Positions 1 to 64,000 of a DNA stretch of 64,000 nucleotides are shown piece after piece. How positions within the stretch are numbered: the first letter of the stretch is position 1; each line of letters begins with the position of its first letter. The stretch comes from Zygnema cylindricum (taxonomy: Eukaryota > Streptophyta > Zygnematophyceae > Zygnematales > Zygnemataceae). Below the pieces are notes generated by a model. That model was given only the letters and a program-made list of their open reading frames with translations. It made no database searches and was not told where the DNA came from. The position numbers were made by a program, and so were the translations under genes. The stretch covers positions 250,001-314,000 of the forward strand of contig JBBHKE010002683.1 in the NCBI GenBank assembly GCA_037447655.1, given 5' to 3'.

Positions 1-123
1 TAGTGCACTTGTGTCTTCGTCTGGAGTTCAATTTTGTTTTGCAGTGATCGTTCTGGAGTAAACAGAAACTCCTTGATCAGGACAGTGGGTTTTAAGGGAA
101 CAAGTGTGATAGACTTCTAAACA
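1..123 (+). repeat. 3' end of the G1 5' LTR
   Basis: This stretch matches the last part of the two complete family LTRs (ending near 18742 and 31007), including the shared GAACAAGTGTGATAGACTTC near the end. The LTR is taken to end in CA at 123, by analogy with the TAGACA ends of the other copies. The rest of this LTR lies left of the window. No clear tRNA-complementary primer site could be recognised just downstream. Confidence 0.75.
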
Positions 124-333
124 AAGCACTGTACTAAAAGCAACCCTTTCTACTTGGATTACAGGGGAAAGGAGCTTTGACTTTGGAAGCTTTCTTTTTG
201 GAAATGAGCTTCGGCTACATTCTTTACATTTTCTCTCGTTACCTCTATCATCATGGTGGGAGGAGAGACTCCGAATGACGGATTTGGAGAGTAGGGTAGG
301 CAAAAGCAGCCCGTACAGGAGAAGAAGTCTCAG

Positions 334-2400
334 ATGTTCGTGGAATTTGTACCCTTAGAGTTTGTCATTGATTCTTCGACTAAGGAACCACTTGGTGCTT
401 ATTCTCCTCCTCCTCCCAGTCTGACTTCCAAACATTACCCTTGCTTGGCAAAGGCCGCTAGGGCCTTTGTTGAGGAAAGGAAAGAATTCCGGGCTTAGGC
501 CTAGGAAAGGAACCAAGTGTCTCCCAGGGCCGGGCCAATGCGGAAGGCATAGAGGGAGCTCCATTTTTGTCCTCTTCCGGAGGTCGGGCTTCACACTTGA
601 TTCAAGATTCCTCGCGCCGAGATCCTGATTGATCCCACGGTTTTGACGGATCTACGTTGCCCAAGTCGTAAAGAACTCCTAGCCCTTCACGACCTCTATG
701 AGCTGAAGGTGAAGAAGGAGTTGGTGTAGAGAGTGGCTTGGACAGATCGAGTCAGGGTGGTTAGACCCGTGGGAGGGGTGGTGGAGATTTTGAGCAGTTT
801 TTCGGAGAGCAACTATTCACAGACGGTGCCAGACCAGTCACAAAGAGCTCCCTATTCTCGCCCTCCTTCATCTTCCTCTCAAGACACAACAGCCACTAGA
901 CCCTCCCGAGGATGCACCTCCTCGAGGCCTCGTAGAGGAGAAGGGGGTAGCGAGAGGAAAGCTCGAGATCCATTGAGGGGAAAGAGGTTTGACCACAGAA
1001 ACAGCAAGGGGATATTTGGACCTCTTCCTATAAACGAAACGTCCACAACTCTTGTGTCAGCCTCAACCAAGAAACCTTCTCCTACAGCAACTCGTGTCTG
1101 CCCAACCAAAGGGCACTTGCGATTTGAACCGACTAATCCAAAGGTTTTCGCGTATGGGACCACAAGATTTTTCCAAGGGCGAGTGGCAGACCAGACCTAA
1201 TGACCCCGAATTTCGAGGATGGGGATAGCGGATCTTACCAAAGTAGTTCAAAGGCCAAGGAACTAGTGGAAGTTCTAGAATCCTAAGGCAAGGCTACGGC
1301 GGGGGCCGGACCCGTCACAAAAGATTGGGAAGCCTTAGAGGTAGAAAGGCGAAAGTTATGGGAACAAAAATTAAAACTTATTTGGGAAGTTAGGCTTAGA
1401 TCTAGTGGAATTCTTAGCGGGCAGATTCCTCCTACACCAAAGACAAAGCCACATCCCGAAGCGCCTGCTCAAGGGACTTCTCCTCTTGCAAGCACCCAGT
1501 CCGGAGTTCCTTCCTCGGAAACGAGCCGAGAGCCTTTTCTTCAGGGGGAAGGGGGGGAAAACATTGAACCTAACATGAAGGGTTTGGGTGCACATTTACC
1601 TAGTGAGTCTGTTTCTCTTCCCCTTAAAGAGCCTACCTTTGTCTTGGTGGAGGTTGCTTCCGCTATGGAGGCAGTAGGGGAGTTACAACCGGAAGAGAGG
1701 ATTCACATTCCCTTGAGGCAGTCAACACCCCCATCACCATCTCTGGAATATCCCTAGATCTCCCATCTTCTCCTCCTCCATCTTCTCACTCCCTGAGTCT
1801 TACAACAGAGCCTTAGGACGTTCCCGCCTCCTCTCCCTCTTCATCCTTTTCTCTCGCTACAACAATCTGTGGGTCACTGGATCTGCCTGTTTTACCTTAC
1901 AAACACGACGTCTACTCACCTCCTCACCCACATTCCCCATCCTCCAATTTAGGAACTCCTCCTCTCGAGCCCTTCGAATGCAACCTAGGAGATAGACACC
2001 ATTAATGAGATAGACACACTCTCCTCAAAGCCTCCACTCGTCCCCTTCTGCGCCACCACCCATTCCCCAACGACCTCCTTTGAACTGACCTCACTTCCAC
2101 ATCCCATCGGTGGAGTAAGTTCTCACGGAAGAGCGATACTCTGTAGGATATAGGGGTGCAGTGGGGAACATTCTTCCTCCAACAATATTTACAAGAGTTG
2201 GTACTTCCTCTGTGGGAGGGGGATCCAAACCTCTCAGGGCAGCATCTTCTACTATAGGAGGAGACGGTCTCGGTCTTGAGGAAGAAGACATGATGTCATC
2301 TTGCCTACTCAGTTTATCAATCCAACCGGGCCCTCCTATTCCTAGTTCACAAATTCTGTAGAGGAAGAAAAGGAAATGGGGGATATCCGGATCTTTACCA
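334..2400 (+). pseudogene. Gypsy G1 gag-like N-terminal region (degraded)
   Basis: After a leader at 124-333, an ATG at 334 opens a frame starting MFVEFVPLEFVIDSS that is stopped near 495. Further open pieces follow, such as a Ser/Pro/Arg-rich stretch at about 733-1200. The position between the 5' LTR and the zinc knuckle argues for gag. No capsid fold can be recognised by eye. About 743-1320 reappears inverted at 31299-31918, which confirms it as family sequence and not unrelated DNA. From about 1200 to 2400 the region is a serine/proline-rich patchwork with many stops and nothing else identifiable. Confidence 0.45.
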
Positions 2401-4050
2401 GAGATAGCTTGGGGATCGCAATTTCAAATTTGGAATTGTTGTGGAAATCATTCACTTAATCCGAGATCAACAAATACAGGAGAGGAGCTATTCCGGATGA
2501 TTTTAAAACAACCTTTGTCCCAATGATGGTCTAATACCTTTTTGAATGGGCATTGGCGGATTACAAAGAGCGACACCCACTTTTGATGGCTCCCAACATC
2601 AAGATCTCAGATCCAGCTCTTGAGGCTACTATTTTTCAAGCGGAGGCTGACTTGGCTGCAGCATCTGCAACACCTGTGAGTGTTACCTTCACAGATAACA
2701 TGAAACTACAAGCTCAAGGAAGAGCCTATGTTAACCATCTACAAGCCATTCAAGCAGCCCGGGCGGTAACTCGCATGGTTTCCAACCCTAACCCTTGTAC
2801 TACTCTGTTGAATATCTGTAGGCTCCTCTTTATCGTGAGGAACAAGTCTATGATCTAATAATTCACGAAATTCCGCTCCTTGAAGAAAGAGACTCCGTAG
2901 ACCATCTTTAACCAACTCTCCAACCTTTGTTAGAAAAAAAAGCTGTCCACTATTGATCTTTCGACGATGGCAACCAAATATTTCATCGCTGTCCATAATT
3001 CATTCAGGCCAACAGGGCAAATTGCTCTAGATAATTAGATTGTCGAACAGGCAATTCAGGACATTAATCCTTTAGCTAATAAGATTTCGTTGTTGGCGAT
3101 GAAGTTGTATGATCACTTTGTTCATAGTGAGGCAGCGGAGAAGGTCGTGACCGACAAGGCACGCGTAAATTTTGCATGATTCGCCAGGGAGACCTCTTTG
3201 AGTGAGGAGGAAAAGGCTGAACTTTAAGCTTTGCGGAAGCTCAAAGGGAAGCAAGTGGCTAAGAGCCGGTCAAAAGCGACAAAGGGAGCAGACGAAAGAG
3301 TTATTCTTTACAATTGCCTAAATTGTCAGCAAACTGGCCATGGGTGGAAGCACAACACACTAAAACATAAATCGGAGCTGGCCTTGAAGCTAAAACAATA
3401 GGAGAAACAACGTGCAGAAAGGACCTGGAGGCACTAAGAAAGGCATAAAGAGGAAGGGGGGGGAGAGAAGACCGAAGTAATCAATGACACTTACCCTCCA
3501 ACTCCCTGAGGAGAAACCGCCAAAATTTCACAATTCTAGCTGCGACAAATCAAACTTCTAAAGTTTGATGACGCCCACATCTCAAATGAAATCGGCAGTA
3601 AATACACCTCCAAAAGAACGAAATGCGAGGCTTGCGGTTTTCCTCGAGAATAAGGAAACGCAATGTTTCCGAAAGAATGGAGTTCCTAAAAAAATGATGC
3701 AGTTTGCCCTATTTACTGGAAAAGGAGAAATTATCGTTAACCCTCTCCCACTTCAACTCCTCAACCTTTGGGGACGCCGAGTTTTGCTTACCAAGGAGGA
3801 ACTGGAGCGAGCACCAGTGGCTACAACAAGACTTACACCGGAATTCATCATCCAGCAGTTGAGTCAGCAGCTGGCCGCAATGGCCGCAGAAATGGCTGCT
3901 CTCCGCTTGGGATCATCTCCCGGCTTGCTCAACTCATGGCAGCACAACAACTCCAAAAATAGAAACAAGAGTTGTTACAAAAGTTTGCGGAGCTTGAGCT
4001 TCAAAGCACAGCGGGTGGTATTGATGATGACTAATTAGGTTGGGATTTGG
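2401..4050 (+). pseudogene. Gypsy G1 gag C-terminal region with zinc-knuckle remnant
   Basis: A fairly clean frame at about 2553-2858 (residues such as APNIKISDPALEAT) looks like an alpha-helical capsid-type segment. A nucleocapsid knuckle follows at 3315-3356, reading CLNCQQTGHGWKHN: the spacing is C-x2-C-x4-H-x4, but the last cysteine is replaced by Asn. Downstream (about 3840-3930) is an Ala/Gln/Leu-rich helix-forming piece. Together this is what a Gypsy gag looks like between capsid and protease. Several frames and stops are involved, so it is not translatable as it stands. Confidence 0.5.
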
Positions 4051-4750
4051 AACCCCCAAATGCCCACCATGCTCGAACTTTCCTATCCGGAGTTTAAAAT
4101 GTTAGGGTGGGAGATAGCTGCCGCCAACTCCGCAATTCCACCTTGATGCAAAGATAAGACAGGCAGAAAATGGATCAGAGGGACCACAACCGGTAAGCTA
4201 CCGGTCCTTTGTCCTTTACTCCCCAAGCTGTAATGCTGAACATCGCCTCGGAATATAACCCACTCATCCGCCATCTCTTCCCCCCAAACCTAAATTGCCT
4301 TTTGGTTTCGAGAACTACGAGAGCGAGAAACAACAACAAGAAAAGGAGTCATTGGAACAAGAGAAAAAATACAATTAGGACTAGTTTGAGAGATACATGG
4401 CAGAACACCCGGAAAATGACACTCCCCAAACTTGGCTAATCCTAGATTTCGGCCCCGAGAATGACGAGGAAGAAAGACAAGATAAGGATCCACACAAACG
4501 GGATTAACTCCCATCTTCACCGAAAGCTACCCTTCCTTCCTCCAAACCGGCTGTCATGCTAGTCCGGCACCTCATGCCATTCGCCCTCACCCACATAAAG
4601 ACTCTAGCATCCTCCCACAACTTGCCCGAAAAAATCCTCATTCAGGCATTGGGAGAAGAAATCCACTCTGGAAAAGGGAGGGTCGACAGGGCCACTTCGC
4701 CAACCGCAGTGTTTTTTTCCACAGATCCGAAAACCCCTATAGAGGATAGG
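4051..4750 (+). pseudogene. Gypsy G1 gag-protease linker
   Basis: No conserved domain is visible. The segment is homologous to G2 around 23155-23345 (shared residues such as LIQALGEEIH), so it belongs to the polyprotein upstream of the protease. Copia A interrupts it at 4750. The Gypsy sequence resumes at 11227 with about twenty bases that repeat the left flank. Confidence 0.5.
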
Positions 4751-5806
4751 TCCTCCATAAGTCCTCAGAGTGGACACCTTCCAAGAAGCCTCTAAGATAA
4801 CCCTGACCCCTTTGTGTTTCAACAAGAACAACTACCACCCTGGCGCAGAAGAACTCTAACCAACTTCACCCCAATAAAGGCAAGACTCCCTTGAGTTGAT
4901 AGCAAAAAGAATCTCTGAATTTCCTCCCATGAGCACAAAGCTATGTAGGGTCAAAGTTGACCTTTTGTATTAAAGCTCCTTGGGAGAGAGGGTCATATCT
5001 CCTAAATTTTGTAAGTCCTATCTCTCTCACATAATCTATCTACTATTGTACGGAGCCAATTAGATTACTGCTCCGTACACAAAAGTAGAGTTGCCGATGT
5101 ACTTTTTGTACGGACATTGTACGACATGGCCTTAATGTTGACACATGTTATATCCGCATTTGGTGCCGTAATCTCCGAAGATACCACGATCCAATGTAGT
5201 TTCGCCGCGTGTCATCCGATGTGGCGATGACCACAAACCATCGAAATCCTTTTCCGCGATCTCGGTGTTTAATTCCGGCCGTCTGATTAAATTCACATTT
5301 AACCGTAGCCGTAATAAATACATGCGCGGTATTCGTTTTGGTAAAGAAATAAATGGACGATATTGGTTTTTTATCTGTACCGTAATCCGTACTTTTACAT
5401 TAGTGGATCTATGTCTCCCGTAAAACTATTTCAGTTAAATGAACTATCCTATGTGTAAATGTTTAATTAATTATCAAATCCTATAATATGTAACACTATC
5501 TTTAGAGTAAACGGTTTAAAGCTAACGGCTACCGCCTTATTTCCTGCCGGCAGGTTACAGGTTCAAATCTTGGAGGTGGCATATATATTTTAGTAAATAT
5601 ATACTTAATTATAAATAAACTAATATTTATATCCCGTTAACCTCTGGAAAGCCTAGGTAGCCATGGCTCTAGCTTCCTCTCCAATTTCTTAGTGACTGCG
5701 ACAATTTTGAGAGTTGGAGTGAGAAGTTAGAGGTAGACTGCCTTGATTTCTTTCTATATTTCTCTTCCAACCTAGAAAATACTTTAAAAGACCATTAATT
5801 TCTACA
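4751..5806 (-). repeat. 3' LTR of copia A (terminus truncated)
   Basis: Homologous to 10160-11226 over its whole length. The inner end reads TGTAGAAATT on the minus strand and is preceded by a purine tract. The outer end lacks the TGAAACTCTGAGACC segment seen at 10160 and joins directly to Gypsy sequence. Confidence 0.85.
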
Positions 5807-5818
5807 CTCCCGTTATTT
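5807..5818 (-). promoter_or_regulatory. Polypurine tract of copia A
   Basis: The minus strand reads AATAACGGGAG immediately before the 3' LTR start TGTAGAAA. This is the expected site and composition for plus-strand DNA priming in an LTR retrotransposon. Confidence 0.65.
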
Positions 5819-5819
5819 T

Positions 5820-7370
5820 CTAGTCAATCTTTAATTTCAAACAACACTTCTCCCAACAGAAAATTAGCTTAAAGGAAGGCACAGGTTTGGTCATGATATC
5901 TGCTACCATCTCCCTATCTTGTCTGTACTCTAAACTGATTATTTTATTTCCTACTTTCTCTCTAACAAAGCTGAGTCTGATGTCCATGTGTTTCACTTTA
6001 AAATGATGTTTAGGATTGGCAGAAATAGCGATTACTGCCTGATTATCACAAAAAAAAATTTGCACACCACTCTTAATTTGACCAAGCTCACCAAGCAAAG
6101 ACTTGACCAACATCAATTCTTTTACAGTAGAACAAGAGGCCATATATTCAGCCTCCGTGGTGGACTGAGCAATAACTTTTTGTTGTTTGCTACTCCAACA
6201 GCAAGCCCCATCTTCCACATATAATACATATCCAGAAGTGCATCTCCTCATCGGAGCATCACCATAACTGGCATCACTCCAAGAAGTGATGTCAGTATTC
6301 TCCCCACCCAAATGCAACCATAAATCCCTAGTTCCTATCAAATATCTAAAGACTCTCTTAGCTACTTCCCAATCCCTCTTAGTGGGAGCATTTAGACTTC
6401 TACTCAGCACTTCTACAGCTACAGCTAAATCTGGCCGGTTAAAATTCATAAAATAGATTAGACTTCCCACTACTTGCTTGTAAGGAATAGTCTACATGAA
6501 CTTATGTTCTTCAGGAGATAATTCCTCGTCTAAGACTATGACTCCTTCTTCCTCACTCCCCTCACTTCCATTCTTCAACTCTATTGGAGTTGTACAACTA
6601 TTAGCTTTATCCATCTGAAATTTTTCAAGCATGTTCCCTATTGCTTCCTTTTGAGTCAATCTTATAATCTTTCTTTTTCGGTCTCTTTCTACTTGAATTC
6701 CCAAAATATATTTTGCTTCCCCCATATCTTTCATTTCAAATCTCCCCTTAAGATTAGTTTTAAGTTTTTTATTTTTTTCCATTGATTTACTTAAAACAAG
6801 CAAATCTTCAACATAAATTGCAATAAATATAAAACCTTCCTCATCTTCGAAAACATAGATTGAGTGATCTGAAATGATCTGGATATATCCTTGACCGGTA
6901 AGAAACTAATCAAGCTTCTTATTCCACAGTTGAGGCGCCTGTTTCAAACCATAAAGAGATTTAATCAGCCGGCATACCTTACTCTCTTCTCCTTTCTCCA
7001 CAAACCCTTCGGGTTGTCGCATGAAGATCTCCTCTTCCAATTCTCCATGCAAAAAGGTTGTCTTGATGTCCATCTGGTGCACTTCCATGTCTTCCGCTGC
7101 TGCCAGGCTGAGAAGTATGCGGAAGGAGGGAAATCTGACGACCGGGGGAAAGGTTTCCTTGTTGTCAATTCCATCCTTTTGTGTAAATCCCTTTGCCACT
7201 AATCTGGCCTTGTAGCGCTCAATTGTGTTATCTGAGTTAAGTTTTAATTTGAAAACCCACTTACAACCGATTAGTTTTCGGTTAGGTGGACAATCCACCA
7301 GCTCCCAAGTATCGGTTGCCATAATTGAGGCCATCTCCTCATTGATGACTGTCTTCCACTAGTTTCTTCT
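5820..7370 (-). pseudogene. Copia A reverse transcriptase and RNase H
   Basis: The RT starts near 7334 with the Copia signature TWELVDCP, then KWVFKLKLNSD, ARLVAKGFTQ, HQMDIKTTFLHGEL and LYGLKQAP. The catalytic box at 6804-6815 reads YVED where Copia normally has YVDD, so one catalytic aspartate is replaced by glutamate. RNase H (5820-6470) shows GSLIYFMNFNRPDL, WSDASYGD, STTEAEYMA and KHMDIRLSFVRE, ending close to the polypurine tract. Stops at about 6905 and 6490 separate the pieces. It would copy genomic RNA to DNA in virus-like particles if intact; in this state it should be inactive. Confidence 0.9.
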
Positions 7371-9080
7371 AGACACGTCATCCCCTCTCCATAAGCCTAA
7401 GGTTCATCTTGATGAGATAGTTTTGTTACCTTGTTATTAACCTGTTTTTCTTGCAATCTTTTGCTACTTCTCCTCCCCCCCCTCAAAATCTGAGGTCAGA
7501 ATAGATGGTTCTCGTGGATTCTTTCAAACAATCTCGGCTTCTCCCCTATCCCTTGATTCCGAATCAATTTCCACCATGTCTTCCGCTTCGGGTAGAGTTT
7601 TCATTAGATTTTCTACAGCCGAGTCCTTTTCGGTTTGATTTGTGTCTACAAAAATGTCATCTTCTCTAAAACCTAGATAGTTAGGAAGCTCAAAGTCATC
7701 GGAATTTTCTGACTCGTATCTGATATTTACTAACTTTGTATACTTATAGGGATCCCCAGAATTTCTTTCATCCATAACTACTAGATGCTTTACTAAGATT
7801 ATATCTTCCCTTTTTAGATCGTAAACTGTATATCCTTTAACATCCTCATCATAACCTAATAAGTATTCCCGTTTTCCTTTAGGATCTAGCTTCCAATTAG
7901 ATCGATCTGTATCTAGACTGAATACTTGACTGTCGAAAACCTTTAAGTGAGATATGTCTGGTTTCCGGCCTTTCTATCTAAAATAAGGTGTTTGATCTTT
8001 TATAGCTGAAGTTAGAACTCTATTTTTGAGGTAATTAGCATAGTTCATTGCTTCTGCCCAAAACCTTTTTCCTATCTTTTTATCTGACAACATACTTCTA
8101 GCATTATCACATAGTGTTCTATTTAACCTTTCAGCTACCCCATTCTGTTCTGGGTTTTCTGGAACTGTCTTTTGGTGTTGGACCCCATCTTCCCTCAGAA
8201 AATCCTCAAACTGGTTAGAAGTATACTCTCCACCATTGTCACTCCTTATTCTTTTGATTGGATTTTCATGGAGTTTTTCGCTCCATGCTTTATAGTGTCT
8301 AAAACAATCCTGAGTTTCGGACTTGTTTTTCAAAAAATACACTCAAGAATACCAAGACTAATCATCAATGATAGTCATCATAAATCTCTTCCCCCTCGGT
8401 GAGGGCACTTTAGCCGCTCACCAAATATTTTTGTGTACTAGATCTATAATTTTTTCTCCCTTGTAGTTGGTTGTTTTAGGAAAGGGTAATATGTGTGCTT
8501 TACCTTGAGCACATCCACTACAATCACTTATAATATCACTCTAACTGAACTGAATCCCTTCCACCACTCCCACCTTTTTCATCTCTCTTAACATATCTAG
8601 ATTTACATGCCCAAGCCTCTTATGCCACATCATAATATCATGAACACCAGCATAAAAAAGATTCTTCGTTTCATTTCTTAAAATCAGCCTAAACATCCCA
8701 TGGCTACCTTTCTCAGCAATGAAATAGACATCCTCCTGAAAACAAGCAGTAAAGACTCCTTCCCTTATGCTAGTAAAAAAACCCTTATCATCTAATACAG
8801 ATGTAAAGATGAGGTTTTTGTTCAGCTTTGGAATAAACAATACATTCGAGAATGTTACTATGGATGTCTTTCCTTCTACTAACACTTTCACATCTACTGA
8901 TCCTACAAGAGTAGTGGTGATTATCCTCCCATCCCCGAACTCTATCTCTACGGTGGGAATCTTTCTTATCTTATTCAAAATGTGTCTATCCTTACACATG
9001 TGCATGGAGACACCTGAATCTATAATCTAACTTGTTTCACCTTTAAACCCATCGAAAGGATATTTTTAACTTCGTGGAAT
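7371..9080 (-). pseudogene. Copia A protease and integrase
   Basis: The protease active site DSG is encoded at 9012-9020 (IIDSGVSMHMCKD); a stop lies just upstream. A GAG-pre-integrase segment with MMWHKRLGHVNLDML follows at about 8600, then the zinc-binding Cys pair near 8510, then the integrase core. The core includes RIRSDNGGEYTS and PEQNGVAERLNRTL at about 8130-8260. After that comes the usual Copia linker with GYDEDVKGYTVYD and an acidic region at 7524-7775. Stops at about 7980, 8340 and 8540 break the frame. Confidence 0.88.
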
Positions 9081-9119
9081 TTCGACCTCGTTTTTCGCAT
9101 CCAACTCCTCATCCAAAAG

Positions 9120-10155
9120 GAGCTCATCTTCCTCGTCCTTGGATTCCGCCACATGTACTTTTGTCAAAAGGGCCTTTTTCTTTCCTCACAAGGTACCACC
9201 GGTCTGCCCCTCCTTTAACCGAAGCTCGGTTAGCTTAGTGCACTCTGCCATATACTGCCCCAGTTTCTTGCAAAAAAGACATAAACCTTTGGGCGCCCTT
9301 TTCGCACGAACTTGTCGGCATGATTTTTCTGCTCCCTTCCCCCATAATTTCCGACCAGTTTCCGTGAATCCTTGTTCCTCCAATCGGTCGAAGTTACCAA
9401 TGCTTGGCCACTCTTCCCTCCCCTTCGGATATTAATCGTATTCTCCCGAACGAGAATCATCCCTACCACTGAGTTCCATATCCAACTTAATTCCGGCAAG
9501 TCCTGCACACGGTTGACTATGTTCTTGAACTCATCGGGTAACTTAATTAGTAAACAGTTAACCTTTTCTGTTTCACTAAAACCTTTTCCCGCACTCTCTA
9601 GCTCTATGAAGAGTGAAGCAAGCTCATTGCAAAAATCTAACATTTTCCCCCCTTTGTATACATTTTCCTTAACTTTCTGATCAGTAAGCTGTTGTTGTAG
9701 AATCGTACCACTTCAGTACATCTCTATGAGAGCCATCCATAGATCCGATTCCCTTTCTACCTGCAAATGAGGACATGCAAGTCCTTCAGTAAGATGGCGT
9801 AGGATGAAGTGCTTTGCCGCCATATTGTTGAAATCCGTGGTTTGAGTATCATTCTCCTCGTTCCTCGGAATAGTTGACAAGAATGCTGAACCACTTGCTA
9901 TTGGTGTGGTCGTCTCCTTCTCCTTTCCTTTGTCCACCACCTCTCCTTCCTTTGTCTCTCCGTTGAAGATGGATGTCCTATCTTTGTGAATCTACATCCT
10001 TCAAACCTCGAAGGAATTCTAAGATTTGATGGACTCCCCAATCGTCCACTCACTATCCCCCAAAACCTTTTTTCGCATAGAGCTCTTATCATCATACTTT
10101 CCTAGTATATGAAGCCATTTCCATTAAAGATTAGTACCCTAGAGGGTAGGCCCAT
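9120..10155 (-). pseudogene. Copia A gag
   Basis: Gag starts at the ATG at 10155-10153, which lies inside the primer-binding site. It reads MGLPSRVLIFNG before a stop where copia C has Trp. Conserved pieces follow: ALCEKRFWGIVSG, NNMAAKHFILRHLTEG, MLDFCNELASLFIELE. The nucleocapsid knuckle near 9290 reads CLFCKKLGQYMAEC, with Gln in place of the zinc-binding His that copia C retains. The UBN2-type gag and single CCHC knuckle fit Ty1/Copia. Frames shift at least twice. Confidence 0.85.
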
Positions 10156-10159
10156 AACT
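10145..10159 (-). promoter_or_regulatory. Primer-binding site of copia A (anticodon-arm type)
   Basis: Directly after the 5' LTR end the minus strand reads AGTTATGGGCCTACC. One or two bases apart, this is the complement of the anticodon stem-loop of plant initiator tRNA-Met (from memory GGUGGGCCCAUAACC). The ATG within it is the gag start codon. Confidence 0.7.
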
Positions 10160-11226
10160 TGAAACTCTGAGACCTCCATAAGTTCTCAGAGTGGATAGCT
10201 TCCAAGAAGCCTCTTGGATAACCATGCCCCCTTTGTGTTTCAGCAAGATTAACTGACACCGTGGCAAACAAAAACGCTGACCAACTTCACCCATATGAAG
10301 GCAAGACTCCCTTGAGTCGATAGCAAAAAGAATCTCTGAATTTGCTCCCCTGAGCAGTAAGTTATGGAGGGTCAAAGTTTACCTTTTGTACAGAACCTCT
10401 TTGGGAGCGAGGGTCCTACCTTCTAATTTTTCTAAGTCCTATCTCTCTCACAGACTCTATCTACTGATGTACGGAGCCAATCAGATTTCAGTTTCGTACA
10501 CAAAAGTACAGCTGCTGGTGTACTTTCTGTAGGAACATTGTACGACATGGCCTTAATGTCGACACGTGGTATGTCCGGATTCGCTCCCTTAATCCTCGGA
10601 GATGTCGCGATCCAATGTCATTCCGCCATGTGTCATCCGATGTGGCGATGACCACAAACCGCCGAAATCCTCTTCCGTGATCTCGGCGTTAATTTTGGCC
10701 GTCCGATTAAATTCACATTTAATCGTAGTCGTAATAAATACATGCGCGGTATTCGTTTCATTAGAGAAATAAATGCACGATATTGGTTTCTTATCCGTAC
10801 CGTAATCCGTACTTTTACATTACTGGATCTATGTCTCCCGTAAAACTATTTCAGTTAAATGAACAATCCTACATGTAAATATTTAATTAATTATCAAACC
10901 CTATAATACGTAACACTATCTCTAGAGTAAACGGTTTAAAGCTATCGGCTATTGTCTAATTTTCGGCCGGCAGGTTGCAGGTTCAAATCTTGGAGGTGGC
11001 ATACATATGTTAGTAAATATATCCTTAATTATAAATAAACTAATATTCATATACCGTAAACCTCTAGATAGCCTAGGTAGCCATGGCTCTAGCTTCCTCT
11101 CTAATTTCTCAATGACTGCGACAAGTTTGAGAGTTAGAGAGAGAAGTTAGAGGTAGACGACCTCGAATTCTTTCTTTATTTCTATTCAGACCTAGAAAAT
11201 ACTTTAAAAGACCATTATTTTCTACA
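10160..11226 (-). repeat. 5' LTR of copia A
   Basis: A 1067-bp LTR, TGTAGAAAAT to GAGTTTCA on the minus strand. It matches 4751-5806 and, more distantly, the copia C LTR. Its outer end abuts AAAACCCCTATAG of G1. Confidence 0.88.
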
Positions 11227-11310
11227 AAAACCCCTATAGTGGATAGGGACTATAAAGCCTTATCAGTGGCTCTTATAGTGAACTGAACAAGAAACTTCGA
11301 GCTCAACTAG

Positions 11311-11660
11311 TATGGAGGATACAAGGACGCTGTGGTCGACATTGGAGCGCTTAGTAGTCTCATCATCACCTCTGCTTTGCAAAAAATGCCCAAGGAACTC
11401 TGGCCCGAAATCAGCCCTAGCAATATCTACTTAAGCACGGTAAGCAGCGGCAGTCAACCCGTCAATAGGATTATCAAAGGCATAGAAATCGAGTTTTCTG
11501 ATGACAGAGGCCAACCGGTGAAAATTGAGCTTCCCTTCTTAGTGGTGGAAGGGACTCAATTTGAAATTCTGTTAGGAATGGCTTTTTAGACCAAATTAAA
11601 TATGAGAGTGAGCATGTGGAAACAAGAGTGTACCATTCGGGACCCCAAAAATCTCGAAGG
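11311..11660 (+). pseudogene. Gypsy G1 aspartic protease
   Basis: Retropepsin-like domain that would cleave the polyprotein. The sequence DAVVDIGALSSLIITSAL stands where the family has DTGA, so the catalytic Thr is replaced by Ile. About 80 residues on is FEILLGMAF, the usual second conserved block (ILLGMDF-like). The same block in G2 is at about 23395-23660 (VVVTGALPSLI ... FEIMLGMAN). The DNMT segment follows it. Confidence 0.75.
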
Positions 11661-11875
11661 AACCAAAGTGGTGGTTCTTTTTTATTTATGGAATCTGGGG
11701 AAGACAAATTTCTTGGTGTCTCGTTGCTACCTTATGTATACAACATCCTCTCTGACGGAATTATTTGGCACTTCCACAGATATAGCCGAAGAAATCTAAC
11801 GATTCCCCATTTCGAAGCGGTGGGAAGAGGAATACAAGAATAGATTATTACTGGTGGCAAAATTGCGCACTATGA

Positions 11876-12512
11876 ATTTTAACTCTATTTTCAGGAATCA
11901 GTTCAGATTTAGACGTTATTCTAAAAACAGGATATTGGGTAGAGTCATATACAGCCGTGGAGATATCACCATAGGCACAGGCTGTCAGCAAACATCGCCT
12001 TCACCAACATCACACCCTATATCCTCAACAACTTCCAATGTCTACCTTTTCTAAAGCTCACCGGAGTCTTCCGCGGAATATAAAAAACATCCAGAAACCC
12101 CATCTAACTAGTTTGGAAAAAATAGATCTAGTGATGGCAAGATGGCCTTGTCAGGGATACTCCCTAGCGAGACAAGGCAGAGGGCATCAACACCCAGGAG
12201 CCGGAAATTTTATTGGATGATCAAATTAATCTCATGGATTCAACAACTCCAGGACACACCGGTGGGGTACGTTTTGGAGAATGTCCACCCACGAGATAAT
12301 AAACGGAAACACTTTGCGGACAGCTGGAATCAAATAACCCAAATTTTAGGAGCTCCCTTGGTTTTTGACGCCACCCTGATGGGATGAAGAGCACACAGAG
12401 TCAGGGCATATTAGACCAATATGATCGCGATTCAAGTTCTACGCCAGCTATTGGATGATCAAACCCCCAACCTGAACAATTCGGTGCAGCAAATACTTTG
12501 GGAAGGTAGAAT
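11876..12512 (+). pseudogene. Gypsy G1 cytosine DNA methyltransferase domain, N-terminal part
   Basis: C5-cytosine methyltransferase motifs are in order. Motif I is ILTLFSGISSDL (11876 on), which binds the S-adenosylmethionine methyl donor. Next is VESYTAVEIS (motif II acidic residue). Motif IV is ARWPCQGYSLA with the catalytic Cys at 12149-12151. Motif VI is VLENVHP (Glu-Asn-Val at 12277-12285). A motif VIII-like RAHRVRAY lies at about 12388. A frameshift falls between motifs IV and VI (near 12200), and in-frame stops occur at about 11975 and in motif VIII. Loss of Gly in motif I (GIS for GIG) and Arg for Gly before PCQ are also seen. The solo LTR at 12518 then splits the domain. Intact, it would methylate cytosine in DNA. 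Confidence 0.85.
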
Positions 12513-12517
12513 GGCCA

Positions 12518-13574
12518 TGTTGGTTTTTGGAAACCTTTAGTCCTCTCTATATCACATTACTATGCTGCCATGCTGCGCTGAATACATCGCAGCTATAGCA
12601 ACATGTGTGCGAAAGATATCTTGTTGCCATGCTGCGTTGGTCATGCCGCACCCATAGCTGCTTGTGTACTAGGTACTAAGTGTATTGGAACGTACGAAAT
12701 TGGACTTCAAGTGACGCGAAGAAATAAAGATGAAAGTATGATTTGCGTAAAAGGAAATGGACGGCGGATCGCGAAGCGATCCAACGTTAATCAACGCTAT
12801 CAAAATCGTATGTCGCACTACGAAACGTAATGCGACGGGTGACATTTGATGAAGTGGACCCCACCTGAACTACGGACGGCGTCGCTGTCAATTTGGTGAG
12901 GGAGGCGAAATCGCGTCCATCACATGATATTTATTTTGGACGGTCTTGATTCATTTGACGGAATTCGTAAAACTTGTAAATATTTAACAATGTTTTGTAC
13001 TATGTATTATTTATTAGTGTTGATCTCATGTACACTCACATTAATAAAGGTAGTTGATTGATTACGTACGGCTAGTATGCCTCTGTACAGTTAGTAGTAA
13101 GGTGTAGTGTATATTTGTATGACTTAGTCATTTTGAGACTTAGGAACTTTTTGGACAGAAACTGTTTTGCTCCATTTTGAGAATCTCATCTGAGAATTTC
13201 TCTCAGTTCTATTGGCAGAATTATCTGAAATTTTGCATGTGTGTTCCCCCTTATATTGGAAACATTGTGGAAAATTTGCAAACCTATTGTGTGTCTAATT
13301 TTCTTGGGGCTTCATTGTGAAGTTGGTCATATTTATCAAAGTTCTGGCAGGCTGTTTTTCTGCAACTTTGACTGGGTGTTGTGATTACTCTGTTTGGTAT
13401 TGTTATATGAAAATTAGTGGGAACACTAAGTGGCCTACGAACTATCTAGTTAAGTATTTTTAGCTTGGTTTGGTTAGCTTGTAGAAATCTGAGTGGAATC
13501 AAAAGTGGTTGTTTTGGGGTAGTCTGTGGTGCTTCCAAGGGTACATTCATGGTTGAAAATGGCTATGAACAACA
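12518..13574 (+). repeat. Solo LTR (TGTTG...CAACA family) inside the G1 DNMT
   Basis: It is bounded by TGTTGG and GAACAACA. The flanks give a 5-bp target duplication with one mismatch (GGCCA at 12513-12517, CGCCA at 13575-13579). G2 lacks the insertion at this point, which fixes the boundaries. It is related to the LTRs at 28360, 52352 and 57431/59712, and carries the conserved hairpin GGATCGC...GCGATCC at 12766-12782. No internal retrotransposon sequence remains, so it is probably the product of LTR-LTR recombination. Confidence 0.85.
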
Positions 13575-13900
13575 CGCCACACCTGTGACGCAACCCGACC
13601 GCTCCCCTTTCTTTCGTTGCAACAAACCAGATTCCCACAAAAAGCACTCCGGACATTGGTCTCTTTCCTTCACAATCACGCTTATCGGAAAAGGGTAGCG
13701 GGAATGATTTTTGACTGTAAGGCAAGAATCTAGACAAAACCGACAATTGCAGAACGCGAAGAAGCAATGGGATTTCATATAGGCACCACGCCAACACCAA
13801 GTATTTCAGCCCTTTAGAGGTGAAGCCTAATTGGGAAATGTATGGATTTGAATTCGATCACAAAAGTGCTCAAGGATGCACTCGCCTTTTCCAGCCTCAA
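13575..13900 (+). pseudogene. Gypsy G1 DNMT domain, C-terminal part
   Basis: This continues the domain after the solo LTR. It aligns with G2 from 24703 onward: RPLPF/RSPFF-like start, then the motif IX-X-like block TIAEREEAMG (about 13738-13772) and a C-terminal MDLNSITKVLKDALAFS. The Glu-Arg-Glu ... Met-Gly pattern corresponds to the ERE/MGF region near the C-terminus of many cytosine methyltransferases. There are stops around 13696 and 13730 and a frame change before the last block. Confidence 0.75.
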
Positions 13901-14209
13901 GTCCTCAGAATCAAGAGCTATTTACCTTCAAGCTTCTCAGTTGTTAGCGATGCAGGCTACTTTGCAGCTTGAGAGGGGGAGAGAAAGAAGAAGAAAAAAT
14001 CACATTTCACCACTGCATGTTTTCCCAATGGGGGGGGGCGGCGGCTCTAATGGCGACAGCTTAACGGAAGGCTTAACGAAAGTTGTCAGCAGTAGTGTCT
14101 TAGCCGGAGGGGTATAGGCAAATCCATCGGTAGGGTTAGAATTCGACATTAACCTCTGAGGTAGACCGCTAGAAGCTTGGGCTGCCGTAGAGCTGCGGAA
14201 AATGGATTG
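13901..14209 (+). pseudogene. Gypsy G1 DNMT-RT spacer
   Basis: A basic, glycine-rich linker (LERGRERRRKNH, then a Gly run near 14030) is conserved in G2 (about 25070-25300). A segment with EFDINLWGRP in G2 follows. No domain is recognised. It links the methyltransferase to the RT in the same reading frame in both copies. Confidence 0.55.
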
Positions 14210-14960
14210 GACCTTGGGGGAGTTATTGGACCCTCAACAAAAAGCGTGGCTTTCCGAACTATTGGCCGAAAACAAGCAGGTGTTTTCAAATCAGAAACAC
14301 ATGTCGGTATCTACAAATGAACCCCTTTCCGAATCGATTTGATTGACAAGATAGCTACTGTTTGGCAGAAACAATATCCTCTCAACTTCAAGGAGAATGA
14401 ATTTATCACGGCTAAAGTCCAAACTTTGTTAGAAGCCAGATTGGTTCAGGAAAGTACAGCACTTCATCGGTTCGCCTCCTCGACAGTTTTCCCTCCCAAA
14501 AAAGACTCGTCCGTGAAAACTGTAGATTTTTGGATATGTGGAGATTATCTCATGCTAAACACTACCACCATTTCTAACCGGTATCCAATGCCGACCCCGG
14601 AACACATATTCGACTCCGTTGTTGGTGCCGCTATCTACTCCACTTTGTACATTAAAAACGGTTTCTACCAGATTGCCATGGAACTAAAGCACTGGGAAAG
14701 AACGGCCTTTTGGACAGGTTCTCGGCTTTATGAATGGATTTATATGCCATTCGGGCTTAAGAATGCGCCGGCCAAATTCTAACGGACCATAAACGAAGCA
14801 CTACGAGGAATCGATTGTGCCCGATATGATATAGATGATGTAATCATCTTCTCAAAGACCTTTGAAGAACACTTGGAGCATATCCAAATCGTTCTTCGGG
14901 ACCTTCAAGCTACATGCGTGAAATGTCACATGGGCAAAGGTATTTTAGGGGTATAGAAAA
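14210..14960 (+). pseudogene. Gypsy G1 reverse transcriptase
   Basis: The pre-RT block LLAENKQVFS is followed by ITAKVQTLLEARLVQ, VFPPKKDSS, CGDYLMLNTTTISNRYPMP, YSTLYIKNGFYQIAM and YMPFGLKNAPAKF, a standard Gypsy RT. The catalytic region at about 14824 reads YDIDDVIIF where G2 has CYIDDVIIF, so the Tyr before IDD is lost. Stops occur at 14780 and near 14955. Confidence 0.9.
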
Positions 14961-15834
14961 TCATTTACCTCAAAAATGAGGTGACTCTCGGGACTTTGGA
15001 TCCCCACATGGTCAAGGTGGAAGCCCTTAACGCTCTTCCCCTACCACAAGACATCTCGGCCCTTCGCACCTTTCATGGTCTAGCCAACTACTATCATCGG
15101 TTTATCCCTGATTCACTAGTCACACTCAGCCCCTCAACCAGCTATTGCAGAAGGACCAAGGATGGCAGTGGGCCGAAGAACAACAGATCGCTTTCCATTT
15201 CTTGAGGATGCTGTGAAGAAACACCCCATGCTCTGGATTCTAGATCAGTAGAGGCCTTTCCACACTTACATTGATAGGAGCAGGTTTGGATTGGGAGCGG
15301 TTTCAGCTCAGGTCGATGATGCCGGAGCTGAATATGTGGTGCCCTACCCCAGCCGGAGAAATAATAGAGCACAAGGGAATTATAGCAGTTACCACGGAAA
15401 GCTACTCGTTGTGGATTGGGCAATCCATCATTTCCGGCCTTATTTGCACGGGGTCCATTTCACCTTGATCATTAATCACCAAACTCTGAAATGGATCATT
15501 GAAAATAGTAAGTTAACCGGCAAACTCGCCAGATGGGTTCTTATCCTACAAGAATGTGATTTTGACAATGTTCATAGACCAGGGGAAATCCATGGGTATG
15601 CCGATGGACTTAGCAGAAATCCGAATCCCTCCACCATGGATTCTACCAAGGCTCGGCATGATGAGGACCCTAAAATCAGTTTTCGACTCATCCGAGCATC
15701 CTCAACTTTCATCTGGCTTCCCCAATTTGGGGGGGAATGGTCAACTTTTTCGGCCGACGTGGAGGGGCAGGCGCCCATAGGAGCCGGACGGAAGGATATA
15801 TGGAACGACCATGATGCTCTCCAATCTATCTAAT
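14961..15834 (+). pseudogene. Gypsy G1 RNase H
   Basis: The connection block TFHGLANYYHRFIP follows the RT. After frameshifts, VVDWAIHHFRPYLHGVHFTL, HQTLKWIIENSKLTGK and FDNVHRPGEIHGYADGLSR match the Gypsy RNase H tail with its H-x-G/D-x-ADGLSR signature. It would degrade the RNA strand during reverse transcription. It is damaged at about 15200-15290. Confidence 0.85.
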
Positions 15835-15939
15835 AGGGGTCGCCTCTTCCCCACTTGACTGGAATCCAATTATACTGAGTGCAGACCCAGATGGCTCCAT
15901 ATTAATAGGACAAAGGCCTTCTTCTCCGGAAATGGTCAG

Positions 15940-16993
15940 ACGGCACAAGGAAAGTGGTTCCTCCCCCCTCAGACCGAGAAACTCTGATATCCAATTTCCT
16001 TCAGCAATGTAAACATTTTGGGCAAAAGCGGACCACTTCACTTATTGCGAGCTCTCATTGGTTGCACATGTTGCAAACCCAAGTCAACAGAATTGTGCAA
16101 ACTTGCTCCTCGTGCGATCGAGTCAACGTAGCCTTTGACAAGAAAGGCGGAACACAACTTCATTCGCTTCTGATCTGGGGGATGTGTTTGGATCTTTTGG
16201 GACCTCTTTCGACCAGCAAGGGGGGAACCGTTTCATGCTGGTCATGATAGAACTTTTTTCCAACTAGATCAAATTGGTGGTTTTGCCACGGAAGGAGTCT
16301 AAGGCAATTACAGATGCATTTTTGCAAATGATTTTAGCGCAATTCGGGAAGCCTGCGGAAGTTCTAACGGACTAAGGCTCCGAATTTGCCGGAGAATTTT
16401 CCAACCTCTTAGAAAAATGCCTTGTCGACCATCGCTTGACAAGCCGTGACCACTCGCAAGCTAACAATTTGGCCAAAAGATGTGTACAGACAATGAAGCG
16501 GTCACAACAAAAATATGTAGTTGAATAAAATTTGGGGGAGTGGGACAAGAGGGTGCCTTCGATTGCTATTGGATACCGATTAAGCAGATTGGCTTCTCTC
16601 CACTCTTATAATCTTTATTTCATTTTATTCAGACAACATCCCATCCTGCCTAGGGCTGCATCGGCCCAAGAGGTGGTCCTCCCGGAGATGGATGACAAAG
16701 GAATAGTCGAAAAACTGATCGCCGACAGAGCCAAGATGTTTCACCGAGAGATGCCTCTCGCCATAAGAAATTTGCAGGTGCCTCAACACCGAGATTAGTT
16801 GTGGTATTCTCAACGTCAGAGCAGGAAATATTTGCCACGTCAGCGACGAATTATGCCAAGGGACTTGGTATATCGGATGCAACAAAATAAGGACACACAA
16901 GATATTTATGTCGGCCGAGTAATTTTGAAAGTGGTCGAAGTTTCCAATAAAAGGGTTCTTACATTGGAGGGAAAGGATGGTAGATTGAATTAG
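15940..16993 (+). pseudogene. Gypsy G1 integrase
   Basis: The zinc-binding part contains QTCSSCDRVN (about 16100-16130). The core carries DLLGPLSTSKGG (first Asp), VLTD-GSEFAGEFSN (second Asp, interrupted by a stop) and a region matching RTMKRSQQKYV. The C-terminal part includes FRQHPILPRAASAQ and GRVILKVVEVSNKRVLTLEG, similar to GPY-type tails. It inserts cDNA into host DNA when intact. Stops at 16264, 16373, 16526, 16796 and 16991 kill it. Confidence 0.87.
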
Positions 16994-17063
16994 AGAGAAT
17001 CAGATCAATGTGGCCCAATGCCATCTATAGGTACTGAAGGACGAACCCACTTTCCACTTAACT

Positions 17064-17243
17064 TACTTTGCCATTCCTCCTTCGTGTTCATCAGCTTGGA
17101 ATCAGCCCTCCCAGCTGCACAACATACTGGTTTGCAATCAATATGGTCAGTGTAGGCATTCAGCTTGTCTCCCATCCTCTGGGGAGCCACGCTCTCTACC
17201 CTCAAGCACCTGGCTCTCTGGGAACTGCGAGTGGGGCAGGTAA
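17064..17243 (+). pseudogene. PHD-like zinc finger at the C-terminus of the G1 polyprotein
   Basis: Reading through to the TAA at 17241-17243, the frame contains PSCSSAWNQPS, then LVCNQYGQCRHSACLP, then STWLSGNCEWGR. Compared with G2 (CNQCGQCWHSTC and LCGN), the ancestral pattern is C-x3-C ... C-x2-C-x4-H-x2-C ... W-x-C-x2-C, which is the cross-brace spacing of PHD fingers apart from the first pair. Such fingers read histone H3 tails. Mutations here remove one Cys of the central pair, one of the first pair and one of the last. The position after integrase is where chromoviruses carry a chromodomain. Confidence 0.6.
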
Positions 17244-17270
17244 TTTTATGTCTTAGTCATGGTTGACTAA

Positions 17271-17283
17271 CAGGGGGGGAAAT
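17271..17283 (+). promoter_or_regulatory. Polypurine tract of G1
   Basis: AGGGGGGGAAAT stands directly before the LTR start TGGGATATC. The same arrangement recurs in G2 at 29547-29559. Confidence 0.75.
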
Positions 17284-18742
17284 TGGGATATCAACCAACT
17301 ACCAAGACCCCAAACCCTTTTCGCAACCAGGTGGGGGAAAGGAAGGGGGAGGGGATTCCTTTTGCCTTCCCATGCACTCATCCCTATTCCTTCTCGGGGT
17401 GTCTCCCCTATTTTTGCATGCATATCTAAAGAAAGGATGTGGGCACCCGTGGGCAAGATCATTTTTTGTGGGGAGCACTCAAATTTGGGGGTTATTTGCA
17501 GGAATCCTATGCCGACAACTCCAGGCTAGGTGCCCTTCTCTTATGTTTTTCAAGCACGCTTGACAGCTGTCAAGCTCGTGTGCTTTTTAGGCACACCTTT
17601 ATATCCTTAAGGATTTACGGGCCCTTTCTCCCTTGTAGGATCCCCAGAGTACGGAGGAGTGAGTGAAATAAGCCTTATCAACTCCTTGGATTCTCTAAAC
17701 TGAGCGCAACGCACTTTAGGTCGCGCCAAACGAAGGCCGGACGACTAAGTTATTCCGCCTCAAAGATTGCAAGTCCGTTACATGGGATCAATGGCCATGA
17801 GCCCTTTTGAAGGGTACATTGTGGATCGCCACGTAACTTTCCAGATTGTCGTCTAGATAATGATGTTAGCTGTCCGTAGAAATTCATTTTAGGTTAATCT
17901 GACTCCCGGTCAATTAATTACCTTAAGTCAAAGTCTGGAACTTTCGTGTCATTTTCAGTACTTTGTCTTATAATAGTGGACTAAATAATTATTTCCAGCT
18001 GCGGATTTAGCGGTAGTCACAAGCATAACTTTTTGCCCATAGTGCAGTATAGATTAATTTGTCAAATGTCAATTTAATTACACTTGCTTGCCGCTGATTG
18101 GTTAATTGCATAGCTTTGACTTTTGGGCATGAGATTTTTACAAACTTCTAATTTATAAGGCTCTTGGGGCCGAAGGAGACAGGTTGTTTATTAGTACTGT
18201 CTCATTTGAAAACCCTCAAAAATTTCAACAAACCTTCTTTTGCATAATCTTTGTTATGTTTTTACTCTATTGCCATCTTGGTTTTGGATCTGTCTTTTGT
18301 GGGAATCACACTTCGGGCGGGTAGTTGGCACTATTTGCTTTTTGGGTGATTTTTGGACTTTTTGTTGTTTCAAACCGAGAAGAGTCTGGTCGGTTCCGAG
18401 CTGCGGACACTGAAGGTTGAAGGAGCTCCATCCTTGTTCAATATACTATCGGGAGAGGGGTTGCATTTTTCTCATTGTCATCGTTGATTACTGGGGTATG
18501 TTAAGCTAACTTTGTTTTTGTTTTGCATTTTCTATCTTTTACTCTTTTTTTCTGGGGCAAGGTGATATTGTTAATCTTGGAAAGCCAATCATAGTTATCT
18601 ATGTATTTCTACGTGGTAGTGCACTTTAGTCTTTGACTGGAGTTCCTTTTTGTTTTGGAGTCATCGTTGCGGAATAAAATGAAACCCCTTGTTTAATAAA
18701 GTGGGTTTTGAGGGAACAAGTGTGATAGACTTCCCGTAGACA
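17284..18742 (+). repeat. 3' LTR of G1
   Basis: A 1459-bp LTR, TGGGATATC to GTAGACA, matching 29560-31007 throughout. It contains a perfect 18-bp palindrome at 17558-17575 (GCTTGACAGCTGTCAAGC), the centre of which coincides with the breakpoints of three truncated LTR copies nearby. It is followed by 8 bp and then the truncated 5' LTR of G2. Confidence 0.85.
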
Positions 18743-18750
18743 ATGCAAAT

Positions 18751-18991
18751 TCGGATATCAGCCAGCTACTAAGACACCAAACCCTTTCCGTGGCCAAATG
18801 TGGGAAAAGAAGGGGGAGGGGATTCCTTTCGCCTTCCCATGCACTCATCCCTATGCCCTGTCCGGGTGTCTCCCCTATTTTTGCATGCATATCTAAGAAA
18901 GGGATGTGGGCAGCCGTGGGCATGATTATTTTTGTGGGAAGCACTTGCACTTGGGGGCTATTTGCAAAAACTTATGCCAACAACTCCGGGC
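18751..18991 (+). repeat. Truncated 5' LTR of G2, first piece
   Basis: Begins TCGGATATCAGCC and runs parallel to the start of the 3' LTR of G1. Copia B interrupts it at 18992. The remainder is at 23111-23154, where the LTR stops at GCTCGACA and internal sequence follows. Confidence 0.8.
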
Positions 18992-20125
18992 TGTTGATAT
19001 TTGAGTATTTTCTAGCTCTGTATTAGGATAGAAAAGAGCAGAGGCAGTCTGCCTCTAATTTCCATCTCCAAGCCCCCACACTTGTCATAGTCACTGAAGG
19101 TTGGATAAGGAGCTAGAGCCATTGCTGTGCAAGCTCACTAGAGAAGACAAGGGGTGAATTAGGTAGATTTACCAAAAGGTACCTGACACACCCAAGAATT
19201 GATCGTAGTACTTGCAGTCCATCTAGTCAACCGCAGCCGATAGCTTTGTCCGTTTAGTTTAAGACTAGTGTTAAGGTGTATTGAGTTTGATACGTATTTA
19301 AGATATACACGTAGGTGTTTCCATTTAAATTGATTACAGTTTATTGGGGATAAAAAAAGTTGTACTATTAGTATTGGACAAAACAAATAGTACAGACATT
19401 TGTTTCGACGGTCCGTATTAAATACCGATATAAATCAGACGCCCATGGTTAGCGTCGACTTTGCGGAAAGGTTAATTTGGCGGTTTGTGGACTCCGCCAC
19501 TCCGGATGACACGTGGCAACATTATACGGGTTTACGAAATCTCCGGAACGGAAGACAACAAATCTGAATGTGACAAATGTCACATTTTGGCGACGTCATA
19601 CACTGTCCGTATAGAAAGTACTCCGGCATCTGTACCTTATTGTACGGTACAGTCCTGTGATTAGTCAGTACCTTAGTACTAGGGGGTTTAGAGAGGGATT
19701 TTGGACTTCAAATATTTTGGGTAGAGCCGCCTCTCCCAGAAAGCATCTTGTATAAAAGGTAAACTTGGGCCAGCCATAACTATCAAGTCAATTGACCAAA
19801 TTCAGTGATTTTTTCTGCTCCAAACTCAAAGGAGTCCACGCTACTCAGGGGTGTAGTCGGTTAGAATGTTTGCATGCGAGGGTAGCTGCATTTCTAAGGA
19901 AAATCAAAGTGGGAAATATTATCCTAAAATTATATTCTAACTTTTGATACTGTAAGTGAAACTGAGCACACAGAAAGTCTTATTTCACAGGGGTGAAGCT
20001 ATAATGGTGTTTTGATTGTCAAAGGGTCAATCATTTGGGTTTATATAAACTTTGAATCGGCACTATCTAGATAAACTTCTTTTGATCTGCGAATTTTGTG
20101 TGGCAATGGAGCCCATAGAGTTTCA
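18992..20125 (+). repeat. 5' LTR of copia B
   Basis: 1134 bp, TGTTGATATTTGAG to GAGTTTCA, matching 21975-23110. The same family forms the minus-strand LTRs at 42411-43590 and 50696-51775. Confidence 0.9.
20042..20048 (+). promoter_or_regulatory. TATA box in copia B 5' LTR
   Basis: TATATAA lies 77 bp before the LTR end, with the identical motif at 23027-23033 in the 3' LTR. If it sets the start site, R plus U5 is only about 50 nt and the leader before the gag ATG is very short. Confidence 0.5.
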
Positions 20126-21160
20126 AGTTATGGGCCCACCATTTGAGGTGCCTATGTTCGATGGAATGGACTTCACTTATTGGGAGTTTAGGATGGAGGG
20201 ATTGCTTTTCGAAAAGCACTTGTGGGGAATTCTTTCGGGACAAGTGAGGTTTCCGCCACCGGGCTTTGGAGGAACTAACTATGGAGAATCATGTGGGGCT
20301 TTCCATAGTACCAACTGGAGTAATGATGCAACGGAAGGTGAAGGGAAAATCATTACCATGGAAGGGGAAAAAGGGGAGAAGGATAAAGGGACACCAATGG
20401 TGAGGGGAGCTAGGCTCTCAGCTACGGTTCCACTTGTGGGGATTATAACTGAACCAAAAAACTGAAGAAAATGACAGGAAAATTAGGGAATATAAAAACA
20501 TAATAGCAAAACATATTATATTTAGATATGTGTCTAAGTCCATAGCTATCATTCTTTTAAATCTAACCAAGTCTTCGGAAACTTGGGAAACACTAATTCA
20601 GATATATACGAGTGAAACTATACAGAGGCAGCAGTTAGTAACAGAAGAAATAGAAGCCTATGAAGATGGTAGCATGATAGAGTTTTGCAATGATATTGTT
20701 GCGTTATATGTTGAGCTTGCTAGTGCGGGATATGTAGAATCTGAGGAGAGAAAGATTGATACACTAATCATAAACCTTCCAAATGAGTACAAAGATATTA
20801 TTTACCGTAAGCAGGGATAGGATGGCTCCTCATGGACTTGGAGCATTACCATGGGGATACTTCTTGTGAGGGAAAGCACTTTGGAGCTTCGTCGGGGAAG
20901 TAACAGGGTGACTACATTTACAGCTAGTGGTGACTTGCGGAAGGGTGATGTGAGGAATGGCGGTGACGAGCGGAAGCGTGATAAGAGGAAGAATGACAAA
21001 GGTAAACCTTATCAAAACTTCGGTGGAAAAGGAGGGAGAGGAAAAGAAAAGGGAGCTTTCAAAAAAGGGGTTTGTTTTGCTTGTAGGAAACCGGATCACT
21101 ATATGGAGGAGTGTCCTTTTTTGGAAGAACTTAAAAGTTGGTATGTGAATGAAGAGGAAT
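20106..21160 (+). pseudogene. Copia B gag
   Basis: Gag protein of the same type as copia A and C: MGPPFEVPMFDGMDFTYWEF at the start, then HLWGILSGQV, a helical part with MIEFCNDIVALYVELASAG, and a knuckle at about 21078-21120 reading CFACRKPDHYMEEC (C-x2-C-x4-H-x4-C, all zinc ligands present). Stops at 20463 and 20818 and a frame change divide it. The tail beyond the knuckle is rich in Glu and Lys. Apart from these lesions it is the best kept coding stretch of the element. Confidence 0.85.
20126..20142 (+). promoter_or_regulatory. Primer-binding site of copia B overlapping the gag ATG
   Basis: AGTTATGGGCCCACCAT follows the LTR end directly. The stretch GTTATGGGCCCACCA is the full complement of the anticodon arm of plant initiator tRNA-Met as I recall it. 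The enclosed ATG (20130-20132) is in frame with gag; an upstream in-frame ATG also exists at 20106 inside the LTR. Confidence 0.75.
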
Positions 21161-21162
21161 AA

Positions 21163-21960
21163 GGGGAAGAGGAGAAAGAGGATGAAGAAATATTGGAGCT
21201 TCTTAACATCGGTAGAATGGAGAAGAGAGAAAAGTACACTGAAATTCCACGAAGGCAACAGTTTACTTTTGGAGGTATAAGAGAAGTAAAGAGAGAGGAG
21301 GTACTTGAGGATGTCAAGTAGTGTAGAGTGGATGACTTAGAAATGAGAAAGTCAGATTTAGGATACATAAGTGAAAATGGGAAAGATAAAATTAATGATA
21401 ATAATTTTATAGATATTTTGAAAACAAAAAAATGGTCGGAAAGGGAGACTTCAACGGATTCCGAGGAAAGGGGAGAAGTAAAACTAGAAGGGGTTTTAAA
21501 GGATAAGGGAAGAGAAATATTTATTGGGAATAAATTTAGAAAGTGAGAGTGGAAAGATCTCCATGGGAGATAGTGAGGAAAGATCATTTTTTGGGGGTAA
21601 TGGGTTTGACATCACTAAAGGAAGTGATGGTATTTATGAAGGTGTGCTTGTAAAAGGGTTAGCATATGGGTGTATGTTGCACATTGGAAATGGGCTGGCT
21701 GTATGGATCGCAAGAGGGAAATCGGTTTGTGTGTTGATGGAAAAGTGATGAGGTGGATAAAATCTTTGCTCGGATTTATGAAAAGTGGGATGTAAAATAA
21801 AATGTGTGATGTAAATATTATTTCAGTTCATCTAATGCATTGTGTTAAATAAGAGAGTATTTTCTTAAGCTTTATGAAAGGAAAAGGAAAAAGGAAAAAG
21901 AAAAAAAAAGGGAGGGGGTGTTTGTTTATTTGTTTGTGGGAGTTGAAAGGAAATAGACTA
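21163..21960 (+). other. Copia B internal tail without recognised domains
   Basis: Acidic, Glu/Lys-rich open pieces (about 21175-21315 and 21328-21546), then short frames ending near 21748, then a purine-rich, non-coding run to the polypurine tract. No DSG protease motif, integrase or RT residue pattern is found on either strand. A deleted or replaced pol region is the simplest reading. Confidence 0.6.
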
Positions 21961-21962
21961 GA

Positions 21963-21974
21963 AAATAAAGGGAG
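21963..21974 (+). promoter_or_regulatory. Polypurine tract of copia B
   Basis: AAATAAAGGGAG immediately precedes the 3' LTR start TGTTGATATT. Confidence 0.7.
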
Positions 21975-23110
21975 TGTTGATATTTAAGTATTTTCTAGCT
22001 CTGTATTAAGATAAAGAAGAGCAAAGGCAATCTACCTCTAACTCCCATCTCCAAGCCCCCACACTTGTCCTAGTCACTAAAGGCTGGATAAGGAGTTAGA
22101 GACATGGCTACCTAAGCTCACTAGAGAATACAACGGTTGAATTAGGAAGATTTACCAAAAGGTACCTGACAGACCCAAGAATTGATCCTGGTACCTGCCG
22201 TCCGTCTAGTCAACCGCAGCCGGTAGTTTTGTTTGTTTAATCTAGGACTACTACTAACGTGTATTGGGTTTCATACGTGTTTAAATATGTACACGTAGGT
22301 TTTTCCATTTAACTTGATTATGGTTTATTGGGCATAGAAACAGCACTACTATTAGTACCGGACGAAACAAATATAACGTACATTTGTTTCGACAGTCCGT
22401 ATTAAATACCGGTATAAATCGGACGGCCATGGTTAGCGCCGGCTTCGCGGAAAGGACAATTTGGCGGTTTGCGGACACTGCCACTCCGGATGACACGTGG
22501 CAACATCATACGGGTTTACAAAATCTCGGGAACGGAAGACAACAAATCTGAATGTGACAGATGTCACATTATGGCGACGTCATACACTGTCCGAACAGAA
22601 AGTACTCCGACATCTGTACCTTATTGTATAGTACAGTCCTGTGAATCCTTAGTACCTTAGTACTAGGGGGTTTAAATAGGGGTTTAGGACTTAAAATATT
22701 TTGGGTAGAGCCGCCTCTCCTAGAGAGCATCTTGTATAAAAGGTAAACTTTGGCCAACCATAACTATCAACTCAGTTAACCAAATTCACTGATTCTTTCT
22801 GCTCCAGACTCAAGGGAGTCCAGGCTACACAGGGGTGTAGTCGGTTAGAGTGTTTGCCTGCCAGGGTAGATGCATTTCTAAGGGAAAGTCAAAGTGGGAA
22901 ATGTTATCCTAAACTCATATTCTAACTTTTCATTTTGTAAGTGAAATTGAGCAAACAGAAAGTCTTATTTCACAAGGGTGATGCTGTAATGGGGTGCTGA
23001 TTGTCAAAGGGTTTATCATTTGGGTTTATATAAACTTAGAGTCGACACTATCTAGATTAGCTTCTTTGGATCAGTGAATTATGTGTGGCAATGGAGCCCA
23101 TAGAGTTTCA
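21975..23110 (+). repeat. 3' LTR of copia B
   Basis: 1136 bp, a partner of 18992-20125 with the same termini and TATA box. Gypsy LTR sequence resumes after it at CAAGCTAGGTGCCC. Confidence 0.9.
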
Positions 23111-23394
23111 CAAGCTAGGTGCCCTTCTCTTATGTTTTTGAGGCACGCTCGACACCTCACTCATGTTAAGACTCTATCATCCTCCAACAACCTGCCCGAA
23201 TAAATTCTAATACAAGCATTAGGTGAAGAAATCCACTTCGGAAAAAAGTAGGGTCGACATGGCCACTTCGCCAACCGCATTCCTTTAGTCCATAGATCCG
23301 AAAACCCCTTTAGTGGATAGGGCCTACAATGCTTTATCAATGGCTCTTATACTAAACCAAACAAGTAACTTCAAGCTCAATGGGTATGGAGGAT
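23111..23394 (+). pseudogene. G2 LTR remnant joined to gag-protease linker
   Basis: 23111-23154 is the continuation of the Gypsy LTR up to GCTCGACA. From there the sequence equals G1 from about position 4570. The joint lies in a short shared stretch (CACCTCA in G1). The linker is frameshifted but aligns with G1 across the copia A insertion point, giving the uninterrupted form CCCCTTTAGTGGATAGGGCC. Confidence 0.7.
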
Positions 23395-23720
23395 GCCAAG
23401 ACGCTGTGGTCGTCACTGGAGCGCTCCCGAGTCTCATCATCACCTCTGCTTTGTAAAAAATGCCCAAGGAACTCTAGCCTGAAATCTACCCAAGCAATAT
23501 CTACTTAAGCACGATAAGCAGCGGCATTGAACCTGTCCATAAGATTATCAAAGGCATGGAAATCGAGTTTTCTGATGACAAAGGCCAACAGGTGAAAATT
23601 GAGCTTCCCTTCTTAGTGGTGGAAGGGACTCAATTTGAAATTATGTTAGGAATGGCTAATTAGACCCGACTAAATATGAGAGTGAGCGTGTGGAAAGAAT
23701 AATGTACAGTTCGGGACCTC
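23395..23720 (+). pseudogene. Gypsy G2 aspartic protease
   Basis: Retropepsin-like: YGGCQDAVVVTGALPSLI, where the active-site Asp of DTGA is replaced by Val, and FEIMLGMAN near the end. Stops at about 23455 and 23661. The domain is followed by conserved MRVSVWK as in G1. Confidence 0.7.
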
Positions 23721-24075
23721 AGAAATCGCGAAGGAACCAAAGTAGTGGTTCCTTTGGATTTATGGAATCGGGAGAAGAAAAATGTCCCGGTGTCTTGTTG
23801 CTACGCGATCTATACTACATCTTCTTCTTGACGGAATTGTTTGGCAGTTCCACAGATATAGCCGAAGAATTCTGGCAGTTCCCCATTTGAAAGCGGTAGA
23901 AAGAGGAATACAATAATAGATTTTTACTGGTGGCGAAACTCTAGCAGGGAGTGGATCACGCTTTCTTGGCTTTATTAATAAAGGAAGTCGTTTCTACACC
24001 CCTGTCTGACCTGGTCCGGTAACGAGGAATTCAACCAATATGTGGTGTCATTGACAATCCCAAATTTTTTGACTA
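23721..24075 (+). pseudogene. Gypsy G2 protease-DNMT linker
   Basis: Partly conserved with G1 (SRRNQSSGSF, SSTDIAEE). About 23941-24060 has no counterpart in G1, so G1 has lost it or G2 gained it. No domain is recognised. Confidence 0.45.
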
Positions 24076-25010
24076 CGAATTTTATCTCTATTTTTTGGAA
24101 TCAGTTCCAATTTAGAAGTTGTTCTAAGAACAGGATATCGGGTAGAATCATATACAGCCGTGGAGATATCACAAGAGGCACGAAATGTCAGCGAACACCG
24201 CCTTAACCAACTTCACACCCTATAACCTCAGCAGCTTCCAATGTCTGCCTTTTCCAAAGCTCACCAGAGTCTTCAGCATAATATAGAAAACATCCTGAAA
24301 CTCCATCTAACAAGTTTGGAAAAAAGAGATTTAGTGGTGGCAGGATGGCCTTGTCAGAGATACTCCTTAGCGGGACAAGGCAGAGGGCTTCAAGACCGCA
24401 GAGCCGGACATTTATTGGATGATCAAATTAATTTTTGGATTTAACAACTCCAGGACACACCAGTAGGGTACGTTTTGGAGAATGTCCACCCAGAAGATGA
24501 TAAACGAAAACATGTTGCGGATAGTTGGAATCAAATAACCCAAATTTTAGGAGCTCCCTTGGTTTTCAACGCCGCCCAGATGGGATCAAGGACCAATATG
24601 ATCTTGATTCCAGTTCTTAGGCAGCTATTGGATAAGCAGACCCCCGACCCGAAAAATTTGGTGTAGCGGATACTTTGCGAAGGTAGGATGGCCACACTTG
24701 TGAAGCGACCCGACCGCTCCCCTTTCTTTTGGTGTAACAAAAGGAGATTCCCACGAAAAGCACTCCCAACATTGGTCTTTTTCCCTCATAGTCACCCTTA
24801 TCCGAAAGGGACAGCGAAAATAATTTTTGATAGTAAGGCAGGAATCTGGACAACACCGACAATTGCAGAACGGGAAGAAGCAATGGGAATTCATAAAGGC
24901 ACCACGGAAGCACCAGGTATTTATACCTTCAACCTAATTGGCAAAGTATGGATTTGAATTCAATCACAAGGGTGCTCAAGCATGCACTCGCCTTTTCCAC
25001 CCTCATGTCC
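24076..25010 (+). pseudogene. Gypsy G2 cytosine DNA methyltransferase domain
   Basis: About 310 residues, the normal size of a C5-methyltransferase catalytic core. One frame runs from 24076 to 24957 with stops at 24223, 24442 and 24664. Motif I is ILSLFFGISSNLEVVLRTG, binding the methyl donor. Motif II is VESYTAVEIS. Motif IV is VVAGWPCQRYSLAGQ, catalytic Cys at 24352-24354. Motif VI is VLENVHP at 24475-24492. The motif VIII region lacks about six residues that G1 keeps (RAHRVRAY). The IX-X region is TIAEREEAMG at 24856-24888. A frame change leads to MDLNSITRVLKHALAFS. The conserved YWTN-type context of motif VIII recalls DNMT3/DRM-like enzymes, whereas GWPCQ recalls DNMT1/bacterial types; the subfamily is left open. 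Confidence 0.87.
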
Positions 25011-25330
25011 CTGGTATTAAGGGCTATTTACCTTCAAGCTCATCAGTTATTAACGATGCAAGCAACTTTGCACCATAAGAGGGGGAGAGAAAGGAGAAGA
25101 AAAAATCACATTTCACCATCGCAGGTTTTCCCTGATGGGGGTTGCGGCGGCTCAAATGGCGACGACTTATCGGAAGTTGTCATCAGTAGTGTCTTAGCCA
25201 GAGGGGTAGGGCCAAATCCACCGGTAGGATTAGAATTCGACATTAACCTTTGGGGTAGACCGCCGGAAGATTGGGCTGCCGTAGAGCCAAGGAAAATGGA
25301 TTAGACCCTAGGGCACCAGTTGGACCCTAA
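25011..25330 (+). pseudogene. Gypsy G2 DNMT-RT spacer
   Basis: Basic stretch HHKRGRERRRKNH, glycine-containing linker and EFDINLWGRPPEDWAAVE, aligning with 13901-14209 of G1. No known domain. Confidence 0.55.
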
Positions 25331-26070
25331 GTTGAAGGCACGGCTTTCCGATAATGTTGGCCAAAACAAGTAGATGTTCTCATGGTTAGGAACAGGTTTC
25401 GGTATCTACAAGCGAACCCCTTTTCGAATCAATTTGATCGACGAGACTGCAAATGTTTGTCAAAAGTAATATCCTATCAGTTTCAAGGAGAAGGAATTCA
25501 TCACGGCTAAAGTCCAAACTTTGGTGGAAGCCAGATTTGATCAAGAAAATACAACACTTCATGGGTTTGCCTCCACGATAGTTCTCCCTCCCAAGAAGGA
25601 CTCGTCCGGGAAAACTGTAGATTTCCAAATGTGTGGAGATTATCGCATGCTAAACAGTACCACCATTTCTGACCGATATCTGATGCCAACCCCGGAAGAC
25701 ATATTCAACTCCCTTGTTGGTGCCACTATCTACTCCACTCTGGACATGAAAAATGTTTTTTACCGAATTGTCATGGAACCAACGCACCGGGAAAGAACAA
25801 CCTTTTGGGCAGGTTCTCGACTTTATGAACTGATTTACATTCCATTCAGGCTTAAGAATGCGCCGGCCAAATTCAAATCGGCCATGGACGAAGCACTCCG
25901 ATGAATCGATTGTGCGCGGTGCTATATTGATGATGTGATCATCTTCTCAAAGACCTTTGAATAACACTTGGAGCATATCGTGATCGTCCTCCGGGCCTTT
26001 CAAGCTGCGAGCTTGAAATGTCACCCGGGCAAAGGTATTTTTGGGGTAGAGAAAATCATTTACCTCTGAC
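25331..26070 (+). pseudogene. Gypsy G2 reverse transcriptase
   Basis: KVQTLVEARFDQENTTLHGF, VLPPKKDSSGKTVDF, CGDYRMLNSTTISDRY, YSTLDMKNVFYRIVM, YIPFRLKNAPAKF and the catalytic CYIDDVIIFSK at about 25920. Both catalytic aspartates are present. Stops at 25390, 25467, 25902 and 25962 break it. Confidence 0.9.
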
Positions 26071-26822
26071 ATGAGGTGACTTCCAGGACTTTCGGTCCCC
26101 ACATGGTCAAGGTGGCAGCCCATGACGCTCTTCCCCCACCGTAGGATATCTCAACCCTACGCACCTTTCTGGGTCTAGCCAACTACTATCGACGGTTTAT
26201 CCCCGAGTTCAATAGTCACGCTCAGCCCCTCAACTAGCTGTTGCGGAATGACCAAGGATGGCGGTGGGCCCAAAAACAACAGATCCCTTTTGAGTTCTTG
26301 AAGGATGCTCTAAAGGAGCACCCCGTGCTCTGGATGCCTGATCAGCAGAGGGCTTTCCACCTTTGCATTGATTGGAGCAGGTTTGGATTGGGAGCGGTTT
26401 TGGCTCAAGTCGATGATGTTGGAGTTGAATATATGGTGGCCTACGCTAGCTGGAACAACAATAGAGCATAAGGGAATTATAGCAGTTACCACAGAGAGCT
26501 ACTCGCAGCGGTTTGGGTAATCCAACATTTCCGGCCTTATTTGTACAAGGTCCATATCACCCTGATCATTGATCACCAACCCCAGAAATGGATCATGGAA
26601 TATAGTAAGTTAACGGACATACTCGCCAGATGGATTCTTATCCCGCGTGAATGTGATTTCAACATTGTTCATAGAGTAGGGGAAATCCATGGGAATGCCG
26701 ATGGACTTATCAAGAATCCCAATCCCTCCACCATGAATTCTACCAAGGCTCGGCATTATGAGGACCTTGAAATCAGTCTGGGACTCATTCAGGTATCCTC
26801 GCCTTTCATCTATCTTCCCTAA
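26071..26822 (+). pseudogene. Gypsy G2 RNase H
   Basis: TFLGLANYYRRFIPEFNSHA connects it to the RT. The domain has LCIDWSRFGLGAVLAQ (the first catalytic Asp), YHRELLAAVWVIQHFRPYL (Glu) and HRVGEIHGNADGL. Stops at 26236, 26469 and 26820. Confidence 0.88.
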
Positions 26823-27029
26823 TCTGGGGGGGAACTGTCAACATTTTCAGCCAACGTGGAGTGGCACGCGCTCATAGGTGCCGGGCGTAAGGATATACGG
26901 AACGACCTTGATGCTCTTCAATGTATCTAACAAAGGTCGTCTCTTCCCCACTTGACTAAATCTAATTATCCCGAGTGCAAACTCGGATGGCTGCGTATGA
27001 TTGGGATTGAGGCATTCTCCTCTGGTCAT

Positions 27030-28094
27030 GGTTAGATGGCACGAGGAAAGTGGTTCCTCCCCCCTTAGACCGTGAAACTTTGATTTCCAATCTCCATCAA
27101 CAATGTGGACAATTCGGGCAAAAGCGCACCACTTCCCTTGTTGCGGGCTCTTAATGGTGGCACGCGTTGCGGACCCAAGTGAACAAAATTGTGTAGACTT
27201 GCTCCTCATGCGATTAAGTCAATGCTGCCTTTGACAAAAAGGCGGAACTCAACTTCATTCCCTTCCGATCCGGGGGATGTTTTATCGACGGTCTTTCGAT
27301 CTTTTGGGACCTTTTTCTGACCAGCAAGCGAGGGAACCGTTTTGTGCTGGTCATAATAGAACATTTTTCCAAGTGGATTGAGTTGGTTGTTTTGCCCCGA
27401 AAGGAGTCCAAGGCAATTGCAAATGCCTTTTTGCAAAGGGTTTTAGCGCAATTCGGGGCGCCTGCGAAAGTTGTAACGGACAAAGGCTCCGAATTTGCCA
27501 GAGAATTTTCCAACCTCTTCGAAAAATGCCTTGTCGACCATCGCTTAACAAGCCGTGACCACCCGCACGCTGACGGTTAACCGAAAGGTGCGTACAGACA
27601 GTGAAGCGGTCACTACAAAAATATATAGTTGAAGAAGATTTGGGGGGGTGGGACAAGAGGTTGTCTTGGATTGCTATGGGATACCGATTAAGCACACTGG
27701 CTTCTCTCCACTCGTATAGTCCTTACTTCATTTTATTCGGACAGCATCTCATCCTGCCATTGGCTGCATCGGCCCAAGCGGTGGTCCCCTCGGAGATGGA
27801 TGACAAGAGAACAGTCAAAAAACTGATCGCTGACAGAGCCAAGATATTTCACGGAGAGATGCCTCTCACCATGGGGAATTTGCAAGCAGCTCAACACCGA
27901 GATCAGTTGTGGTATTCTCAACCCCGGAGCGGGAATTATTTGCCACGTCAACAACGATTTATGCCGGGGGACTTTGTATATCAGATACAACAAAAGAAGG
28001 ACAAGCTGGATATTTTTGTGTCGGGCGAGTAATTTTGAAAGTGGTCGAAGTTTCCAATAAATGGGTTCTTACATTGGAGGGAAAGGATGGTTGA
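27030..28094 (+). pseudogene. Gypsy G2 integrase
   Basis: The zinc-binding region is at 27060-27215. The core has RFVLVIIEHFSKWIELVVLP (Asp replaced at the FSD position), VVTDKGSEFAREFSNLFEKC with the second catalytic Asp, and HRLTSRDHPHADG. The C-terminal region shows SPYFILFGQHLILPLAA, FMPGDFVYQI and RVILKVVEVSNKWVLTLEG. The tail is in the same frame (starting 27909) as the PHD-like finger further on, separated only by stops. Confidence 0.87.
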
Positions 28095-28214
28095 AAGAAT
28101 TAAAGAGAATCACATTAATGTGTCCCCTTGCCATCTTCGAGGACTGGAGGACAAAACCACTTTCCACTTAACTTACTTTGCCAATCCTTCACTTTCCATT
28201 TAACTTACTTTGCC

Positions 28215-28359
28215 AATCCTTCTTCCTGTTCATCAGCTTGCAATCCGCCCTCCCAGCTCCAAGACATATTGGTCTGCAATCAGTGTGGTCAATGTTGGCA
28301 TTCAACCTGTCTCCCATCCTGTTGGGAGCCACGCTCTTTACCCTCCAGCACCTGGCTCT
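28215..28359 (+). pseudogene. PHD-like zinc finger of G2 (interrupted by an LTR)
   Basis: NPSSCSSACNPPSQ, then LVCNQCGQCWHSTCLPSC and PSSTWL, in frame with the integrase tail. The LTR at 28360 cuts it just before the last Cys pair. The residues CGNY-EWGE follow after the insertion (29490 on), where G1 has SGNC-EWGR. The composite ancestral ligand set is C-x3-C, C-x2-C, H-x2-C, C-x2-C. All central ligands are intact here, unlike in G1. The fold is inferred from spacing only, and other cross-brace zinc fingers remain possible. Confidence 0.6.
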
Positions 28360-29487
28360 TGTTGTCCATAGCCTATTTCAGCGATAGACTACACTCGGAA
28401 GCACCACAGACTATCCCTCAAACAGCTATGTTTCAGTCAACACAGATTACTCCACAATAAATAAAATCCCCTCAGATTGCTCCAATAGACAGAATACTAT
28501 AGACGATGCAATCTCCCAAAGTTATAGCCAAATCCACTAAGGAATGTAGAAGATATAAGTTCCAGAGTTTCACAAAAACAGCTTACAGCTTCATAAACTA
28601 AAAACTTAGACCTTTCACAGAATCTTATAGAAATAACGGAATAAAATGAAACTGCACACACATATAGATATTATATCATAGAATAAATTCACGAAGTTTC
28701 ACATAAAAAAACTAAACAGGGTGATCACATCAACAGGTCAAAGATTCCAAAAACAGTTTGCCATTGCTTTGATAAACTTGACTGTGATAGTCAAAATATT
28801 CTAAGTCCTTCAAGTTATACTCAGAGAGTTCACTACTGAATATACAGAAGAATACCAGCCATACGGTATCTACCATCTACCTAATCTATTGTAAGTATAC
28901 CCGAATAGTTCAAGGTATGTCAGACTGAACAAATATACACTAAAAGACTAATTAGCAAAAAGACAAACTAATGTGGAACATAATATTTACACCAACATCC
29001 CCACAATCTTCGTATGTCAATAACTAAGCTACCACTAAGCAGCCACTAAACAAATATCATTACTCAAAATCTAAACTATTCATATTATCCGCAGTTGCGA
29101 TAACTGCTTTGTCCGTACGAATCATATTAAATTATCTGCGGCTGCATGGACTTGTCTGCATGGCAACTGCTCCGTACCGGCAGTGCGTATTTATCCAAAA
29201 TAATTGCAGATGCGTTGTCTTGTCTGCGTTGCAATTGCGCCGTACCAGCGGTGCCTATTTCAACATTTCATTTACTCCATATCGGATCGCTTCGCGATCC
29301 GCCGTCCATTTGTCAATGCTTGTTCACGCCACTCAATGAGTCTTTTACGTCACTAAAATTATATCCGTTTGGTCGCTCCCCCAATCCATGAATCCATTCG
29401 AACCTCAACATTTAATTCCATTGCGCACAAACTGTCACAAGCGCACACAATGTCGCGTACGCACGAAACAAACTTTTCAAAACAACT
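28360..29487 (-). repeat. LTR (TGTTG...CAACA family), minus strand, inside the G2 PHD-like finger
   Basis: Begins TGTTGTCCATAGCC and ends CAAAACAACT. A target duplication GCTCT/GCTTT (28355-28359, 29488-29492) with one mismatch supports a solo LTR. It corresponds in reverse to 12518-13574 and carries the hairpin GGATCGCTTCGCGATCC at 29284-29300. G1 is uninterrupted at this site. Confidence 0.8.
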
Positions 29488-29546
29488 GCTTTGTGGGAAC
29501 TACGAATGGGGCGAGTAATTTTATGTCTTAGTCATGGTTGACTAAG

Positions 29547-29559
29547 AGGGGGGGGAAAT
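29547..29559 (+). promoter_or_regulatory. Polypurine tract of G2
   Basis: AGGGGGGGGAAAT directly before the 3' LTR. Confidence 0.75.
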
Positions 29560-31007
29560 TGGGATATCAGCCAACTACCGAGACCCCAAACCCTTTCCCC
29601 GGCCAGGTGGGGGAAAGGAAGGGGGAGGGGATTCCTTTTGCTTTCAAATGCACTCATCTCTAATCCATGTTGGGGTATCTCCCTTATATTTACATGAATA
29701 TATAAAGAAGGGATGTGGGCAGCCGTGGGCAAAATCATTTTTTGTGGGGAGCACTCACATTTGGGGGTTATTTGCAGGAATCCTATGCCGACGACTCCGG
29801 GCTGGGTGCCCTTCTCTTATGTTTTTCAGGCACGCTCGACAGCTGTCAAGCTCGTGTGCTTTTCAGGCACACCTTTATATCCTTAAGGATTTAGGGTCCC
29901 TTTCTTCCTTGTACGGTCCCCAGAGTACGGAGGAGTGAGTGAACTAAGCTTGATCAGCTCTTTCGATTCTCTAAACTGAGCGGAACGCACTTTACGTTGC
30001 GCCTAACGAAGGTCGGACGACTAAGTGATTCTGCCTCAAAGATTGCAAGTTTATTACATGGGATCAATGGCCACGAGCCCTTTTGAAGGGTACATTGTGG
30101 ATCGCCACGTAACTTTCCAGATTGTGATCTAGATAATTTTGTTAGCTATCCGTAGAAATTCATTTTAGGTTAAGCTGACTCCCGTTCAATTAATTACCTT
30201 AGGTCAAAGTTTGGCACTTCCTTGTCATTTTCAGTACTTTGTCTTATAATAGTGCACTAAATAATTACTTCCAGCTGCGGATTTAGCGGCAGTCACAAAC
30301 ATAACTTTTTGCCCTAAGTGCAGTACGGATTAATTTGTCATATGTCAGTTCAATTACACTTGCTTGCCATTGATTGGTTAATACCATAGCTTTGACTTTT
30401 GGGCTTGAGATTTGGATAACCTTTTAATGTATAAGGCACTTGGGGCCGAAGGAGACAGGTTGCTTTTCAGTAGTGTCTTCTGTGAAAATCCTCAAAAATT
30501 CCAACAAAATTCCTTTGGAGAATATTTGTCTTGTTTTGACTATATTGCCATCTTGGCTTTGGATCTGTTTTTTGAGGGAATCACATTCCGGGCGTGTAGT
30601 TGGCACTATTAGCTTTTTAGGTGAATTTTTGACTTTTTGCTGTTTGAAACCGAGAAGATTCTAGTCGGTTCCGAGCTGCGCACACCGGAGGTTGAAGGAG
30701 CTCCATCCTTGTTCACGATACTATCGGTGAGGGGTCGCCTTTTTCTCATTGTCATCGTTGAATTTTGGGGTATGTTAAGCTAACTTCTTTTTTTTTTACT
30801 TTTTCTATCTTTTATTCTCTTTTCTGGGGCAAGGTGATATTGTTAAACGTGGAAAGCCAATCATATTTATCTATATATTTCTATGTGGTAGTGCACTTAT
30901 TTCTTCGTCTGGAGTTCCTTTTTGTTTTGGAGTGACCGTTCCAAAGTGAACTGTTGATCAGGACAGTGGGTTTTGAGGGAACAAGTGTGATAGACTTCAT
31001 GTAGACA
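29560..31007 (+). repeat. 3' LTR of G2
   Basis: 1448 bp, TGGGATATC to GTAGACA, parallel to 17284-18742. It is followed by TAGCACAGAAGT and then by another LTR start at 31020. Confidence 0.85.
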
Positions 31008-31019
31008 TAGCACAGAAGT

Positions 31020-31298
31020 TGGGATATCTACCAAATACCGAGACCCCAAACCCTTTCCCCGGCCAGGTGGGGGTAAGGAACGGGGAGGGGATTCCTTTCG
31101 CCTTCCCATGCACTCATCCCTATTCCCTATGTGGGTGTCTCCCCTATTTTTGCATGCATATATAAGGGATGTGGGCAGTCGTGGACATGATCATTTTTTG
31201 TGGGAAGCACTTGCATTTAGGGATTATTTGCAGGACTCCTATGCTGATGACTCCGGTTTGGGTGCCCTTCTCTTATGTTTTTTAGGCACGTTTGACAG
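31020..31298 (+). repeat. Truncated Gypsy LTR
   Basis: First 279 bp of the family LTR, ending at GCACGTTTGACAG, the centre of the LTR palindrome. The G2 5' LTR is cut at the same point. It joins without a gap to the inverted fragment 31299-32482. Confidence 0.8.
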
Positions 31299-32482
31299 CC
31301 TCCCAATCTATGGTGACAGGTCCGGCCCCCGTCGTAGCCACCCCTTGAAATTTAAGCTTGTTAACCAATTCATGAGCACTGCTCAATACCCCTTTTAGAT
31401 CACCTATAACTACACCTAGCGCCTCTGGATTTGTATTTTTGGGTCGCCGTAGCCCTCTGGAAGGGCGAAAAGGCAGGGCTTTGGGAGAGGGTTTCTCTAT
31501 GTTTGTAACCGGTGCCTCCGGGTGTTTGGGTTCGGATCACCATAGCCCTCTGGAAAGGCGAACCGGTGGTGCTGTTAGAGAAGGTCCCAAGGTTGAGGAT
31601 GAAACAGGAGGTGGATTTGTTTCCTCTTTGGGAATAGGAGCGAAAATCCCCGTGTCACAATGGTCGAAACTCTTCCCCTTCTAAGGATCTTGCGATTCCC
31701 TCCTGATAGTTCTTGCTAGTTCATTCTCTTTGACGAGACCGGTAGCTGGTGTGTCCCCTTTACTACCCGCTAGTAGTGGGGTCTTGAAGAAAAATTGTTG
31801 AGGGCGAGGAGTAGGAGCCCTCCTGGGTCAGTCCTGTTCCGAGTGTGAAAAACTCCTCTTAGAGGAACAGCTTAAAATTTCCACTACCCCTCCCACCGGT
31901 CGAACCACTAGATCTCGATTAGTCTAAAATTCAAAGCTATACAAGGAGCCAATGAGCAGAAACCAAATCGTATTGAACTGACATAAGACAAAGTAAGCCG
32001 TACTACACTTAGGGCAAAAAGTTATGCTTCCAATTGCGGCTAGATCCACGGCCAAAAGTTAAAATTCGTTCCATTCTTATAAGACAAAGTACTGAAAATT
32101 ACGCAGAAACGCCAAACTTTGACCTGATGTAATTAATGGACTTAGAGTCAGTTGGAACGTGAACTGAATTCCTATCAACAGCTAACACCAAAATCTAGAA
32201 ACAATCCGAAAAGGTACTTGGCGTTCCACAATGTACCCTTAACTAGGTCTGGTAGCAACTGGTCACATGTAACAGAATTGTAATCTTTAAAATGGAATAA
32301 CTTTGTCGTTCGGCCTCTGTTAGGCGCGAAAAAAAGTGCGTTCCGCTTAGTCTAGGTAAAAACAGAGTCTTTTCCGGCTTGGTGTATTCCCTCTTCCGTA
32401 CTGTGATAGCCGTATGGGGTAGAATGAGGCTTGAAAATCCTCGGTAAATAAAGGTGTGCCGAAAACGCACACGAGCTTGACA
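31299..32482 (-). mobile_element. Inverted, internally deleted Gypsy fragment G3
   Basis: On the minus strand it starts at 32482 with LTR sequence beginning at the palindrome centre (TGTCAAGCTCGTG). It continues for about 560 bp and then jumps to gag-region sequence equal to G1 about 743-1320. The two parts meet near 31918. The LTR part is clearly more diverged from G1/G2 than those are from each other. No protein remains. Confidence 0.8.
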
Positions 32483-33045
32483 AATTGAAATGAAACCTCT
32501 CAAAACTGAAGAACACCGAGAATCATAATTAGCGTTATGTACGCTAATTTTGTCGCCCTAAATTTTTACTCTATCACCCTAAATAGAGTACATAATTATA
32601 GATTATTCTTTACATTGTTTAAGGTACTTTTGGAAATAGCTTTAACAGCTCTAATATAGTTTTGTTTTAGATAGTGTGGCGTACTGTCGGTGTTTGGTTG
32701 TGCAAAACAATACTTTATTAACTAAAAAAGTGCAAAAAATGATTTAATACAGGCCGTTGTTATGTAACTGCGTTTTCACAAATCGCGTAATGCAAACGTC
32801 ATAATGACAGGAAATTGTACGTTTTGTCAGATTCTTTAAGTGTACCTAATTTATAGTAAAGATAGCAGCGCTGATATTTAGTACAAACAGAAACCCAAAT
32901 TCTAGTTATTGATAAATTAGAGTAAATTTGTGTTTGAAGAGAATTGATTACACAATTTAGATTTATAACTCTCATTTTTTTTTTTTTTTTACACTATAAC
33001 ACGATTCACGGTGTACTTCAGTTTTGAGAGGTTTGTCTCAATTTG
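32481..33045. mobile_element. MITE-like TIR element (565 bp)
   Basis: The left end has CAAATTGA and AAACCTCTCAAAACTGAAG, then ACACCGAGAATCAT. The right end carries the reverse complement (CTTCAGTTTTGAGAGGTTT, TCAATTTG). There is no coding capacity. Its inner end motif GTACACCGTG-ATCAT recurs in a smaller element at 53219-53433. The target duplication is unclear. Confidence 0.65.
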
Positions 33046-33138
33046 CGTCTAAGTTCAATGTAACGCTTAGACGATTAACTTTCAATGTTTAAATCGAACA
33101 TGTGCTCTCACCGTGGAGCTTACGTAAAGACAAAAAGT

Positions 33139-33431
33139 GACTGTGTGTAACACTTTTATTTACATGTGGTTGCCGCAGTTTTGTTACCGTAAACCTTCGA
33201 TGGCCGTGTGAATTGCGAATTTTTTTATGACGGTCGACGTTCGCAAGCACTTCAAACTTTTAAGCGGTTGTAAAACTATTTTGAAAGTCAAAGTTGTGAA
33301 ACCGATTGACCGTCAAATGCATACTCAACGGTACTTTACTTTTACCATTGTGTACTTCAAACGTATAATCTTTCACAAAAAGACTTAAGTGACTGTGAGC
33401 AACCAAAATAGTCACTGCCATGGATCAATAC
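33139..33431 (+). repeat. 290-bp repeat, inverted partner of 42127-42404
   Basis: Matches the reverse complement of 42127-42404 along most of its length, for example TTTACATGTGGTTG, GACGGTCGAC and CCGATTGACCGTCAAA. It starts AGTGACTG and ends AGTCACTG, so each copy may be a small hAT-type MITE in its own right. Confidence 0.65.
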
Positions 33432-33434
33432 CTT

Positions 33435-35326
33435 TAATTTTTAACACTAATAATTTCTAAACTTTAATATTAACTATTGGCCGTAATAAGGATTAGCATT
33501 CAAATCGAGCGCAGTCCAAAATCAGTCTTCAAATCAGTCCTTCAATCAGTCCTTCAGTAAAAATGTTTATATGAAAAAAAAACAAAATGGTAAGCACTGT
33601 ACGAAACTTACGATCATAAACAAAATGGTTGGCACTGTATGAAACATACGATCTTTCAGTAAACAACCGCATTTTTTCGAGAATGGAACTTCATCGTTAG
33701 GTACAATTAAATCTAATCTTTCCGTACTTTAAACGATTGATTGACTCGTGATTCATTGACAAATAATAGGCGCGTGTAAACAAAAGTGCAACGTGGGTAG
33801 ACTGACGCCACATGTCTGTCTTTCTCAAGATGAAATTCGATTTTAGAAAAATTACAAAAAACTATTTGTTACGCCGTGTGGACAAGTGCGAGTTAAGCGT
33901 CCTGCATGTACGGCGGGGTCGAGGTCTCGAGGATTACAGTTACCGCGACGTCGCTTTAGTTCAGTGGCCCCTCCGGCGTTTTGCAGCGCATACCTTAATT
34001 CTGTACGGATCGACTTTCGAATGGCAAATACATTTAAGGTGGTAATGTGGATCGGGCGAGACTTTAAGGCGGTAAAATTAATGTTTGAAAAATCAAGTAT
34101 CGAAAGGTCACAGGGCTCTATATATATCGCCTCGGGGACCAAGAAAAATTATTTCTATATATTTGAAAAGACATGGAGGTCCTTACAAATTCGGTAGGGT
34201 AAATCGTGCTAGAAGTAAATTTTAATAACAATGCAAGCTTTTCATGGACGACAAGGTATTTCCAATCACATAGGATACAAAGTAGGTATGGGAAAAAAAA
34301 CACTAATGTCAATAGAGAAAACGATCATTCCAATAAATGTTGTCACAAGAGTGTTATTTATTGCCTTGGTCACTTCTTTCACCTTAGACGACCTAAATCT
34401 TAAAAAATGTCCATACACTTATTCAGGTTTTCAGTTTGCTGCAAGGAAAACCTCTTTTACATTGTACACTTCAAACATCCTTTCCTTCAAACATTCCACA
34501 ATTTGTTAAATTGACGGAGCACATTCAGAGTCACCATGGCATGCTTTTGAGAAATGCCAAAATATAAAATTATATTGGCAAAGATGTACGGCCATGTACT
34601 TTTCACCTCCCAACACATCCTTGAAAAATATCTTCTCAAACTCTAAAATCGGTCTTTCTAGTTTAATTTTAGGGGTTTTCAGGGTTTTTTAAGGTTTCGT
34701 AGGGTTTTTTAGGGTTTCTTAGGCTTTTTATGGTTTCTTAGGTTTTCTTAAGGTTAATAGGATTTTTCAGGGTTTTTTAGGTTTTATAAGGTTTTTAATG
34801 TGATCCAATCGAATTGTAATATATCAAAAGCAGTTATTCATGACGTGCATTTATGACCGGTTATTTCCTCTCCCTCCCTCCCTTCCTCTCCCTCCCTCCC
34901 CTCCTCTCTCTCCACTCCTTTTCCTCCCTCCCTTGCCTCCCCTCCGTGCCTCACCTTCCTCCCTCCCCTCTCTCAGTCGAGTTTTGTCACAATTCAACTC
35001 AAAGACACAAAAATCTTGTTTTGTCTTATTTGTGTTATTTTATTATTTCTTCTTCCAAACATTTTTCAGTTGTCCTTCATTCGTAATTTGACAACCTTTT
35101 TGTTTCACGAAAAAAATGATAAATTCACTATCTAAAAACTAATGCCAACAATAATAATTATTCACCAATAATTACTCTACACCAATGAATAACTTTAATA
35201 ATAACTCCACACTAATAAAAAGTACACTAATAAATAACTCTACACTAATAACAACTCTTCACTAATACCAACGATGGACGTTAGTGATAGTCTTCACACT
35301 AATTACCAACCGTAAACAATAAAGAT
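33435..35326. other. Non-coding interval with telomere-like and CT-rich tracts
   Basis: No gene is recognised. The frames at 33812-34200 have no similarity I can name. 34660-34800 is a run of degenerate TTTAGGG/TTTTAGGG units. 34862-34978 is a pyrimidine tract of CCCTC/TCCTC type. 35100-35310 contains short ACTAATAA-type repeats. It may hold the 3' flank of the minus-strand glycosyltransferase gene that ends at 35327. Confidence 0.6.
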
Positions 35327-38203
35327 TTAGAAATGATTTTTAAATCCACAAGATTTTCGACTCTCATCAAGCATAATTCTGGTGGTGTTCCCGTAATATT
35401 GGGCTACTTTTGCAAAAGAGCTTATGGTCCCTATAGCCCTACAAACTATGTATCGAGATGTACTCAACAAATAAAATTCCGCCATAGTGGGCAAACGGGA
35501 ATACACGTCTTCTTCCTCCATCCCACTATGTGAAACTTTACCTGAAGACGAGTACAAAACAACTCTTTCTCCCATAGATTTTACCAAACTAGGACGCAAC
35601 GCCTCATTGTCGGTGGCGAGAAAGACGTTAAGAATGGGACTTTGGTCGTCTTCACGTACGAGTTTGCTTCGAAAATCTTCAAAGAACTTGCCAAGACACT
35701 TCGAAAATTGGTCACTTACAAGCGATTTTGTCTCTTTTTTCTCTAAAAGGATAAGGTCTTGCTTTTCCTTCCTACATTTACTTCTAAATGCTTCACAATA
35801 GTCACTTAACTGTGTTCCGTTAACAAATTCACCGCACCGAATGCATTCTCTACTGCGATGCCATTGAACGCCTTCGATAGCTCTGGAAAAAAATCACCTC
35901 AAAAAAAGAGGAGTTTTCAATGGTTAGTATTATCTCCATGAATAAAATAGAGATACAATGGTTAGTAATGGTTTCTCTCTTAGACGGTTATGCATCCAAA
36001 AAGTGGGAACCATTCTTTCTCAAACAATAAAACAAGCACATTGGTTATGAACATTGCTTGACCTTCTTCTTCTTTAGAAATAAACAAGTGTTGTGTATCG
36101 GTAAGGATTTGCCGATAACCGATATGGACCTTTTTTCGGGTACCCGATAATCGATATATTGGTACGATATATCGTTATCGGTGTTATCGCCGATAAATAA
36201 CCGATATTTATCGGCATTTATTGACGATAACACCGATATCGAAACTATCGGCGACATATGTACGGACTGTACAGATAATTGTACGACCAGTACACTCAAC
36301 TGTACGATATATTCCTCGGACGCGCCCTATTCACAACCCTATCTACTGACGGTTCTACCAATCAGATCACTGTATTGTACAGTTGTACAAGTACAGAAAG
36401 TATAGTAGCCGCCACGAGGTATGTACAGTTTTGGTACGAATCCAGTAAGCACGATGTACCTTCAAATCCGACGTCATGGCTTTGTCCCCTTCTTCCTTGG
36501 GATCCACTGGACACCTGCCACGTGTCAATCTGTCGGCTTTTTGGCATAAGCTGCCATAAGAGCCATTCCGGGATGCCGGCGCTCACGCTGGCCGTCCGCT
36601 CATATTTTCTCATTCCAAGTCGTCCGTGAGATTCCGGCGGAGCGCAGAATGTTATTTGCGTCCGTTGTACTTAGTGTCCGCCGTCCTTCTACAGTTCCAT
36701 GTTCACCAGTTTGTCGGAACATTGTCGTACGTTGCCGTAAAATTTCTGTTCAGTTAGCCAGCCGGCGTTTATGTGCTGCGCTGTCCGTAATAAATCGCAG
36801 TTAAACAAAGACGGAACAGATTCTTATACGTGGCATGCCACGCTATATAAAGTCAATAATATAATACAGTATGTTATAAAGTACTATTGTATGCATACTA
36901 TATTTTTTTAAGTTATCGCCGATATGGAATTTGTTGGTCTCTGACCGATATATCGGGACCTCTGACCGTTCGATAACCGATAACTATCGGTATCGGTGTT
37001 ATCGCGATAATTTTTTTACCGATACACAACACTACAAATGACAATGTAGATCTAAAGCTATCAATCTCACACAAGAAATAGTGACGAGTCATGTTTGAAA
37101 TTATTAAAAAAAAAACCTCACACCAAAATTCTCCATTGTCGACAGTAAAGGGACCCACTTGTACAAACCGTGACTTTCGAACTTGAAATTTGAGTTACCT
37201 GGGCTGTGTTCGAATATGAACCGCAACATCAAAAGTTAAGGTAAGTAAACGTTTTCTAGGAAGAGAAGGAGCGTGTTCCTTCCCTTTCCTTCCCTTCATA
37301 TATTTTTCAATGACCTCTCCCAAAACTTCACGCGGTCCATTCATCAAAGTTTGCAAAACTTTCATATAGACACAATAAGTCGTCGAACACTTAAAAGTTT
37401 TCAAAAGACATCTTTGTCTTTTTCGGTTTCCCTTCCAATAGGTGTCAAATTGACGATGAGCATTGGAAAATATCACTGGAATATCATCGTAAAGAAGATT
37501 TTCTAGATATTTTTTCCTTTTACTTTTCCACGGCTGTACGAGACGAATCTTTTTGAGCTTTGCGAACGAATCTCCGAGCGTGGTTTCCACGTCATCGACA
37601 AAAAAATTTGTGTTGCAACAAAAAGCGGTACAAGCAAGATGAAAAGTCTGCGAGAGCGGAGAGAGAGAGAGAGAGAGAGGAGAGGATAATTTCATCAATC
37701 GACAAGTTGAGCGAACATTTTTTTATTTTGTAATGAAAAGTTGTGCAAACGAGATGAAAAGTAGAGAGAGAGAGACAGAGAAGGAAAACAAATTGCATGG
37801 AACAACAAATTGCGCTAACAAAAAAAAAAATTGTTGCAACAAAAACTAAACCAAGCAAGATGAAAAGCATCCGTGTATGGGAATCTACGAAAGAGAGAGA
37901 GAGAGAGAGAGAGAGAAAAGAAAAAAGGAACAGAAGGAGAGTGAGAGTACCCCTATCACTTACCCCTTTGTGACCTTTATCGATGCGGATAATAAGTCTT
38001 CTTCCCGATAATAGAGCGAAACGATAATAGCTGATGAGACCACAAAAAGCCTCCGCTACAAAATACTTTATTTTTGGATGTTCATTTACAAAGGAGGTAA
38101 GGGGCGCCCAGAATGAGGAAGAGGAGGAGGGGGAGGAGGAGGAGGAGGTATTGCCTATCACTGCTCCCTCCGGAAGGGAAGACCGAGCGCAGGCAGAGAA
38201 ATC
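35327..38203 (-). CDS. Fucosyltransferase-like glycosyltransferase, spliced (5' end unresolved)
   Basis: Three coding exons fit with consistent phases: 38203-37964 (80 codons, donor GTAAGT), 37647-37199 (donor GTAACT after CCCAG) and 35882-35327 (acceptor TTTTTTCCAG, stop TAA). The first has KIKYFVAEAFCGLISYYRFA followed by LLSGRRLIIRI, resembling the G-L-x-N...A-L-L-x-x-R-x-L nucleotide-binding start of plant GT37 and related fucosyltransferases. The second ends with FDVAVHIRTQ, the H-x-R motif. The third has NVFLATDNEALRPSL and AEFYLLSTSRYIVCRAIG followed by TISSFAKVAQYYG, like the LLS...STF..VA..LGG tail of that superfamily. Such enzymes transfer fucose in the Golgi. The usual N-terminal membrane anchor is not located. 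Unlike the transposons nearby, it has no stop in the joined frame, so it may be a live host gene. Confidence 0.65.
36087..37033. mobile_element. Non-autonomous TIR transposon, hAT-like, in the glycosyltransferase intron
   Basis: Ends are perfect 18-bp inverted repeats AGTGTTGTGTATCGGTAA. Both subterminal regions are packed with short CCGATA/TATCGG repeats, as is common in hAT elements. The interior (about 36260-36890) has no transposase. No clear 8-bp target duplication is visible, so the superfamily assignment is tentative. Confidence 0.7.
37648..37963 (-). repeat. Intronic (TC)n with repeated TTTCATCTTGCTTG-like blocks
   Basis: The intron between the first two recognised exons contains at least three imperfect copies of a block with a CT run followed by a TTTCATCT sequence. 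The last copy supplies the splice acceptor CTCTCGCAG at 37648. The exon start thus seems built from one repeat unit. Confidence 0.45.
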
Positions 38204-38255
38204 CTAGGAAAAAAGGAGGGAGGGAGGAGGGAGGAGGGAGGAGGGAGGAGGGAAA
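38104..38255 (+). repeat. GGA/GAGG-rich tracts
   Basis: Two purine runs (GAGGAGGGGG at 38118-38150 and GGGAGGA repeats at 38215-38252). On the minus strand the second is the long polypyrimidine tract in front of the exon acceptor at 38203. Confidence 0.6.
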
Positions 38256-38717
38256 TGAGGATTTTACTTCCGAAAAAAAAAAATGTCTTGCTTCCAAAAT
38301 GTTAAAAAAATTGACTTCCAAAATTTCAGTTTTTAAGTACTTTCCAGTAACCAGGATTTTGCTCAAGATTCTGTATATAGGTCGAATTGTATTTTATTTT
38401 ACCGTATAGACAACTATTTCGTACGATCTTTGATTCAAATTATCGCATTTCTACTACTTAAAATAAAATTCCAAACCGATAAAACATTATATGTGTATAT
38501 ATATATGCATTAACAATAATAATAGTACCAATAGTCGTTTAAACATCTCTATTGTACTTCAGAAAATGGTGTTAGGTTGCTATATTTGGTTATTTATAGA
38601 AATTACATTTGGTTATCTGTAAAAACTATTTTTGGTTCTCTGTAGAAAGAAAAAAGCGGTTGCAATTGATTGGTTTTTTTTAGGGATTGATAGGTTTTTA
38701 AGGTTTTTACGGTTTTA

Positions 38718-39015
38718 AATATCGTAGATCATTGACCAAAGCGGGCCATCTTCCTCCCTCCCCTTCAAACAGTTGGCTTTCTCTCGCTCGTCCAATCAGG
38801 CGCCTCAGTCTTGCTGCCTCGGCCTGCAAGTTTTGTCGTTTTATGCTCTCCTGATCGTCTTTTTGTAGCAAGTTTTGTCGTTTTATGCTCTCCTCATCGT
38901 CTTTATGTAGCAAGTTTTGTCGTTTTGCAGTGTACTGGTTTTCGTCTTGTAGATCTTCAACCAGCAAACGATTTTTCAAAATTGTTGAAAACCCCAAAGC
39001 GAGGGTGTTTGCCTG
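38718..39015 (-). other. Candidate upstream exon encoding a coiled-coil stalk
   Basis: On the minus strand, after a good acceptor-like GTGGGGACAG, an open stretch encodes three tandem 14-residue units of type KRQNLLQKDDQESI followed by EAARLRRLIGRA. This is a charged heptad-like sequence suited to a stem. It lies about 0.5 kb upstream of the first firm glycosyltransferase exon and could be its stem region. No donor with the matching phase is convincing (GTCAAT at about 38733, GTAAAA at about 38713), so it is not joined to the gene here. Confidence 0.35.
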
Positions 39016-39049
39016 TCCCCACACACATACACAAGAAAAAAATCCCAAT

Positions 39050-42000
39050 GAAATAAATAATAATGAAAAAAGATATCAAAAACGCCAAAAAAATGTATTA
39101 AAAAAAACAAGGACCATCTGTATGTCAGAATACCTTATCGAACATAACATTTTTTTTGCATAGATTTTTTTTTTTGGAGGACAACTATGTACGGTATACA
39201 GAACAATTCCATTTGAGAGATTTACAAGGAATTGAAAATCGCAAGTGAGACGAATTATTATTAGTGTACAAATTATTAAGGGTGGGGTTCCATCTAGCAA
39301 AAAGTGCGGTTTTTTAAAGAATCTAAAAATAAGCATTTAAATGTACGTATCTAAAAGTAAGCATCTACAAGTAGGCCTCCACTATAAAAACGTAGGCGTC
39401 TAAAATACATCCCTATGTACGGTACAGTACTATAGTAACTAGTAAGCAACTATAATGACACGTCTAAGGGTGCGTCCCCATGTATTAAAGTATCGACTTT
39501 ATTCTGTCGTTTTCACCCAAAACGCAGTTCCGTACGATAAAAACTTTAGACGTACAAAAAAATCGATTCTTTAAAAGTACAGCAAACGTCAAGTCTATAC
39601 TTTGAATGTACTTCATATTTGTCGTCATCTTATCAAATTTTGGCGTTTTCCTTTTTTCGACCCCCGGGCAAGAGATTCCAGGCCGTCAAAAAACTTCATC
39701 AAAAATCACCTCGCGAGGTGATTTCAGGGAAAGTACCGCCCAAAACAACGAATGCAAAACGGCCCACGCACGCGACACACGAGCGGAAAAATTTTAAGAT
39801 GACTCGCTATTTTTCTCCCTGCCTGTCACGCGCATGTACGGAAAATACGAGGATGTACGGAAAAAAACTGAAGGGGTCGCGGACCTCCACTATCATTCAT
39901 GGGTCCTCGGTAGAATTTTGCGTCGTTGTCGCCTCTCCCCTCTCCCTCTCACACTATCACTTTTATCTCACACTTTTTATAATGAGGCACGAAAAAACTG
40001 GTATGAAATTAAAGATATTTGACAAATAATTCTTTTGGCTACCCTTCATATATATTTTTATGGCAAGTAGAGCGAAAAAAGTAATGAAAACGAAATTCGG
40101 TATCCATGGCCGAAAGTCCTTGAATCTGTGACGTCGACATTGTCACAATTGAACGTGATGTCACGATGTTACAAAACCCTAAACATCTGCCATATCACTA
40201 AACTACAAAGATGTAGACGTCTACAACTGTCGTTGTTTTTGTTCGCGTCACTAATTTTGTAGTCGTCGTCAACCGTCACAAAGTTGTACCTACGTCTACA
40301 ACCGTCACATTTCAAAGTTCCGATTTCATTTTCGCACATAGGGACGCTTTTCTAGTACGGAACACTTCACTACAGTCCAAAATACTTTTTCAAAGTATCG
40401 CTTACATGGGGACGTACCCTAAATGTAAGCGTTTAAAAGTACACGTCTCAAAGTAGGCGCCTCAAAATAAGAGTCTTAGGGTATGTCCCCATGTGCATAA
40501 GTAAGGGTTTTTTTTGTGTCGTTTTCCTGTAAAACTTAGCGGTGTACTGCCTAAGTTGCAACCGTACGAAGGAATCGCAAATTTGTAGAGTACAATTTGC
40601 GTCGTACGAAGGAATCGCAAATTTGTAGAGTACAATTTGCATCATCCTCGAATTTAGGTTGTATGAAAATTTGTCGTCTTATGTTTTTCGACCCACTTCC
40701 AGGACAAAAAACGTCATCTTCAACCTTACGTTAAAAACACATGCGCGATGTGTTTTAAAACTAGGTATTTCCGATAAACAAATAGGAACATATATTCGCA
40801 CGTGCCGTAATTTTCGAAAATTTTCATACAATTTCCAAGGACAAATAAAAGTACAGAATTCGCTATGTTTTGTCCGTTTGTGTTCTAATATGACGAAGAA
40901 AAGAACACAATTTGTTTGGATTTGTCCGTTTTCGTCCAGTACGTATTTCTTTTTTGGAGGGGTCTTCAAATTCCGATGTCATTTCACGTCGACCGGATAG
41001 GAGTCGCGAAGGCAAAACGCCTCGTCTTCAACCGTGAAAGAGCACAGACTGGAAGGCGCTACAATGTCACGGTAAGACATGCGAGGCGGTACGTCTACAA
41101 TGTCACGGTAAGACATGCGACGTCACAAGCAGTTCCAAAAAATAACGTGCGACCACACATTGTAGACGTATACAATCGTCACAAGCGTGAGTTACGATTT
41201 CGTCCTTAGAGACATAGGGACACTTGAAAACCGGTTCCGACGGATCCGCGCTAAAATACAAAGTAAGTTGCCAAAGTTACAAGTACATGAGGACATAACT
41301 TTAAAGCCATTATGTTCCGTGCGCAAATTACACACAATATAAACTAACGAATACAGCGTACGGTACGCATTGAACTAAAAAACCCTAAAAAAACCCATAG
41401 TTATTCAAACTGTATTTTACTCATGATTCAATCGCGCGAATTATGCGTAAGTAACACATTGAAAGATTTGAAAAAATGTTAAAATCGTTAATCATTTGAA
41501 TCCGTACTATTCTGTACATGTCAAAAATATTCGTACGATCGTACAGAATTCAAACTTACTGCGCGCAAATGGTGCAACACTACAACGTCTCTTTTCGGAA
41601 AAGTCCGTACATTTTCGGCAAAATTTCGTACATTCCCGTAAAATTCCGTACATTTCCCGAAAAATTCCTGATCAGTTTACCGGACAAAAGTAGTAAGAAG
41701 TGCAACGTTTCTTTTCGTCAAAGTTCGTATATTTCCTGTAAAACACTGTACATTTACCGTAAATTATCATACATTTCCGTAAAATTTTCCATTCAGTCTA
41801 CCAAACAAAGTACTCCGCGTTTTTTTTGCGATTTTTTTTAAAAGTCACGAATTATACGCAGAAATCGGGAAAAAAAAAAACGCACAATTTGAACAACAGC
41901 AAAAAAACCTAAAAGTTAATAACATGCGTACCCTACTTTGCACCTGTACATTTAGGTACAATTTCAGTATATGTCCGTACGTTAAAGGGTTATTTAAGGG

Positions 42001-42126
42001 GTGTTTAAGGTTTTAGGGTACATTTCCGTACATTTGTACATTCCAGTATAACTGCCTTACACTTTTAAAACATCTTTGTAAATTGTTCGTATTTTCCGTA
42101 TTTTTTCGGGTTATTTATTTCGGGAA
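39050..42126. other. Intergenic interval with short tandem duplications
   Basis: No gene is recognised on either strand; the open frames here are short and without known motifs. It contains a 40-bp tandem duplication (40564-40643), a 36-bp one (about 41058-41125) and a 125-bp one (about 41575-41820). The last is rich in CGTACATTTCCGTAAAATT-like units. The phrase GTCCCCATGT with an adjoining region recurs at about 39475, 40405 and 40485, suggesting an old dispersed repeat. Confidence 0.5.
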
Positions 42127-42404
42127 TTGATCATGACAGTGACTGTTTTGGTTGCACACAGTCACTTACGTCATTTTTTCAAAAAATGTACGTTTGAAGT
42201 ACATATTGGTACAAATAAAGTATTGTTGAGTACAAATTTGACGGTCAATCGGTTGGACAACTTTGATTTTCAAAATATTGTTTCAACCGCTTGAAATTTT
42301 GTGGCACTTGTGGATGTCGACCGTTATAATAAAATTAGCAATTCACATGGCCGACGAACGTTTACGGTAACCAAACTACGCCAACCACATGTAAATACAA
42401 GTGT
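42127..42404 (-). repeat. 290-bp repeat, inverted partner of 33139-33431
   Basis: Reverse complement of the left copy. Its right end is cut by, or abuts, the LTR at 42411. Confidence 0.65.
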
Positions 42405-42410
42405 GCCAAC

Positions 42411-43590
42411 TGAAACTCTGAGACCTCCATTGGCCCTCGGGGTATTCAGATCCAAAAGAAGCAAATCTAGATAGTGCCGACTCCAACTTGATATAAACCC
42501 AAATGACTGACCACTTGACAGTCAAAACCCCAATATAGATTCACCCCTGTGAAATAACACTTTCTGTGTGCTCAGTTCCACCACAGAATACAAAGTTAGA
42601 ATATGAGATTTGGACACATTCACCCACTTTGACTTTCCCTTGGAAATACCGCCACCTTGGCAGATAAAAACCCTGACCGACTACAACCCTGTGTAGCCTG
42701 GACTCCCCTGAGTCCGCAGCAAAAATAATCACTGAAAATGGTCAAGTAAATTGATAGTTATGGCTGGCCAAAGTTTGCCATTTATATAGGGTGCTCTCTG
42801 GGAGAGGCAGCTACCTACCCAAAATTTTCTAAGTCCTATTCCCTCTCTAAAACTCTATCTATTGAAGTACGGCACACATCAAATTACTGTGTCGTACATA
42901 AAAGTACAGGTGCCGGTGTACTTTCTGTACGGCCATTGTACGACATGGCCAAAATGTCGACACGTGTCAAATCAAGATTAGTTCCTGTAATCTCCGGAAT
43001 TCCCGTAATCCAATGTTATCACGCCACGTGTCACCTGACGTGACAAAGACCGTAAAACGCCAAAAGTACCTTTTTTGTGATCGCGGGGCCTATCGAGGCC
43101 GTCCGATCAAAACCAGCTATAATCCTAGCCGCTGAAATTCGACGCGCGGTATTTGTTTCGCTATCGAAACAATTGCGCAGTATCCGTTCAGTCCCCATAC
43201 CGTACTTCGTACTAAATCAAACTGTATCTATGTACTAAGTATCTATTCGCCGTTAAACGAATTAATCTACATGAAACATTTTATATATTTATTAAACCCT
43301 ATATGTCGTAATATGTGTCCTAGACTTAACGGCTAGAGCTAACGGCTAATGTGATTTGACGGAAGGTAGGTACCAGGATCAATTCCTTGGTCCGTCAACT
43401 AACTTTTGGTAAGTCTACCTAAATTACTCCCTGTCTTCTCTAGAGAGCTTAGGCGGCCATGGCTCTTGCTCCCTATCCAGCCTTCAGTGACTACAACAAG
43501 TGTGGGGGCTTGGAGAGGGGAGTTAGAGGCAGACCGCCTCAGCTCTTTTTCTATCGTAATACAGACCTAGAAAATACTCAAATATCAACA
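42411..43590 (-). repeat. LTR of the copia B family without target duplication
   Basis: 1180 bp; reads TGTTGATATTTGAG to GAGTTTCA on the minus strand. It is the fullest copy of this LTR type in minus orientation and contains about 140 bp that 50696-51775 lacks. The flanks (CCAAC left, TTGTT right) do not match. One side is an interspersed repeat and the other is the minisatellite, so a rearrangement probably removed one flank. Confidence 0.8.
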
Positions 43591-46500
43591 TTGTTTCGTT
43601 CGCAGTACGGAAGCGTGTCCGTCGGCGAGTTGTTCCGTTTCGCAGCATGGAAGTGTGTCCGTCCGCGAGTTGTGCTGTTCGCAAAAAGGAAATGTGCCCG
43701 TTCGCGAGTTGTTCCGTTTGAAGTACAGGAGCATATCCGTCCGCGAGTTGTTCCTTTCGCAATACGACATCGTGTTTGTCAACGAGTTGTTCCGTTCGCA
43801 ATATGGAAGTGTGTCCGTCCGCGAGTTGTTCTGTTTCCATTACAAGAGCGTGTTTGTCCGCGATTTGTTTCGTTTGCAGTACGGAAGCTTTTTTGTCCGC
43901 GGGTTGCTTTGTTTGCAATACGGGAGCGTGTCCGTCCGCGAGTTTTTCCCTTCACAGTACGGGAGCATGTTTAACAGCGAGTTGTTCCTTTCGCAGTACG
44001 CGAGCGTGTCCATCCGCGAATTGTTCTGTCCGCACTACGGAAGCGTGTACATTCGCGAGTTGTTCCGTTTGCACTACGGGGGCGTGTCCGTGCGCTAGTT
44101 GTTCTGTTCGCAGTATAGAAGCGTGTTTGTCCGCCACTTATTCCGTTCGCAGCATGGGAGTGTGTCCGTACGCGAGTTGTTCAATTCGCAATACGGGAGC
44201 GTGTCCGTCAGCGAGTTGTTCTGTTTGCAGAATGGAAGCGTTTCTGTTCAGGAGTTGTTCCGCTTGAAGTACGGGAGCATGTCCGTACGCGAGTTGTTTC
44301 GTTCGTAATACTGCAGCGTGTTCGTCCGCGAGTTGTTTCGTTCGCAGTATGGAAGTGTGTATGTTCGCGAGTTGTTTCGTTCGCAGTACAAAACCGTGTC
44401 CGTCGACTAGTGGTTCCGTTCACAACTTGGGAGTGTGTTCGTCCGCGAGTTGTTCTATTCACACTACGGGAGCGTGTCCGTCCACGAGTTGTTTTGTTCG
44501 CAGAACAAAAACGTTTCCGTTCGGTAATTGTTCCGTTTGAAGTACGGGAGAATATCCGTCCGCGAGTTGTTTCGTTCGCAATATGGCAGCGAGTTCGTCA
44601 GCGAGTTGTTCTGTTCGCAATACGGAAGTGTGCTCGTTAGCGAATTGTTATGTTTGTAGTACGAAAACGTGTCTGTCCCGGAGTTGTTCTGTTTGCAGTA
44701 CGGGAGCGTGTCCGTTTGCAAGTTTTTCCGTTCACAGTACAGCAGCATGTCCGACCGGGAGTTGTTCCGTTCGCAGTACGGGAGTGTGTCTCTCCCCGAG
44801 TTGTTACGTTCGTAATACCACAGCGTGTTTGTCCGCGAGTTGTTCTGTTCGCAGTATGGAAGCGTGTCGGTGCGTGAGTTGTTATGTTCGCAGTATGGAA
44901 GTGTGTATGTTCATGAGTTGTTCCGTTCGCAGTACGGAAGCGTGTCTGTCGGCGAGTTGTTTTGTTTGCAGCATGGGAGTGTGTCCGTCAGTGAGTTGTT
45001 CTATTCACAGTACGGGAGCGTGTCCGTCCGCGAGTTGTTCTATTTGCAGTACGGAAGCATGCCCATTCGCGAGTTGTTTCGTTTGAAGTATGGGATCATA
45101 TCCGTCCGTAAGTTGTTCCGTTCGCAATACGACAACGTGTCTGTCAGCGAGTTGTTCCGTTTGCATTAGAAAAGAGTGTCTGTCCGCGAGTTGTTCCGTT
45201 TGCATTACAGGAGCGTGTCTGTCCACGAGTTGTTCCGTTTGCAGTATGGAAGCGTGTTTGTCTGCAATTTGTTCTGTTTCTAGTACGGGAGCGTGTACGC
45301 CCGCGAGTTTTTCCATTCAGAGTACAGGAGCATGTCTGATCGCGAGTTGTTCCGTTCGCAGTACGGGAGCGTGTCCGTTTGCGAGTTGTTCTGTTCGTAG
45401 TACGGAAACGTGTACGTTCGTGAGTTGTTCCGTTTGCAATACCGGGGCGTGTCCGTGCGCGAGTTGTTATGTTCACAGTATGGAAGCGTGTCCGTATGCT
45501 TGTTGTTCCGTTCGCAGCATGGGAGTGTGTGTGTACACGAGTCGTTCTGTTTGCAATACAGGAGCGTGTCCATCCGCGAGTTGTTATATTCGTAAAACGG
45601 AAGCGTGTCTGTTCGCGAGTTGTTCCGTTCGCAATACCGCAGCGTGTTCGTCGACGAGTTGTTCTGTTCGCAATATGGAAGCGTGTCCGTGCACGAGTTG
45701 TTTCGTTCGCAGTACGGAAGCGTGTTCGTTGGCGAGTTGTTCCGTTCGCAGAATGAAAACGTGCCCGTTCGCGAGTTGTTTGTTTGAAGTACGGGAGCAT
45801 ATCCTTCCGCGAGTTGTTCTGTTTCCATCACGGAAGCGTGTCCGTCTCCGAGTTGTTCCGTTTACAAACAGGAAGCTTGTCCGTCCGAGAGTTGTCTATT
45901 TGCAATACGAGAACGTGTCCGTCCGCAAGTTGTTCTGTTTGGAGTATGGCACCGTGTCTATCCGCGAGTTGTTCAATTTGCAGTACGGAAGCGTGTTCGT
46001 CCGCGAGTTGTTTTGTTCGCAGAACGGAAACGTGCCCGTTCATGAGTTGTTCCGTTTGAAGTACGGGAGCATATCCATCCGCGAGTTGTTTCGTTCGCAA
46101 TACCGCAGCGTGTTTGTCAGCGAGTTGTTCCGTTCGCAGTACGGAAGCGTGTCCGTCCGCGAGTTCTTCTGTTTGCATTACGAGAGCGTGTCCATCCACT
46201 AGTTTGTTCCGTCTGCAGTGCGGAAGCGTATCCATCCGCAAGTTAATCTGTTCGGAGTACGGCAGCGTGTTCGTCCGCAAGTTGTTTCGTTCGGAGTACA
46301 AAAGCGTGGCCATCCACGAGTTATTCTGTTTGCAGTATAGAAGCATGTCCGTCCGCTAGTTGTTCCGTTTGTAGCATGGGAGTTTGTCCTTACGCGAGTT
46401 GTTCCGTCCGCAATACGGGAGCGTGTCTGTCTGCGAGTTGTTACGTTTGCAGAACAGAAGCATGTCCGTTCGCGGGTTGTTCCATTTGAAGTACTGGAGC

Positions 46501-47225
46501 ATGTTTGTCCCCGAGTTGTTCTGTTCGCATTACGGATGCGTGTCCGTCCGCAAGTTGTTCCATTCGCAATACAAAAGCTTGTCCGTCCGCGATTTGTTCT
46601 GTTTGAAGTACAGAAGCTTGTCCGTCCGTGATTTGTTTCTTTCGGAGTACGGCAGCGTGTCCTTACGCGAGTTATTCTGTTCGCAGTACGGAAGCGTGTC
46701 CGTCCACGAGTTGTTCAGTTCGTAATACGTAAGCGTGTTTGTTAGCGAGTTGTTCTGTTTGCTGTACGGGAGTGTGTCCGTTCGCAAGTTGTTCCGTTCG
46801 CATTTCGGAAGCGTGTTCCTCCGCGAGTTGTTCCGTTTGCAATACAGGAGCGTGTGCGTCCGCGAGTTGTTCTGTTTGCAGTGCGGCAGCTTGTCCATCT
46901 GCGAGTTGTTCCGTTTGCAGTACGGAAGCGTGTCCGTCTGCAAGTTATCCTGTTTGCGGTACGGGAGCGTGTGCGTCCGCGAGTTTTTCCGTTTGCAGTT
47001 CGGAAGCGTGTCCGTCCGCGAGTTATTTTGTTTGCAGTCGGAAAAGTGTCCGTCCGCGAATTGTTCTGTTCGCAATGCGGGAGCATTTTCGTCCGCGAGT
47101 TGGTCCTTTTGCATTACAGAAGCGTGTCCGTCCGCGGGTTGTTCCGTTTGTAGTACGGAAGCGTGTCTGTCCGCGAGTTGTTTCTTTCGCAGTACTAAAG
47201 TGTGTCCGTCCGCGAGTTGTTCCAT
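43591..47225. repeat. Minisatellite, 39-bp unit, more than 90 copies
   Basis: The unit is approximately CGCGAGTTGTTCCGTTCGCA followed by GTACGGAAGCGTGTCCGTC. Spacing between successive GAGTTGTT anchors is 39 bp almost throughout. Because 39 is a multiple of three, each of the six frames gives long 13-residue repeats (for example VRELFRSQYGSVS on the plus strand), up to 370 codons. All frames also contain stops, many explained by C-to-T changes such as CAG to TAG, and CpG sites vary most. I read it as non-coding tandem DNA. Confidence 0.85.
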
Positions 47226-47971
47226 TCGCATACGGCATGTGCATGACAGGACATCCCGACAGCGACCAAGAAAAGCGACCACGAAAGCGAACATGGCCAC
47301 GACTGCGACCACAGTGACACCGACTATGTCACTTTAAAATTAGGCGCGGTTCGTCAAAAGTGGCGCAGACGTTTTCCGTACTAAAGCATGGTCGGTCTAA
47401 GAAAGTGGCGCAAACGAGGTACTTAGGTTGCACATGTGTCCCGTTTTAAAGTATGAGAGTACAAAACGCAGGACCAAACAAGGAAAAAGAACGGATGTTT
47501 ATACGGGTGTTCATTTTTTGGAACGGGCATGATAAACAGGCATGATAAACAAGACACGATCCATGCACGTGTGTCGTGCGTTAATTTAATTGTAGTTAAA
47601 ATAACTTTAAAGTTCAAATTCGAAACATAAAAAATGATATTTGTATGAGAATTTAAAGTGTGATGTCACGATCAAAAAGTGAAACCGTTTCTTTCCGACG
47701 ATCTTTTGAAAAAAAACAAAATAACGGTTCACCACGCTCCTTCCCTACATATCTCAAAAAATTTATGTAATCTCACTCTCCTCTCCACTCCATCCTTACG
47801 CTACCCTCTTGTCTCCATCATTCCTTAGTCTCTTATCTTCTCTCCTCTCCCGGCCAATTTATTTTACTCCCCTCGCTTGTGATTGCCCCTTTCTATCCTG
47901 GACGTGTCCAAGTCAATCAATTTTTCTCTTTAACTCTCTCTTTCATCTCTCCCTTTCTCTCGCTCTCCCTT
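47226..47971. other. Spacer between minisatellite and copia D
   Basis: No gene is seen. The first 110 bp continue loosely from the array (GCGACCACGAAAGCG). 47760-47970 is CT-rich with CTCTCC/CTCTTT runs. The copia D frame is lost at 47972, so a breakpoint lies there. Confidence 0.5.
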
Positions 47972-48560
47972 TTACAATCTCTCAATTTGAGCCATTGATT
48001 TGCTAATTAATAGCAAATCATCTACAAATACTGCTATATACACTATCCCATTTTCAACCTTTAGAACATAGACAGAGTGATCAGAACTTATCCTTTGAAA
48101 TACTAGACTAGTCAAGAATTCATCAAGCTTTATATTCCACTGTCTTAGGGCCTGTTTCAGGCCGTACAAAGATTTTAGCAACTTGCATACTAAGTGCTCT
48201 TTTCCTGGTTCTACATACTTTTCAGGCTGCTGCATGTAAATGGTCTCTTTTAGTTCTCCATGCAAAAAGGCCGTTTTTACATCCATCTGATGAATTTCCA
48301 TATCTTCTATAGCAGCTAGGGACAGCAAAATCCTAACTGTTGGAAATCTTACAACCCGAGAAAATGTTTCTTCAAAATCGATTCCTTCCTTTTGATTGTA
48401 TCCCTTCGCCACAAGTCTGGCCTCATAGCGTTCAATGGTGTTATCGGGATTTAACTTCACCTTCAATACCCATTTGCTACCGATCGCTTTTTGGTCCGGT
48501 GGAAGGTCCACAAGCTCCCATATTTGAGCCTCCATGATCGACTTCATTTCGTTGTTGCTG
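47972..48560 (-). pseudogene. Copia D reverse transcriptase (truncated)
   Basis: Starts IMEAQIWELVDLPPDQKAIG and continues with KWVLKVKLNPD, ARLVAKGYNQKEGID, HQMDVKTAFLHGEL and LLKSLYGLKQA. The catalytic FVDDLLLIS is intact at about 48007-48035. The frame ends at a stop at 47972 soon after. The 190 uninterrupted codons are the best kept RT piece in the window, but RNase H is absent. Confidence 0.9.
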
Positions 48561-50311
48561 CCTCAATCCAGTGATTTTGCTCTGGTGATGAGAAGGCTTT
48601 TTGGATGGTCAAGGGCTCCCCCGAGACTCCCGAGTAGGCAAAGTGAGAGCTTGCTTGCAAGCGGCTGCTTCATCTTCTTCCCCTCGGAAATTCTGAGGCT
48701 GAGATCGTCGGATGCCGCGCATTGCGCTGATTGCGCTGGTTGCGATCCGTGTCTTGCTGATTGCGTTGGTTACGATCCGTGTCATCCTGATTGCGCTGTT
48801 GTTCTGTCTGGACCCGAAGTTGGTGAGGAACTTGGAGAGAGTCTGACTCCGTAGTCATTACCGGAGTTTGTGGAATCTGCGGGACAATTTGTGCATGCAA
48901 TCTAAGATGACATACTCCTGTACTTTTTGTTGCTTTTGCTGCTTTGTCATTTGAAATAAATCTATGGAGTCTAGTTCATCTTTAACAATGATATTTCTAG
49001 CTACAACTATTTTCTGCCTTTCAAACACAAAGACTCTATAACCTTTTGAGTTATCGTCATATCCTAACAGAGTACGCGGTAATCCCTTCGGTTCCATTTT
49101 CCATCTATCTGTTAACGTATCCAATATAAAGCATTGACTACCAAAGACCTTGATATGGCTAACATCTGGTTTGCTACCTGTCTAGATTTCATAAGGAGTT
49201 GTTTCTCCCGATCTTGATCCTATCCTTTTTTTAATATAAACTGCACAATTTAGAGCCTCAGCCCAAAATTTCGGATCCATATTTTTGTTTGCGAGCATCG
49301 ACCTAGAGCTTTCCGTGAGAGTTCTATTCAGTCTTTCCGACACCCCATTTTGTTGCGGTGAATATAGAACAATCTATATATGACTAATGCCTTCCTCGAG
49401 TAAAAAAGTTTCAAATTCTTTCGATGTATATTCACCACCATTGTCCGATCTGAGCTGCAAAATAGATGAATTATGAAGTTTTTCAGCCCATGCTTTATAG
49501 TGTTTGAAGTGACCAAACACTTCACTCTTCTCTTCATGAAGTAAACTTTTGTAAACCTGGAGAAATCATCTGTGAAGGTGACCATATATTTCATCCTTCC
49601 GACAGATGGAACCTTCGCCGGACCAAAGACATCCGAATGAATTTGTTGTAAAAGTTTCGTTGACCGATGCTCAGACTCCTTAAGAAATGGCAATCTGTGG
49701 ATTTTGCCTAAAGCGCAACCATCGCAAGTTTTGACCAGCCCATCTGTGATTGATACACCCTCTATTTTTCCAGCAATGACCATTTTCCTCAAACTATCAT
49801 AAATAACATGGCCTAATCTTTTATGCCAAAACTCATCTGAGTGCAAAACACCGGAGTACAAAACATCATTCTCCTTTGTATTAGCCATATCCATGCGATA
49901 CATCTTGCTACTATCTCTAGTACCTGTAACCGCAACCTTGCCATTTTTGCTAACAACCTGCCGACCATTTTTCAAATTAACCTCAAAGCCTTTACTCTCT
50001 ACCAACGACGTAGAAAACAGATTTTTCTTAAAGTCAGGCACAAATAAGACATTGTGAAGAGTCCTTTCAATTGCTTTTCCTTCTACATCAACTAGTAAGG
50101 ACACATCACCCACAGCACGAGTTTGGACACTCATTCCACAAGCATAATAAATATTTTTCTCCGGAGTTGCTTTCAGATTTTTGAAGATGGTCTTGTTCCA
50201 GCACAAATGGGCTGACGCTCCTGTATCCATTATCCATCCAGGGTCCTTGGCGCCCTCCATTGCAGCCGCCATAGCAAATAGATCCGTATCGTCCTCCGTA
50301 GAAACCGTCAA
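48561..50311 (-). pseudogene. Copia D protease and integrase
   Basis: Protease WIMDTGASAHLC near 50220, with the canonical DTGA. GAG-pre-integrase FWHKRLGH and CDGCALGK give the zinc-binding HHCC set. The integrase core begins HSDVFGPAKVPS and FTDDFSRFTKVYFMK. A frameshift near 49535 follows; beyond it LRSDNGGEYTS and GVSERLNRTL are readable in another frame with a stop near 49378. The C-terminal part has GYDDNSKGYRVFVFE. A Gln/Asn/Arg repeat (DTDRNQRNQ) lies at about 48720-48800. Confidence 0.88.
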
Positions 50312-50690
50312 AGTCTCGTCTTAGAGAGACGAACAAGCTGAAAATAGTGCATTTCCACGAGGCGTAGTCCCCGTGAAGCCTTTGTTAAACTGGCTTTGTT
50401 GCCATCCCGGCCGGTATAAACCTGTATCGTTAGCTTTTTTAAGCTTAGGACAAAATTTGTATCCATGACCTCTCTCACTACAATAAAAGCATGCATTGTT
50501 GGATTGTCTATTTCCACTTTGATTAAAATGTCTGAACTGATTAAACTGATTCCTTTGCTAATTAAACTGTCCTTTTCTCTCAAAGTCTGAATTAAAAGCC
50601 TCTAGTTGCTCAACATTGAGATTATTAGATGTAGCTTCCTCCTCTAGTAAAATATTGATGGCTAACTGTAAAGTCCAACTAGCTTTATCT
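50312..50690 (-). pseudogene. Copia D gag, C-terminal part with zinc knuckle
   Basis: KDKASWTLQLAINILLEEEA and NNLNVEQLEAF continue the gag interrupted at 51781. The knuckle near 50485 reads CFYCSERGHGYKFC, with all four ligands present, followed by PKLKKAN. Minor frame disruptions separate it from the protease. Confidence 0.82.
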
Positions 50691-50695
50691 TTTTG

Positions 50696-51775
50696 TGAAA
50701 CTCTGAGACCTCCATTGGCCCTCAGAGTATGCAGATCCAAAAGAAGCTAATCTAGATAGTGCCGACTCCAAGTTAATATAAACCCAAATGACTGACCCCT
50801 TGACAGTCACAATCCCAATATAGATTCACCCCTGTGAAATAACACTTTTTGTGTGGTGAGTTCCACCACAGAATGCAAAGTTAGAATATGAGATTTGGAC
50901 ACATTCACCCACTTTGACTTTCCCTTATAAATGCAGCCACCCTTGCAAACAAAATCTTTGACCGACTACACCCCTGTGTAGCCTAGACTCCCCTGAGTCC
51001 GCAGCAAAAAGATTCACTGAAAATGGTCAAATAAATTGATTGATATGGCTGGCCAAAGTTTGCCATTTATACAGAGTGCTCTCAAGGAGAGGCAGCTGCC
51101 TACCCAAAATGTCGACACGTGTCAAATCAGGATTAGTTCCTGTAATCTCCGGAATTCTCGTAATCCAATGTTATTACGCCACATGTTATCTGACGTGGCA
51201 AAGACCGTAAAACGCCAAAAGTACATTTCCGTGATCGCGGCGCCTATCGCGGCCGTCCGATCAAAACCGACTATAATCCTAGCCGCTGAAATTCGTCGCG
51301 CGGTATTCGTTTCGCTATCGAAACAAATGCGCGGTATTTGTTTCGCTATCGAAACAAATGCGCGGTATCGGTTCTGTCCACATACCTTACTTCGTACTAA
51401 ATCAAACTGTATCTATGTACAAAGTATCTATAAGCCGTCAAACGGATTTATCTACATATAAAGATTTATATATTTATCAAACCCTATATATCGTAATATC
51501 AGTCCTGGACTTAACGGCTAGAGCTAACAGCTAATGCGGATTGACGGACGGCAGGTACCAGGATCAATTCCTGGGTCCGTCAACTAACTTTTGGTAAGTC
51601 TACCTAATTCACCCCCTGTCTTCTCTAGAGAGCCTAGGCAGCCATGGCTCTAGCTCCCTATCCAGCCTTCAGTGACTACAACAAGTGTGGGGGCTTGGAT
51701 AGGGGAGTTAGAGGTAGACCGCCTCAGCTCTTTTTCTATCCTAATACATACCTAGAAAATACTCAAATATCAACA
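50696..51775 (-). repeat. Solo LTR of the copia B family inside copia D gag
   Basis: 1080 bp, bounded on both sides by the perfect 5-bp target duplication TTTTG (50691-50695 and 51776-51780). Compared with 42411-43590 it lacks about 140 bp between two AAAAT sites and has a 31-bp tandem duplication (GCGCGGTATTTGTTTCGCTA region, about 51297-51362). It shows that the copia B family was active after copia D inserted. Confidence 0.92.
51541..51583 (+). other. tRNA acceptor/T-arm-like hairpin, antisense within the LTR
   Basis: TTGACGGAC pairs with GTCCGTCAA and encloses CCAGG-ATCAATT-CCTGG, a 5-bp stem with 7-nt loop in the place of a T-arm. It reads on the strand opposite to LTR transcription and is soon followed by TTTT at 51591. 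Related versions exist at about 43355-43400, 22166-22210 and 61945-61990 (the last two in reverse) and 5540-5583. No D or anticodon arm fits, so it is not called a tRNA gene. Confidence 0.45.
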
Positions 51776-51780
51776 TTTTG

Positions 51781-52314
51781 TTTGAGTATGTCAGATGCTC
51801 CTTTCATACTACAAGGGAGACCCCCCATGAGCAAAGCCGCCTGTTGAAAAGGAGGAAACACCCCACCTGCATAAGCATGTGCATCTACAAAGATACGAAA
51901 TTTGTTAGAATATTGAGCTATTGTACCGCCAGTGTACTTATAGTCCCAAATTTTTCCAGCCAATAGAAGCTTTTCCTAGACGTTGGCCTTTTCATAATCA
52001 CTTTTAAGAGATTTCCAAATATCAATTGCTTTTTTCATTTTTATCCTAGACATAGCTAAATCCTCAGATATACAAAATTTCAGAATAAAACGAGCTTGCG
52101 TATTTTTCTTAGACCATGACGGATCAGATTCATCCAGCGAACCATCCAATATATCCAAAAGATTGACATGTTCAAAATGTGTTTCCACCATATCCGCCCA
52201 GTAAACATACTTATCCCCAGAAAAGATAGGAATTCTTGATGACAGTCCCATAACGTGTTGTTTTACAACCACCGATGCTGGTGGAGGAGCAGCAGTAGTA
52301 GTAGAAGTAGACAT
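51781..52314 (-). pseudogene. Copia D gag, N-terminal part
   Basis: ATG at 52314, MSTSTTTAAPPPASVVV, then SSRIPIFSGDKYVYWADMVE with LDILDGSLDE and MSRIKMKKAIDIWKSLKSD, the UBN2-type gag fold of plant Copia elements. It continues after a stop at about 51976 with GKIWDYKYTGGTIAQYSNK and LLMGGLPCSMKGASDIL until the LTR insertion. Start chosen because it is the first ATG after the LTR and fits the family N-terminus. Confidence 0.88.
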
Positions 52315-52619
52315 GATACACTCTCAGAAGCTATCAAGAATCCTACCAAACAGTTGTTCTTAAGTGCTCACCAATTCTTATACAAGCATCCAACATCACA
52401 AAACTCTATCAGAATATATAGTAGCATAAACACTGACAACTCCCAAAGTTATTGCACAATTGACCCGACAACACTCAAGATATAATACTTAGAAGTTTCC
52501 CAAAAACTGTCTGCAGTTTTACTACTTAGAAGTCTAGATACATCATGTGTTTTGAGTCCTAAGTCTTATACTAGTGTTGTACCGGCAATACCAGTGTACC
52601 TGAGAGGTACGTCAAGCTG

Positions 52620-52742
52620 CCAAGCTAATACTAAGCTACCACTGGGCTACCACTGAGCTACCACTGAGCTACCACTGAGCTACCACTAAGCTACCATTGA
52701 GCTACCACTGAGCTACCCACTAAGTTACCACTGATTTCCCAC
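52620..52742. repeat. 12-bp tandem repeat GAGCTACCACTG
   Basis: About nine to ten imperfect copies in the copia D LTR. A single-unit trace (GCTACCACTAAGC) exists at 29028 in the related LTR, so the array expanded within this copy. Confidence 0.75.
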
Positions 52743-52869
52743 TAAGTTGACTAGAATTGTATATATCGCAGTTGCTTTATCCTGTACAGAATCACATTAA
52801 GAATATCAGACGTTGCGTTGTATGTACGGACCATATCAAATATAATCGTGGTTGCCTTGTCTTGTCTGT

Positions 52870-53095
52870 GTTGCAGTTTCGCTGCTGAGCTGCTCTGCTG
52901 CTGCGCTGCTCTGCTGCTACGCTGCTCTGCTGTATAGCAGTTGCGTTGCTTTGTTGTATAGCTGTTGCGCTGCTCTGCTGCTACGCTGCTCTGCTGTATA
53001 GCAGCTGCGTTGCTTTGTTGTATAGCTGCTGCGCTGCTCTGTCTGTGTAGCAGCTGCGCTTCTTTGTCTGTAAAGCTGCTGCGCTGCTCTGAGAC
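52870..53095. repeat. GCTGCT/GTTGCGCTGCTCTGCT repeats
   Basis: Cysteine/alanine-type trinucleotide-rich array containing a longer unit of about 48-60 bp (TGTATAGCAG, TTGCGTTGCTTTG) repeated two to three times. It is part of the LTR and not a protein gene. Confidence 0.7.
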
Positions 53096-53218
53096 TGAAA
53101 GCTTTCCAAAAAGACAACAGGGATATAATACATTGCTCAAAATTTTTTTTTTGAAAAACTTAGTGATGATTAATTGAATGATCCACTGGCATTTTTTTCC
53201 GAAGGCAAGCTACTGAAA

Positions 53219-53433
53219 GGTACACCGTGTATCATTCTTAGCGTTAATGACACTTTGTTGGTGCCCCTAAATTGTACCCTTAACATGAATAACACTACTA
53301 GTTTTTATCTTAACCCTAATTCTTTAGTTTGTTTAGAATAAACCGTGTCAATTAAAATTGAATTAAAATTAGTGACACTATTGTAAAACCTATGCTAACA
53401 AATTCTTGACCGGAATAATGATTCAAAGTGTAC
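53219..53433. mobile_element. 215-bp MITE-like element
   Basis: Ends GTACACCGTGTATCATT and AATGATTCAAAGTGTAC form a 17-bp inverted repeat with three mismatches. The left end continues with CTTAGCGTTAATG and CCCCTAAATT, recalling 32508-32560. Same family as 32481-33045. Confidence 0.55.
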
Positions 53434-56300
53434 TGTCTTACCTTTTGATTTGTGATGTCACAATTGAAAATCAAAAGTGTGACAAGACAAGTTACTTCAA
53501 CTACGTGACAAAATGTTTAACATCAATATCGATGGGCATTGTATTGTTTTATATCAAACGGGATTTGTTGATAATCACCGTGTACATTTTTAATGGGACT
53601 CTATAATTAATATATTGAACTGAAAACTAATTAATTTATTGAACCGTCAACTAATATCATCAGTTACCACAATTTATCGATATTGATATTGCCATATCCT
53701 CATGATCCGTACTATTATTATAATAATTTTGGTTATTAGGGTGTCGAGAGGTTGAAGGCAATCCTCAATACGGTAATGTAATGAATAGCCATATAACAAA
53801 AAAATGAGTGTACCACAAGTTTGAAATTCTGCCTCAATTTATGTTCTAATCACCTTTTGTATATTAATCAGTCATTGCAAGATATTTATTCGCAAAGTAG
53901 AAAAACTTGAATTTTCGGTGTAGCACTACAAGGATACACTGGTATCGCGATATTTCGAGCTCTAATTCCAACACTAGGATACAACATTAGGATTTAGCTT
54001 CACATAATTGTCCATTTTGTCTTTCTAAATATTTTCATTTGATGTAGTATTTCTACAAAAACTTTATCTAGGGAATGGAATTGCCACAAATTGTTCTTTT
54101 TTCGCTTTACTTTTTGTTTTTCTCGCCACAAAATATCAAGAATGGCAAAAGGATCCGTGTCTTGCAATATTGTTTGCGTTTTCCTCTACCTCACGACCGC
54201 TTCAACCTTAAAATGGAATCACCAAAAGGTGAAATATCTTAAAACTATCCACCAAAAAATTGAAGTAAAATTGTGATGTCAAGTATTTTTGGGGAATATT
54301 CTTTATATTGCAAATTTGAATGCCTAATATTCAAATTAGCAATCTACGCAAAGACTAAGCGAAAAAAAAACAAATCTTGGAACCTTTAGGGATTTTTTTA
54401 CATTTCTTTTAAGATGACAACATCCTTTATTAACATTCGTTCATTAATATGGCAAAGTAACCATCGAAAGAATTTTCAAAACTTCGTTTTTTTGGAATAA
54501 TCGATAACAACAAGTCAGACACCAGTATCAAAAAACTTGATATTTAGAATTGATTGACTTTAAAGCGACAATAGCTATAGTTTATAATAGCCATCATGAC
54601 AAATAAAAAGGAAAAGCTTAGGGTTATTTTAGGGTTATTTTAGGGTTTTTAGCTTAAATTTGGTTTGGTTTGATGTTGTTTTGGTTTTGCTTCGTGTCGC
54701 TTTAGTCAATCCTTGAAAGATTGACACCGATATACGATTCTTTGTAATAAATGTAAATATTATTGGCAAGTTTATATGCGTCATAATAAATCCACTAGAC
54801 ATGGAATTGTGGTCTCACACAAACTTAGTTTCGAACTTTAACAAGAAACAAAACATTATATCATATTGACCAAACATTACAGGTTTCAATCCCAATATTA
54901 CCCTATCCCAGTTTTCTGTCCAACACAATTCAAATATCATATCATAGTGTTACACTATCTTATGTCAACTGAAAATTTGATTTTATTTGGTTAACCCTCA
55001 AACTAATTATATTATATATTATTATATGTTATTTGGATCATTCTCAAACAAATGTTAAGGATTAAGGTAGAAGAGTCAATAAAGGTTGAAAGATAGATAT
55101 AACATAGAGTTGTGCAAAGACAATAAAGGGAGGCTAAGGAGAAACTAAAGAAAAGCAGAGGTAAGGCATGTTGATTAGAATGTACCTATTCATAATCCAA
55201 AACCAATGACCTCGTGTTAATGAAAAGCTTGGGTGCACACCTGATTTTTAGTACTGGAGATTATGCCAAGGACGGAACTATATTTTTCTGCCCCTGAAAA
55301 CGAGTTCACCTGCCAAATCCTCGAATGCCATCATTTGTCACACACTTGTCACAATTGATAAGCATAAGACTAAAAGCATAAGACTAAATTAGACTAAAAG
55401 CAAATGTTTTTTCGCAAATTTAGATCCCACCATGATTCGTTGTGGATTATAGGATGCATGAGAAAATAGTGGTTAAGGAAAAAGAACGATAGACCTTACT
55501 GAGTGAGTAGACATTGAGCTATCATAAAATATTATAAAGTCATTAAATGACAGGGAAAATAAAATCCATTGAATCCATTTGATTAAAATTAAGTAAAATC
55601 TTGTCTAATCGTATCGAAACAGTATCAGATCAAGTTGTACTAGAGAACAAACCAACTTGCAAATTAACGAGATAAACCAAATTATACAAAAACAAAATAA
55701 AATTAAATTCTAACGCATTATACTTGCTCAATTGGACAGAAAAAAATCACTGGAATTGCAAAATTTAATCAAGCGAGGCATTGCTACCCCGCCCATCCCT
55801 ACAATCATACCAAAAACTGACAATATCATGAACACAAAATCTCAAATTCAGGGGGAGGGGGAGGAGGGGGAGGGGGGGAGAGGGGTCTCCATCATATTCA
55901 ATTATTGCACGAGTAAAGTATCAGATAAACTCGTTAAAATCGTTGATATTTCGGTAGGATGCGGAACACTAATGTGTTTTCTTAAAGCCCCAAGCCCCTT
56001 TCTTTATATTGAAGGCAATCTGTGTAACTCTTTCTCTCTCTCTATCATGTCCTTCTCTTACCTTGTACTTCATTTTAAGGTTTTTGTTTTTTCCATTATA
56101 CAATCTATACCTCTAAAGATGCAATGCATAAGTAAATGTCTTCTGTTTTTCAATCAAATCCTATGAATACAAAAAATCTAACCTTGTGATTCTTTTCGAA
56201 TATGAGATACTTTGCCGTTGTCGAATATTCTTACGCCGATATACCCAAATGGACAATATTCTAAAACGAATGCGGTTACTAAGACTAATATGATGGGCAG
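53434..56300. other. AT-rich intergenic DNA
   Basis: No gene or transposon domain is recognised. The longest open frame (55732-56166) starts at TTG, crosses a G-rich run (GGGGGAGGAGGGGG at 55850-55880) and resembles nothing known to me. 54620-54660 contains TTTTAGGG units. Confidence 0.6.

Positions 56301-56303
<3 letters not shown>

Positions 56304-56365
<62 letters not shown>
56304..56365. repeat. (AT)n microsatellite
   Basis: Uninterrupted alternating AT for about 60 bp. Confidence 0.95.
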
Positions 56366-56367
<2 letters not shown>

Positions 56368-56579
56368 TATAGTTCTTCGAGTTGCAAAGAAACAGAGTGC
56401 ACTCAGCTTAAACCGACAACTTAAAAGCATTGTATTCAACTAAAAGGGATCCAAACGAACACCACCGCACATGTCATGACATCAAAATGTTTGAAAACAT
56501 CTAAAATATGAGAGAGCTCACAATCGTCATAAACGTCGAAAAAAACAATTTAGTCAAAAACATTTGGAATGCGAGAGGT

Positions 56580-56945
56580 GTCGAAATCAACACACATCAT
56601 GAATGTCACAAACATAACAATTATCGAGGGTGTCGCAAATGTCACGGATGCCATAATTGTCACAAATGTTACAATCATCATGAATGTCCCATTTGTCACA
56701 AACATTACAAATGTCACAAATGTCATGAATGTCACAAATGTCACAAATGTCACAAATGGCATGTCATGAATGTCATGAATGTCACAAATGTTGAGGATGT
56801 CACAAATTTCACAAATGTGACAAATGTCATAAATGTCATAAATGTCGCAGGCTGAAATGTCAAGGATATCACAAATGTCACAAATATCATGAATGTCGTG
56901 AATGTGAAAAATGTCACAAATGTGATAAATGCCACAAATATCATC
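56580..56945. repeat. 9-bp minisatellite, ATGTCACAA type
   Basis: About 40 imperfect 9-bp units (AAATGTCAC, GAATGTCAT) in tandem. The unit length, a multiple of three, makes artificial open frames on both strands (NVTNVT and FVTFVT repeats). Confidence 0.85.
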
Positions 56946-57194
56946 AGAAATTTCGGTTGGCCACAAATTCACTTAATTCCAGTTTCTAATTACCGTGCGT
57001 TTATCGCGCAACTAGCGTGGTATTGATATTTATATGGGGAGTAAAATTCAACATTTTAAATCCTTCACATTACGCATCTCGATCGATAAATATCAATACT
57101 CCAAAAAAAAATATTAGGGCATTTTGGTCGTTTTTTCATGTGGTCAAGAGATCGTTTGAGGAGGTAAAATTAACAATCAAAAGTTCAAAATTTC

Positions 57195-57402
57195 TGCCTG
57201 AAATGCCAAGAACAGCAGAGAAAACAGCAGAGAAAAGCAGAGAGAGACAGAGGGACAGACGAAGGGAGCCAGAGGAGCCAAAGGAAGGAAAGAGGGAGAA
57301 GATTTTGGGGAGAGACAAGGAGGAGATGGAGAGAGGGAGAGACAGGGAGAGAGGGAAAGGTGGAGGGAGGTGGAGGGAGGGAAGGAAGGAAAGAGAAAGA
57401 CA
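57195..57402 (+). repeat. GA-rich tract
   Basis: AGAGAGGGAGAGACAGGGAG-type purine run, low complexity, just left of the LTR element at 57431. Confidence 0.75.
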
Positions 57403-57430
57403 ACCTTAGATTAGAAGTGAAGGTGAAAAG

Positions 57431-58737
57431 TGTTGTTCTTTGGTCTAAAATAGACCGCAGAAGCCACCCAAACTATCATGCAAAAAGCTAAGCAAAAATA
57501 GGTCGACGAACAATCATATGAAATGCATCCTCCATTTAACATACAACAACATTTAGGGTTTCATGGAATAATCAACATAAATAAACCCTATGACAACATC
57601 TAAGGTTTGATGGAATAATCGACATAAACAAACCCTAGGACAAATGCATAAACAATGCATATCAAACATATATAAAAACATAAATAAATAATAACACACA
57701 AATGCATCACACATAAACAAGAGTATAATCAAAGTATAATCATTATATCATTCAAAGTGCATGACCTAATCGACAACCCTAAAATACTACATCTTCGGTC
57801 CCCACTTTACTAACCAGCATTGATTAATTATTCTAATGAAGCTCAAATCTATATATACACTTGTGAGCTGTTAACAAATCACTAAGTGTCAAAATAACCA
57901 ACGTAAATTACGTAACTGTCATTAAATCAAACTAATCGTAAGCGTACACCTGAAAGTCAAGCAATCGTAAGCGTACACTTGTCTGCAAATACGACACATA
58001 AATTAAAGTGTCGATATCCTCATTAATCACGTAAAATATAACTATTTTAATCAACACTAAATCATTAATTCAAATAAGACAAAACATTGATGCTTCAAAT
58101 ATTTACACCGACGCATCCAAAAATCCGCGTCATAAGTGACAACTTGCTTAGTCACTTGTCGATAAGTCCACGTAGTGAACCGACATCGCATATGTACGGT
58201 CCACTAGATAATGTGTCATAAAAACAATGTGGTCCCTTAAAAATATCGGCGACGTCGTCCGCCCTCCACTTGTACCTCGAACAACTTGCCGAAATCAATT
58301 CGTACGATCCAATTCCTGTCCGTACCGAAATCACGTACTTCGTCATAAATGCGCCTTGTCGCATTTAAGGTACACGTCATTTTCGATAAATGCATGTCGC
58401 AATAAGCGACAACTTAAAGTACATCTGTCAAATACGACGCTCCGTACCGGCGGCGTCCCATGTAATAAATTTCATCTGTCGCATTATGTTTCGTACGTGC
58501 GACGTACCATTTTATCTTCGTCGATTATCACACGTCGGATTGCTTCACGATCCGCCGTCCATTTCCTCTCACATTTCGCGCCACTCAATTACTCCATTAA
58601 TTTTATGTGTACATTTAATTCCCCAATCCATAAATCCTTTCGAACCTCCACAATATATCGCGTAAATGCGTACGCACGAAACATCGCGTACGCACGAAAC
58701 AATGTGTTCGCACGAAACTAACTTTTCAAAAACAACA
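57431..58737 (-). repeat. 3' LTR of the non-coding element
   Basis: 1307 bp; direct repeat of 59712-61019. Contains the degenerate hairpin GGATTGCTTCACGATCC at 58537-58553. Confidence 0.93.
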
Positions 58738-58750
58738 CTCCCCCGAAAAT
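58738..58750 (-). promoter_or_regulatory. Polypurine tract of the non-coding element
   Basis: Minus strand AATTTTCGGGGGAG immediately before TGTTGTTTTTG of the LTR. Confidence 0.7.
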
Positions 58751-59696
58751 TTAGTTTCGTGCATCCATGATGCCACGTCATCATCTGTCACACTTCATGG
58801 AACTACGTCATCAGCTGTCATCAATGTCACCTTCAGCTGCCTCCTCCATTTGAATCCGCCAAATGCCTCCGCCAGAATTTTCCCACTTGTTCCACCATCG
58901 CTTCCGCTTCCTCCACATACCATCCAAATTTCATAATACATAATATATATATTTTCATTTTCTTTTCTCTTTTCTCAACAATATCTAAATCCGAAAATTT
59001 CCCATAAAAATACATAAATAATAAACTATTTTCCGAAAATCAATTCTACCAATAATAAATAAAATGCCAACAAAAATTACCACATTTTCCTCTAACTACC
59101 ATAACAATTTCCAAAAATAAAACTTTCCAAATTTTCTAAATTTCGCAACCCGCGTACTTAATCCCACAAAATAAAACATTAAAAATAAAAGTAAATAAAA
59201 TCTACATTCTCTATCCCAATTTTAAGCTCCATTAATGTTACATTTCCCAAAACTACCAACAATCCAAAAAATAAAATCTCATAACATCCCATAATTATAG
59301 ATCCACAAATTCGGATCTTTCACCAAATGCCACATCTCCACCTTTCGGATCTCTCCCCCAAACGTCGAAACTCCTCCTTCCACATCTCTCCACTAAATGT
59401 CAAATCACCACATTTCGAAATGCTTCATTAAAAATAAACATTTATTTTCCAAAACTAAAATATCGATTCTCAAAATAAATCATTTTAATTGAGGGTACAC
59501 ATTTCGGCACTGTCACTAAGTTAACCCTTGGGGCGATGCAAGATTAAACTCGGCACATACCAACACTATGATAAGGCCGATCTCATGGGTACACAGACAC
59601 CATTACTGCAATACAACCAGGAAGGACAATATTAACCCGCTACAATGCATGTGACACAAACCTATCTCGACTTAACGTAACATACGATAGATGGGG
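58751..59696 (-). other. Internal region of the non-coding element
   Basis: AT-rich, no gag or pol motif in any frame. On the minus strand a twelve-codon frame starts at the ATG inside the primer site (MGPHPIYRMLR) and stops. It presumably contains packaging signals, but none can be pointed to. Confidence 0.7.
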
Positions 59697-59711
59697 TGTG
59701 GGCCCATAACC
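59697..59711 (-). promoter_or_regulatory. Primer-binding site of the non-coding element (anticodon-arm type)
   Basis: Minus strand GGTTATGGGCCCACA directly after the 5' LTR end. Same site as in copia A, B and C although the LTR family differs. Confidence 0.75.
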
Positions 59712-61019
59712 TGTTGTTCTTTGGTCTAAAATAGACCGCAGAAGCCACCCAAACTATCATGCAAAAAGCTAAGAAAAAATAGGTCGACGAACAATCATAT
59801 GAAATGCATCCTCCATTTAACATACAACAACATTTAGGGTTTCAAAGAATAATCAACATAAATAAACCCTATGACAACATCTAAGGTTTGATGGAATAAT
59901 CGACATAAACAAACCCTAGGACAAATGCATAAACAATGCATATCAAACATATATAAAAACATAAATAAATAATAACACACAAATGCATCACACATAAACA
60001 AGAGTATAATCAAAGTATAATCATTATATCATTCAAAGTGCATGACCTAATCGACAACCCTAAAATACTACATCTTCGGTCCCCACTTTACTAACCAGCA
60101 TTGATTAATTATTCTAATGAAGCTCAAATCTATATATACACTTGTGAGCTGTTAACAAATCACTAAGTGTCAAAATAACCAACGTAAATTACGTAACTGT
60201 CATTAAATCAAACTAATCGTAAGCGTACACCTGAAAGTCAAGCAATCGTAAGCGTACACTTGTCTGCAAATACGACACATAAATTAAAGTGTCGATATCC
60301 TCATTAATCACGTAAAATATAACTATTTTAATCAACACTAAATCATTAATTCAAATAAGACAAAACATTGATGCTTCAAATATTTACACCGACGCATCCA
60401 AAAATCCGCGTCATAAGTGACAACTTGCTTAGTCACTTGTCGATAAGTCCACGTAGTAAACCGACATCGCATATGTACGGTCCACTAGATAATGTGTCAT
60501 AAAAACAATGTGGTCCCTTAAAAATATCGGCGGACGTCGTCCGCCCTCCACGTGTACCTCGAACAACTTGCCGAAATCAATTCGTACGATCCAAATCCTG
60601 TCCGTACCGAAATCACGTACTTCATCATAAATGCGCCTTGTCGCATTTAAGGTACACGTCATTTTCGATAAATGCATGTCGCAATAAGCGACAACTTAAA
60701 GTACACCTGTCAAATACGACGCTCCGTACCGGCGGCGTCCCATGTAATAAATTTCATCTGTCGCATTATGTTTCGTACGTGCGACGTACCATTTTATCTT
60801 CGTCGATTATCACACGTCGGATTGCTTCGCGATCCGCCGTCCATTTCCTCTCACATTTCGCGCCACTCAATTACTCCATTAATTTTATGTGTACATTTAA
60901 TTCCCCAATCCATAAATCCTTTCGAACCTCCACAATATATCGCGTAAATGCGTACGCACGAAACATCGCGTACGCACGAAACGATGTGTTCGCACGAAAC
61001 TAACTTTTCAAAAACAACA
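59712..61019 (-). repeat. 5' LTR of the non-coding element
   Basis: 1308 bp, partner of 57431-58737; hairpin at 60829-60845. Confidence 0.93.
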
Positions 61020-61024
61020 AAAAG

Positions 61025-61735
61025 GGGTCGAGAGGCATTGGCAGCCAATGGGAGCACGAGAAATAGGAGCAGCCAGCATGACACGTGGCATGCGCTCGAG
61101 AATTAGCTAATCTGAAAGAGGACATGTGAAAAGTTAAGAGGAGGACACATGGCAAATGGAAAGTAAGAAAGAAATGGAAAAAAAAATTACTATTATTCGT
61201 TTATAATGATGGTTTCCTTCTATTTGTTTTAAATCGGGCAAAGTGAAACGAATCCGAATCTCTCTCTGAATCTCTCTCCGATCCGAATCTCTCTTCGAAT
61301 CTCTCTCCGAATAGTAACACGCCACGCTAGATAATTAAGTTACGTGTCATGATAGAAAGCCAACGAAAAATCTTAAGATTTGCACATGACACGCGCTTTC
61401 CAAAATACAACGAAAAAAAAAACGATATTTTGTAACATTCCCTCGTCACACTATTTTCAATAACTTTTGTTTGTCACACTATTTCTCTCAAAGGACTTTC
61501 GTTATGTTCGAAAATTGAAACACTAAAAAACGAGGTGGTGTACAGATAGGCGTCTGCAAAATGTATAAAAGTTTTGTCATATGATTATTTCATCGCACCT
61601 ACATGGTACCCAAGTCGAGATTTGAAGTTAAGTTTGTCGGTGCTAAAAATCTGAAAGATATTCAATATCTGATTGTAGCTTGCGTGGCGCCAATCAATTT
61701 AGAACACATGGCTTACAAACTCTATCTGATGGAAC
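61025..61735. other. Intergenic DNA between two LTR elements
   Basis: No gene is seen. 61255-61315 is a short tandem repeat of CGAATCTCTCTC type. Confidence 0.6.
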
Positions 61736-62800
61736 TGTAGATATTGATGGTTATATTATTATTTTCTAGGTCTAAATTAGAATATAGAAAGAAGCCGAGG
61801 AAGTCTGTCTCTAACTTCTCTCTCCAAACTCCCACACTTGTTGCAGTCACTGAGAAGTTGGAGAGGAAGCTAGTGCCATGGCTACCTAGGCTATCCAGAG
61901 GTTTACGGGAAATAGATTAGTTAAGTAGGTAGGTTTATTTACTAAAAGGTGTATGTCGGTAACAGGATTTGATCCTGGTAACAGCCGACCGTCAGAACGC
62001 CGGTAGCCGGTAGCCTTAGCTGTTAAGTCTAGAAGTTACGATATGTACTCTTCGGTTTGATATTTATTCAAATGTTAACACGTAGGACAATTCATTTAAC
62101 AACAGATGTTTACGGTTATATAGATCCAGTTATGTAAAACGTACGGATTTTAGGTATGGACAAGAAACAAGTACCGCGCATTTTGTTTCTTTTATGAAAC
62201 AAATACCGCACAAGCATTTATGACGGCTACGATTGAAATTTGCATTCAATCGGACGGCCGAAAAAAAATAAAGTCGAGATCGCGGAAGAGATTCTCGGCG
62301 GATTATGGTCATTGCCACATCAGATGACACGTGGCAAAATTACGTTATATCGTAGCATCTCCGAGAATTACGGGACCGAATCCGAATATGACATGTGTCG
62401 ACATTTAGGCCATGTCGTACAAATTCCGTACTTAAAGTACACCAACAGCTGTACATTTATGTACGGCAATGTAATATCATTGGTGCCGTACACCAATAGA
62501 TAGAGTTTTTGAGAGAGATAGGACTTAGAAAAATTGGTAGATAGGACCCTCTCTCCCAGAGAGCTTCTGTACAAAAAGTCAACTTTGACCCTCCATAACT
62601 TACTGCTCAAGGGAGCAAATACAAAGATTATTTTTGCTATCGACTCATGGGAGTCTTGCCTTCACAGGGAAGAAGGTGGTCAGAGTTTTTGTCTGCCACG
62701 GTGGCAATTATTCTTTTTGAAACACAAAGGGTTCAGGGTTATCTTAGAGGCTTCGTGTGAGCTACCTACTCTAAGGTTCTATGGAGGTCTCAGAGTTGCA
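61736..62800 (+). repeat. 5' LTR of copia C
   Basis: 1065 bp, TGTAGATATTGATGG to CAGAGTTGCA, aligning with the reverse complement of 10160-11226. The partner LTR is outside the window, so its 5' limit rests on the TGTAGA match to copia A. Confidence 0.8.
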
Positions 62801-62816
62801 CGTTATGGGCCCACCA
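62801..62816 (+). promoter_or_regulatory. Primer-binding site of copia C overlapping the gag ATG
   Basis: CGTTATGGGCCCACCA, complementary to the anticodon arm of initiator tRNA-Met over GTTATGGGCCCACCA. The ATG is the gag start (MGPPSRVPIFNG). Confidence 0.75.
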
Positions 62817-63884
62817 TCTAGGGTGCCCATATTCAATGGAGCTGGCGTCATATACTGGGAAAGTATGATGACTGGAGCTCTATGTGAGAAAAGGTTTTGG
62901 GGAATAGTGAGTGGACGTGTGAGGCGTCCATCCAGTCTTGGGATACCTCCAGGGTTTACAGGAGGTAGATTCACTAGAGATGCAGATCCATCTTCAACGG
63001 AGGAGACAAAGGAAGGAGAGGTGGTGGACAAAGGAAAGGAGAAGGAGACAACCACACCAATAGCAACTGGTTCGGCATTTATGTCAACTATTTTGAGGAA
63101 CGAGGGGAATGATACTAATACCCGGGGCTTCAACAATATGGCGGCAAAGCACTTCATCCTCCGCCACATTACTCAAGGACTTGCATTTCCTGATTTGCTG
63201 GTAGAAAGGGAATCCGATCTTTTGATGGCTCCCATAGAGATGTATCAAAGTGGTACGATTCAGCAACAACAGTTGGATGATCAGAAAGTTAAAGTGTACG
63301 TATATAAAAGGGGGAAGATGTTGGATTTTTGCAATGAGCTTGCTACACTTTTCATGGAGCTAGAGAGTGCTGGAAAAGATTTTAGTGAAAAAGAAAAGGT
63401 TAACTGTCTACTGATGAATAACCCGATGAGTTCGAGAACATAGTGAATCGTGTGCATGACTTGCCGGACTCAAGGTGGATATGGAACTCAGTGGTAGGAA
63501 TGATTTTCGTTGGGAGAATACCATTGAAATGCGAAGGGAGGAACGAGTGGGCAAGCCTTGGCATCTGGGACCGACTGGAGGAAAAAGGATTCTCGGAGAC
63601 CGGTGGAAAATTACGCAAGGGGGGAGCAGAAAAATCAGACCGACGAGTTCGGACCAAGGGCTCCCAAGGGTTTATGTCATTTTTGTAAAAAACCAGGGCA
63701 CTATATGGTGGAGTGCACTAAACTAACCGAGCTTCGGTTAAAAGAGGGGCAGACCGGTGGAACCCCGAGAGGAAAGAAAAAGGCCCTTGTGACACAAGTA
63801 CATGAGGTGGAATCCGAAGACGAGGACGATGAGCTCTTATTGGATGAGGAGTTGGAAGCAACAAACGAGGTAGAAATTCCATGA
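62805..63884 (+). pseudogene. Copia C gag
   Basis: Starts in the primer site with MGPPSRVPIFNGAGVIYWES, then ALCEKRFWGIVSGRV, a charged Lys/Glu linker, NNMAAKHFILRHITQG and MLDFCNELATLFMELESAG. A frameshift near 63420 moves the C-terminal part to other frames. The knuckle CHFCKKPGHYMVEC at about 63676-63717 keeps all zinc ligands, and an acidic tail (EDEDDELLLDEELE) ends at 63884. It binds and packages element RNA when intact. Confidence 0.88.
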
Positions 63885-64000
63885 ATGCAGAAATGTGCTT
63901 TCGGTGGATTGAAAGGTGAAGCAGGCTGGATTGTAGATTCAGGTCCCTCCATGCAAATATGTAAGGATAAACACCTGTTCACTAAGATAAGAAAGATTCC
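63885..64000 (+). pseudogene. Copia C protease, start
   Basis: GWIVDSGPSMQICKDKHLFT: the DSG active site of Copia proteases at about 63926-63934, aligned with IIDSGVSMHMCKD of copia A. Cut by the window end. Confidence 0.8.

What the first reader, a model, noticed from the sequence alone, without database searches (positions are those of the whole stretch)
24076..25010. A cytosine DNA methyltransferase domain sits between protease and reverse transcriptase of a Gypsy retrotransposon
Seen: motifs I (ILSLFFGIS), II (VESYTAVEIS), IV (GWPCQ, catalytic Cys at 24352), VI (VLENV), a motif VIII-like block (RAHRVRAY in the G1 copy) and a motif IX-X-like TIAEREEAMG, in the right order and spacing, in two separate element copies. 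Known: from memory, de Mendoza and colleagues (2018) reported methyltransferases captured by retrotransposons in dinoflagellates and charophytes; whether this family is the charophyte one, or a new capture, cannot be told here. Inference: the element may methylate its own cDNA or new insertions, either to hide from or to cooperate with host silencing.
Basis: partly seen in the sequence, partly recalled or inferred. Interest (0 to 1): 0.92.

Follow-up and report, generated by a model that had tools for sequence, protein, structure and literature searches.

The report
Jumping gene with DNA-methylating enzyme
Decayed copies of a virus-like jumping gene, in an unidentified genome whose nearest named matches are green algae, carry a DNA-marking enzyme related to our own DNMT3 between two of the element's usual enzymes, and related elements keep it in seemingly working order, which suggests that the jumping gene marks its own DNA.

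Summary
Confirmed. Window 24079-24995 is a decayed C5-cytosine methyltransferase domain between protease and reverse transcriptase of a Ty3/Gypsy element (Pfam PF00145, 30.8 bits, cut-off 22). A second copy lies at 11873-13880, a third, full-length one just downstream on the same contig. The family profile is Dnmt3-like (DNMT3A 89 bits, best non-DNMT3 38), as is one relative's predicted fold. Both window copies are dead, but copy C against B shows a strong third-codon-position excess in the methyltransferase, as in RT and integrase, so selection kept it. Relatives occur in Closterium, Haematococcus and unnamed records, with two domain orders: PR-DNMT-RT, as here, and RT-RH-DNMT-INT; 17 of 37 have a PHD finger. 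RT and DNMT trees agree around the window's copies. Copy C has split repeats A1-coding-B1-A2-B2, as reported for KnitGypsy-Dnmt3 (de Mendoza 2018), plus TG...CA ends and a possible 4-bp target duplication. A new variant of a known kind. Self-methylation of cDNA is plausible but untested; the host is unidentified; the own-genome search did not complete.

The parts
24079..24995 (+). copy B: Dnmt3-type methyltransferase domain, decayed (3 in-frame stops to 24954; motif VIII gap; motif X in another frame near 24945)
   Evidence: Pfam PF00145; family profile 24079-24921, 230 bits; motif X read by eye
11873..12525 (+). copy A: methyltransferase domain, N-terminal and middle parts (two frames)
   Evidence: tblastn; family profile 87 and 76 bits
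12526..13575 (+). insert of about 1 kb that splits the methyltransferase of copy A (left edge between 12517 and 12525)
   Evidence: copy A/B DNA alignment breaks at 12517 and resumes at 13576; profile match runs to 12525
13593..13880 (+). copy A: methyltransferase domain, C-terminal part with motifs IX-X
   Evidence: family profile 74 bits
23397..23750 (+). copy B: aspartic protease region
   Evidence: relatives' profile, iE 1.5e-5, 14.5 bits; none by Pfam in the stop-free piece tested
11323..11646 (+). copy A: aspartic protease region
   Evidence: relatives' profile, iE 4.1e-6, 16.3 bits
25458..26027 (+). copy B: reverse transcriptase
   Evidence: 207 bits by family profile; Pfam RVT_1 E 2.2e-5, below cut-off, on the stop-free piece 25470-25901
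14360..14929 (+). copy A: reverse transcriptase
   Evidence: 201 bits
26241..26648 (+). copy B: RNase H
   Evidence: 148 bits; Pfam RT_RNaseH_2 2.5e-15 and RT_RNaseH 9.5e-14 on two stop-free pieces
15183..15557 (+). copy A: RNase H
   Evidence: 126 bits
26972..28023 (+). copy B: integrase (core and C-terminal part)
   Evidence: Pfam rve 2.1e-11; 207 and 127 bits
15879..16960 (+). copy A: integrase (core and C-terminal part)
   Evidence: 80, 114 and 111 bits
28233..28358 (+). copy B: PHD-finger remnant behind the integrase
   Evidence: Pfam PHD E 0.0027, 18.1 bits, below the cut-off of 24; relatives' profile iE 1.2e-6
17103..17228 (+). copy A: weak PHD-finger remnant
   Evidence: relatives' profile iE 0.015, 4.7 bits; a stray match elsewhere scored 3.6 bits
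1..143 (+). copy A: 3' end of terminal repeat A1, followed by coding region and not by repeat B (right edge approximate)
   Evidence: 81% to the ends of A2; repeat continues upstream in L041 9823-10000
17270..17561 (+). copy A: repeat B1, behind a purine-rich tract (edges approximate)
17562..18745 (+). copy A: repeat A2
18746..18991 (+). copy A: repeat B2, first part; rest at about 23118-23157, split by the gag-only element
4752..11226 (-). LTR element inserted in copy A, Copia-like by eye
   Evidence: repeats 4752-5806 and 10173-11226, 87%; Copia-like frames on the minus strand, read by eye
18992..23117 (+). LTR element in which only a gag was seen, inserted in repeat B2 of copy A
   Evidence: terminal repeats 18992-20125 / 21975-23110, 88%; Pfam Retrotran_gag_2 1.6e-10; B2 continues behind it
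29545..31293 (+). copy B: repeats B1-A2-B2 (edges approximate)
   Evidence: 87% to copy A's 17213-18989
31299..32482 (-). fragment D of a further copy; its A1 begins TGTCAAG at 32482 with no B in front

Best explanation
The finding is a pair of decayed copies of a Ty3/Gypsy retrotransposon family that long ago took up a Dnmt3-type cytosine methyltransferase into its polyprotein. In the window's lineage the order is protease, methyltransferase, RT, RNase H, integrase, PHD finger, with split terminal repeats A1-coding-B1-A2-B2. Most likely mechanism: the methyltransferase is released from, or works within, the polyprotein inside the particle. There it puts 5-methylcytosine de novo, probably at CG, on the finished double-stranded cDNA before or at integration, so that the new copy arrives already methylated and is treated as resident silent DNA. 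The PHD finger may read histone H3 at the insertion site. SHOWN: presence, place and class of the domain; catalytic residues kept in most full-length relatives' domains looked at; selection on it in this genome; its co-inheritance with RT near the window's copies; the repeat arrangement. INFERRED: catalytic activity, the CG target, cDNA as substrate, the benefit to the element, the PHD role.
Against: No activity, expression or methylation data. In the 2018 study the KnitGypsy domain gave no methylation in yeast, called inconclusive by its authors. CpG depletion is not stronger in these elements than in neighbours in which no methyltransferase was seen. Eight of 37 relatives have RT-RNase H-integrase-PHD without the domain in the same protein, so it may not always be needed, though an upstream frame could hold it. 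P0007, not among the 13 aligned, lacks the motif VIII stretch (sequence), as copy B does. The domain evolves faster than RT (pN 0.247 against 0.124). Fifteen of 22 readable relatives have Glu instead of the usual Pro before the catalytic Cys; its effect is unknown.
Confidence: 0.6

Rival explanations
1. The methyltransferase acts on host chromatin at the insertion site, not on the cDNA: brought by integrase and PHD finger, it silences the neighbourhood after integration and so hides the new copy or limits harm to the host.
For: PHD finger behind the integrase in 17 of 37 relatives and as a remnant in the window. In the other domain order the methyltransferase lies next to the integrase (10 of 37 RT-RNase H-DNMT, 2 of 37 DNMT-INT without RT before).
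Against: In the window's lineage the domain lies before RT, far from the integrase. No methylation data.
Confidence: 0.2
2. The domain is a structural or nucleic-acid-binding part (for particle assembly, RT support or RNA), not a working DNA methyltransferase.
For: Unusual Glu before the catalytic Cys in 15 of 22 readable relatives; P0007 lacks motif VIII; no activity of the KnitGypsy domain in yeast; faster evolution than RT.
Against: Catalytic Cys, motif VI Glu and motif VIII Arg are kept in 13 of 13 distant relatives' domains aligned, which binding alone would not need.
Confidence: 0.12
3. The methyltransferase serves defence of the host cell against DNA viruses, which would also favour the element, as a 2019 paper speculates for retrotransposon-borne methylases.
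For: Proposal in PMC6338049 (passages).
Against: Nothing here tests it; an enzyme made at particle level with RT would more readily meet cDNA.
Confidence: 0.04
4. A late capture of a host pseudogene, or chance motifs, in these two copies only.
For: Both window copies are dead and differ without significant codon-position bias.
Against: Domain in 27 of 37 relatives, a third copy in the genome, selection before decay, matching trees.
Confidence: 0.01
5. The methyltransferase came from bacteria or viruses rather than from a eukaryotic Dnmt3.
For: Motif IV reads PCQ/ECQ, as PCQ in M.HhaI, where DNMT3A reads PCN (alignments).
Against: Whole-domain profile and fold prefer DNMT3. Of 24 viral or prokaryote-filed loci, 23 reach at most 60 bits with a profile of the transposon domains; the 24th (L022, 390 bits) is itself such a transposon.
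Confidence: 0.1

Closest known systems
KnitGypsy-Dnmt3, Klebsormidium nitens (de Mendoza et al. 2018, PMC5890265; abstract, passages, discussion)
   Same: LTR Gypsy domain set, Dnmt3-related non-rearranged methyltransferase in Pol, repeats arranged like DIRS (A-coding-B-A-B), selection on the domain
   Different: Sequence not compared (none held). The main text has no hit for PHD, Closterium, Haematococcus or readthrough, and its one TSD passage concerns SymbioLINE elements; figures and supplements were not read, so its domain order is not known to me.
SymbioDIRS-Dnmt3, dinoflagellates (same paper)
   Same: Dnmt3 domain in Pol; two different domain orders; split repeats
   Different: Tyrosine recombinase and DIRS-type element; here a DDE integrase (Pfam rve) and Gypsy-type RT and RNase H
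Host DNMT3A/DNMT3B catalytic domains
   Same: Best profile and fold match; non-rearranged motif order
   Different: PCN in motif IV there, PCQ or ECQ here; here inside a retrotransposon polyprotein, with a PHD finger elsewhere in it
Chromoviruses (Gypsy with chromodomain behind the integrase; seen in abstract starts)
   Same: A chromatin-reader module at the integrase end
   Different: PHD finger instead of a chromodomain, and a methyltransferase

Membership tests
Ty3/Gypsy retrotransposons | RT, RNase H and DDE integrase, integrase last | tested here: met
Ty3/Gypsy retrotransposons | Two identical full LTRs at both ends | tested here: not met
   Full copy C has A1 at the 5' end and B1-A2-B2 at the 3' end; the filing as Gypsy rests on the coding domains, as in the 2018 paper
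KnitGypsy-Dnmt3 kind | Dnmt3-related methyltransferase in the Pol polyprotein of a Gypsy element | tested here: met
KnitGypsy-Dnmt3 kind | DIRS-like repeats A-coding-B-A-B | tested here: met
   Full in copy C (A1/A2 95.9% over 1183 columns, B1/B2 93.9% over 196); 3' side in copies A and B; 5' terminus in fragment D
KnitGypsy-Dnmt3 kind | Purifying selection on the methyltransferase (Ka/Ks < 0.2 in the paper) | tested here: inconclusive
   Third-position excess p 1.4e-14 shows constraint; dS of C against A or B is saturated, so no ratio could be computed; A against B gives 0.79 for the N part
KnitGypsy-Dnmt3 kind | Sequence kinship with the Klebsormidium element | not tested
   No Klebsormidium name in the lists; length limits and word sharing make that uninformative
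Dnmt3 family | Highest similarity to DNMT3 among C5-methyltransferase classes | tested here: met
   only classes with solved structures compared
Dnmt3 family | PCN in motif IV (that this marks the class is recalled) | tested here: not met
   PCQ or ECQ in 22 of 22 readable relatives and PCQ in the window; hence 'Dnmt3-like'
Dnmt3 family | De novo methylation activity | not testable with these tools
   needs a bench assay
DIRS elements | Tyrosine recombinase instead of DDE integrase | tested here: not met
   Pfam rve in copy B and in P0007, P0012, P0013, P0022

The most novel reading that the evidence does not exclude
An old clade of Ty3/Gypsy elements, shared by streptophyte and chlorophyte algae, carries a writer and a reader of chromatin (Dnmt3-like enzyme plus PHD finger). 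It has moved the writer at least once within the polyprotein, and it integrates not at its LTR ends but from a two-LTR circle opened at an internal, nearly palindromic junction (CTYGACA-GC-TGTCAAG). That would explain the A1-coding-B1-A2-B2 repeats together with TG...CA ends and a target duplication. In some members the enzyme sits before a readthrough stop and would be made with Gag.
Probability: 0.35. Interest if true: 0.78.

Novelty: new variant of a known kind. Interest (0 to 1): 0.6.

Why it matters
Retrotransposons are usually the targets of cytosine methylation. A widespread clade that keeps its own methyltransferase under selection would show that making methylation can pay for the element. 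Two domain orders, matching trees and a PHD finger give a comparative set in which the substrate (cDNA or insertion site) can be tested. The repeat structure with a DDE integrase points to an unusual integration route that long-read genomes could test directly.

Tried and rejected
Chance motifs: rejected. Late pseudogene capture: rejected. Selection between copies A and B: no significant codon-position bias in 5 of 5 regions (p 0.09 to 0.68); with other borders RT gives p 0.053 and dN/dS 0.42, the methyltransferase N part p 0.51 and 0.79. So these two alone show no clear constraint on the methyltransferase; the signal comes from copy C. CpG depletion as a footprint of self-methylation: not specific. 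Pfam protease in copy B: not found in the single stop-free piece tested; only the relatives' profile sees it. Bacterial or viral origin: 21 viral loci and 3 genome loci, nothing near except L022, whose contig is filed under a cyanobacterial MAG but encodes this kind of element. Rfam: 0 matches; tRNA: 0. Host: not identified; a 188-aa frame at 35330-35893 gave no useful Pfam hit. The DNMT tree rooted on DNMT3A puts the root inside type 2 on a very long branch; not used. In VIA-align absent families are not excluded. Literature: five of nine searches were aimed at retrotransposon-borne Dnmt3 or a PHD finger in such elements. One search listed only the 2018 paper. Searches (2 listed; 15 of 21 listed) showed none on this combination, judged from titles and abstract starts. 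One search listed one unrelated paper (Rheum). One search gave none for Closterium. The other four served to find the known work and the readthrough motif. Against novelty: PMC6338049 (passages) says that retrotransposons with adenine or cytosine methylases of the Ty3/Gypsy and DIRS clades occur in green algae and charophytes among others.

Full report
What is there. The reading frame of 24073 carries C5-methyltransferase motifs I, II, IV, VI and IX in order, with few stops (3, against 16 and 16 in the other forward frames). The motif numbers are recalled. The piece scores 30.8 bits against Pfam PF00145, whose cut-off is 22. The window holds two copies of the element: A, about 1-23157, with a Copia-like element, a gag-only element and a 1-kb insert inside it; and B, about 23158-31293, cut at its 5' side. 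In both copies protease, methyltransferase, RT, RNase H, integrase and a PHD remnant follow each other. The PHD remnant is weak: Pfam E 0.0027, below cut-off, and in copy A iE 0.015 with the relatives' profile.

Both copies are dead. B has three stops, lacks the motif VIII block that A keeps, and changes frame before motif X. A has stops, frame changes and the insert. A and B are 84 to 87 percent identical and show no significant codon-position bias in 5 of 5 regions (p 0.09 to 0.68). With slightly other borders RT gives p 0.053 and dN/dS 0.42, the N part of the methyltransferase p 0.51 and 0.79. This is roughly what copies decaying with little constraint would show.

A third copy. Eleven 10-kb stretches of the same contig were fetched. 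One more methyltransferase-bearing copy, C, was found in them, running over three (L034 from 9275, L042, L036 to 1714; 12,440 bp). Its methyltransferase lies at L042 5731-6672, between protease (5044-5400) and RT (7193-7759); it too changes frame within the domain. Against copy B it differs at codon positions 1/2/3 by 0.30/0.20/0.60 in the methyltransferase (p 1.4e-14). RT, RNase H and integrase show the same pattern (p 8.2e-16, 2.2e-8, 3e-22), and so does copy A against C in the two regions tested (p 3.3e-8, 3.1e-18). Synonymous change is saturated (pS 0.75 to 0.79 for C against B; pN 0.247 for the methyltransferase, 0.124 for RT), so no dN/dS is given, but the domain was plainly under constraint while the two lineages diverged. 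It was less constrained than RT.

Relatives. A first protein search gave 1 hit, from Closterium. A second, padded so as to reach polyproteins, gave 24 (only the 7,985 candidates sharing most words were scored): 9 named Closterium sp. NIES-53 or NIES-54, 1 Haematococcus lacustris, the rest unnamed (sources jgi, ena, lgn; presumably metagenomes). A third, with RT and integrase pieces at E 1e-10 or better, gave 12, all unnamed as to organism. Over all 37 proteins, the methyltransferase profile hits 27. Five show PR-DNMT-RT in one protein, 11 show PR followed by DNMT, and 7 show DNMT before RT. Ten show RT-RNase H-DNMT, of which 7 go on to the integrase; 2 more show DNMT-INT alone. A PHD finger is hit in 17. 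Eight have RT to PHD without the methyltransferase in the same protein; 2 have neither. P0030 (2358 aa) holds PR-DNMT-RT-RH-INT-PHD in one protein. Some Closterium models (P0006, P0008, P0009, P0010) carry Copia-type Pfam domains as well and look mixed. P0025 (Haematococcus) has no RT in its gene model.

Trees. RT and DNMT trees both give ((A,B),C) with P0026 next, on supported branches (RT 99/91, 100/100, 96/92; DNMT 97/94, 100/98, 100/99); rows A and C are partial there (34 to 47 percent of columns). In the RT tree the RT-RH-DNMT-INT type is one side of a 100/99 branch (10 rows). In the DNMT tree a 100/98 branch separates the PR-DNMT type (with copies A, B, C and L022) from that type plus P0025. 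One capture followed by a move inside the polyprotein is the simplest reading. The root of the DNMT tree and the deeper RT branches are not resolved, and agreement of the two trees beyond these nodes was not tested formally. Left out: P0003, P0004 and P0010 of both RT trees as too short, P0032 and P0034 of the second; P0003, P0004, P0006, P0008, P0009 and P0010 of the DNMT trees as partial.

Ends of the element. In copy C, A1 matches A2 at 95.9 percent over 1183 columns, and B1 matches B2 at 93.9 percent over 196. The order is A1-coding-B1-A2-B2, the arrangement the 2018 paper reports for KnitGypsy-Dnmt3. The outer ends read TGTCAAG and CTTGACA, flanked by TGGA on both sides. One such 4-bp match is weak evidence by itself. 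Fragment D also starts at TGTCAAG with unrelated sequence in front. In copies A, B and C the B1-A2 junction reads CTTGACA-GC-TGTCAAG or CTCGACA-GC-TGTCAAG, the two ends head to head with GC between. A purine tract stands before B1. Seen as an ordinary LTR element, the LTR would be B-A, and the integrated form is what a two-LTR circle opened inside one LTR would give. That model is my inference. Copy A's A1 is cut short upstream of the window.

Possible readthrough. In L022 the gag-PR-DNMT frame (3-3251) is followed in frame by TAG CAA TCA and then the RT-RNase H frame (3255-4931). UAG-CAR-YYA is the known readthrough motif of tobacco mosaic virus and some other plant viruses (passage of PMC3542737). 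This is one case only; the window's copies show no such site that I noticed, and P0026 and P0030 run through without a stop. L022's contig is filed under a cyanobacterial MAG, which I take for a binning error.

Mechanism and rivals. I favour methylation of the element's own double-stranded cDNA, because the enzyme is part of the same polyprotein as RT in the nearest relatives (P0026, P0030) and because SymbioDIRS domains methylate CG in yeast. The 2018 authors proposed the same for DIRS elements and listed alternatives. Their test with the KnitGypsy domain was negative but inconclusive. CpG observed/expected is 0.61 to 0.69 in the coding parts of A and B, 0.57 and 0.60 in their repeats, 0.51 and 0.52 in two neighbouring elements without a seen methyltransferase, 1.26 at 33-42 kb, 0.78 at 53-57 kb and 0.88 for the whole window. 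Repeats here look methylated in general (inference), and this element is no exception.

Novelty. DNMT3 in streptophyte and dinoflagellate retrotransposons is known (PMC5890265: abstract, passages and discussion seen; PMC12344493: passages and section 5 seen; the latter speaks of LTR Copia and DIRS families). PMC6338049 (passages) states that methylase-encoding Gypsy and DIRS retrotransposons occur in green algae and charophytes. Within the searches and these passages I saw no report of the PHD finger, the second domain order, the Closterium and Haematococcus members, or the terminal structure with a target duplication.

Limits. Host unknown: the window's assembly is 352,776,454 bases in 2,689 contigs, and no copy count was possible because the own-genome search did not complete (15 attempts). 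The unnamed relatives have no host names.

Noticed in passing
43591-47235: Array of a 39-base unit, 93.5 copies, 73% matches, between two repeat copies related to the gag-only element's LTR.
   Followed up: no
18992-23117: LTR element with Copia-type gag and a weak CCHC knuckle, no other domain seen, apparently non-autonomous; inserted inside the terminal repeat of copy A.
   Followed up: partly
57431-58737 and 59712-61019: Two copies of a 1.3-kb stretch, 99% identical, unlike the old repeats around them.
   Followed up: no
L022 (4933 bases, record CADCWO010000201.1): Contig filed as an uncultured cyanobacterium encodes gag-PR-DNMT and RT-RNase H of this kind of element, with TAG CAA TCA between the two frames.
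   Followed up: partly
motif IV of the relatives' methyltransferase domains: Glu replaces Pro before the catalytic Cys in 15 of 22 readable domains.
   Followed up: partly
33000-42000: CpG observed/expected 1.26, against 0.5-0.7 in the retroelements of the window: probably an unmethylated, perhaps genic stretch.
   Followed up: no
31299-32482, minus strand: Fragment D of a further copy abuts the end of copy B; part of its A repeat is joined to a gag-region piece.
   Followed up: partly
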